DNA of 37,984 nucleotides from Actinotalea ferrariae (GTDB lineage Bacteria > Actinomycetota > Actinomycetes > Actinomycetales > Cellulomonadaceae). Numbering within the stretch: position 1 is the first letter of the stretch; every line of letters begins with the position of its first letter. The stretch spans positions 1 to 37,984 of the forward strand of contig NZ_JACVQL010000147.1 of the NCBI RefSeq assembly GCF_019733465.1, written 5' to 3'. The notes under the pieces are model-generated. The model was not told where the DNA came from, searched no databases, and was given only the letters and a program-made list of their open reading frames with translations. The position numbers and the translations under genes are program-made. This document shows, piece after piece, positions 1 through 37,984 of this stretch.

Positions 1-3000
1 AGCCCGCGCCCCGCGCGCCAGAAGGCGACGTCGTCGGGCGTTGCGCGGAGCGCGCTCAGCACCTCGTGCCAGGCGGCCGCCAGGCGCCGGACGCCCTCGA
101 CCGTGCCCCACGGCAGGTCCTGCCCGCCGTCGACGAGCGCCTCGGTCGCGCCGTCGATGCGGGCGTCACCCATCGCGGCGAGCGCCGACGTCGCCTGCCA
201 GCGGCGGATCGCCTGGTCGACCGGCACGGCGGCCTCGACGTCGAGCGGGTTCCAGCCGAACGGCAGGAACAGCCCCGGCAGCGCGCCGACGTACTGCGCG
301 AGCTGCATGCCCGCCGCCCGCGCGCCGACCAGGCCCGTGAGCAGCGGCGTCAGCTGGTCGAGCGGCACCTCGGCGTCGGGCCGCACCGTCGCGGCGACCT
401 GCGCGAGCACGGCGCGGCGACGCTTCTTGCGGCCGAGGAAGAACGACGCGTCGGCTGCCGTGGACGCGGCGAGCGCGGCGTCCAGGTCGAGCGCCATGGC
501 GTCGGGCGTGAACGGCCCGAGGCGCGAGGCGTACGTGGCGCGGTGCTGGTCGAGCGCCTGCCGCACCTGCGCGGCCTGCTCGGCCCACTGCGGCCCGACG
601 ATGCGCCGTGCCTCCGACGTCGGCGCGAGCCGCTGGCCCGCGCTCGCGTCGAGCCACTCGGCCACCTGGTCGAGGTGCTCGGGCGCGGTCGCGAGGTCGA
701 GCACCGGTCGCAGCGGAATGTCCGCGAGTGCGGCGTCGGCGGCGAGCACCTCGTCGACCGCGGCCGCGACGCGCTGCGGCACGATCGCCTCGGGCCCGCT
801 CAGCCCGGCCAGCCGCCACGGGCTCGTCGCCGGCGCACCGCCCAGGTCGTGCAGCGCGTGGGCGATGTCGCGGGCGGCGTCGTACACGTCGGCCGGCGGG
901 ACCGTGCCGAGCACGAGCGTCGTCGGGAGCTGCGGCAGGGCGTCGTCGGGCACGTCGCCGCGCTCGCGCAGGCTCAGCGCGACCTGCCGCGCGTCCCACG
1001 CGGACAGCCCGGCCGGTCCTTCGTCGTGGAGCTGGCGCGGGTAGCGGCTGAGGTTCTCGGTGAGCGAGCGGTAGGAGTCGCGCAGCGTCTCCCACGCGGG
1101 CGAGCGGTCGGAGTCGTGCTCAATGGCGCGCAGCAGCTGGCTGCGCACCGCGTTGATCGTCTGGTTGCGGCCGTGCAGGTCGAGGGAGAAGACGCCGAGG
1201 CCGACGTCGTCCAGGCGCCGCTTCACGACGTCGAGCGCGGCCTGCTTCTCGGCGACGAACAGCACGCTGCGCCCGTGCGCGAGGCAGTCGGCGACGAGGT
1301 TGGTGATGGTCTGCGACTTGCCCGTACCGGGTGGCCCCTCGAGCACGAACGACCGGCCGGCCCGCGCCCAGCGCACGGCCTCGATCTGCGAGCCGTCGGC
1401 GGCGACGGGCAGGAACGTCGTGGCCTCGGCGGTCGGATCAGGCTCGGGCTCGGGCGCCTCGTCGAGGAACGGCAGGCCGGGCGTCTCGACGAGGTGCTGC
1501 ACCACGGGCCGCTGGACGAAGGACCGCCAGCTCTCGGACAGGTCCTTCCACATCTCGAGCGTCGAGAACGCGAACATGCCGACGGCCGCGGTCTCCTCGA
1601 GCGCGAAGCCGCCGTGGCCGCCCGAGAGGATCGCGCCGCGCACCGCCTGGAGCGCGCGCGGCAGGTCGATGCCCGAGCCGTCCTGGCCGGGGTCGAGCAG
1701 CTCGGGGATGACGATGCCGCGGCTGACGCGCAGCTTCTCGATGAGGCAGTGGTTGGGGACGATCGTGCCCGTGTCGTCCATCCGCAGGCGCCACAGCGCG
1801 CCGCGGCCGCCGCTGAGCGTGACGGGCACGAGGAACAGCGGCGCGCGGACGGTCTTGTTGCGCTCGGTCCACGTCAGCGCGCCGAGGGCGAGGTAGAGGT
1901 TGTTGGCGCCCGTCTCCTCGATCGCCGTCTTCGCCTTGCGGGCAAGCCCGAGCATGCGCGAGGTGTAGGTGGTGGTCGGGAGCCCGACGAAGGCGCACGA
2001 CTCCTCGGTGAGGATGCGGCGCACGACGTCGGCGTCGATGTCCTGCGCCGAGCGCGCGCCCTGCTGCACGTGCAGCTCGCTGATCTGGTCGTGCGGGATG
2101 AGGGTGATCGTCTGGCCGCCCGCGACCAGGTCCTCGAGCGTGCCGAGCGCGCCGTGCGGCACGTGCACGGGCGCGCCGCTGCGCGCAGCACCAAGGTTGA
2201 GCAGCGGGTTGCGCAGCGTGAGGTCGAGCAGCGAGCGCCGCCACGCCTCGATGCGGGCGGGCCGGTCCTCGACGGGCATCGCGTGCGTGACGTCGCCGCG
2301 GATGCGCCGGCGCACCTCGGCGCGCTCGACCTCCACCTCGACGACGACGGTGTCGCCCTCGCGCCGCATGGTCGGCAGCGGCCGCACGCGACGGTGGGCC
2401 GCGGTGACGTCGAGCATGTGGCTGACCTCGTCGAGCCGGCGCGTCCACCACGGCGAGGTGGCGGCGACGGCGGCGTCGAACGCCATGGCCGACGTCGTGC
2501 CGGTGAGCTCGACCGTCTCGACGAGGCCCGCATCGATGAGCAGGCCGATGGTGCCGCCGTCGCGGACGGAGATGAGCGGGAGCTGGCTGTCGTTGACGAG
2601 GTAGCCGGCGAAGGCGTGGTTGCGCGTGACGACGACGACGGGGTGCAGGCCGGCCGACTCGAGCGCGGCCGCGTAGGCGCACGCGAGGTCGAGGCAGTTG
2701 CCCCAGCGGCCGTCGAGCACCTCGGCGTGGGAGCGGATGCGCTGGCCGGTGCCCTCGAACGACGCGGGCGCCTCGATGTAGCGGATCTCGCGCGCGGACA
2801 TCGCCTCGTAGACGGCCTGGGCGATGGCGACGGCGCGCTCCTCGCCGCCCTGGTAACCGTCGAGGTCGCCGCGGCCGGTGCTCGCCTTGAGGCGCTCGGT
2901 GGCGTCCGCCAGGAGCGCGGCGACGGCGACGTCGTTGGGGCGGATGTGGGCGGCGAGCGCCTCGGGGATGGAGAGCGCCCACCACTCGTCGGGCGGAAGA

Positions 3001-3899
3001 AGGCGGATGAGCTCGGCGGTGGTGGCGGCCTGCGTGCCGTCGGTGACGGTGAGGCTCAGGCGTGTGGTGATCGACTCGTCGAGGTGGACGAACGCCGATG
3101 GGCTCAGCTGCCAGGCGGTGAGGTGGGTGGGCACCTCGAGCGTCTCGCCGGGCGGGACCGGACCGGGCTCGACGACGAGCGGCTCGGCGACGTGGGCGTC
3201 GCCCCACGGCTCGATGGCGAGGACAAGGCGGCCGGGGTCCACCGCGGTGGGGCCGTTGTTGACGAGGCGGATGTGGAGCACGGGCGAGACGCGGTTGGTG
3301 ACGAGCGCGTAGTTGAGCGCCTCGCGGTAGATGACGACGACGTCCAGGTCGCCGACCTCGACGGTGAGGAGGCAGAAGCCGGGGCTGGGTGGGTCTTGGT
3401 CGCGGGTGGTCGGGGTCTCGTGGGTGATTGGTGTGTCGGTGCCGTCGGCGGGCGGCTCTGCGGGGTCGAGCGCGGGGCCGGCGGGGCGGAGGGCGCGGAC
3501 CTCCTCGGCGGCCTCGTCCATCGCGAGGGAGTCGAGGAGGAGGGCCATGGTCTCGAGAGCGCGGTCCGCCTCGGCGCGGTCGAGGTCCGGCACGTGCGCC
3601 CAGCGGTTGCCCGCGGCGATGAGCTCGTCGAGCCAGGCGCGCTGCGCCTGCTCGACCGGGAAGACGGCGCGCGTGTGGCGGACGATCCGCATGAGCGCGC
3701 GCGGGTCGCGCGAGTCGAGCTCGAACGGGTGACCGCGGCGAGCGGACTCGGCGGCCTCATAAAGGGACACCCAGTCCTGGTCCTCGGGGACCTCCTCGCG
3801 CATCTCGCGGTCGACCCACGGGTGCAGCGCGGCGCCGAGCGCGGCGAGGCCGCGGCCGAGGCGCTCGGCATCCGTCAGCGTGGTGTCGAGGGTCGACAT
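1..3899 (-). CDS. DUF4011-type superfamily 1 helicase, C-terminus beyond the window
   Basis: The minus-strand frame is open from an ATG at 3899 to the window edge: 1299 residues without a stop, in one frame throughout. Residues about 175-300 look like a beta-sandwich. About 330-450 resemble a transglutaminase fold, with C402 in GRWGNCLDLAC and H428 in NHAFAGY. DUF4011 begins near 550 (LLDLTLRNPLLNL around N564). A Walker A, GPPGTGKSQT, ends in K861-S862, as in Upf1-like SF1 helicases. Known relatives are about 1800-2100 residues and end in a Vsr or MTES_1575-type nuclease plus DUF3320; single-gene defence helicases of this build have been called Hhe. That end is not visible here. AGGAG lies 10 bases before the start. 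Base composition matches the core genome, unlike the divergent island next to it. The role in defence is inferred from family and context. Confidence 0.87.
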   Translation of the reverse strand, partial: MSTLDTTLTDAERLGRGLAALGAALHPWVDREMREEVPEDQDWVSLYEAAESARRGHPFELDSRDPRALMRIVRHTRAVFPVEQAQRAWLDELIAAGNRWAHVPDLDRAEADRALETMALLLDSLAMDEAAEEVRALRPAGPALDPAEPPADGTDTPITHETPTTRDQDPPSPGFCLLTVEVGDLDVVVIYREALNYALVTNRVSPVLHIRLVNNGPTAVDPGRLVLAIEPWGDAHVAEPLVVEPGPVPPGETLEVPTHLTAWQLSPSAFVHLDESITTRLSLTVTDGTQAATTAELIRLLPPDEWWALSIPEALAAHIRPNDVAVAALLADATERLKASTGRGDLDGYQGGEERAVAIAQAVYEAMSAREIRYIEAPASFEGTGQRIRSHAEVLDGRWGNCLDLACAYAAALESAGLHPVVVVTRNHAFAGYLVNDSQLPLISVRDGGTIGLLIDAGLVETVELTGTTSAMAFDAAVAATSPWWTRRLDEVSHMLDVTAAHRRVRPLPTMRREGDTVVVEVEVERAEVRRRIRGDVTHAMPVEDRPARIEAWRRSLLDLTLRNPLLNLGAARSGAPVHVPHGALGTLEDLVAGGQTITLIPHDQISELHVQQGARSAQDIDADVVRRILTEESCAFVGLPTTTYTSRMLGLARKAKTAIEETGANNLYLALGALTWTERNKTVRAPLFLVPVTLSGGRGALWRLRMDDTGTIVPNHCLIEKLRVSRGIVIPELLDPGQDGSGIDLPRALQAVRGAILSGGHGGFALEETAAVGMFAFSTLEMWKDLSESWRSFVQRPVVQHLVETPGLPFLDEAPEPEPDPTAEATTFLPVAADGSQIEAVRWARAGRSFVLEGPPGTGKSQTITNLVADCLAHGRSVLFVAEKQAALDVVKRRLDDVGLGVFSLDLHGRNQTINAVRSQLLRAIEHDSDRSPAWETLRDSYRSLTENLSRYPRQLHDEGPAGLSAWDARQVALSLRERGDVPDDALPQLPTTLVLGTVPPADVYDAARDIAHALHDLGGAPATSPWRLAGLSGPEAIVPQRVAAAVDEVLAADAALADIPLRPVLDLATAPEHLDQVAEWLDASAGQRLAPTSEARRIVGPQWAEQAAQVRQALDQHRATYASRLGPFTPDAMALDLDAALAASTAADASFFLGRKKRRRAVLAQVAATVRPDAEVPLDQLTPLLTGLVGARAAGMQLAQYVGALPGLFLPFGWNPLDVEAAVPVDQAIRRWQATSALAAMGDARIDGATEALVDGGQDLPWGTVEGVRRLAAAWHEVLSALRATPDDVAFWRAGRG

Positions 3900-3932
3900 G
3901 CGTGCGCGGCTCCTGGGTGACTGGCTCCGGGC

Positions 3933-3938
3933 AGGATA
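3933..3938 (-). promoter_or_regulatory. candidate -10 box of the DUF4011 helicase gene
   Basis: TATCCT on the minus strand lies 33 bases upstream of the ATG at 3899, leaving room for a leader that carries the AGGAG ribosome site. No convincing -35 element was seen. The box is one of the few AT-rich hexamers in the 200-base divergent gap. Confidence 0.3.
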
Positions 3939-4021
3939 TGGCCGGACGCTGGCAGCACACCGGCGCCTCGCCTTGATGGCAGCACCCGTCGACCGTGTCC
4001 GGCGGGGTAACCCATAGGCGC

Positions 4022-4048
4022 ACCGACGCCGGAGTCCACGGCGTCGGT
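4022..4048. promoter_or_regulatory. 10-bp inverted repeat in the divergent gap before the GHKL gene
   Basis: ACCGACGCCG (4022-4031) and CGGCGTCGGT (4039-4048) pair perfectly around the 7-base loop GAGTCCA. The repeat sits about 50 bases before the ATG at 4100 and 123 bases before the helicase start. It could be an operator for either gene or a hairpin in the leader of the GHKL mRNA. The run CCCCTTTT lies about 28 bases further on, too far for a normal intrinsic terminator. Confidence 0.5.
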
Positions 4049-4099
4049 CAGTTCGGCCGACCTCCGTGCGCCGTGCCCCTTTTGCCGCCGGAGAACGGC

Positions 4100-6451
4100 A
4101 TGATGTGGGTTGTGACGAGCGACCAGCAAGCTGCAAGCGCAGTTAGTTTCACCGTCGACGCTGCCCTGCTCAGAGAGCTCGGCGCGCGCCTCGTCGGACA
4201 ACCGCACATCGCACTCGCCGAATTAATCAAGAACTCATACGACGCCGACGCTCGACACGTAACGATCACCTTCGACGGCCACTCGATCGTCCTGGAAGAC
4301 GATGGTCATGGTATGTCATTCGACGACTTCGTCCAGTATTGGATGCGAGTCGGCACCACGCACAAGCGCTTAGAACAACGCAGCCCCGAGCTCGCACGGG
4401 CATACACGGGCTCCAAGGGTGTAGGGCGTCTTGCCGCCCAGCTCCTCGCGACTAAGCTGGAGGTTACAAGTGTCGCACTGAGGGACAAGGCCACCAGTGG
4501 CTACGCGTCGCGGCAAACCGCGTCGGGTTCAGCTGTGCATCAACGAATCACAGCGAGAGTTGACTGGGATCGCGCCGTTACGGAGGACGAACTAACGAGC
4601 GTGACGGTTCCCGTCTCCCGCGACTCACGGCCGGAACGCTTCGCGAACAACTCACCTGTCGGTACGCGGCTGACAATGACCGGCCTTACCGACACATGGG
4701 ACGAGTCGAGCTTTCGCGGGCTAGCGCAGGAGATCTGGGCGCTCCAGCCACCATTCGACGTCAGCGACGACGACCGTGCCGCCTTCCAAGTTCAACTCGT
4801 GAGCCCATATGGAAACGTGGTCGACGAATTCGGCGCGCAGATGCAAGCCATCTTTGATAACTGGCGTTCCGTGATCATGTATCGCCTCGAGCCAGACCAG
4901 CCTGATTCTGACGTGCTCTTTGAGATCGACCCGTTGGTGGTCGTCGACGAGGACCAGCACTCCGTTGCCGGAACCATACCTCAGCATAGTCTGGCGCCAA
5001 GCAAGCTGCTCGACATCTCCATCCTTTCGCGCGATCGCGAGACCACGCCAGCCCGCTTCAAGGTACGGGTAGTCGGATGCCTCCTGGACCAATTCGAGTG
5101 CGAGATCCGCGTATTCAATCTGTCCTACCGACAGGCGAACAACGTTCGGGTCGAAGACTCGCGCCAGTACATGGCGCAGTTCGGCGGTGTGCACATCTAC
5201 GACGGCGGCTTCCGCCTGCCCTACTACGGGCCGCAGGATTGGCTCGATCTCGAGCGTGACCATGCGCGTCGCCTCAGTCGTTCGTACCTTCTACCAACGG
5301 AATTGCAAGCCGCGCGACAACTACATGACCTGCCTTCCGCAAGGCGAGTCTTCGGAACGGCGCGCATTTCGACCGCACACGAAGCGCAGGCAGCCACGCG
5401 CCATGGTCTGGACCCGCAGAGCGTTCTCGCAATCCAAGTCACGCGCGACCGCCTCGTCGACAACGGGGCATATCGCACCCTCCGGCGGCTCATACGGATC
5501 GGCCTCGACCTCTACGCGGACGGGGTACATCGCGCCCCGAAGCTTGCGTCAACCGGAAGCGGTTCGGCAAGGCGCAAACCATCGGCGCGCTTCGAAGAGG
5601 CGCGCGCGACCTTGGAAGCCGCTCGTGACCAGCTGGACGACAGGGTATATCAAACACTCACCGACAACATCGAAGATGCGGCGATCTCGGCGCAAGAACT
5701 AGAGCGCAGAAGCGATCAACTCACGACCCTGCTTGGCTCGCTGGCGACGGTCGGAATGACGACATTGGCGTGGGACCACGAAGCGAGTAAGCAACGACAC
5801 ATCGTCATGGACACTTCTTTACGACTTCGCGAAATATGCCAGGGGCCGTGCGAACCCGGCACAATGATGCTCCTCGCGGGAATCGCCGACGAACTATCGG
5901 CGAGCGCAAAAGGCATGGACGACATAGCCTCGCTATTCAAGCCAGTTGTGACTAGAGCAAGCCGAGAAACCGTTGCTCGTATTCGCGCAAAGCCGTTCAT
6001 CCAAGCCACCGTGAGGAAGCTCCTTGTACTCGGTCGCGGAGCAACCGTGAACGTTGCCATCCCGGACGGTCTAACCCTTCCGGCTGCGCCCGTCGCGGCT
6101 TGGTCGGCGGTAGTACAGAACCTCGTTGTGAACGCATTCAACGCGGTGCTAGAGCAGCCGAGACGGCACGTTGAGATCGACGGTGGCATCGACGGTCAGA
6201 AGCATTGGATCAGGGTGCAGGACACGGGTATCGGGATCGACCTCAAGAAGGCACCGACCTACTTTGCACCGTTCGTGCGGGGCATGCAGGACGATCCGCG
6301 GCGCTCCTCGCTAGGACTTGGCGGATCGGGACTAGGCCTGACGATCGTTCGGATGATTACCGAGCCGCTCGGCGTCGACGTGCGGTTCGTTGAGCCCGAC
6401 GCGGAGTACGCTACGTCGGTGCTACTCTCGTGGGAGGCGACAACGAAATGA
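4100..6451 (+). CDS. protein with two GHKL ATPase domains, MORC-like and histidine-kinase-like
   Basis: A 783-residue protein. The N-terminal HATPase_c_3 domain has E41 and N45 in AELIKNSYDADA, D68-x-H-G-M72, and the lid SKGVGR (105-110). The C-terminal domain is a histidine-kinase ATPase: N box NLVVNAFNA (674-682), G1 DTGIGI from D708, G2 GLGGSGLGL (739-747). A helical segment before it carries WDHE with H560, in the place of a DHp phospho-acceptor but without the usual proline. All nucleotide-binding motifs look intact. The ATG at 4100 was chosen because GGAG ends 6 bases before it; GTG at 4112 is an alternative. The stop overlaps the receiver-like gene by ATGA. Two TTA codons (4223, 4370) and low GC suggest transfer. 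Likely an ATP-driven sensor or switch for the island; no target is known. Confidence 0.85.
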   Translation: MMWVVTSDQQAASAVSFTVDAALLRELGARLVGQPHIALAELIKNSYDADARHVTITFDGHSIVLEDDGHGMSFDDFVQYWMRVGTTHKRLEQRSPELARAYTGSKGVGRLAAQLLATKLEVTSVALRDKATSGYASRQTASGSAVHQRITARVDWDRAVTEDELTSVTVPVSRDSRPERFANNSPVGTRLTMTGLTDTWDESSFRGLAQEIWALQPPFDVSDDDRAAFQVQLVSPYGNVVDEFGAQMQAIFDNWRSVIMYRLEPDQPDSDVLFEIDPLVVVDEDQHSVAGTIPQHSLAPSKLLDISILSRDRETTPARFKVRVVGCLLDQFECEIRVFNLSYRQANNVRVEDSRQYMAQFGGVHIYDGGFRLPYYGPQDWLDLERDHARRLSRSYLLPTELQAARQLHDLPSARRVFGTARISTAHEAQAATRHGLDPQSVLAIQVTRDRLVDNGAYRTLRRLIRIGLDLYADGVHRAPKLASTGSGSARRKPSARFEEARATLEAARDQLDDRVYQTLTDNIEDAAISAQELERRSDQLTTLLGSLATVGMTTLAWDHEASKQRHIVMDTSLRLREICQGPCEPGTMMLLAGIADELSASAKGMDDIASLFKPVVTRASRETVARIRAKPFIQATVRKLLVLGRGATVNVAIPDGLTLPAAPVAAWSAVVQNLVVNAFNAVLEQPRRHVEIDGGIDGQKHWIRVQDTGIGIDLKKAPTYFAPFVRGMQDDPRRSSLGLGGSGLGLTIVRMITEPLGVDVRFVEPDAEYATSVLLSWEATTK

Positions 6452-7722
6452 CTGAGATGACAAACTCTGACGCCAGTGCGACAATTGAACTTCCCACGAT
6501 AGTGGTTTGTGACGACGACTCGCGGCGAGTTGAGACGTGGGCAGGGCACATCCGCGCCATCCCCGCGGTTCGCAAACGGTACGAGACGCGGCCCCTGAGG
6601 CCCGAACAGTTCGCGGCGGCCTATAGAGAACTAAAGAAGCGACAGCGCCAAGCTCGCGCAGGCGAGCTGTCGGACTTCGGTGGTGAAGCCGAGGCGATCG
6701 ACAAGGCTTCAATTGTTGTGATGGACTTTGACCTCACACCCACCAATGGGTCCGGCGACCTTGACGACACGACCCTGGACACGCTCAGTGGATCCTTCGG
6801 GGACAACCTTGCCTTTTTGACACGCTGCTACGCCACGGCCCGATTTATTGTCCTTGTCAACCAGGACTTCTCGAAGACGACTTTTGACCTCACCCACCAG
6901 AACTTCGCACTATCGAGTGCGGATCTGAACATTGCTCATGACGATCTGCGGCGCGCCGAACTCTGGACCGGGCAGTCAGACGGCATAGCGTATCGACCGT
7001 GGCATTGGCCTCGGCTGCTGGACGCACCCGACCGCCTCGCACGTCTCGCGAACGAAGTCGATCTTGAGGCGCCTGTCCTAGAGACCCTAGGGCTCGACGA
7101 CGATGAGACGTACGCTCAGTTCGCCAAAGAGCAACTTGAACTCTTCGGGGAAGCTCCGAGAGAACTCACTTTTCGCGCAGCCGCGGAGCGACTTACGCGG
7201 GCAATGAATCGGCTCAGCTTTGACGAAACGATCCCCGACTCACTGCTGCCGATGGTCGCTGTGGCCTCCGTTGCGCATTGGCTCGAACGGGTTGTCCTCC
7301 CTGGGCAAAATGTTCTTATCGATGCGCCGCATCTCGCCCATCGCCGGCCGGGATTACTCGTTGACCCGCGCCCCTCGTCATGGGGGCAGCTCTCCGACCT
7401 GTCACAGCCGGAAGCTGCCGCGGCAGCCTTCGACTCAGACTTGGTTTCTCCGGCTTGGTGCGCTCCGGTACAGCGCTGGCTCTCGCGCCCTGTCTGGCTT
7501 TGGCACTTATGTCCCCGCAGCCGAGGGCCGGTGCCTCGAGAACCCCATGTCTTCTGCGAGGACGTCTCAGCATTCCACCCGATCCACGCCGCGACCGAGT
7601 ACGTGTCCAGCGTTCCGGGACCCTTCAAGCAGCGGTTCGTTCTACGCGACGGAGTCCGAAGCGGCGGATTCGATGTTGACTACTGGCCCGAGATCAGGTT
7701 ATTTGCCGATGCCGAGGAATAG
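6448..7722 (+). CDS. receiver-like partner of the GHKL protein
   Basis: A 424-residue protein starting at ATG 6448, which overlaps the upstream stop by four bases; GGGAGG lies 10 bases upstream. Residues about 15-135 resemble a response-regulator receiver: a hydrophobic strand followed by D22-D23-D24, then SIVVMDFDL with D93 or D95 where the phosphorylated aspartate belongs, then the strand RFIVLVNQ. A helical insert of roughly 40 residues separates the first strand from the second acidic site. No DNA-binding domain was recognised in the remaining 290 residues. The tight overlap with a protein carrying a histidine-kinase ATPase suggests phosphotransfer or direct binding, which is inference. 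An in-frame TTA codon lies at 7699. It is not a standard two-component regulator. Confidence 0.6.
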   Translation: MTEMTNSDASATIELPTIVVCDDDSRRVETWAGHIRAIPAVRKRYETRPLRPEQFAAAYRELKKRQRQARAGELSDFGGEAEAIDKASIVVMDFDLTPTNGSGDLDDTTLDTLSGSFGDNLAFLTRCYATARFIVLVNQDFSKTTFDLTHQNFALSSADLNIAHDDLRRAELWTGQSDGIAYRPWHWPRLLDAPDRLARLANEVDLEAPVLETLGLDDDETYAQFAKEQLELFGEAPRELTFRAAAERLTRAMNRLSFDETIPDSLLPMVAVASVAHWLERVVLPGQNVLIDAPHLAHRRPGLLVDPRPSSWGQLSDLSQPEAAAAAFDSDLVSPAWCAPVQRWLSRPVWLWHLCPRSRGPVPREPHVFCEDVSAFHPIHAATEYVSSVPGPFKQRFVLRDGVRSGGFDVDYWPEIRLFADAEE

Positions 7723-8476
7723 CGCCACGAGTCGGGCGAGCGCGCATCAACAGCTTTTTGCTCGAGTACTCCACGCATGGGCGGCAGACGGGCAAGACAA
7801 TGCGGGTCGCCGTGGGCTACTGTCGCCCTACCTTGAGAACTTCGAGGACGGCCACGGGATCCTTGGGGTGCTCACGAAGAAGCCGCCCGTCGACATGGTC
7901 GATGCGCACAAGTGGGTGGTTGGTCGGCCAATAGAGACCGACGAGGGCAACTTGTTCCCGGTCGCCTCCGGAGCGGTGAAGATCGAAGGACGCGCTATTA
8001 TGGGGACCGTTCGACTCGCGCTACTTATTGCGGGAGACAATATCATCCGCGCCAACGGGTACCGCTTCGAGAGCGCGGAGGTTGCTGACGATGATGGCGG
8101 CATGCGTAAACCGCACACCTTCCCGCACACCCAGCCATGCAGGTCGTGGACCATGGCCGGGGCCTGCCTTCTCCATCCCGATAGTGAGCAAGACGCCGAG
8201 ACCCCGGCCTGCTGGGAATGCGAAGTGGAATCCGAAAACGGAAGGCGGGTCGCGACCGACTACTTCAACGGTCACAAGCCAGCGCTTCCCCTGCGGTGCC
8301 GAACCCTACCCGGGCTTGCTGTTGCCGCGTTGGCTGGCGTGTATGGCGCGCCTCTTGCCCGGACGATTCTCGACACCCAGAATCAGTTAACGCCGGCGGG
8401 CTGTCCCCCGGAGGTGACCGAGGACATTGACCACATCCTCGGGTTGGACGGGTCCGGCACCTTCTCCGCTGATTGA
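7709..8476 (+). CDS. unrecognised protein of the island with a possible zinc site
   Basis: I do not recognise this 255-residue protein. The start chosen is ATG 7709, which overlaps the receiver-like gene by 14 bases; the frame is open further upstream to 7220 but that part lies inside the previous gene. The ribosome site is weak (AGATCAGG). Four cysteines, C144-x8-C153-x14-C168-x2-C171, with H156 nearby, could bind a metal. The region before them is rich in short beta-like stretches. No signal peptide or membrane segment is visible. A TTA codon lies at 8387. Translational coupling places it in the same unit as the GHKL and receiver-like genes, so it is probably the effector or adaptor of that module. 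Confidence 0.7.
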   Translation: MPRNSATSRASAHQQLFARVLHAWAADGQDNAGRRGLLSPYLENFEDGHGILGVLTKKPPVDMVDAHKWVVGRPIETDEGNLFPVASGAVKIEGRAIMGTVRLALLIAGDNIIRANGYRFESAEVADDDGGMRKPHTFPHTQPCRSWTMAGACLLHPDSEQDAETPACWECEVESENGRRVATDYFNGHKPALPLRCRTLPGLAVAALAGVYGAPLARTILDTQNQLTPAGCPPEVTEDIDHILGLDGSGTFSAD

Positions 8477-8591
8477 GTCGCGACCACTCGTCTCAAAGCG
8501 GCTCCCGTCATGCGTCGGGGACGGGGGCGCCGCAGTCGCTCTTGCCGGTCCAGAGCCTGGTGATGTGACCTGACGAGCGGTCTCGGCCGCG

Positions 8592-8597
8592 TACGGT
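8592..8597 (+). promoter_or_regulatory. -10 box of a probable leaderless promoter for the methyltransferase pair
   Basis: TACGGT ends exactly 6 bases before the GTG start at 8604, so transcription would begin at or next to the start codon. CTGACG at 8570-8575 could serve as -35 with a 16-base spacer. The 127-base gap between 8476 and 8604 holds no other gene. An independent promoter here would let the methyltransferases be made without the three upstream genes. Confidence 0.55.
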
Positions 8598-8603
8598 GTA
8601 CCT

Positions 8604-10313
8604 GTGACCCACGCCGAGCCCACTAGACCCTTGCGTGTCGTGTCCTTGTTCGCGGGGGTGGGTGGTCTAGACCTCGGGCTTGAGCGCGCGGGGCTGGCTA
8701 CGGTTGAGATGGCTGAGTCGTGGGAGCCGGCGCGGCGCGTGCTCCGTGACCGATTCTCGGCAGTCGCCCTGGCCGGGGACGTCTCCACATACACTCCGAG
8801 AAGTCGCTTCGAAGTGCTGGCAGCGGGCTTCCCGTGCACCGACCTTTCCCATGCCGGACGTAAAACAGGGATCTTCGGTGCGAGTTCCGGCCTCGTGTCG
8901 CATGCGTTCAGAATCGCCGCCGAGGCACGTCCCAACTGGATCGTTCTTGAGAACGTCCCAAACTTGTTGGCGCTCCATCGCGGGGTCGGGATGCGGTACA
9001 TCATCGAAGAACTGGAGTCCCTCGGGTATCGCTGGGCTTACCGAACTGTTGATTCGCGTGCAACCGGAGTGCCGCAGCGTCGCCCGAGGGTCATAATCCT
9101 CGCCTCGTTGACACACCACCCGGAAGCGACGCTTCTCGTCGGCAGCGCCACTGCGCCGAACGCGTCGATGGGCGAGTCTTACGGCTTCTACTGGACGGAG
9201 GGCAGGAGTGGTCTAGGACTGGTGGACGGTGCAGTGCCGACTCTTAAGGGCGGCTCGACGCTCGGACTGCCCTCCGCGCCCGCTGTCTGGTTCCCTGCAG
9301 GCCCCCGGGGGCGAAGGTTCGTACTACCCCGACTCGAGGACGGCGAAGCTCTACAAGGCCTTCCTCGCGGTTGGACGCGCGCGGCCGTCGTCCCTGATGA
9401 GCCGGACCTTAGGTGGAAACTGGTCGGCAACGCCGTCACGGTCGGTGTCGGCCATTGGGTTGGGCGTTGCATCGTAGCGGCTGAGGGTACTCGAGAACTG
9501 ACAGAGCGCGCGCGCCCTGGCCTGCGTCCCGTCCCGCCTCTACCCGAACTTAACCGTCAATCTCGCTGGCCGGCTGCAGGCTTCGGAAGTGATGGCTCTG
9601 CGTGGGCTTCAGATACCTCGATGTGGCCAATGCTGATTCCCGGGCTGACGCTTGGTGAGGTCGTTGACATTGACCGGGCGACGCCCCTCTCACATCGGGC
9701 GACGAACGGTTTTCTGTCCCGCCTCGACGAATCTGGCATGAAGGTGCCGACAGCGTTCTATCGAGACCTTGAGGATCATCAGCAACGCACGCGTCCCCCT
9801 CTCACCCGGAAGTACCCCGATCCGTGGCCATCTAGCGATGCCGCACGCCGGCGGATGAAGACGCAGCGGAGCCGAGACACCAAGCCGGAAGTGGCGCTCA
9901 GGCGCGAGCTCCGGCGCCTCGGGCTCGGCTACCGCCTTCAGGTTCGACCGCTACCCAACTTGCGGGCAAGACTGGACATCGTGTTTATCGGGGCAAAGGT
10001 GGCCGTCGACGTACGGGGTTGCTTCTGGCATTCATGTCGGGAGCACGGTACGCGGCCGCGCGCGAATGCCGAACGGTGGGCCGATAAGCTTGCGCGGAAC
10101 GTAGAGCGCGATCGTACAACTGAAGGCGCTCTCACTTCGGCCGGCTGGATGGTGATCGTCATTTGGGAGCACGACGATCCGGTCGTCAGCGCAGCACGGA
10201 TAGCCCTAGAGGTGCGCAGCCGTAGGGCGAGCCTCGGCCGGACCGCCCGCTCGAGTGATCCCGCCCCGCTAGGCGCCGTGTCGGAGGCCGACGCTAGGCT
10301 TGGTCTCCCATGA
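8604..10313 (+). CDS. C5-cytosine DNA methyltransferase fused to a Vsr-type endonuclease
   Basis: A 569-residue two-domain protein. The methyltransferase part has motif I SLFAGVGGLDLG (14-25), the PC motif with catalytic C78, ENV (116-118), QRRPR (158-162) and G275-N276 of motif X; the target-recognition stretch is short. From about 410 a Vsr domain follows: RSRDTKPE with E429, D458, C473, W475 and H476, then NVERD and GWMVIVIWE. D458, C473, W475 and H476 align by spacing with D51, C66, W68 and H69 of E. coli Vsr. The fourth zinc ligand, Cys after WE in E. coli, is His here. E. coli Vsr nicks T:G mismatches left by deaminated 5-methylcytosine; in this fusion it could repair such lesions or act as a restriction nuclease. 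GTG start with no ribosome site. The stop overlaps the next start by ATGA. Confidence 0.9.
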   Translation: MTHAEPTRPLRVVSLFAGVGGLDLGLERAGLATVEMAESWEPARRVLRDRFSAVALAGDVSTYTPRSRFEVLAAGFPCTDLSHAGRKTGIFGASSGLVSHAFRIAAEARPNWIVLENVPNLLALHRGVGMRYIIEELESLGYRWAYRTVDSRATGVPQRRPRVIILASLTHHPEATLLVGSATAPNASMGESYGFYWTEGRSGLGLVDGAVPTLKGGSTLGLPSAPAVWFPAGPRGRRFVLPRLEDGEALQGLPRGWTRAAVVPDEPDLRWKLVGNAVTVGVGHWVGRCIVAAEGTRELTERARPGLRPVPPLPELNRQSRWPAAGFGSDGSAWASDTSMWPMLIPGLTLGEVVDIDRATPLSHRATNGFLSRLDESGMKVPTAFYRDLEDHQQRTRPPLTRKYPDPWPSSDAARRRMKTQRSRDTKPEVALRRELRRLGLGYRLQVRPLPNLRARLDIVFIGAKVAVDVRGCFWHSCREHGTRPRANAERWADKLARNVERDRTTEGALTSAGWMVIVIWEHDDPVVSAARIALEVRSRRASLGRTARSSDPAPLGAVSEADARLGLP

Positions 10314-11965
10314 CGCAGACTTCCACGCACTCGGCCAACGCAACCGACCAGCGGGCTGAGGCCGCGTCGGCTCACGACAAGCTAGGCGCCGTCTTTACTC
10401 GCCGCTGGATAGTCGACATGGTGCTAGACATTGCGGGCTACACCGCTACACTACCGCTGGCCCGCCACACCGCCCTTGAACCGGCATGCGGCTCGGGCGC
10501 CTTCGTAGCGGCGATGGCTCAACGGCTACTTGATTCCTGCCGAGTTTTCGGTGATGACATCCGTGCGGCCACAGGTGCGATTGTCGCCGTCGACATCGAC
10601 CACCGGGCAGTGGCGCAAAGCCGCGCCGCGGTCGAAGGCGTCCTGATCGCTGGAGGAGAATCACAAGAGACAGCGACGATGCTCTCCCGCGTGTGGGTTA
10701 GACAAGGCGACTTCCTCACGCTTGCGGAGAGTCTTCAAAAGGTTCGTTGGGTCGTCGGCAATCCGCCCTACGTTCGTCTCGAGGATGTTGGTGGGGCGAA
10801 GATGTTGGGCTATCGATCGCGCTGGACGACGATGACCGGGCGTGCCGACCTGTATGTAGGCTTCATAGAAGCAGGACTTGACCGCCTCGTCCCCGGTGGG
10901 TCGCTAACCTACATATGCGCGGACCGCTGGATGCGTAACCAGTACGGAACACGCCTGCGGCACCTGGTCGAGAAGTCGTACTCGCTTGACGCGTGCATCC
11001 AAGTCCATTCTGTTGACGCGTTTGAGGAGCGCGTTGCAGCGTATCCGGCGATCATTCGCGTTAGCGCTCAGTCTCAGGGCGCTGCGTTGGTGTGCGAAGC
11101 GCACGACACGTTCGACGCCGAGGCGGCGAACCGGCTACTCCGCATCTGGCGCGCTGGCTACGGCAGCGCGCCCGTGGATGGATCCTTCACGGCCTCTTGG
11201 ATGCGCCGCTGGTTCGACTCCAATGGCAGTTGGCCCTCTGGCTCGCCCGACGATCTGGCACTTATTGCGCGGTTGGAAAGCGAGATGCCCACACTCGAAG
11301 CAACCGGTGCGCGCGTTTCCGTTGGTGTCGCGACCGGCGCGGACGACGTCTATATCGCAAGAGAGCCCGGGGGCACCGAACGTGACAGATTGCTGAAGAT
11401 CATCACCGCGCGTGACGTCACCACAGGACAGCCCAAGTGGGGTGGCAAGTTTCTCGTGAACCCTTGGGGCCCTTCGGGCCTTGTCGCCCTCGCGGACTTT
11501 CCTGGGATGGCAGCATACCTAGACGGCGAACGGTCCCGCGTTCGAGCAAGGAGCGTCGCGAGAAGGGATCCAAGCCGTTGGTGGCGAACTATTGATCGCG
11601 TGGATCCCAGAGTAGCGTCGAAGCCGAAGCTTCTTATACCCGACCTTAAGGATCGGGTATTCCCCGTACTGGACACGGGCGAGTATTACCCATCACACAG
11701 CCTCTACTATATTACGTCGGAGGTATGGGACCTGGAGGTCCTTGGTGGCGTCTTGATGTCGGACGTGGCCAACCTCTTCGTGTCCGCGTACTCGGTCCGT
11801 ATGTCGAGTGGCTACCTGCGAGTCAGCGCCCAGTATCTACGCAGAGTCCGAGTTCCTGCGCCCGACTCCATCGATGCCGAAGTTAAAGCCGAGTTGGCCG
11901 TTGCATTCCGCGAACGCGACTTCGAACGCGCCTCGCGCGTCGCGGCAAGCCTCTACCACCGGTGA
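10310..11965 (+). CDS. N6-adenine DNA methyltransferase, Eco57I/TaqI class
   Basis: A 551-residue gamma-class amino-methyltransferase. An N-terminal KLGAVFTRRWIVDMVLD segment precedes the S-adenosylmethionine motif EPACGSGAF (57-65); the catalytic NPPY is at 151-154. The C-terminal half, from about 300, has the length and layout of a TaqI-like target-recognition domain. It methylates adenine in a sequence I cannot predict. ATG 10310 overlaps the stop of the Vsr fusion gene, so the two are co-translated. The convergent restriction endonuclease gene ends 18 bases away, which suggests that this enzyme is its cognate modification partner. No nuclease motif was seen in this protein itself. Confidence 0.9.
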   Translation: MTQTSTHSANATDQRAEAASAHDKLGAVFTRRWIVDMVLDIAGYTATLPLARHTALEPACGSGAFVAAMAQRLLDSCRVFGDDIRAATGAIVAVDIDHRAVAQSRAAVEGVLIAGGESQETATMLSRVWVRQGDFLTLAESLQKVRWVVGNPPYVRLEDVGGAKMLGYRSRWTTMTGRADLYVGFIEAGLDRLVPGGSLTYICADRWMRNQYGTRLRHLVEKSYSLDACIQVHSVDAFEERVAAYPAIIRVSAQSQGAALVCEAHDTFDAEAANRLLRIWRAGYGSAPVDGSFTASWMRRWFDSNGSWPSGSPDDLALIARLESEMPTLEATGARVSVGVATGADDVYIAREPGGTERDRLLKIITARDVTTGQPKWGGKFLVNPWGPSGLVALADFPGMAAYLDGERSRVRARSVARRDPSRWWRTIDRVDPRVASKPKLLIPDLKDRVFPVLDTGEYYPSHSLYYITSEVWDLEVLGGVLMSDVANLFVSAYSVRMSSGYLRVSAQYLRRVRVPAPDSIDAEVKAELAVAFRERDFERASRVAASLYHR

Positions 11966-11983
11966 CTGACCTTGTTCTGACAG

Positions 11984-12901
11984 CTAGAACCCCGGAGCGC
12001 TTCGACTCTCGTCCTCGCGCACGGCGAGTTCCGTTGCCGCCCATAGTTCGCGCGCTCGCACATGGGTATCGATAGGGGTTCGATCCAGCACAGCGGCGAT
12101 CATCGTGCTCATGAAATGACCGAGGGTCAGGTTATCTTGAACGCCGCCTCGGACTTGTACCGACCCCTGCCCAGGCGTCGCGTCCCATTCCGCAATCACG
12201 ACCGCTGTCGCGTCGTAGCCACGCTCGTCCTGGGCTAGCTTCGCCACGAGATCGATCAACCGCTCCGCTGCGTTGGGGGCCTCCGTCATGGCTGCTTCTC
12301 TGAGGACAAGCACATAGCCAATGGCGGCAAGCGGATGGCGGCCGCGAAGATTGTGAGCATCGCCGTAGGACTCCTCGATGCGGTTGAACGCATTGCGGGA
12401 AAGCGACGAGTCCATCCGCTTCGTCGATACAAGGAGCTCCGGCCCCCGTGCCCACTGGGAGATGACGACATCGACCTGCTTGTAGTAGGCGCGGCCCAGT
12501 ATGGAAGCGTCCGCAGACACCGCTCCACCAGCGCTCCCAGAGGTGATGCGCTGCGCAATACGCTCGCGAAGGTCCTGTGGCAGGTCCGCCAAAAGGAGGG
12601 CCACCTCCCGTGGCAGCACTCGCGGGCGCATGGGGCGGGGCCAAACTTCGTCGGGCTCAAAACCGGCACGCCGCAACTCTGCGGCGAGCCATACGTCGAC
12701 CGCCTTTGCAGGCAGGCCGGTCTGGGTGCTAACGCCATGCCGGAGCGGTACCTCGAGGAGCTTCCCGAGAAGATCTAGGTCAGGCTCGAATCGCCGTTCA
12801 TCGGCGTTCGGATCGCCGCGCCATGGTTGTGGACGGTCGAACTCGACGAGGGCATCAAACTCCCGCCAAACGAGGTCCGCCTTCTTTGGTGTCTCGGGCA
12901 C
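11984..12901 (-). CDS. putative type II restriction endonuclease
   Basis: A 305-residue protein starting at GTG 12901, with AAGGAA about 8 bases upstream. The middle holds a likely PD-(D/E)xK core: KQVDVVI with D144, then GPELLVSTKRM with E155, S159 and K161. The usual second acid directly before x-K is a serine (S159), so E155 may replace it. A conserved-looking block NRIEESYGDAHNLRGRHP follows. The fold call comes from this pattern, the size and the position next to an adenine methyltransferase. Families such as XamI (GTCGAC) pair with this methyltransferase class, but I cannot confirm membership. The gene has its own promoter region on the opposite strand, so enzyme and methyltransferases can be timed separately. 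No controller (C) protein gene was seen nearby. Confidence 0.65.
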   Translation of the reverse strand: MPETPKKADLVWREFDALVEFDRPQPWRGDPNADERRFEPDLDLLGKLLEVPLRHGVSTQTGLPAKAVDVWLAAELRRAGFEPDEVWPRPMRPRVLPREVALLLADLPQDLRERIAQRITSGSAGGAVSADASILGRAYYKQVDVVISQWARGPELLVSTKRMDSSLSRNAFNRIEESYGDAHNLRGRHPLAAIGYVLVLREAAMTEAPNAAERLIDLVAKLAQDERGYDATAVVIAEWDATPGQGSVQVRGGVQDNLTLGHFMSTMIAAVLDRTPIDTHVRARELWAATELAVREDESRSAPGF

Positions 12902-13493
12902 AATGATTCCTTCATCGCTGGAGAGTCGTGTCGCGGCGCATTACGACATGCGGGTTCGCGTCGCTAGAGCCGTATGGGGCCTCCCGCAAAGATACGGCAC
13001 GTGGGTGCATGTGCGAAGCCGGCCCTCCGCTCGCGGAAACGGTTTTGGGAACCGTCAGGCTCGGCCGTCTCAGCGCGGTACGCAACGTCGGCGTGGCAGT
13101 CTTTAGCCAGGTTCAGCACAGTCCAGCATGTTCGCTTCACGGCCGGATGGCGACCGAAGCACCGTTGCGCCGGAGTCCCGGTCCCTGCGCCGCGATCGTC
13201 GTCATCGTCATCGCCGGCCGCGGAGTCTTACGACGGGTCAAGATGCAAGCGGACCGAGCCAGCTCGGGCCCGAGGGTCGCGTTAGGTTCCAGCGCGAGTG
13301 TCCGAGGGCGTCACGACCTGTCGGCAACGCAGTAGACGCCTCGTTGTTGGAACCAGAAGTCCCGTGGAGCGCTCGGGGTACTGTCTCCGGTTCGAACGTC
13401 AGCTGCCTCGTGGGTCGCGGCAGATTAGATGTGATCGCTGGCGAGGTCTGTCCGTCAATGAGCGGGGAACGACGACACCAGGAGGCCCGCATC
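12902..13493. other. 592-base gap at the right edge of the island, no supported gene
   Basis: Several short frames are open here but none has a ribosome site, a recognisable motif or convincing codon use. Composition changes from the island's mixed GC to the high GC of the transporter. The gap must hold the promoter of the restriction endonuclease gene (minus strand). The large size could reflect decayed sequence at an insertion boundary; no repeat matching the left side was found by eye. Confidence 0.4.
13039..13055. promoter_or_regulatory. 6-bp inverted repeat in the island's right gap
   Basis: ACGGTT and AACCGT flank the 5-base spacer TTGGG. It lies 138 bases upstream of the restriction endonuclease start and could be an operator. 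Short arms make chance occurrence possible. Confidence 0.25.
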
Positions 13494-14954
13494 GTGAGCA
13501 TCCGCCCGAGCTCTCCAACCGCCATGCGGACGATCGGCCACATCCTGGTCAACACCGCCGTCGCCAACGTGACCACGAGCTTCCTGTGGTTCGCGCTGAC
13601 GTTCTGGGTCTACCTCGGCACCCGGTCCGTGCTGGCCACGGGCATCATCGGTGGCGCGTACATGCTCTTCGTGTCCGTGAGCAGCATCTTCTTCGGGTCG
13701 ATCGTCGACCACCATCGCAAGCTCGCCGTCATGCAGCTGTCGAGCGTGCTGACGCTCGTCGCGTTCGGCGTCGCCGGCGCGATGTTCCTGCTGCTGCCCG
13801 AGGCGACGCTGCTGGACCTCGGTCAGCCGTGGTTCTGGGCGTTCACGGTGATCATCCTCGCGGGCGCCGTCGTCGAGCAGCTGCGCAGCATCGCCCTGTC
13901 CACCACCGTGACGCTCCTCGTGCCGGACGAGCGCCGTGCGAACGCCAACGGCCTCGTCGGCACCGTGCAGGGCGTCGCGTTCATGGTCACCAGCGTCTTC
14001 AGCGGCCTGTCCGTCGGCCTCCTCGGGATGGGGTGGACGCTCGGGATCTCGCTCGCGCTCATGGGCGCGACCCTCGTCCACCTGCTGACGATCCGCTTCC
14101 CCGAGGACCGCGTCGCCGCCGCCCCCGCGGAGGGTGCCCGCGCGCAGATCGACCTGGCGGGATCGATCCGCGTCATCCGCTCGGCGCCGGGCCTCTTCTC
14201 GCTCATCATCTTCGCGACGTTCAACAACCTCATCGGCGGCGTCTACATGGCGCTCATGGACCCCTACGGCCTCGAGCTGTTCTCCGTCGAGGCGTGGGGC
14301 CTCGTCCTGGGGGTCACCGCGACCGGCTTCATCATCGGCGGCGCCGCGGTCGCCAAGTTCGGCCTCGGCTCCAACCCCATGCGCACGATGCTGCTCGTCG
14401 TCGTCGGCATGGGCGTGCTCGGCGCGACGTTCACGATCCGCGAGTGGTGGGTGCTCTACGCGCTCGGCATCTGGCTCTACATGTGCCTGATCCCGGTCGT
14501 GGAGGCCGCCGAGCAGACGGTCATCCAGCGCGTCGTGCCGCTCGAGCGGCAGGGCCGCGTGTTCGGGTTCGCGATGACGTTCGAGTCGGCCGCCGCACCG
14601 ATCACCGCGTTCCTCATCGCGCCGATCGCCGAGTTCGTCGTCATCCCCTACGCCCGCTCCGACGCCGGGCGGGAGGCGCTGCGCCCGCTGCTCGGCGACG
14701 GCGAGGCGCGTGGCATCGCGCTCGTGTTCGTCGTTGCTGGCCTCATCATGGTGGCCGCTGCGCTCGTTGCCTTCCGGCTGCCCGTCTACCCGGCGATATC
14801 GCGGACGTACCGCGAGGCGGCGCCGTCGGCGATCTCGGCGGGTGACGCCGCAGAGGCAGTGCCCGCGCAGCCGACCGTCCGCGCGGGTGCGGCGGCCGAC
14901 GAGCCCGCGCGAAGCGACGCACTCGCAGCCCGGGACGACGGAGTCTCGCCCTAG
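13494..14954 (+). CDS. MFS transporter, macrolide-efflux (MFS_3)-like
   Basis: A 486-residue membrane protein with about 10-12 hydrophobic helices spread over residues 10-440 and a polar, Ala/Asp-rich cytoplasmic tail. The loop after the second helix, GSIVDHHRKL, corresponds to the MFS motif A region, and NANGLVGTVQGVAF is typical of MFS_3 proteins. GTG 13494 was chosen because a perfect AGGAGG lies 8 bases upstream (13480-13485); an ATG at 13458 in the same frame lacks this. The substrate is unknown; relatives export drugs or siderophores. It stands alone between the island gap and the toxin-antitoxin pair. Confidence 0.85.
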   Translation: MSIRPSSPTAMRTIGHILVNTAVANVTTSFLWFALTFWVYLGTRSVLATGIIGGAYMLFVSVSSIFFGSIVDHHRKLAVMQLSSVLTLVAFGVAGAMFLLLPEATLLDLGQPWFWAFTVIILAGAVVEQLRSIALSTTVTLLVPDERRANANGLVGTVQGVAFMVTSVFSGLSVGLLGMGWTLGISLALMGATLVHLLTIRFPEDRVAAAPAEGARAQIDLAGSIRVIRSAPGLFSLIIFATFNNLIGGVYMALMDPYGLELFSVEAWGLVLGVTATGFIIGGAAVAKFGLGSNPMRTMLLVVVGMGVLGATFTIREWWVLYALGIWLYMCLIPVVEAAEQTVIQRVVPLERQGRVFGFAMTFESAAAPITAFLIAPIAEFVVIPYARSDAGREALRPLLGDGEARGIALVFVVAGLIMVAAALVAFRLPVYPAISRTYREAAPSAISAGDAAEAVPAQPTVRAGAAADEPARSDALAARDDGVSP

Positions 14955-15029
14955 TTGGACCGGCACCCCGGACGACGCCCGGACGCCGGCCTCGTCGAGA
15001 CGGTGCAGCCAAGCGGGTGTGGCATCGAG

Positions 15030-15050
15030 TGCATCCCGAACTGGGATGCA
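15030..15050. promoter_or_regulatory. palindromic operator of the toxin-antitoxin operon
   Basis: TGCATCCC (15030-15037) and GGGATGCA (15043-15050) form a perfect 8-bp inverted repeat with a 5-base spacer. It ends 6 bases before the -10 box and covers the -35 region, the expected place for autorepression by a ribbon-helix-helix antitoxin, alone or with its toxin. Confidence 0.7.
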
Positions 15051-15056
15051 TGCAGG

Positions 15057-15062
15057 TACGGT
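15057..15062 (+). promoter_or_regulatory. -10 box of the toxin-antitoxin operon, leaderless
   Basis: TACGGT lies 6 bases before the ATG at 15069, and no ribosome site fits between, so the antitoxin mRNA is probably leaderless. The identical hexamer at the identical distance precedes the methyltransferase-Vsr gene at 8604. Confidence 0.6.
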
Positions 15063-15068
15063 GAACAC

Positions 15069-15302
15069 ATGAGCACCCAGATCGCTGTTCGACTCCCCGA
15101 CGAGATGGTCGCCTTCCTCGACCGTGCGGTGGCCGAGGGCAAGGCGCCGAGCCGCGCCGCGCTCGTCGCATCGGCGGTGGAGCGCGAGATGCGCCGGCTC
15201 CTGGCCGAGCACGACGCCGAGACCCTCCGACGCCAGGGCTCGGCGGACGACCTGGACGACCTCGTGCGGTGGACGGCGACCCACGCCCAGCCCGAGGACT
15301 GA
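15069..15302 (+). CDS. ribbon-helix-helix antitoxin of a MazEF-type pair
   Basis: A 77-residue protein. Residues 3-45 fit the ribbon-helix-helix fold: the strand TQIAVRLPDEM, then two helices with the turn GKAPSRAALV. The acidic C-terminus (about 50-77) would wrap the toxin. It should bind the palindrome at 15030-15050 as a dimer and neutralise the toxin encoded 3 bases downstream. The same frame is open upstream to 14955, but the ATG at 15069 matches both the domain start and the leaderless promoter. Confidence 0.85.
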   Translation: MSTQIAVRLPDEMVAFLDRAVAEGKAPSRAALVASAVEREMRRLLAEHDAETLRRQGSADDLDDLVRWTATHAQPED

Positions 15303-15305
15303 TCG

Positions 15306-15620
15306 TTGCGCGAGATCTGCCTGGTCCACCTGGACAAGACACGGCCGGCCCTCATCCTCACTCGCGAGGCGGCGCGGGGCGCGATGACCAAGGTAACGGT
15401 CGCGCCCATCACCAGCACCGTCAAAGGACTGTCCAACGAGGTTCGTGTCGGTCCGGACAACGGGCTCGATCACGAGTGCGCCGTAGCGCTCGACAACGTC
15501 GTCACCGTCCCGAGGGAACGGCTCGGGCGCACCGTCGGCTACCTCAGTGCCGCCCAAGAGCTCGAGCTAGCCCGAGCCGTGGTCCTGGCCTACGACCTCG
15601 AGCTGCCACTTCTCGACTGA
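15306..15620 (+). CDS. mazF: MazF-family endoribonuclease toxin
   Basis: A 104-residue protein with PemK/MazF features: N-terminal CLVHLDKTRPALILTR, the core VTVAPITSTVKGLSNEV, and ALDNVVTVPRERLG. MazF toxins cut mRNA at short sequences; the specificity cannot be read here. The start is TTG 15306, with GAGG 8 bases upstream inside the antitoxin's end; the gap to the antitoxin stop is 3 bases. A weak start codon would keep toxin below antitoxin. The length is normal for the family, so the toxin is probably intact. Confidence 0.88.
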   Translation: MREICLVHLDKTRPALILTREAARGAMTKVTVAPITSTVKGLSNEVRVGPDNGLDHECAVALDNVVTVPRERLGRTVGYLSAAQELELARAVVLAYDLELPLLD

Positions 15621-15761
15621 TGCCCGCCGCGCGAGCGAGGCCGGCGTGCGCAAGCTCATGCCGGACGACTTCCTCTGTTCGAACCCGTCATCAGCCCCAA
15701 GCCTGACGCGGTGAGTGGCGTCCGGCACGCACCTCAACTGGTCGTCGAGGAAGTCGATGGG

Positions 15762-16043
15762 ATGACCATGACCTACCAGATGCCGCAGCAGCGCGTCGTC
15801 CCGTGCTCCGGCTACGCGACCGCCGGGTTCGTGTTCGCGCTCATGGGCCTGTCGCCTCTCGCTCTGATCCTGTGCGGGATCGCGTGGCAGGAGACCCGCA
15901 GCGGCGAACGCGGCGGCCACGCATTCACGGTCGCCGGTCTCGTGATCGGGGGTGTCGCGCTGGCCCTTCTCGTCGCAGCGATCGCCCTCGCAGCGACCGG
16001 TGTGAGCATCCTCGAGGCCTTGTGGGGCACCAACAGCTACTGA
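15762..16043 (+). CDS. small DUF4190-like membrane protein
   Basis: A 93-residue protein with two membrane helices, about 17-38 (ATAGFVFALMGLSPLALILC) and 50-77, joined by a loop with the pattern GIAWQETRSGERGG, as in DUF4190 proteins. ATG 15762 has GAGGAAG 8 bases upstream; a GTG at 15711 in the same frame is less likely. Its function is unknown. The 141 bases before it hold no recognisable signal. Confidence 0.7.
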   Translation: MTMTYQMPQQRVVPCSGYATAGFVFALMGLSPLALILCGIAWQETRSGERGGHAFTVAGLVIGGVALALLVAAIALAATGVSILEALWGTNSY

Positions 16044-16116
16044 GGAGGCACCTTCGCTCAGCGACGGACGAGACCGCCTACCGATCGCCACCGGTTGCTC
16101 CCGCCCACGCCAGGCC

Positions 16117-16122
16117 CACGAT
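16117..16122 (+). promoter_or_regulatory. weak -10 candidate before the FAD/Rieske gene
   Basis: CACGAT lies 6 bases before ATG 16129, with no ribosome site in between. It keeps the A and final T of TAnnnT but has C in the first position. Confidence 0.25.
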
Positions 16123-16128
16123 GCGGCC

Positions 16129-17649
16129 ATGCTCCCGGGAACCGAGGTCTCGTACTGGATCGACTCCGCGCCCGGTTCCACCTACCCATCGCTCCGCGAG
16201 GACCTGACGGTCGACGTCGTCGTCGTCGGCGGGGGCATCGCGGGCGTGTGCACGGCCTGGGAGGTGGCGCGGACCGGGCGTTCGGTCGCGCTCCTGGAGG
16301 CGGACCGCATCGTCGCGGGCGTCACCGGCCACACGACGGCGAAGCTGTCCGCGTTGCATACGCTCACCTACGCGCGGCTCGCCTCGACGTTCGGGCCCGA
16401 GGCGGCGTGGCTCTACGCGCAGTCCCAGCAGCAGGCCGTCGAGCGCGTCGCCGCCGTCTCGGCCGAGCTGGGCATCGACTGCGACCTCGAGCGGCTGCCG
16501 GCGTTCACCTACGTCGAGTCGCCCGACCCGCTCGAGGACATCGCCGCCGAGGTCGCGGCCGCGCTCGACGCCGGGCTTGCCGCGTCATACGTCGGCGACA
16601 CCGACCTGCCCTTCCGGATCGCGGGCGCCATCCGGGTCGAGGACCAGGCGCAGTTCCACCCGCGCAAGTACCTGCTCGGTCTCGCCGACGACCTGGTGCG
16701 GCGCGGCGGCCAGATCTTCGAGGGGACGCGCGCCGTCGAGCTGGACGAGGGCGACCCGTGCCGTGTCACGACCGAGGGCGGTGCGACCGTGACCGCGCGC
16801 GACGTCGTCGTCGCCACGCACTACCCCGTGTTCGACCGGGCGATGCTCTTCGCGCGACTCGAGCCGCAGCGCGACCTCGTGGTCGCCGCCGTCATCCCGG
16901 CCGACGACGACCCGGGCGGCATGTACATCACCCAGGAGCAGGGCACGCGCTCGGTCCGGACGGCCCCGTACGGCGAGGGCCGGCGGCTGCTCATCGTCAC
17001 CGGCGAGGTGTTCACGCCCGGCACGGCCGACGACGTCACCGAGCGGTTCGAGCGCCTCGCCGCGTGGACGCGCGAGCGGTTCCCGCGGGCCGAGGTCGTC
17101 TACCGCTGGGCGACGCAGGACAACAGCACGACCGACCACGTGCCGTTCGTCGGCCCGTTCCACCCCGGCGCCGAGCACGTCTGGGTCGCGGCGGGCTTCG
17201 GCGGGTGGGGCATGAGCACGGGCGTCATGACCGGCCGGCTGCTCGCGGCCTCCATCGCCGGCGAGCGCCTGCCGTGGACGGACCTGTACGACCCGCGGCG
17301 GTTCAACCTCCGCCGCGAGGGCGCGGCGATGGCGAAGCTGCAGGGCACGGTCGCCAAGCACTTCGTGCGCGACCGCCTGACCGGCGACGACGTCGGCTCG
17401 GTGGACGAGCTCACGCCCGGGTCGGGTGCCGTGATGCGCGTCAAGGGACGCCACTGCGCCGTCTTCAAGGACGACGACGGCACGGTCCACGCGGTCTCCG
17501 CGCGGTGCACGCATCTGGGCTGCATCGTCGACTTCAACGACGCCGAGCGCGCGTGGGAGTGCCCGTGCCACGGCAGCCGGTTCGGCGTCGACGGGTCCGT
17601 CATCCAGGGACCGGCCAACCGGCCGTTGGAGCGGCGCGAGCTGGGCTGA
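16129..17649 (+). CDS. FAD-dependent oxidoreductase with C-terminal Rieske domain
   Basis: A 506-residue protein. A DAO-type FAD domain begins with G34-x-G36-x-x-G39 in VVVVGGGIAG and ends with GWGMSTGVMTGRLLA near 360-375. The C-terminal Rieske [2Fe-2S] domain has the ligands C460/H462 in CTHLGC and C478/H481 in CPCHGSRF. Fusions of this kind oxidise amines or amino acids with electron transfer through the cluster; the substrate is not evident. No signal peptide is visible, so it is cytoplasmic. No ribosome site precedes ATG 16129. Neighbouring genes give no pathway context. Confidence 0.9.
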   Translation: MLPGTEVSYWIDSAPGSTYPSLREDLTVDVVVVGGGIAGVCTAWEVARTGRSVALLEADRIVAGVTGHTTAKLSALHTLTYARLASTFGPEAAWLYAQSQQQAVERVAAVSAELGIDCDLERLPAFTYVESPDPLEDIAAEVAAALDAGLAASYVGDTDLPFRIAGAIRVEDQAQFHPRKYLLGLADDLVRRGGQIFEGTRAVELDEGDPCRVTTEGGATVTARDVVVATHYPVFDRAMLFARLEPQRDLVVAAVIPADDDPGGMYITQEQGTRSVRTAPYGEGRRLLIVTGEVFTPGTADDVTERFERLAAWTRERFPRAEVVYRWATQDNSTTDHVPFVGPFHPGAEHVWVAAGFGGWGMSTGVMTGRLLAASIAGERLPWTDLYDPRRFNLRREGAAMAKLQGTVAKHFVRDRLTGDDVGSVDELTPGSGAVMRVKGRHCAVFKDDDGTVHAVSARCTHLGCIVDFNDAERAWECPCHGSRFGVDGSVIQGPANRPLERRELG

Positions 17650-17691
17650 CGGGGCGGCTGGGGACGAACGCCGAATCCCTCCGTCGAACGG

Positions 17692-17697
17692 CATGAT
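17692..17697 (+). promoter_or_regulatory. weak -10 candidate before the ATP-grasp gene
   Basis: CATGAT lies 6 bases before GTG 17704, in a 54-base gap without a ribosome site. The first position departs from TAnnnT. Confidence 0.25.
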
Positions 17698-17703
17698 GCG
17701 ACC

Positions 17704-18561
17704 GTGCTCCTCCTCGTCCCCGCCGATCCGCTCAACCCCGCCCGCGCCGACGAGCACTTCCGCCCCGAGGCCCTCGCCGCTCACCACGCGGGCGTCGAGG
17801 TCGGGCTCGTGGACCACGACGCCCTCGAGCGCGGTCGCGCCGGCGAAGCGCTGCTCCGCATACCGAAGGCCGACGACGACGCCGTCTACCGCGGCTGGAT
17901 GCTGCGCGCGGAGCAGTACGCGGAGCTAGAGCGGGTGCTCCGCGAGCGCGGGGTACGCCTCCGCACCTCCGCCGAGCAGTACCGAACCGCGCACGAGCTG
18001 CCCGGGTGGGTCGCGGCCCTCGCGACGGTCACCCCGCTGTCCGTGTGGACCGACGGACCCGACCTCGACGCGTTCGAGACGTGCTGCCGCGCGCTCGGGT
18101 CAGGGCCGGCGGTGCTGCGGGACTTCACGAAGTCGCTCAAGCACCACTGGGACGAGGCGTCCTTCGTGCCCGACGTCGCCGACGTCGCCTCCGCGCGCCA
18201 GATCGCCGCACGCTTCCTCGAGCTGCGCGGCGCCGACCTCACCGGCGGACTCGTGCTGCGCCGGTTCGAGCGGTTCGTGTCGGCGGAGGCGCGCACGTGG
18301 TGGATCGACGGTGTCTGCCGGCTGGTCACCGCGCACCCCGACACCCCGGACGACGCGCCGCCCGCGCCGGACCTGACGGCCGTCGCGCCGCGGGTCGCCG
18401 GGCTGGGGCTCCCGTTCGTGACGGTCGACATGGTGCTGCGGGACGACGGCGCCTGGCGCGTCGTCGAGCTGGGCGACGGTCAGGCCAGCGATCGGCCGAC
18501 GAGCACGTCGCCCGCCGAGCTCGCCGGAGCGCTCCTGGGCGTCAGCGGTGACGCCGTCTGA
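17704..18561 (+). CDS. ATP-grasp domain protein, DUF4343-like
   Basis: A 285-residue protein. The first 85 residues read as a pre-ATP-grasp domain (LLLVPADPLNPARADEHF). DFTKSLKHHWDEA (near 140-152) and the closing segment FVTVDMVLRDDGAW then VVELGDGQ (near 238-260) match the ATP-grasp fold of DUF4343, with E and D as candidate magnesium ligands. Such proteins ligate a carboxylate to an amine or are of unknown use. GTG 17704 is the only start in frame with the domain. A DnaA box lies 8 bases after the stop. Confidence 0.7.
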   Translation: MLLLVPADPLNPARADEHFRPEALAAHHAGVEVGLVDHDALERGRAGEALLRIPKADDDAVYRGWMLRAEQYAELERVLRERGVRLRTSAEQYRTAHELPGWVAALATVTPLSVWTDGPDLDAFETCCRALGSGPAVLRDFTKSLKHHWDEASFVPDVADVASARQIAARFLELRGADLTGGLVLRRFERFVSAEARTWWIDGVCRLVTAHPDTPDDAPPAPDLTAVAPRVAGLGLPFVTVDMVLRDDGAWRVVELGDGQASDRPTSTSPAELAGALLGVSGDAV

Positions 18562-18568
18562 TCGGCAG

Positions 18569-18577
18569 TTGTCCACA
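18569..18577 (+). other. perfect DnaA box TTGTCCACA
   Basis: TTGTCCACA is the actinobacterial DnaA-box consensus. It lies in the 69-base gap between the ATP-grasp gene and the DUF6318 lipoprotein gene, 41 bases before the -10 box of the latter. Isolated boxes away from oriC can act as DnaA titration or regulatory sites. Confidence 0.45.
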
Positions 18578-18617
18578 GGCGCCTGGACGGCCCTGTCCGG
18601 ATTGTCCGCACCGCCGG

Positions 18618-18623
18618 TAGGTT
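18618..18623 (+). promoter_or_regulatory. -10 box of the DUF6318 lipoprotein gene, leaderless
   Basis: TAGGTT ends 7 bases before ATG 18631. The segment CGCCGGTAGGTT closely matches CGCCGATAGGTT in front of the OmpA-domain lipoprotein gene at 21089. No ribosome site is present. Confidence 0.5.
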
Positions 18624-18630
18624 GCGCGCC

Positions 18631-19227
18631 ATGCGTCTGAGCAGGGGGCCGATGGCGGTCGTGGCCGGGCTGTGCGCCGTCGTGGGCCTGGCCGCGTGCA
18701 CGCCCGAGGCGACGGAGCCGACGCCGACTGTCTCACCGGCGGGCACCACCACGCCGTCCGCGTCCCCCACGCCGACGACGCCGCCTGAGGGGATCGCGCC
18801 CGAGAGGCCGGCGGAGCTGGCCGAGGTGAGCGTTGCCGGCGCGGAGGCGGCAGCGCGGTACTTCCTGCAGCTCTACCCATACGTCTACGCGACCGGTGAC
18901 CTGACCGAGTGGCGCGCGCTTAGCCATCCCGAGTGCACCTTCTGCGCATCCGTGGTCTCCAATGTCGAAGCGCAGGTGGCCGCTGGAAACGTGAATCGCG
19001 GATCGCTCATTGACGTCCTCGAGATCGCGGCTGCCGAGATCACGCCTGGCCGCTTCGGCGTGAATGCCGTCATCACGGAGGCCCCTTCGAGGGAGCTCGA
19101 CCCCGACGGCAACGTCGTCTCCGAGCAGCCATCTCCGATCACCTACGACGCCGTCTTCGCGCTGCAGCATCTGCAGGCGGGCTGGGTGGTGCTCGAGCTG
19201 GACGTCGCCGAAGTCGAGGAATCGTGA
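18631..19227 (+). CDS. DUF6318 lipoprotein
   Basis: A 198-residue lipoprotein. A signal peptide ends in the lipobox GLAAC, with the lipidated cysteine near residue 23, followed by a Thr/Pro/Ser-rich linker to about 55. The DUF6318 domain follows, with AAARYFLQLYPYVYATGD and LSHPECTFCAS. The two cysteines of ECTFC could form a disulphide or bind metal outside the membrane. The family is common in Micrococcales and of unknown function. ATG 18631 fits both the signal peptide and the promoter; a TTG at 18622 is in frame but overlaps the -10 box. GTGA overlap couples it to the PKD gene. Confidence 0.85.
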   Translation: MRLSRGPMAVVAGLCAVVGLAACTPEATEPTPTVSPAGTTTPSASPTPTTPPEGIAPERPAELAEVSVAGAEAAARYFLQLYPYVYATGDLTEWRALSHPECTFCASVVSNVEAQVAAGNVNRGSLIDVLEIAAAEITPGRFGVNAVITEAPSRELDPDGNVVSEQPSPITYDAVFALQHLQAGWVVLELDVAEVEES

Positions 19228-20102
19228 AGCGCGCCGCACCGTGCGCCCTCCTTGTGCTCGCGCTCCTCGCGCCATCCGCCGCGCACGCGAAGGCACCGAT
19301 CGGCGAGGAAGCGCCGGTCGTCGGCGGCGCCGCGCGGGGCAGCGCTGTCGACCTCAATGCGCGCGCCTCAGCGGCAGCTGAGAGCGACTGGCAGCAGTCG
19401 GGGGTCGACCCCGCTGTCCGCCTCACCGAGTACCAGCGAGCTTTCGCGTGCGGCGCGAGCTCCGTGCGGGTCTCGACGCCGGCGAACGGCGACTGCACCG
19501 CGGACATCGGTCCGACCGACATCCCCGACTGCGGCGGCCCGGCACCGCTGCAGCCGCTGTGGCGGCGCGACCGCGCGACGCCGACCAGCCCGTGGAGCCT
19601 CTGGCAGTTCGTGAGCGACTGGGCGTGCCCACAGGTCGCGCTCCCCACCTTCACCGCCGAGGACTTCCGCCGGCTACCGCTCGCGCCGGCGCAGGTCACT
19701 CTCCAGCCGGCGGCGTCGACCGTCCTGATCAACATCCCGACGATCACGATGGCTGCCGCTCCTGAGCAGCTCCTGACGACCGACCTGCTCGGGTTCCCGG
19801 TCGAGGTCCGCGCCGTCGCCGCGACGTACACGTGGGACTACGGGGACGGCAGCGCGCCGCTCGTCACGACGAGCCCCGGACGCCCGTACCCGAACCACGA
19901 CGTCCACCACTCGTACGCCCGACCCGGCACCTACACGATCACTCTCACGACGACGTGGACCGGCGAGTACCGCTTCGCGGGGACGAGCGCGTGGACACCC
20001 GTCGACGGCACGGCGACGACCGTGAGCACAGTGCCGCCGATCACCGCGATGGAAGCGCGCAGCACCCTCGTCGCCGAGCCCTGCACGCCAGCCACCTGCT
20101 GA
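19224..20102 (+). CDS. secreted PKD-domain protein
   Basis: A 292-residue protein with a signal peptide (LLVLALLAPSAAHA, likely cut after AHA near residue 22). Residues about 190-270 form a PKD domain: YTWDYGDGS and HSYARPGTYTITLTTTW. The preceding 160 residues contain paired cysteines and are not assigned. GTG 19224 overlaps the stop of the DUF6318 gene, and such pairs recur in related genomes. It is probably an extracellular partner of that lipoprotein; the function is unknown. Confidence 0.8.
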   Translation: MKRAAPCALLVLALLAPSAAHAKAPIGEEAPVVGGAARGSAVDLNARASAAAESDWQQSGVDPAVRLTEYQRAFACGASSVRVSTPANGDCTADIGPTDIPDCGGPAPLQPLWRRDRATPTSPWSLWQFVSDWACPQVALPTFTAEDFRRLPLAPAQVTLQPAASTVLINIPTITMAAAPEQLLTTDLLGFPVEVRAVAATYTWDYGDGSAPLVTTSPGRPYPNHDVHHSYARPGTYTITLTTTWTGEYRFAGTSAWTPVDGTATTVSTVPPITAMEARSTLVAEPCTPATC

Positions 20103-20115
20103 GCTCCGCGGGGGC

Positions 20116-20146
20116 TTGACCTCGCCCCTGGGGCACGCCCGAGGCT
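20116..20146 (+). promoter_or_regulatory. MerR-type promoter with 19-base spacer and internal palindrome
   Basis: TTGACC (20116-20121) and GAGGCT (20141-20146) are separated by 19 bases, the overlong spacing that MerR-family activators act on. The spacer holds GCCCCTGGGGC (20124-20134), and CCTCG/CGAGG arms (20120-20124, 20140-20144) flank it. The -10 ends 6 bases before ATG 20153, so the regulator probably controls its own leaderless mRNA. Confidence 0.55.
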
Positions 20147-20152
20147 CGCACC

Positions 20153-21001
20153 ATGAACGCGGAGAACCACGAAGCGGCCGAGGACGGTCAATGGATGTCG
20201 GCGGGCGCCTTCGCCCGCCGGGCACGTCTGTCCCCGAAGGCCCTGCGCCTGTACGCCGAGAACGGCGTGCTGCGCCCGCGCCGGGTCGACGTCGACTCGG
20301 GCTACCGGCGGTACCACGCCGACCAGCTCCGCGACGCCCGGTGGATCCGCCTGCTGCGGCGCGCGGGGATGCCGATGCGCGATCTCACCGACCTGCTCGA
20401 CCCCGCGTGCGACGACCGTCGCGCGCGGCTCGAGCAGTGGTGGGACGACGTCACCGCGGACTTCGAGTACCGGCGCTCGATCGTCGAGCACCTCACCAGC
20501 GTCGTCACCGACGGGAAGGAAGAGCACGCCATGTACACGACCACCACGCGGGACGTGCCCGCGCAGACCATCCTCACCGAGCAGGCGTACGTGCAGGTCG
20601 CCGACCTCGAGAACTGGATCGTCGCGGCGGGTTTGCGTCAGCTCGAGGCCGCCGCCCCGCTGGGCGGGCAGGTCGCGCCCTCGCTCGTCATCTTCCACGG
20701 CGAGGTCTCCGAGGACAGCGACGGCCCGGTCGAGGCCGCCCTGCCGGTCGACCCCGGACAGGCGGAGGCGTCGTCCGTCGCGCACCGCGTCGAGCCGGCC
20801 CACCGGGAGGCGTTCGTGACCGTCACCCGCGCACAGCTGCGGTACCCGGACATCCTGTCCGCCTACGACGCCGTCGAGAGGTGGATCAACCAGAACGGCG
20901 AGCGCCAGAGCGGCGCACCGCGCGAGTGCTACTTCGCCGACCCGTCGACGGGCGACCCCGACGAGCCGGTCGCGCACGTCGCGTTCCCGATCGAGGCCTG
21001 A
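20153..21001 (+). CDS. MerR-family regulator with GyrI-like effector domain
   Basis: A 282-residue regulator. The winged helix lies at about 14-85 (SAGAFARRARLSPKALRLY, then SGYRRYHADQLRDARWIRLLR). A coiled-coil linker follows to about 120. Residues 125-282 have the layout of a GyrI-like/AraC effector-binding domain (TRDVPAQTILTEQAYV at its start). The build is that of BmrR-like drug-sensing activators. No efflux gene is adjacent; the only clear target is its own promoter. The ligand is unknown. Confidence 0.85.
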   Translation: MNAENHEAAEDGQWMSAGAFARRARLSPKALRLYAENGVLRPRRVDVDSGYRRYHADQLRDARWIRLLRRAGMPMRDLTDLLDPACDDRRARLEQWWDDVTADFEYRRSIVEHLTSVVTDGKEEHAMYTTTTRDVPAQTILTEQAYVQVADLENWIVAAGLRQLEAAAPLGGQVAPSLVIFHGEVSEDSDGPVEAALPVDPGQAEASSVAHRVEPAHREAFVTVTRAQLRYPDILSAYDAVERWINQNGERQSGAPRECYFADPSTGDPDEPVAHVAFPIEA

Positions 21002-21076
21002 TTCCCAGGACCCCGCGCACGGAGCACGCCGCCATCCGCGATCCGGGTCGGCACGTCCACGGGTCGTCGGCGCCGA

Positions 21077-21082
21077 TAGGTT
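21077..21082 (+). promoter_or_regulatory. -10 box of the OmpA-domain lipoprotein gene, leaderless
   Basis: TAGGTT lies 6 bases before ATG 21089 and shares its upstream context with the box at 18618. CGTCCA at 21054-21059 sits at -35 spacing but is a poor match. Confidence 0.5.
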
Positions 21083-21088
21083 CCGCTC

Positions 21089-22252
21089 ATGCGGCTTGCC
21101 AGCAGGTCTTCCACACCCGTCGCGCTCGCGCTCTGCGTCGTCGCCGGGCTGACGGCCTGCACGCCCGAGGCGTCGGAGCCGACCCCCACGGGATCGAGCA
21201 CCACGTCGCCGAGCCCTGACGACGGCGCTCCGCAGGTCGACGCCGAGGCGTTCGAGGCGGAGCTGCGGAGCACGTTGGTCCTGCCGCCGATCCCGTCGTT
21301 CACGGTGCCGACCGGGCTCCTCTCCACCGCGGCGAGCCAGCAGATCTCCGGCGACCTCGACATCCCGGCCGGGCTCTACCAGGGGATCGCCGTCGTCGAC
21401 CTGCGGTGCACCGACGCGGGCGCCGCCGCGGCCGACGCGGGCGCCACGCCGTCCACCGGCGCGCAGCACTTCGACGACGAGACGACGAGCATCACCGTGG
21501 CCGGGGACGGCACAGGCGTGTACGACGCCCCCGGCCTGCACGTCGCCGTCCTTCCGGACGGGTCCGGCGTCTACGAGGACGGCGAGACGCGCGTGTCGAT
21601 CAGCGCGGACGGCTCGGGGACGTACGAGCGCGGCGACGTCCGCTACACCGTCCGCGCGGACGGATCCGGCTCGTACGACGACGGCGCCACACGAGTCTGG
21701 GTCGACGAGGCGGGTGCCGGCGGGTACGAGGACGAGAACCTGCGGGTGTCCATGGCGGCCGACGGCGAGGTGTTCGGCGACGGCGACCCCGCGCTGGTCG
21801 ACGTCGTGCGCGACGTGCTGGTCGAGGGGCTCCCCACGTTCCCGCCGGTGCCGCGCGTGCACGCGGTCGAGGCGACCGGGACGGTCTGCGGGACGGTCAT
21901 CCGGCTGGATGCGAACGTGCTGTTCGACGTCGACAGCGCGCAGGTGCGGCCGGAGGGGCAGCAGCACCTCGAGCGGGTCGCCGAGCTGCTCGTCGCGCTG
22001 GGCGCGCCGCGCGCCCAGGTGGTCGGCCACACGGACTCCACCGGCGACGAGGCCTACAACCAGGACCTCTCCGAGCGGCGCGCAGCGTCCGTGCGGGACC
22101 TGCTCGTGACCGGTGGTGTCGCATCCGACTCGCTCGAGACGGTCGGCCGCGGCGAGAAGCAGCCGGCGCGAGCCGAGACCGGGCCGGACGGCGCCGTCGA
22201 TCGCGCGGCGCAGCAGCTCAACCGGCGCGTGGAGATCGTCCTGCTCTCCTGA
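21089..22252 (+). CDS. lipoprotein with 17-residue repeats and OmpA domain
   Basis: A 387-residue lipoprotein. The lipobox GLTAC places the lipidated cysteine near residue 25. After a Thr/Ser/Pro linker and about 90 unassigned residues comes a repeat array (about 136-220). The C-terminal OmpA/MotB domain (about 268-387) contains LDANVLFDVDSAQVRP, VVGHTDSTGDEAYNQDLSERRA and VGRGEKQP; the D and R of these motifs bind diaminopimelate in peptidoglycan. In a monoderm this would tie the lipid-anchored protein to the cell wall. The first 35 residues closely resemble those of the DUF6318 lipoprotein at 18631. The gene stands alone. Confidence 0.88.
   Translation: MRLASRSSTPVALALCVVAGLTACTPEASEPTPTGSSTTSPSPDDGAPQVDAEAFEAELRSTLVLPPIPSFTVPTGLLSTAASQQISGDLDIPAGLYQGIAVVDLRCTDAGAAAADAGATPSTGAQHFDDETTSITVAGDGTGVYDAPGLHVAVLPDGSGVYEDGETRVSISADGSGTYERGDVRYTVRADGSGSYDDGATRVWVDEAGAGGYEDENLRVSMAADGEVFGDGDPALVDVVRDVLVEGLPTFPPVPRVHAVEATGTVCGTVIRLDANVLFDVDSAQVRPEGQQHLERVAELLVALGAPRAQVVGHTDSTGDEAYNQDLSERRAASVRDLLVTGGVASDSLETVGRGEKQPARAETGPDGAVDRAAQQLNRRVEIVLLS
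21494..21748 (+). repeat. five 51-base tandem repeats coding 17-residue units
   Basis: Five units of exactly 17 codons follow one another, with a partial sixth after 21748. The shared pattern is x-V-x-x-D-G-S-G-x-Y-[ED]-x-G-x-x-R-V. Units two to four are closest; the first and fifth have diverged. The Asp/Gly-rich pattern suggests beta-hairpins, perhaps calcium-binding, on the cell surface. Confidence 0.8.
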
Positions 22253-22274
22253 GCTCACCGGGCTGATCGCCGAG

Positions 22275-22283
22275 TTGTCCACA
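22275..22283 (+). other. perfect DnaA box TTGTCCACA
   Basis: The second consensus box, 23 bases after the OmpA-domain gene and 138 bases before the toxin gene. Both boxes share the longer core GTTGTCCACAG and the same orientation. No AT-rich unwinding element or box cluster is nearby, so this is not an origin. Confidence 0.45.
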
Positions 22284-22420
22284 GATTCGACGACGCCGAA
22301 GACCGCGAGCTGCCCCGCGCGCTAGACATGCCTCCGGCAAGGGCGACGAGGGGCGGACACGGTGCACGGCTTCGGGGTCGACGCACGCGGTGCGGTGCAC
22401 GGCGCCGCGACGTGCCCGCG

Positions 22421-23542
22421 ATGACGACCACGATCGCGGGGGCGTTCGGCAGCGCCACCGCCCTGCGCGCGGACGCCGACCGGCTGCGTCGGCGTGGTGA
22501 CGCCGCCGAGCGCCTGGCGCGAGCGGTGCGCGGGACCGACGTCGGCGCGTGGACCGGTGAGGCGGCGGACGCGTTCGCCGAGGCCTTGGCGGACGCCGCA
22601 CGGAGCTCCCTGAAGGCGGCCGACGACGCCCTGGCCGCAGCCCGGGCGCTGGACCGGCACGCGGCCGTGGTCGAGTGGGCCGACGACCGCCTCGCCTCGG
22701 CCGTGCCGGCGACCGCGGCGGAGGCCGACCTGCTGCTCGAGGACCTGCGCGGAGCCGTCGACGACTCGGCACGTGCCGCCGCCGCGACACTCGACGAGCT
22801 CGCCCAGGGCATCGAGCGGATGCCGGACATCTGGGACTTCATGGCCTACGCCCGGGAACAGTACTGGGGCGGGATCGGCGACTCTCTCGCCGGCATCGTC
22901 GAGTCCTCGTGGCAGGTCCAGCTGTTCCGCTACGCGACCGATCCGGTCGGCTACGTCGCCGAGCAGCAGGCGATGGGCCAGGCCCTGTGGACCGGACTGC
23001 GCGAGGACCCTGTTGGCCTCGCGAAGGACCTGGTCGACTGGGACACATGGCGTACCGATCCGCTGCGCGCGATCGGGCGTCAGGTTCCCGACATCATCCT
23101 CACCGCGGCGACAGTCGGTGGCGGCACGGGCGCGACCGGGGTGCAGCGACTTCAACGCCTGGCAACGTCAACCACCTCGCGGGCAGGTGACGAGGGGATC
23201 GAGGCACCAAGCGGCCCGCCCATGCACTCGCTCGCTTCTCCTCCAGGCACGAACCTCACGGAACCCGCCGTCTCCAGCCCGAAGCTGCGCAACATCGTGG
23301 AGCACTTGTACAGAGGCACGTACAACGCAAAGCGCGTGGGCGACGGCACGACGATGGACGCCCTCCGCCGCGAGAGGATCACCGGGGAGCCGACCCATGG
23401 GAAGTTCCACGCGCAGAAGGCCGAGGAGTTGCTGCGCGGGCTGGACAAGTGGTTGAGGCTGAACCGAGATGGAAACCCTCATGATCGCCTGGTCGCTCAA
23501 AGCCTCGCCAACGAACTTCGACAAGTCTTGGAGGGCACGTGA
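22421..23542 (+). CDS. WXG-type polymorphic toxin, probable type VII secretion substrate
   Basis: A 373-residue protein. The N-terminal 130 residues form alpha-helices with W44-T-G46 in GAWTGEAADAF, as in WXG100/LXG-type secreted proteins. A Gly/Trp-rich middle with YWGGIGDSLAGIV (near 147-160) is typical of the pre-toxin region. The C-terminal 88 residues (from about 286) form a separate domain: YRGTYNAKRVGDGTT, KFHAQKAEELL with H330, and DRLVAQSLANEL. I do not recognise its activity. GC drops across the junction (47 of 60 bases at 22561-22620, 34 of 60 at 23461-23520), as expected for an exchangeable toxin tip. ATG 22421 was chosen from the domain start; upstream residues in this frame are Arg-rich noise. 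No ribosome site is evident. GTGA overlap leads to the immunity gene. Confidence 0.7.
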   Translation: MTTTIAGAFGSATALRADADRLRRRGDAAERLARAVRGTDVGAWTGEAADAFAEALADAARSSLKAADDALAAARALDRHAAVVEWADDRLASAVPATAAEADLLLEDLRGAVDDSARAAAATLDELAQGIERMPDIWDFMAYAREQYWGGIGDSLAGIVESSWQVQLFRYATDPVGYVAEQQAMGQALWTGLREDPVGLAKDLVDWDTWRTDPLRAIGRQVPDIILTAATVGGGTGATGVQRLQRLATSTTSRAGDEGIEAPSGPPMHSLASPPGTNLTEPAVSSPKLRNIVEHLYRGTYNAKRVGDGTTMDALRRERITGEPTHGKFHAQKAEELLRGLDKWLRLNRDGNPHDRLVAQSLANELRQVLEGT

Positions 23543-23904
23543 GACAGCCGAGCACCGTCGCGATGACCGGGGCCCTGGTCTACGAGTATCGAGAGCTGCT
23601 ACCACTGCTGGCTGAACATCTCGAGGCCAACGACGGCGAAGTGCTGCCCCATCTGCTGATCGCGGACATCGTCGTGTGGATGGGCCACCAGGTCGACACC
23701 GCACCTCAGCTGTGCAGCTCGATGTGGCAATGGCTCGGAAGTGCGTACGCCCGCGGCGATGACGCCATCCAGAATCTGATCGCTGCGAGTGCCGTAGAGG
23801 CTCTGCCTATGCCGGGGCAACCCGGAGCTCGGGCACTTCGCAACATGCTGCCGCCGGATCTGAGGGTCTTCGACCCTTGGCTGGGAGATCCCGAGCTGCG
23901 TTAG
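23539..23904 (+). CDS. probable immunity protein for the adjacent toxin
   Basis: A 121-residue soluble helical protein, with YRELLPLLAEHLEANDGEVL and HLLIADIVVWMGHQVD in the first half. It resembles DUF7674-type immunity proteins in pattern, though I cannot confirm that. GTG 23539 overlaps the toxin stop by four bases, the usual toxin-immunity coupling. The lower GC continues from the toxin tip, so the two were probably acquired together. Confidence 0.6.
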   Translation: MRQPSTVAMTGALVYEYRELLPLLAEHLEANDGEVLPHLLIADIVVWMGHQVDTAPQLCSSMWQWLGSAYARGDDAIQNLIAASAVEALPMPGQPGARALRNMLPPDLRVFDPWLGDPELR

Positions 23905-24129
23905 CAGCGCCCGGTGAATCGACTCCGGCGCCCACCTACGCGGTTCCCCGTTCGCTGATGCTTTTCGGTTCGACCACACGCGTCAACCCTCGACGAACGG
24001 CCCTTCGCAGGATCGCCCACTGGCCGGGCCCGCCATTCCCTGAGGAGCCTCCCGGCGGTAGACATGGCGGCGGCACGGCGACGTGAGCGGAGGCAACACC
24101 CTGACCTGATCCGCATGAGAGGACGAGCA

Positions 24130-24945
24130 ATGGCAACCGTCGATGCCGGCCTCATCGAGCGGCTGCTCGTCGAGGGAGCCGTCGACTGGCTGGCCGCTAG
24201 CTGGATCTACTCAGAGACATCTCAGGCAGGACCCGCACGACCGGAGGACCGGCGCGTCATGGCGATCGGCGCCGTCGCCTACCTGATGTACCGCGGCCTC
24301 GCCGTCCCCGGGGACGTGACAAGGGAGGGCTTCTCGCGTTGGGGATCATCCACCAACGAGTCGTTCGAGCGAATCCTCCGCGAGTGGCATGCCATCCCCT
24401 TCGGTGAGGAGAGGCCGGGCGACGTCGTGTGGCTCGACCTGACGGACGAGGGCGCGGCTCTCGCGCGCGAGGCAATCGCACGACACGATACCCGAACGGG
24501 CGGCGTTGAGCGGCGGGAGCCGCCCGCCGCGAGATATCCGATGATGCGGCTGCAGATCGTGTCGTCGGTGGCGGCACTCTCGGATGTCGAGTATCAGCGC
24601 CGCGTGTGGGTCAATCGCGAGTGGCCGGTCGAGGAGCACTACGACGACGCCCAGCAGTCGATCGAGTGGCTTCTCGAGAACACGCAGGCGCTCGAGGAGC
24701 CCGAGAGTCTCGTCGGCATCATGCTCTTTCCCGACGAGGTCCTGCCGATGTCGGCCCTGGCCGCGCGCCTTGTGCCTCTCGTGGAAGACATCGGCATGGT
24801 GGAGAGCACCGTCTTCATCGCGGACCCTCGATGGGCAGGAGTCGTCGAGGCCGCGGCGCGCGTGCGTGCGGCGATGGAGCGGAATGGCGGATTTCCCCTA
24901 CCTCCACGGGGCCTCGCTCCCGTCCCGCCGACACGGCCTTCGTGA
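24130..24945 (+). CDS. two-part protein with SCO4402-like C-terminal half, possible immunity protein
   Basis: A 271-residue protein, starting at ATG 24130 with GAGAGGA about 6 bases upstream. The first half (1-125) is helical and unrecognised (VDWLAASWIYSETS, VWLDLTDEGAALAREAI). The second half (about 142-260) resembles SCO4402-family proteins: MMRLQIVSSVAALSDVEYQRR, VGIMLFPDEVLPM and WAGVVEAAARVRAAM. Such proteins often stand behind polymorphic toxins. A fusion of two immunity-like domains without a toxin would fit an orphan or poly-immunity gene. The 225-base gap before it holds no supported gene. Confidence 0.55.
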   Translation: MATVDAGLIERLLVEGAVDWLAASWIYSETSQAGPARPEDRRVMAIGAVAYLMYRGLAVPGDVTREGFSRWGSSTNESFERILREWHAIPFGEERPGDVVWLDLTDEGAALAREAIARHDTRTGGVERREPPAARYPMMRLQIVSSVAALSDVEYQRRVWVNREWPVEEHYDDAQQSIEWLLENTQALEEPESLVGIMLFPDEVLPMSALAARLVPLVEDIGMVESTVFIADPRWAGVVEAAARVRAAMERNGGFPLPPRGLAPVPPTRPS

Positions 24946-25018
24946 GCGCTGACGCAACGCGATCCCGAGCCGTCGTTCCGCCGCGACAGGACGGCCGCAG
25001 TGCCGGGGGCACCTCACG

Positions 25019-25588
25019 TCAAGCGGCAGCGCCCACGGGCCGGTATCGCTGGACGACCGCCCCCGACCGGAACTCCTGCCGGTCCACGAGCTCGAGCTCG
25101 ATGCGCTCGCGCACTCCGCCGAGCAACGTCGGCCCGCGCCCGGCGACCACGGGCTGCACGACGAACTCGTACTCGTCGATCAGCCCTAGGTCCGCCAACG
25201 CCGACGGCAAAGTCACGCCGCCCACCCACAGGCCCTCGCCCGACTCCTGCTTGAGCTGCTGGACCGCGTGCCCGAGGTCCCCTCGCACCAGCTCGGCATT
25301 CCAGTCGACCTCGCTCAGCGTGCTTGAGACCACGTACTTCTTCGCCGCGTCGATGGCCTCGGCGAAGGGGATCTCCCACTCGCCCATCCAGTCGGGCCAC
25401 GCCCCCGTGGCCGGCTTCCGCCACGCCGCCTCCATCATCTGGTAGGTCACCCGACCGAAGAGCAGGGCATCGGCGCGCCCCATCTCAGCGGTCCAGTAGC
25501 GCATCGCCTCCTCGTCCGGGGGAAGCCCTGCCTCGTGATGGCAGCAGCCGTCGAGCGTGACGTTGATCGAGTATCGAAGTGGTCTCAT
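25019..25588 (-). CDS. dihydrofolate-reductase-fold protein, RibD C-terminal family
   Basis: A 189-residue protein. SINVTLDGCC begins the fold, DALLFGRVTYQMM (near 40-52) and ESGEGLWVGGVTLPSALADLGLIDEY (near 115-140) are the family's signature segments, the second holding the NADPH-binding glycines. ATG 25588 has AGGGAGA upstream. These reductases are widespread in actinobacteria and mostly have no known substrate; they are not the folate enzyme. It is divergent from recC. Confidence 0.85.
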   Translation of the reverse strand: MRPLRYSINVTLDGCCHHEAGLPPDEEAMRYWTAEMGRADALLFGRVTYQMMEAAWRKPATGAWPDWMGEWEIPFAEAIDAAKKYVVSSTLSEVDWNAELVRGDLGHAVQQLKQESGEGLWVGGVTLPSALADLGLIDEYEFVVQPVVAGRGPTLLGGVRERIELELVDRQEFRSGAVVQRYRPVGAAA

Positions 25589-25708
25589 CCGGCTGCTCTC
25601 CCTTGATGCGCGCCGCGTTCACGGGTCGGTACTCAGACGACCGCCGGCGCCAGTTCTCATCGGCCTCGGGCTACGCCGCGTGGCCCCGTGGCTGTCGGTG
25701 CCTGCCGT

Positions 25709-25714
25709 TACGGT
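25709..25714 (+). promoter_or_regulatory. candidate -10 box of the recCBD operon
   Basis: TACGGT lies 36 bases before the recC start, leaving room for a leader with the perfect AAGGAGG at 25740-25746. No clear -35 was seen. Confidence 0.35.
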
Positions 25715-25750
25715 GACGGGACCGCCCACCGGCTGCGCGAAGGAGGTCCT

Positions 25751-28700
25751 GTGCTGCACCTGCACCGCTCGGAGCGCGCCGATGCCCTCATCGCCCCGCT
25801 CGCGCAGGTGCTCGCCGAGCCGGGCGGCGACCCGTTCGCGGTCGACGTCGTCGCGGTCCCCACCCGCGGGGTCGAGCGGTGGGTCGCGCAGCGGCTGTCG
25901 CACCACCTCGGCACGGGCGACGACGGCGAGTCCGGGATCTGCGCGAACGTCGCGTTCCCCTCCCCCGCGCGCCTCGTCGGCGAGGCGCTCGCGACGGTGC
26001 TCGGTATCGAGGCCGACGACGACCCGTGGCAGCGGGACCGCCTCACCTGGACGCTGCTCGACGTGCTCGACGACGTCGCGGACGAGCGCCGGTTCGGCGC
26101 GCTCGGACGGCACCTCGGCGTCGGCGAGCCCGACGGCCCGCGGCGCGGGCGGCGCCTGCAGTCCGCGCAGCACCTCGCCGGGCTCTTCTCCTCCTACGCG
26201 GCGCAGCGGCCCGCGATGGTGCGCGCGTGGGCGGCCGGCCGCGACGACGACGGCAGCGGCTCGCCCGTCCCGGACGACCTCGCCTGGCAGCCCGAGCTCT
26301 GGCGACGACTGCGCGCGCGGGTCGGGTCGCCCAGCCCGGCCGAGCGGCTCGACGACGCCGTCCGGCTGCTCACCGCGGAGCCCGGCGCCGTCGACCTGCC
26401 GTCGCGCCTGTCGGTGTTCGGGCCGACCCGCCTGCCCGAGGACCAGCGGCAGGTGCTGCACGCGCTCGCCCGTCACCGCGACGTGCACCTGTGGCTGCCG
26501 CACCCGTCTCCAGCCCTGTGGGCGGAGGTCGAGGGGGCGCGCGCGGTCACACCGGCCGGCGCCGACGCACCCCTGTGGCACCGACGCGAGGTGCCGGCGG
26601 TCGCCGCGCACCCGCTGCTCGCGTCGATGGCTCGGGACGCGACGGAGCTCCAGCTGCGCCTCGGCGCGCTCGACGGCGTCGCGAGCACCCACCACCCCTC
26701 CGCCGAGCCCGCGCCGACGCTGCTCGGTGCGCTCCAACGCCGCCTGCGCGACGACGCCCCGGACGCACCCCCGCACGCGCTCGCCGCCGACGACCGCTCG
26801 GTCCGTGTCCACGCGTGCCACGGCCGCGCGCGGCAGGTCGAGGTGCTGCGCGAGGCGCTGCTCGGCCTCTTCGCCGATGACCCGACGCTCGAGCCGCGCG
26901 ACGTCGTCGTCATGTGCCCGGACATCGAGGCGTTCGCGCCGCTCGTCGCCGCCACCTTCGGGCTCGCGCCGGCCGACGAGGCGGAGCCCGACGTGCACCC
27001 CGGTCGCTCCCTGCGCGTGCGGCTCGCGGACCGTTCGCTGCGCCAGACCAACCCGCTGCTCGCGCTGGTTAGCCGTCTGCTCGAGCTCGCGGACGGCCGC
27101 GTGACGGCGTCCGACGTCGTCGACCTCGCCGGCGCCGAGCCCGTGCGGCGGCGCTTCCGGTTCGACGACGAGGACCTCGACCGCATCCGGCAGTGGGCCG
27201 TCGACGCCGGCGTGCGCTGGGGCGAGGACGCCGCGCGGCACGAGCGGTTCGGCGTGCCCGCGCCGCAGGGCACGTGGGCCACCGCCCTCGACCGCATCCT
27301 GCTCGGCGCCGCCATGGCCGAGGACCACCGCTTCGTCGCGACCGCAATGCCGCTCGACGACGTCGACTCCACCGACGTCGACCTCGCGGGCCGGCTCGCC
27401 GAGCTGGTCGACCGCCTCGCCGCCGTGCTCGCCGACCTCGACGGCGTCCACGCACCCGCGCACTGGTTCGACGCGCTCGACCGCGCGCTGCACCTGCTCG
27501 CCGACGTCGGCCCGGCCGACACGTGGCAGGACGTCGAGGCGCGCATGGTGCTCGACGACGCGCGGCAGGGCGCCCTCGCGGGCGGCGCATCGGCACCCGG
27601 CGCGGGTGTCACTGCCAGTGACACCTCCGGGGCGGCGGCGCTGCGGCTCACCGACGTCCGCGCGCTGCTCGCGCACCGCCTGCGCGGTCGGCCCACGCGC
27701 GCCGGCTTCCGCACCGGCGCGCTCACCGTGTGCTCGCTCGAGCCCATGCGCGCGGTGCCGCACCGCGTGGTCGCGCTGCTCGGCATGGACGACGGCGCCT
27801 TCCCGCGCGGCACCAGCCAGGACGGCGACGACGTGCTGCTGCGCGATTCGCTCGTCGGCGAGCGCGACCGCCGCGGCGAGGACCGGCAGCTCTTCCTCGA
27901 CGCGATCACCGCCGCGCAGGAGAGCCTCGTCGTCCTCTACAGCGGCGCCGACGAGCGCACCGGCGCCACGCGGCCGCCCGCCGTCCCGGTCGGCGAGCTG
28001 CTCGACGCGCTCGACGCCGCCGCGGCCCCACCCGACGGCGGCCCGGTGCGGCGGCACGTCGTCGTGCGGCACCCGCTGCAGACCGCCGACGAGCGGAACT
28101 TCGCCGACGGCGCGCTCGGCCGGACCGGGCCGTTCAGCTTCGACGCGCTGCACCACCGCGCCGCCGAGGCCGCGCGCGGCGAGCGCAGCGGCCGCACGGC
28201 GTTCCTCGACGCACCGCTCCCACCCGTGGCCGAGGACGGCGCGACCGCGGGGACCGTCGACCTCGACGACCTCGTCTACGCGCTCGAGCACCCGGTCCGC
28301 GCGTTCCTGCGTCAGCGGCTCGGCGTCCAGCTGCCCGGCGAGGTCGACGAGCTCGACGACCGCCTGCCGCTCGAGCTCGACCCGCTCCAGCGCTGGGCGG
28401 TCGGCGACCGGCTGCTCACCGCGGTGCTCGACGGCGTCGAACTGCAGCAGGCCGTCGACGCCGAGTGGCGGCGTGGCCTCGTGCCGCCCGGCCGCCTCGG
28501 GACCGCCGTCCTCAAGGACGTGCACGCGCAGGTCGCGCCCGTCGCGGACGCCGCCCAGCGCTACCTCCAGCCGCCCGCGGAGACGATCGACGTCGACGTC
28601 ACCCTGCCGAGCGGCCGCAAGCTCGTCGGCACCGTGACCGGCGTCCGTGGGGAGCTCGTCGTGCGCTGCGTGTTCTCCAAGCTCGCCGCCAAGCACCGCC

Positions 28701-29182
28701 TGCGCGCCTGGATCCAGCTGCTCGCGCTCGCCGCCGACGGCCCCGGCCGGCCGCGCGGCGCCGTGACGATCGGGCGCGGCAAGAGCTCGCGGCCCTCCGC
28801 CGCGCTGTCGCTGCTCACCGCGCCCGAGCCCGAGGAGGCGCGGCGGCTGCTCGACCAGCTCGTCGCACTCCGCGACCAGGCGCTGCGCGAGCCGCTGCCC
28901 ATGCCCGTCGCCACGACGTGCGCCTACGCACGGACCCGCGCCGGCGGCGACGGCGAGGTCGAGGCGCTCGACAGCGCGCGCAAGGAGTGGAAGGACAGCT
29001 TCGAGAGCCAGGATGCGCAGCACGTGCTCGTGTGGGGTGAGGGCGCGACCCTCGCCGACCTCCAGGGCGAGCCGTCGCGCGAGGAGCAGCAGTGGTGGCC
29101 CGAGGACGGCACGCGCCTCGGCGTGCTGGCACGGCGGCTCTGGGAGCCCCTGCTGGAGCAGGAGCGGACGGAGCTCGCATGA
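25751..29182 (+). CDS. recC: RecC subunit of exodeoxyribonuclease V
   Basis: A 1143-residue protein, the usual RecC length. It opens with LHLHRSERADALIAPLA and VVAVPTRGVERWVAQRLS, characteristic of RecC. DGAFPRGTSQDGDD (near 680) belongs to the inactive helicase-like part. RecC splits the strands and scans for Chi. GTG 25751 was chosen for the family start and for AAGGAGG, which ends only 4 bases upstream; the same frame continues further up. First gene of recC-recB-recD; its stop overlaps recB by ATGA. Confidence 0.93.
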   Translation: MLHLHRSERADALIAPLAQVLAEPGGDPFAVDVVAVPTRGVERWVAQRLSHHLGTGDDGESGICANVAFPSPARLVGEALATVLGIEADDDPWQRDRLTWTLLDVLDDVADERRFGALGRHLGVGEPDGPRRGRRLQSAQHLAGLFSSYAAQRPAMVRAWAAGRDDDGSGSPVPDDLAWQPELWRRLRARVGSPSPAERLDDAVRLLTAEPGAVDLPSRLSVFGPTRLPEDQRQVLHALARHRDVHLWLPHPSPALWAEVEGARAVTPAGADAPLWHRREVPAVAAHPLLASMARDATELQLRLGALDGVASTHHPSAEPAPTLLGALQRRLRDDAPDAPPHALAADDRSVRVHACHGRARQVEVLREALLGLFADDPTLEPRDVVVMCPDIEAFAPLVAATFGLAPADEAEPDVHPGRSLRVRLADRSLRQTNPLLALVSRLLELADGRVTASDVVDLAGAEPVRRRFRFDDEDLDRIRQWAVDAGVRWGEDAARHERFGVPAPQGTWATALDRILLGAAMAEDHRFVATAMPLDDVDSTDVDLAGRLAELVDRLAAVLADLDGVHAPAHWFDALDRALHLLADVGPADTWQDVEARMVLDDARQGALAGGASAPGAGVTASDTSGAAALRLTDVRALLAHRLRGRPTRAGFRTGALTVCSLEPMRAVPHRVVALLGMDDGAFPRGTSQDGDDVLLRDSLVGERDRRGEDRQLFLDAITAAQESLVVLYSGADERTGATRPPAVPVGELLDALDAAAAPPDGGPVRRHVVVRHPLQTADERNFADGALGRTGPFSFDALHHRAAEAARGERSGRTAFLDAPLPPVAEDGATAGTVDLDDLVYALEHPVRAFLRQRLGVQLPGEVDELDDRLPLELDPLQRWAVGDRLLTAVLDGVELQQAVDAEWRRGLVPPGRLGTAVLKDVHAQVAPVADAAQRYLQPPAETIDVDVTLPSGRKLVGTVTGVRGELVVRCVFSKLAAKHRLRAWIQLLALAADGPGRPRGAVTIGRGKSSRPSAALSLLTAPEPEEARRLLDQLVALRDQALREPLPMPVATTCAYARTRAGGDGEVEALDSARKEWKDSFESQDAQHVLVWGEGATLADLQGEPSREEQQWWPEDGTRLGVLARRLWEPLLEQERTELA

Positions 29183-32100
29183 GCGCCGAGCCCTCGACCG
29201 CAGCCGCGACGACCGGCGCCGGTTCCGCCGCCCAGCTTGCAGGCGAGTCGCCGACCGATGCGTCCGCCGAGCCCGTGTTCGACGTCTGCGGCCCCCTCCC
29301 CCAGGGCACCACCATGCTCGAGGCGAGCGCCGGCACGGGCAAGACCTTCACCATCGCCGCGCTCGCCACCCGCTACGTCGCCGAGGGTCTCGCCGAGCTG
29401 TCCGAGCTCATGCTCATCACCTTCGGCCGCGCCGCGACGTCCGAGCTGCGCGACCGCGTCCGCGAGCGCCTCGTCGCGACCGAGCGGGCGCTGCGCGACC
29501 CGGCCGTCCGAGCGTCGGACGACGCCCTGTTGCGCCATCTCGCCGACGTCGACGACGCCGAGCTCGCGCGCCGCCGCACGCGCCTGACTCGCGCCCTCGC
29601 CCAGTTCGACGCCGCGACCATCGCGACCACGCACGGCTTCTGCCAGCAGATGCTCACGGCGCTCGGCATGGCCGCCGACGTCGACCACGACGCCGTGCTC
29701 GTGCCCGACCAGGCCGACCTCGTCGACGAGGTGGTCGACGACCTGTACCTGCGCCGCTACGTCGGCGACCCCGAGCCGGCGATCACCATCGGCGAGGCCC
29801 GGATCGTCGCGCGCGCCGCAGTCAGCGACCACGACGCCGACCTGCGCCCCGACGACCCCGAGCCCGGCTCCCCCGCCGAGCACCGCGTGCGCTTCGCCGC
29901 GGCCGTCCGCGCCGAGATGCTGCGCCGCAAGCGCGCGCGACGAGTGCTCGACTACGACGACCTCCTCGTGCTGCTGCGCGACGCGCTCACCCACCCGCAG
30001 ACCGGGCCGTCCGCTGCCGAGCGCGTCCGCGCGCGGTACCGGGTCGTCATGGTCGACGAGTTCCAGGACACCGACCAGGTGCAGTGGGAGATCCTGCGGA
30101 CCGCGTTCCACGGCCATCGCACCCTCGTGCTCATCGGCGACCCCAAGCAGGCCATCTACGCCTTCCGCGGCGCCGACGTCGTCACCTACCTCGCCGCCAA
30201 GGGCGAGGCACACGCCACCGCGACCCTCGGCCGCAACTGGCGCAGCGACGAGGACGTGCTGACCGGCCTCGGCACCGTGCTGCACGGCGCGGCGCTGGGC
30301 GACGAGCGGATCGTCGTCCGACCCGTCGACGCCCAGCACACGGGCCGCCGGCTCGAGGGGTCGCCTCCCGTCCGGCTGCGTCAGGTCACGCGCGCCGCCA
30401 CCGGGCCGGGCAGCGCACTGCCGAGCGTCGGCGCGGTGCGCGCGGTGATCTACGCCGACGTCGTCGCGGAGGTCGTGCGCTCCCTGGGGGCCGACCGGCT
30501 GCACGACGACGACGGGTGGCGCCCGCTGCGTCCCGGGGACATCGCGGTGCTCGCGCGCCGCAACGCCGACGCCGTCGCGGTGCGGGACGCGCTCGCCGCC
30601 GCGGGCGTGCCCGCCGTCGTCTCGGGGCTGTCGAGCGTCTTCGGCACCACCGCCGCGCGGCACTGGCTCACGCTGCTCACCTCGCTCGCGCAGCCGGGCA
30701 GCTCCGGCCGCGCGGCCGCCGCGGCGCTCACCCCGTTCGTCGGGTGGGACGCGGCGCGGCTCGCCTCCGCGCCAGAGGCCGACCGTGACGCGCTCGCCGA
30801 CCGCCTGCGCGTGTGGGCCCACCTGCTCGCGGAGCGCGGCGTCGCGACGCTCGTCGAGGCCACCGACGCCGCCGGCCTCACCGAACGCCTGCTGAGCACC
30901 GAGGGCGGCGAGCGCATGCTCACCGACGTCCGGCACATCGGCCAGGCGCTGCACGAGGTCGTCGTCACGCAGCGGCTCGGCACGTCCGCGCTGACCGAGT
31001 GGCTCGCGACGCGCATCGCCGAGACCGACCAGGACTACGCCGAGGAGCGCAGCCGGCGGCTCGAGACGGACGCGGCCGCGGTGCAGGTCGTCACCATCCA
31101 CTCGAGCAAGGGCCTCGAGTTCCCCGTGGTGCACGTCCCGTTCGCGTGGGACCGGTACGCCGCATCCGGCCAGCCCGTGCTCAAGTACCACGACGACGCC
31201 GACCGTCGGCTGCTGCACGTCGGCGGCCTCAAGGACACGACCTATGCCGACGCCCGCAACCGGCACCTCGCGGAGGAGCAGGGCGAGGACCTGCGCCTCA
31301 CCTACGTCGCGCTGACCCGCGCGAGCTCGCAGGTCGTCATGTGGTGGGCGCCGACCAAGAACGCCGCGACCGGGCCGCTGAGCCGCCTGCTGCTCGGCCC
31401 GCGCACCCCGGGCGTCGAGCCGCTGCCCGCGATCACCGTGCCCAAGGACGCCCAGGTCGAGGCGGCTTTCGCGCGCATCGCCGAGGAGTCGGGCGGCACC
31501 ATCACGCACGAGCTCGTCACCGCCGTGCCGACCGGGACGCGATGGGAGCCCCCGACGGCGACGCCCCCGCCGCTCGACGTCGCGCGCTTCACGCGGCACC
31601 TCGACACTGCGTGGCGGCGCACCTCGTACTCCGGCCTCACCGCTGCGGCGCACGAGGCCGCCCACGGCGTGGCCGACGAGCCCGAGACCACGGGCATCCA
31701 GGACGAGGCCGACACTCCGGCGACGGTCGACCCCGCAGCGGCCGTGGTGGGAGCTGTCGACCCGGCCGCTGGCGTCGGCACGAGTGACCGGGCGGCGTTC
31801 GAGTCGCTGGACCCGGCATGGCCCGAGGCGTTGCGCGCTCTCCGCTCCCCCATGGCCGATCTCCCCGGCGGCACGACGTTCGGCACGCTCGTCCACGAGG
31901 TGCTCGAGCACGTCGACACCGACACATCTGAGCTGGACGCGGAGCTGCTGCGGCGCTGCCGCGAGGCGAGCCTCAGCCGCGGGCTCGGCGTGGATCCCGA
32001 CGCGCTCGCCGCCGCGCTCGCGCCCGTGATGCGCACACCGCTCGGCGACCTCGCGGGCGGGCGCACGCTGGCCGACGTCGCACCCAAGGACCGGCTGCCG

Positions 32101-32685
32101 GAGATGGTGTTCGAGCTGCCGCTCGCGGGCGGCGAGGTCGGCGCACGCGCCGGCGGGCAGCGCGGCGCGGTGCTGCGCGACGTCGCGACCCTGCTGCGCC
32201 GGCACCTTCCCGCCGACGACCCCTTCGCCCCCTACGCCGACCGGCTCGACAGCCCGCTGCTCGGCACCGAGCGCCTGCGGGGCTACCTCACCGGAAGCAT
32301 CGACGCCGTGCTCCGCGTGGCGGCCGACGACGGCACACCCCGCCACCTCGTCGTCGACTACAAGACGAACCGGCTCGCGCCCGCCTCCGAGGACCTCACC
32401 CTCTGGCACTACCGCCCCGAGGCGATGGCCGCCGCGATGATCGACGCCCACTACCCGCTGCAGCTGCTGCTCTACACGGTCGCGCTGCACCGGTTCCTGC
32501 GCTGGCGGCAGCCGGGCTACGACCCGGATCGGCACCTCGGCGGTGGCCTCTACCTGTTCGTCCGCGGCATGGCCGGGCCCACGACGCCGGTGGTCGACGG
32601 CATGCCGTGCGGCGTCATGGCGTGGCGCCCGCCGACGGAGCTCGTCCTCGACCTCTCCGCGCTGCTCGACGGGAGGACGCCGTGA
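29179..32685 (+). CDS. recB: RecB helicase-nuclease subunit of exodeoxyribonuclease V
   Basis: A 1168-residue protein. The UvrD-like helicase has Walker A EASAGTGKTFT (K55), VDEFQDTDQVQWE, GDPKQAIYAFRGAD, TIHSSKGLEFPVV and YVALTRA. A variable Ala/Pro-rich linker (about 825-880) joins the C-terminal nuclease, whose residues H906, D1042 and D1060-Y-K1062 match the RecB nuclease site H956/D1067/D1080/K1082 of E. coli. The enzyme unwinds and degrades ends, then prepares recombination after Chi. A 35-residue Ala/Thr-rich N-terminal extension precedes the helicase. ATGA and GTGA overlaps with recC and recD imply equal expression. Confidence 0.95.
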   Translation: MSAEPSTAAATTGAGSAAQLAGESPTDASAEPVFDVCGPLPQGTTMLEASAGTGKTFTIAALATRYVAEGLAELSELMLITFGRAATSELRDRVRERLVATERALRDPAVRASDDALLRHLADVDDAELARRRTRLTRALAQFDAATIATTHGFCQQMLTALGMAADVDHDAVLVPDQADLVDEVVDDLYLRRYVGDPEPAITIGEARIVARAAVSDHDADLRPDDPEPGSPAEHRVRFAAAVRAEMLRRKRARRVLDYDDLLVLLRDALTHPQTGPSAAERVRARYRVVMVDEFQDTDQVQWEILRTAFHGHRTLVLIGDPKQAIYAFRGADVVTYLAAKGEAHATATLGRNWRSDEDVLTGLGTVLHGAALGDERIVVRPVDAQHTGRRLEGSPPVRLRQVTRAATGPGSALPSVGAVRAVIYADVVAEVVRSLGADRLHDDDGWRPLRPGDIAVLARRNADAVAVRDALAAAGVPAVVSGLSSVFGTTAARHWLTLLTSLAQPGSSGRAAAAALTPFVGWDAARLASAPEADRDALADRLRVWAHLLAERGVATLVEATDAAGLTERLLSTEGGERMLTDVRHIGQALHEVVVTQRLGTSALTEWLATRIAETDQDYAEERSRRLETDAAAVQVVTIHSSKGLEFPVVHVPFAWDRYAASGQPVLKYHDDADRRLLHVGGLKDTTYADARNRHLAEEQGEDLRLTYVALTRASSQVVMWWAPTKNAATGPLSRLLLGPRTPGVEPLPAITVPKDAQVEAAFARIAEESGGTITHELVTAVPTGTRWEPPTATPPPLDVARFTRHLDTAWRRTSYSGLTAAAHEAAHGVADEPETTGIQDEADTPATVDPAAAVVGAVDPAAGVGTSDRAAFESLDPAWPEALRALRSPMADLPGGTTFGTLVHEVLEHVDTDTSELDAELLRRCREASLSRGLGVDPDALAAALAPVMRTPLGDLAGGRTLADVAPKDRLPEMVFELPLAGGEVGARAGGQRGAVLRDVATLLRRHLPADDPFAPYADRLDSPLLGTERLRGYLTGSIDAVLRVAADDGTPRHLVVDYKTNRLAPASEDLTLWHYRPEAMAAAMIDAHYPLQLLLYTVALHRFLRWRQPGYDPDRHLGGGLYLFVRGMAGPTTPVVDGMPCGVMAWRPPTELVLDLSALLDGRTP

Positions 32686-34688
32686 CGACGACCTCAGGAC
32701 CGTCGCAGCAGGTCGCGAGTGCGTCGGGGGCCACGATCGCGACCGGCGCACCGGTGGCCGGCGCAGGAACGACCGAGCACCAGGTCGCCGACCCGTTCGA
32801 CGTGCGCCTCGCGCTGCGCGCCTCGCCGCTGCTGCGGACGTTCAACGTAGCCGGTCTGCTCTCGGCCGCCGACGTGCACGTCGCTCAGCGCCTGGGACGG
32901 CTCGCGCGCGAGACGGACGAGACGGTGCTGCTCGCGGTCGCGCTCGCCGTGCGCGGCGTCCGGTCCGGCTCGGTGTGCGTCGAGCTCGACGACGCAGCGA
33001 CCCTCACGGCGGAGGCCGAGGTGGAGAGGGAGCCCGGGTCGGCGACCGAACCCACGACGCTCGACCTGCCATGGCCCGACCTCGCCGCCTGGCGGGCCGC
33101 GATCGAGCGCAGCCCGCTCGTCGCTGTCGGCCCCATCGGGCACGCGGACCGCCCGGTGCGCTGGGTCGACGGGCGCCTCTACCTCGACCGGTACTGGCGC
33201 GACGAGCAGGTGGTCCGCGACAGCGTCGACGCGCGCCTCGCCGCGCCCGCGCTGCCCGTCGACGCGGCCGTGGTCCGCGACGCCGTCAGACGCCTCTTCC
33301 CTCGCGCCGAGGACGAGCGGCAACGGCTCGCTGCCGCGACCTGCGCGGTCTCGACCCTCACGGTGCTCACGGGCGGCCCCGGGACGGGCAAGACGACGAC
33401 CGTCGCGCGCGTCCTCGCGATCCTCCAGCAGGTGACCGGCACCCGGCTGCGCATCGCGCTGGCCGCGCCCACGGGCAAGGCGGCGGCGCGGCTGCGCGAG
33501 GCCGTGCAGCTCGAGGTCGGCCGGCTCGCGCCCGAGGACCGGGCGGGGCTCGGCGAGCTCGAGGCGACCACCATCCACCGGCTGCTCGGCTGGCGGCCTG
33601 GCTCGTCGACCCGCTTCCGCCACGACGCGTCGCGCCGCCTGCCGCACGACGTCGTCGTCATCGACGAGACCTCGATGGTGTCGCTGCCGCTCATGGCCCG
33701 GCTGCTCGAGGCGCTGCGGCCGCAGGCGCGCCTGCTGCTCGTCGGCGACCCCGATCAGCTCGCGTCCGTCGAGGCCGGCGCGGTGCTCGGCGACCTCGTC
33801 CGCCGACCGCCCACGGGCCAGGGCCCGGTCCCCGCGCTCGCCGCGGTGCTGCCCGACTCCACCGCGCCCGTCGGCGGCGACCGCACCGCGCTCCGCAACG
33901 GCGTCGTGCGGCTCACGGTCAACCACCGGTTCGAGGGTGCGGAGCTGACGGCCCTCGCCGCGGCGATCCGTGACGGCCGCGCCGACGACACGGTGGACCT
34001 CCTGCGCTCGGGGCACCCCTCGATCGAGTGGGTCGAGGTCGACGCCACGTTGACGCCGGCCCACCTCACCGGCCTGCGCGACGACATCCGCTCCGCCGGC
34101 CTCACGCTGCTCACCGCCGCACGCGAGGGCGACGCCACGGCGGCGCTGCACGCGCTCGAGGCGCACCGGCTCCTGCTCGCCCACCGTCGCGGACCCGCCG
34201 GGGTCGCGCACTGGGCCGACGTCGCCGAGTCCTGGGTCGCGGAGGCCGCGCTCGCCGAGGCCACGTCCGCGGAGGCCGCGGCGGACCAGGCGGGACCCTG
34301 GCCGCTCGGCCTCCCACTCCTCGTCACGACCAACGACCGCGACACGGGACTGTTCAACGGGGACACGGGCGTCGTGGTCGCCGACGAGGCAGGTAGCCGC
34401 GTCGCGGTGTTCGGCGATCCCGACCGGCCGCTGCGGATCAGCCCGCACCGGCTGCCCGCCGTCGTGCCCGTCCACGCGATGACCGTGCACCGCGCCCAGG
34501 GCAGCCAGTTCGCCCGCGTCTCGCTCGTGCTCCCGCCCGCGGCATCGCCGCTGCTGACGCGCCAGCTGCTCTACACGGCGGCGACGCGAGCCCGCGAGGC
34601 GGTGCGCCTCATCGGCAGCGAGGAGGCCGTGCGGGTCGCCGTCGGGCGCGAGATCCGGCGCGCGAGCGGGCTCGCCCTCCCGCGCTGA
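32682..34688 (+). CDS. recD: RecD helicase subunit of exodeoxyribonuclease V
   Basis: A 668-residue SF1B helicase. Walker A GGPGTGKTTTV (K237), VIDETSMVSLPLM, LVGDPDQLASVEAGAVLGDL, MTVHRAQGSQF and LLYTAATRARE are all intact. The N-terminal domain carries a disordered Ala/Thr extension of about 35 residues. RecD moves 5' to 3' and complements RecB. GTG 32682 overlaps the recB stop. The stop lies inside the terminator-like hairpin at 34680-34712. Confidence 0.94.
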   Translation: MTTTSGPSQQVASASGATIATGAPVAGAGTTEHQVADPFDVRLALRASPLLRTFNVAGLLSAADVHVAQRLGRLARETDETVLLAVALAVRGVRSGSVCVELDDAATLTAEAEVEREPGSATEPTTLDLPWPDLAAWRAAIERSPLVAVGPIGHADRPVRWVDGRLYLDRYWRDEQVVRDSVDARLAAPALPVDAAVVRDAVRRLFPRAEDERQRLAAATCAVSTLTVLTGGPGTGKTTTVARVLAILQQVTGTRLRIALAAPTGKAAARLREAVQLEVGRLAPEDRAGLGELEATTIHRLLGWRPGSSTRFRHDASRRLPHDVVVIDETSMVSLPLMARLLEALRPQARLLLVGDPDQLASVEAGAVLGDLVRRPPTGQGPVPALAAVLPDSTAPVGGDRTALRNGVVRLTVNHRFEGAELTALAAAIRDGRADDTVDLLRSGHPSIEWVEVDATLTPAHLTGLRDDIRSAGLTLLTAAREGDATAALHALEAHRLLLAHRRGPAGVAHWADVAESWVAEAALAEATSAEAAADQAGPWPLGLPLLVTTNDRDTGLFNGDTGVVVADEAGSRVAVFGDPDRPLRISPHRLPAVVPVHAMTVHRAQGSQFARVSLVLPPAASPLLTRQLLYTAATRAREAVRLIGSEEAVRVAVGREIRRASGLALPR

Positions 34689-34712
34689 CGCAGCCGCCGG
34701 CCGTCAGCGCGG
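34680..34712. terminator. 11-bp hairpin between convergent recD and fic
   Basis: CCGCGCTGACG (34680-34690) pairs perfectly with CGTCAGCGCGG (34702-34712) around an 11-base loop. The recD stop codon is inside the left arm. No T-run follows, which is common for high-GC terminators; it could work for both strands. Confidence 0.6.
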
Positions 34713-34727
34713 CGACGTACGCGCGCG

Positions 34728-35957
34728 TCAGCCTCGCCGGACCTCCTGCGCGTACGCGTCGAGCAGTCGGAGGATGCCGCTGTGCTGCCACACGCGGTTA
34801 CGCCGCTGACCGGTCCGTTCCTCCAGCACGCCTGCTGCCTGGAGCTGCTGCAGCGCGCGCTGAGCAGACGTGTCCGTCATCCCCAGACGTTCCGCGAGGT
34901 ACCGCGCGTTGATCACGGGCTGGGCGACGAGATGAGGCAGCACGCGCCACGCCACGGCCTGCGGGCGCAGGCCGACGAGAGCCTCCCGTGCCTCGTCGAG
35001 CTCGCCTGCCAGTCCGTCGACGAGACGGACGCCTGTCGTCGCGGCGTAGCGGGCGGCGCGCGCGAACTGCTCGACCACGGGACGCGCATCACCGGCCCGG
35101 TAGGCCGTCAGGCTCTCGAAGTAGGACTGGGTGTCCACGAGAAGTCCGGCGGACACCGGCGCCGTCGTGTGCGCCATGAGGCGTTTGGCGCGGAGGATCG
35201 CGTGCACCAGGGCGCGCCCCGTACGTCCGTTGCCGTCGGAGAAGGGGTGGATGGTCTCGAGCTGGGCGTGCGCGACGGCCGCCTGGACCAGCACGGCGAT
35301 GTCGTCCCGCTGCACGAAGCGCATCAGGTCGTCCATCAGCGGCGGCACCAACGCCGCCTGCGGCGCGACGTGAGACGCCCCTCGGGGGCTGATGGCGCTG
35401 GTGCCGATCCACACCAGCCCGTCGCGATACCGCCCGGCCTGCGCCTCCCAGCCCCGCTGACCCGAGATGAGCTCTTCGTGCATCCGCAGGACTGCCGCCT
35501 CGTCGAGGGTGTCGGCGAGCTCGAGCGCGGCTTCCATCGCCCGCACGTTGGCGGCAACCGTGCTGGCGTTGTCACTCGACGACTGGTCGATCGCGGCGAG
35601 CGCGAGCTGCCGTGCTCCGACCGTCAGGTTCTCGATCTGCGACGAGGACGCGGACTCTGTACGCAGGAGGATCGCGCTCATCGGCCCCAGAGCCGGGCTG
35701 TGCGTTCCGAGCCTCGCCCGCGTGTAGGAGTCGAAGCGCGCGAGCGCGGCCGAGGCCTCCTCGACGTCGGCCGCGAGGTCCGACGGGAGAGACGGGGTGT
35801 AGGCGGCGATGCGCGGGGGCACGGTCGACCTGTACGGCCCCGATCCCGCCGCTACCTGGGCGCGGCTCGACATGCCGTCCTGTTCAGCGACCCATGTGTG
35901 GTCCTCGTGCCGCACCGCAGGGATCAGTAGCGGAGCGATGCTCGGATCCCCGTCCAT
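34728..35957 (-). CDS. class II Fic-domain AMP-transferase with winged helix
   Basis: A 409-residue protein. The Fic motif HPFSDGNGRTGR (237-248) is complete. The N-terminal inhibitory motif, S105-x3-E109-N110 in SSQIENL, is of the (S/T)xxxE(G/N) type, so the enzyme is probably self-inhibited. The C-terminal part (about 330-409) is a winged helix (YLAERLGMTDTSAQRALQQL), suggesting DNA binding. Such proteins adenylylate other proteins or themselves; the target is unknown. ATG 35957 fits the leaderless promoter at 35964-35969. Confidence 0.9.
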   Translation of the reverse strand: MDGDPSIAPLLIPAVRHEDHTWVAEQDGMSSRAQVAAGSGPYRSTVPPRIAAYTPSLPSDLAADVEEASAALARFDSYTRARLGTHSPALGPMSAILLRTESASSSQIENLTVGARQLALAAIDQSSSDNASTVAANVRAMEAALELADTLDEAAVLRMHEELISGQRGWEAQAGRYRDGLVWIGTSAISPRGASHVAPQAALVPPLMDDLMRFVQRDDIAVLVQAAVAHAQLETIHPFSDGNGRTGRALVHAILRAKRLMAHTTAPVSAGLLVDTQSYFESLTAYRAGDARPVVEQFARAARYAATTGVRLVDGLAGELDEAREALVGLRPQAVAWRVLPHLVAQPVINARYLAERLGMTDTSAQRALQQLQAAGVLEERTGQRRNRVWQHSGILRLLDAYAQEVRRG

Positions 35958-35963
35958 GCGATC

Positions 35964-35969
35964 AGAGTA
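35964..35969 (-). promoter_or_regulatory. -10 box of the fic gene, leaderless
   Basis: TACTCT on the minus strand lies 6 bases before ATG 35957. TTACAG about 18 bases upstream could be the -35, which places the palindrome at 35973-35991 between and over the two boxes. Confidence 0.5.
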
Positions 35970-35972
35970 CTA

Positions 35973-35991
35973 ACAGTTTGGTCGAAACTGT
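35973..35991. promoter_or_regulatory. palindromic operator of the fic promoter
   Basis: ACAGTTT (35973-35979) and AAACTGT (35985-35991) form a perfect 7-bp inverted repeat with a 5-base spacer. It fills the promoter spacer, so a bound dimer would block transcription. The winged-helix domain of the Fic protein is the nearest candidate ligand. Confidence 0.6.
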
Positions 35992-36013
35992 AAGTAAGGG
36001 TCGAGTGGTCCGC

Positions 36014-36343
36014 TCAGTTTCCCGTGAGTGCCCCGAACAGCAGCGCTCCGCCCACGATGCACACGAGCACCGCGAGGATCACGACGAGCGCGCGCTTCTG
36101 GAGCGGGTCGTCGTGCGCCGTCGGGCTCGGCAGCCAGCGCGAGAGCCACACCACCAGGCCGCCCGCGACGGCGAGCAGCGCCGAGCTCGGCGTCACCGTC
36201 CAGCCGCCCGTGACGGCACCCGCGATCACGCCGGCCACGCCCAGGAGCAGCACGATCGAGCCGAGGATCAGGAACCGGAACCGGCGCAGCCGGAGCGTGG
36301 TGTCCGAGTAGTCGCCACCCTGCGGCGTGCGTGCGTCGGGCAT
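36014..36343 (-). CDS. small membrane protein of unknown function
   Basis: A 109-residue protein with three membrane helices, about 24-46, 52-68 and 85-105. The N-terminus is polar (TPQGGDYSDTTLRLRRF). I do not recognise the family. It starts 3 bases after the stop of the chagasin-like gene (TGAGGGATG), so the two are co-translated. Confidence 0.65.
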   Translation of the reverse strand: MPDARTPQGGDYSDTTLRLRRFRFLILGSIVLLLGVAGVIAGAVTGGWTVTPSSALLAVAGGLVVWLSRWLPSPTAHDDPLQKRALVVILAVLVCIVGGALLFGALTGN

Positions 36344-36346
36344 CCC

Positions 36347-36754
36347 TCAGTCCTCCACGGTCACGGTGAGCTCGGGCGTCGGGTCCTCGGTGCGACCCTC
36401 GGGGTCGCCCTCCTCGCCGCGGTAGGAGTAGGTGAAGCCGATCGTCGTCGTTCCCGCGCCCACGGCCTCGAACTCGTAGTGCAGGGTCGCGCCCGAGCCG
36501 GGGGCGCTCTCGCCGTCGTCCGGGTAGGTCGCGTCACCCTCGCCGAGCACCGCGTCGTCGGGCGCGGTCGTGACGGCCCAGCCGTCGCCGATCGACGGGT
36601 TCACCTCGCCGAAGTCGACGACGAGCGTCTGGCCCACGTCGAGCGTCACCTCGCCCGCCGTGTACGGGACGGTCACCGGCTCAGGCGCGGTGCACCCGGC
36701 GAGCGCGGGCACCAGCACCGCGACGAGGACCAGGGGACGCAGGCGGCTCGGCAT
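36347..36754 (-). CDS. chagasin-like protease-inhibitor lipoprotein
   Basis: A 135-residue protein when started at ATG 36754; an upstream start at 36793 would add 13 polar residues before the signal peptide. The lipobox ALAGC puts the lipidated cysteine near residue 21. The mature part fits the chagasin/Inhibitor_I42 fold: NPSIGDGW corresponds to the NPTTG cysteine-protease-binding loop, followed by GAGTTTIGFTYSYRGEE. It would sit outside the membrane and may inhibit papain-like proteases; this is known for the family, not shown here. Confidence 0.7.
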   Translation of the reverse strand: MPSRLRPLVLVAVLVPALAGCTAPEPVTVPYTAGEVTLDVGQTLVVDFGEVNPSIGDGWAVTTAPDDAVLGEGDATYPDDGESAPGSGATLHYEFEAVGAGTTTIGFTYSYRGEEGDPEGRTEDPTPELTVTVED

Positions 36755-36801
36755 GCCGATGAGTGAACCACCCTCCGCGGCCCTCGCGGACACGCGCGAC
36801 C

Positions 36802-36807
36802 TACGCT
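36802..36807 (+). promoter_or_regulatory. -10 box of the VOC-fold gene, leaderless
   Basis: TACGCT lies 6 bases before ATG 36814, with no ribosome site between. Confidence 0.5.
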
Positions 36808-36813
36808 GGATCG

Positions 36814-37212
36814 ATGACGACGGTCAAGCAGGTGCAGATCACCTTCGACTGCGCGGAGCCCGAGGCCGTGGCGCGCTTCTGGAGCGAGGCGCTCGGCTAC
36901 GTCCTGCAGCCGCAGGACGACGGCCCGGAGCGCCAGGGCTCGACGGCCGCGTGCGTCGACCCCACGGGAGCAGGCCCGCGGCTGTTCTTCCAGCGCGTCC
37001 CCGAGGGCAAGGTCGTCAAGAACCGGGTGCACCTCGACGTCCGGGTCGGCACGGGACTGGTCGGCGACGAGCGCGTCGCCGCGCTCGAGGCCGAGTGCGC
37101 GCGACTGGTCGCGATCGGCGGGACCCGCGTGCGGCTCCTGCCCGCCGACGACGTCGACGAGTCGTGCCTCGTGATGCAGGACGTCGAGGGCAACGAGTTC
37201 TGCCTCGACTGA
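36814..37212 (+). CDS. VOC-fold (glyoxalase-like) protein
   Basis: A 132-residue protein of the vicinal-oxygen-chelate fold. VQITFDCAEPEAVARFWSEALGY is the first beta-alpha module; KNRVHLDVRV and the closing DVEGNEFCLD form the second, with H and E in the positions of metal ligands. The substrate is unknown; it could be a dioxygenase, a glyoxalase or a resistance protein. It is divergent from the chagasin-like gene. Confidence 0.85.
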   Translation: MTTVKQVQITFDCAEPEAVARFWSEALGYVLQPQDDGPERQGSTAACVDPTGAGPRLFFQRVPEGKVVKNRVHLDVRVGTGLVGDERVAALEAECARLVAIGGTRVRLLPADDVDESCLVMQDVEGNEFCLD

Positions 37213-37245
37213 GGGCCGGCACCGGGCAACGGCCTGACCCCTCAG
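37209..37245. terminator. inverted repeat spanning two convergent stop codons
   Basis: CTGAGGG (37209-37215) and CCCTCAG (37239-37245) are complementary, and each contains the stop codon of one of the two convergent genes. An overlapping inner stem GCCG/CGGC is an alternative. It is likely a shared terminator; there is no T-run. Confidence 0.4.
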
Positions 37246-37817
37246 GCGTAGACGCCGACGAGGTCCAGCCCGCCCGCCGCGGCGCGCTCGACCGCGTCCA
37301 CCAGCGTCCACAGCGCCGACGCGTCCTCGCGCTGCTGCGCGTCACCCTCGGGCACCACGAGCCCGACCGCCGCCGCACCGCGCAGCTCGGCGTTCGACGC
37401 CCAGCCGACCATCGGATAGGTGCTCGCGCGCAGACCGGCGACGTCGCGCGTCACGAGGTGCTGCACGAGCTCGCCGCCGAGCACGACCGCCGCCGGCCCG
37501 GGCAGCAGGCGCGCGCGGAAGTCCTCCCCGCCGGACGACGTGTGCGCGACCGCCCCGTACCAGTGCGTCAGGTGCCGCACGACGACGTGCAGGTACGTCG
37601 CGAGCAGGCCGTCGACGTCGCCGCCGCCCTCCGCGATGCCCGCGGCCGCCGCACCCGCGAGCTCGGGCCAGCGGGCGAGGACCTCCTCGACGTCGTCGTC
37701 GTGCCGGGTGTCGGCGCCCGACCGCGCACGCACCTCGGCGGCCGTGAGCGTCGGCCGGCGCAGCTCCTGCGCCACGCGCTCGACCGACCCGGCGCGCAGC
37801 TCGAGCGTGTACCCCAT
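37242..37817 (-). CDS. uncharacterised 191-residue protein
   Basis: I do not recognise this protein. It starts at ATG 37817, one base after the stop of the next gene upstream. The sequence is mainly helical, with HLTHWYGAVAHTSSGGEDFR in the middle and no signal peptide, membrane segment or clear catalytic motif. It is co-translated with the partial gene at the window edge. Confidence 0.65.
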   Translation of the reverse strand: MGYTLELRAGSVERVAQELRRPTLTAAEVRARSGADTRHDDDVEEVLARWPELAGAAAAGIAEGGGDVDGLLATYLHVVVRHLTHWYGAVAHTSSGGEDFRARLLPGPAAVVLGGELVQHLVTRDVAGLRASTYPMVGWASNAELRGAAAVGLVVPEGDAQQREDASALWTLVDAVERAAAGGLDLVGVYA

Positions 37818-37818
37818 C

Positions 37819-37984
37819 TCAGACCGCCCACAGCAGCTCGTCGGGCATCGACGGGACGCCGGCCGGCAGCGCGAGACCCCGCTGGGCGCCGAGCAGCACG
37901 AGCACCGCACCGGACCGGTCGAGCACCCCGGTCCAGCGCCGGCGCGCGGGCGCCCGGCGGTGCCGCGCGACGACCGCCGCGTCC
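37819..37984 (-). CDS. C-terminal end of an unidentified protein
   Basis: The last 55 codons of a minus-strand gene that begins beyond the right edge. The segment reads VLDRSGAVLVLLGAQRGLALP and ends MPDELLWAV. The stop is one base before the start of the next gene, so the two form an operon. Too little is visible to name it. Confidence 0.55.
   Translation of the reverse strand, partial: DAAVVARHRRAPARRRWTGVLDRSGAVLVLLGAQRGLALPAGVPSMPDELLWAV

Follow-up and report, generated by a model that had tools for sequence, protein, structure and literature searches.

A conserved three-gene unit encoding a GHKL ATPase/histidine kinase, a receiver-like protein and a third protein family is linked to DNA cytosine methyltransferases

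In Actinotalea ferrariae, genes for a kinase-like ATPase and a receiver-like protein are located next to a set of restriction-modification (R-M) genes, which raises the question whether signalling and R-M proteins belong together and, if so, which of the genes constitute the system. The window studied here, a stretch of 37,984 nucleotides (contig NZ_JACVQL010000147.1), contains six genes, A to F, in the layout that had been proposed for them, as judged by coordinates and domain matches. Genes A, B and C overlap (A/B by 4 bp, B/C by 14 bp) and are followed by D, E and the convergent gene F. The claim that the first three directly precede the cytosine methyltransferase gene D holds for the tight arrangement among A, B and C, whereas a gap of 127 bp separates C from D; A-B-C and D-E are adjoining, coupled blocks.

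Gene A (4100..6451, plus strand; ATG at 4100 with GGAG upstream) encodes a protein of 783 aa that, according to Pfam and an alignment, combines an N-terminal MORC/MutL-type GHKL ATPase with a C-terminal histidine-kinase core. The N-terminal domain (HATPase_c_3, 4205..4486, plus strand, E 2.3e-22) is followed by a conserved region covering about residues 130-470, and the kinase ATP-binding domain (HATPase_c, 6107..6397, plus strand, E 9e-19) is located close to the C-terminus; both families were matched by all 14 A proteins scanned. Residues were counted in 14 of 19 A proteins (L002, L006 and L022-L024 left out). E36, N40, D62, G64, G66, T98-G102, G104 and R105 in the N-terminal ATPase and N669, N673, D703, G705, G707, G736, G737, G739 and G741 in the C-terminal ATPase are invariant in all 14. 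The predicted phospho-accepting histidine, H555 (P0001 numbering; codon checked at 5777..5779, plus strand), is likewise a His in 14/14 and is followed by Glu in twelve and Gln in two sequences. The GHKL ATPase motifs of MORC/paraMORC proteins are present in the alignment, while MutL models are matched below the cut-off only.

Gene B (6448..7722, plus strand) encodes a receiver-like domain (about residues 17-190), recognized from an AF2 model (pLDDT 83.1, pTM 0.85) and an alignment, and an unclassified C-terminal half. The β-α strand order of receivers, the acid pair and the phospho-Asp position were all found, with D22 and D23 directly after β1 and D93, the predicted phosphorylation site (codon checked at 6724..6726, plus strand), at the end of β3. 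Among 15 of the 19 B proteins (L002, L003, L019 and L022 left out) D22 and D93 are invariant and D23 is present in 14. At the positions of the usual receiver Thr/Ser and Lys, equivalences that were judged by eye, we found N138 in all 15 proteins and Arg183 in 13 (Ala in two), respectively, and as the usual residues are missing the phosphorylation chemistry could be lost. None of 16 B proteins matched PF00072, which was hit below the cut-off by three of ten partners from the wider superfamily, and Pfam returned for B just a single sub-threshold DUF1830 (E 0.058). Foldseek gave no match for B at E≤0.001 and no receiver among the best 50 matches listed, and PDB sequence searches gave no match. 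Residues 1-100 align with the receiver-like partners of a sister clade (E 6.7e-6, prob 85) and marginally with two further groups of such partners (E 0.003, prob 10.5 and E 0.035, prob 1.5). Pfam-type family scans recognized no DNA-binding domain in B or C, and PHROGs searches with B and C of three loci yielded nothing useful. In a survey of 297 genomes from the order and 396 from the phylum, B occurred in its own genome only, so that either the family is rare in these taxa or the search was insensitive.

Gene C (7709..8476, plus strand), situated directly downstream of B in 18/19 loci, had been described as encoding an unknown Cys protein. Searches of Pfam, PADLOC, NCBIfam, PDB sequences and Foldseek indeed gave no significant match of its product to any family or fold, but no cysteine is invariant among the relatives, and the reading as a conserved cysteine/zinc protein was rejected for this reason. 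What characterizes the family is the motif RxE...HxxxHxQ, formed by R119, E121, H136, H140 and Q142 (8063..8134, plus strand); these residues and P191 are invariant in the 16 of 18 C proteins aligned (L003 and L023 left out), and the L003 protein retained R, E, H, H and Q in an earlier alignment. Of the invariant residues, R-E and H-Q fall on two strands predicted in the AF2 model (pLDDT 71.5), and the remaining His is located between these.

Genes A, B and C occur together in conserved order in 18 of 19 non-redundant loci from bacteria of eight named phyla, viral contigs and plasmids, and chance neighbourhood was rejected on this ground: A-B-C is a unit in its own right. The carriers on viral contigs have tail-type genes close by (GPD in L023, Pfam). 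The A proteins of 17 loci form a single clade (SH-aLRT 100) in a tree from which L002 and L006 (broken A), L025 (partial) and L020 and L021 (duplicates) were left out; L025, where a C5-methyltransferase gene adjoins the partial A gene, is probably a further, uncounted member. Because the set includes near relatives (L007/L008, L011/L012, L016/L018 and L023/L024), it represents fewer than 19 independent events. A scan of genome contigs found 10 relatives among 57 stretches, a lower bound since one short pattern was used, and P0002 alone as query against viral contigs and phage records yielded nothing useful.

A C5-methyltransferase gene is located nearby in 17 of the 19 loci. In the 59 other A-type loci such genes were found in only 22, which speaks against the module reading outlined below. 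With regard to the two exceptions, L006 is a remnant and the contig of L011 ends right after C. The triplet thus does not occur as often without a methyltransferase as with one, and the proposed tie of a kinase-like ATPase and a receiver to R-M genes is supported. Position and strand of the methyltransferase gene vary among loci (opposite strand in 7/19) while the triplet is constant, and a Vsr gene is found nearby in only 10/19 loci, so Vsr cannot be the universal effector.

In the window the methyltransferase is encoded by gene D (8604..10313, plus strand), a fusion of a cytosine-C5 DNA methyltransferase with a Vsr-type endonuclease domain (DNA_methylase and Vsr profiles; Vsr domain at residues 413-524, 9840..10175, plus strand, TIGR00632 E 4.7e-31). 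Gene E (10310..11965, plus strand) encodes an Eco57I-type adenine methyltransferase (PF07669, E 2e-15; PADLOC MTase_II, 565 bits). Gene F (11984..12901) is in place on the minus strand, as the original prediction had it, and its product can be regarded as a candidate restriction endonuclease on the basis of a plasmid family, its neighbours and a conserved motif (QVDV...GPELLxSTK). The family was found on 25 plasmid records, and its members directly follow an annotated N-6 methylase gene in four of five records inspected; Pfam, PADLOC and NCBIfam gave no match for F and a PDB sequence search was fruitless. Both methyltransferases are clear assignments, whereas F and the Vsr domain are candidates for an endonuclease role. 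Within the stretches fetched, full-length relatives of E are present in 4/19 loci (40-48% identity in L002, L003 and L013) and of F in 2/19, and L022 holds an E relative in pieces. Genes A to F as a single fixed system, as had been envisaged, were rejected for this reason; E and F look like add-ons to A-B-C, and E probably forms an adenine R-M pair with F in the window.

How do these genes relate to described systems? The view that the combination corresponds to nothing nameable has to be restricted, as the general pairing of GHKL kinases and receivers with C5-methyltransferases and Vsr has already been published (PMC8011034; 2021), together with speculation about signalling from the pair to R-M systems. 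It stands insofar as B misses PF19192 and the available text of that paper describes no fixed third protein; its unnamed neighbourhood orthologous groups (OG_20, OG_16 and others) could include a third gene. As far as the same text describes them, HEF_HK (PF19191)/Response_reg_2 (PF19192) pairs are like A and B in that a soluble kinase of the architecture HATPase_c_3, His helix, HATPase_c adjoins a divergent receiver and is linked to C5-methyltransferases, Vsr and type II R-M genes. A and the kinase beside a PF19192 protein align His on His as remote homologs (hhalign E 3.7e-8). Unlike in these pairs, HEF_HK was matched by one of the 14 A proteins scanned (E 0.0063) and at E≤1 not by A of the window, and none of 16 B proteins matched PF19192 at E≤1. 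The latter result and a non-significant comparison of B with the L004 member of PF19192 (hhalign E 0.15) are the grounds on which membership of B in Response_reg_2 was rejected; a PF19192 scan of the own genome returned 0 matches.

The paraMORC/MORC ATPases of R-M systems likewise feature a MORC-like GHKL ATPase amid methyltransferase and Vsr genes (PMC2292703). In contrast to the systems described in the accessible part of that paper, whose main text contains neither the word receiver nor CheY, A possesses a further ATPase, of the histidine-kinase type, and is paired with a receiver-like protein, and a helicase is absent from genes A-F. Shedu VcSduA also possesses a GHKL domain, an ATPase thought to control the nuclease, but is one fused protein, for which the text available mentions neither kinase core nor receiver (PMC12137116). 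Type II R-M systems with Vsr (Dcm/Vsr) are mirrored by the methyltransferase-Vsr fusion D and by the type II-like adenine methyltransferase E. A module like A-B-C is not known from type II R-M systems. Detocs, a two-component defence system, resembles A-B-C in that a cytosolic kinase and a receiver signal to an effector, and differs by its nucleosidase effector and its sensor; we know of no methyltransferase in Detocs.

In sister clades the third position is taken by a C-like or an HNH-type gene, counts of both motifs being made without a shuffled control. In one related clade the third-gene product carries an HNH-type motif (CxYC...DHF) in 9/10 loci, an assignment based on the motif, with a non-significant best PDB sequence match (E 0.78); the gene preceding it encodes a receiver-like partner, which measures 209-225 aa. 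In L040 and L069 a Vsr gene is directly third. The acid pair occurs in 52/55 partners (a pattern count without a shuffled control). Profile comparison of C with its sister-clade counterparts gave a weak signal (P 0.0022, prob 13; 0.62 against HNH-type proteins) that, together with position and shared motif, hints at kinship.

Taken together, we infer that A-B-C may act as a signalling and effector module in which a phosphorelay controls an effector directed at DNA without the cognate methyl mark, a reading that falls just short of an even chance. A would be a soluble dimeric sensor whose MORC/MutL-like ATPase closes on DNA that is foreign or damaged, or else on a nuclease complex; the kinase core would then autophosphorylate H555, as suggested by the complete motifs in A, and the phosphoryl group would pass from H555 to D93 of B. 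As no DNA-binding output domain is recognised in B, the target of its long C-terminal half would be a protein, either C or a nuclease (e.g., Vsr), and not transcription. The effector role would fall to C, and the methyltransferase would mark self DNA, so that the response would fire only on unmarked DNA; E and probably F would be an adenine R-M pair added in the window. In a tentative and more specific version, A-B-C would be an R-M-linked immune phosphorelay: DNA would be read by the MORC-type ATPase, the fused kinase would phosphorylate B as a receiver that does not act on transcription, and B in turn would free C, an effector of a new family; in sister systems an HNH or Vsr nuclease would have taken the place of C. 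If this holds, the choice between cutting and sparing DNA would no longer be constitutive in restriction and could be licensed by His-Asp phosphotransfer via a MORC-like DNA-reading ATPase, linking two-component signalling, MORC-type ATPases and R-M in bacteria, with a protein effector instead of a promoter as target of the receiver. C, a conserved family with an invariant R-E-H-H-Q set and no recognised fold, would then also lend itself directly to biochemistry.

The two predicted strands bearing the invariant R-E and H-Q of C could also form the active site of a toxin-like effector in an abortive-infection unit, with the methyltransferase as antidote or modulator and cells that die or stop, instead of a cut restricted to foreign DNA. 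HNH-type proteins at the third position in the related clade and carriage by several viral contigs agree with this, whereas C lacks a significant match to any known fold or family, and we regard this explanation as rather unlikely. It is unlikely that A-B regulates the R-M genes in timing or amount, e.g., upon entry of the element into a new host, with C as accessory: the methyltransferase linkage, the adjoining blocks and the published speculation on signalling to R-M systems would fit, but no DNA-binding domain is recognised in B or C, and the opposite-strand methyltransferase genes are hard to reconcile with a simple operon controller.

A set of GHKL ATPase, Dcm and Vsr resembles Dcm/Vsr/MutL repair, and A could accordingly be a dedicated MutL-like partner of Vsr for deaminated 5-methylcytosine, the module being a repair appendage and not a defence system. 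The sub-threshold MutL matches of A and the fusion in D point in this direction; kinase core and receiver would, however, be superfluous for repair, and B and C are nearly invariant whereas Vsr is not, which renders this alternative very unlikely.

With regard to its genomic setting, the GC content across genes A-F amounts to 60-65%, compared with 74.7% in the left and 71.5% in the right flank, where it dips locally, e.g., to 65% at 23-24 kb of the window. In two congeners, the corresponding site is occupied by different cargo.

All six genes that the original prediction had joined into a restriction-modification island are present in the window. Gene A, encoding a protein with GHKL ATPase and histidine kinase parts (domains HATPase_c_3 and HATPase_c), starts with the ATG at position 4100, which has GGAG 5' of it, and overlaps the gene for its receiver-like partner B by 4 bp, which in turn overlaps the gene for a third protein, C, by 14 bp. 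After a gap of 127 bp follow D, a C5-methyltransferase/Vsr fusion (DNA_methylase plus Vsr), and, overlapping it by 4 bp, the Eco57I-type adenine methyltransferase E; the restriction endonuclease candidate F is convergent to E. With 60-65% GC, genes A to F differ from the left (74.7%) and right (71.5%) flanks. For B, C and F, neither Pfam (apart from one sub-threshold match for B) nor PADLOC gave a match, and NCBIfam gave none above cut-off.

In searches of 297 genomes from the order and 396 from the phylum, B turned up in its own genome only. Relatives were detected in plasmid records (two), in IMG/VR (four) and in GTDB genome contigs (ten, including one already known), and a scan with A yielded three further A-B-C loci. 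The set of 19 non-redundant loci comprises the window, three other Actinomycetota, two Poribacteria, seven viral contigs and one locus each from Acidobacteriota, Pseudomonadota, Chloroflexota, Thermomicrobiota, Latescibacterota and Gemmatimonadota; the closest relatives of the window A are actinobacterial. In addition, L025 has, at the end of a contig, part of an A gene (42% identity) next to a C5-methyltransferase and is probably another A-B-C locus.

A and B occur in all 19 loci, reduced in the case of A to a 128-residue remnant in L006 and split into several frames in L002, an Ornithinimicrobium plasmid (positions 7642-11187), where either sequencing error or decay may account for the broken genes. 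C lies directly 3' of B in 18 of the 19; L006 is devoid of C and an apparent transposase gene comes next. A C5-methyltransferase is encoded in 17 loci and missing from L006 and from L011, whose contig stops at C. Its location varies, upstream or downstream, on the same strand or, in seven loci, on the opposite one. Vsr is found nearby in 10 of 19 loci, and in L018 it lies at a distance of about 8 kb. Full-length relatives of E (40-48% identity) are present besides the window only in L002, L003 and L013. The relative in L022 is split in two (E 1.3e-24 and 2.4e-8), and L031, a sister-clade locus not among the 19, encodes a more remote relative (E 1e-47). Of the 19 loci, the window and L003 were found to contain F, with about 6 kb between it and the module in L003; in L002 an XhoI-family endonuclease (E 2.8e-48) adjoins E in its place. 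The conserved entity is thus not the predicted six-gene set; it is the A-B-C triplet, with the methyltransferase as a near-constant companion and E and F as guests.

Relatives of F were retrieved from 25 plasmid records. An annotated N-6 methylase gene stands immediately 5' of F in four of five inspected records, and in the fifth, from Dietzia, F is preceded by a short annotated methylase gene, a transposase and a hypothetical gene. Two of these neighboring methylases were scanned; both match Eco57I models and are distant from the window E (23-26% identity over parts). The conserved stretch QVDV...GPELLxSTK of F looks like a PD-(D/E)xK variant.

When 75 A-type proteins were placed in a tree by a quick method, the 17 A-B-C rows formed a single clade (SH-aLRT 100). 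A C5-methyltransferase was found in 22 of the 59 other A-type loci. Judged by eye, the gene downstream of A is receiver-like in the majority of the 55 loci that have such a gene (52 by a permissive pattern); three of ten such partners tested matched PF00072, all below cut-off. B aligns significantly with receiver-like partners from the sister clade (E 6.7e-6), and only marginally with two further partner groups. A aligns over 200 columns, histidine to histidine, with a kinase adjoining a PF19192 protein; the alignment of B with that PF19192 protein is not significant. Passages of one earlier study (PMC8011034) already predict that such kinases and receivers form pairs linked to C5-methyltransferases, Vsr and HNH genes, and another (PMC13092281) names HATPase and REC in a set of domains from predicted, unvalidated defence systems. 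No description of C or of the window B family came up in the titles, beginnings of abstracts and text passages retrieved from open-licence PMC papers.

Across 14 A proteins, H555, the ATPase residues near the N-terminus and the ATPase motifs near the C-terminus do not vary. The same holds for D22 and D93 across 15 B proteins, in which N138 takes the position of the receiver Thr/Ser and R183 (Ala in two) that of the receiver Lys. AF2 modelled B with a pLDDT of 83.1, with D22/D23 immediately following beta1 and D93 ending beta3. Because the kinase and receiver residues are invariant, we favor the view that A and B would constitute a working phosphorelay. Sixteen C proteins share R119, E121, H136, H140, Q142 and P191 but no cysteine; C was modelled by AF2 with moderate confidence (pLDDT 71.5, pTM 0.75), and Foldseek returned no match at E<=0.001 for either model.

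The A-B-C rows belong to a 31-row clade with 14 others, 12 of which (two identical) have, directly 3' of the receiver-like gene, a third gene whose product shows a [H/R]x[D/E]...[H/K]Px[F/Y/C]Hx[Q/H]-type motif. Profiles of these sister third-gene families match C weakly (P 0.0022) and each other better (2.7e-5, 3.3e-13). In a separate 10-row clade with receiver-like partners of 209-225 residues, a CxYC...DHF protein follows the receiver-like gene in nine rows, the contig of the exception, L049, stopping at A; the best PDB sequence match of the CxYC...DHF protein, the retron Ec78 HNH protein, is not significant (E 0.78). Vsr genes take third place in L040 and L069. As related clades have nuclease-type genes at this position, we favor C as the putative effector. 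Consecutive GHKL-kinase, short receiver-like and HNH-type genes were noted on viral contigs (L042, L044, L046, L050, L051, L064, L080, L081 and L083); this row is a related, simpler system and may be easier to test. In L033, L034 and L035, a metallo-beta-lactamase-fold-like gene (HTDxDH, by eye) is located about 0.7 kb past the A-type GHKL gene.

With regard to mobility, L002 and L003 are plasmids, A-B-C follows phage tail-like and Dam-like genes in L007-L009, and tail-type genes adjoin it in L023 (GPD by Pfam) and L024. The window module is preceded by a large gene on the minus strand (3-3905, cut by the window end) for a HEPN_Swt1, DUF4011 and AAA_11 helicase-type protein that is itself defence-like. 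The window further contains genes for RecC (25688-29182) and a RecB-type helicase-nuclease (29092-32685), both by Pfam, a RecD-like gene after the latter (by eye, within 25688-34688) and, on the minus strand, a Fic-domain protein (34728-35957). Both flanks recur in two genomes of the same genus, L097 (G688:C25) and L098 (G263:C1), with identities of 90% and 85% on the left and 85% and 86% on the right, and enclose about 20.5 and 12 kb as compared to 9.6 kb in the window. Blastn found no window DNA except the flanks in these intervals, and no protein matching the window A to F was detected, the larger interval, from a genome with 9% contamination, having been searched up to about 0.6 kb from its right end. 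That interval (L097) encodes a type III-like Mod (E 5e-76), and the window site looks like a cargo hotspot. By eye, Res-like and helicase-like genes are also present in L097, and the cargo of L098 includes, among others, a gene resembling the window Fic gene.
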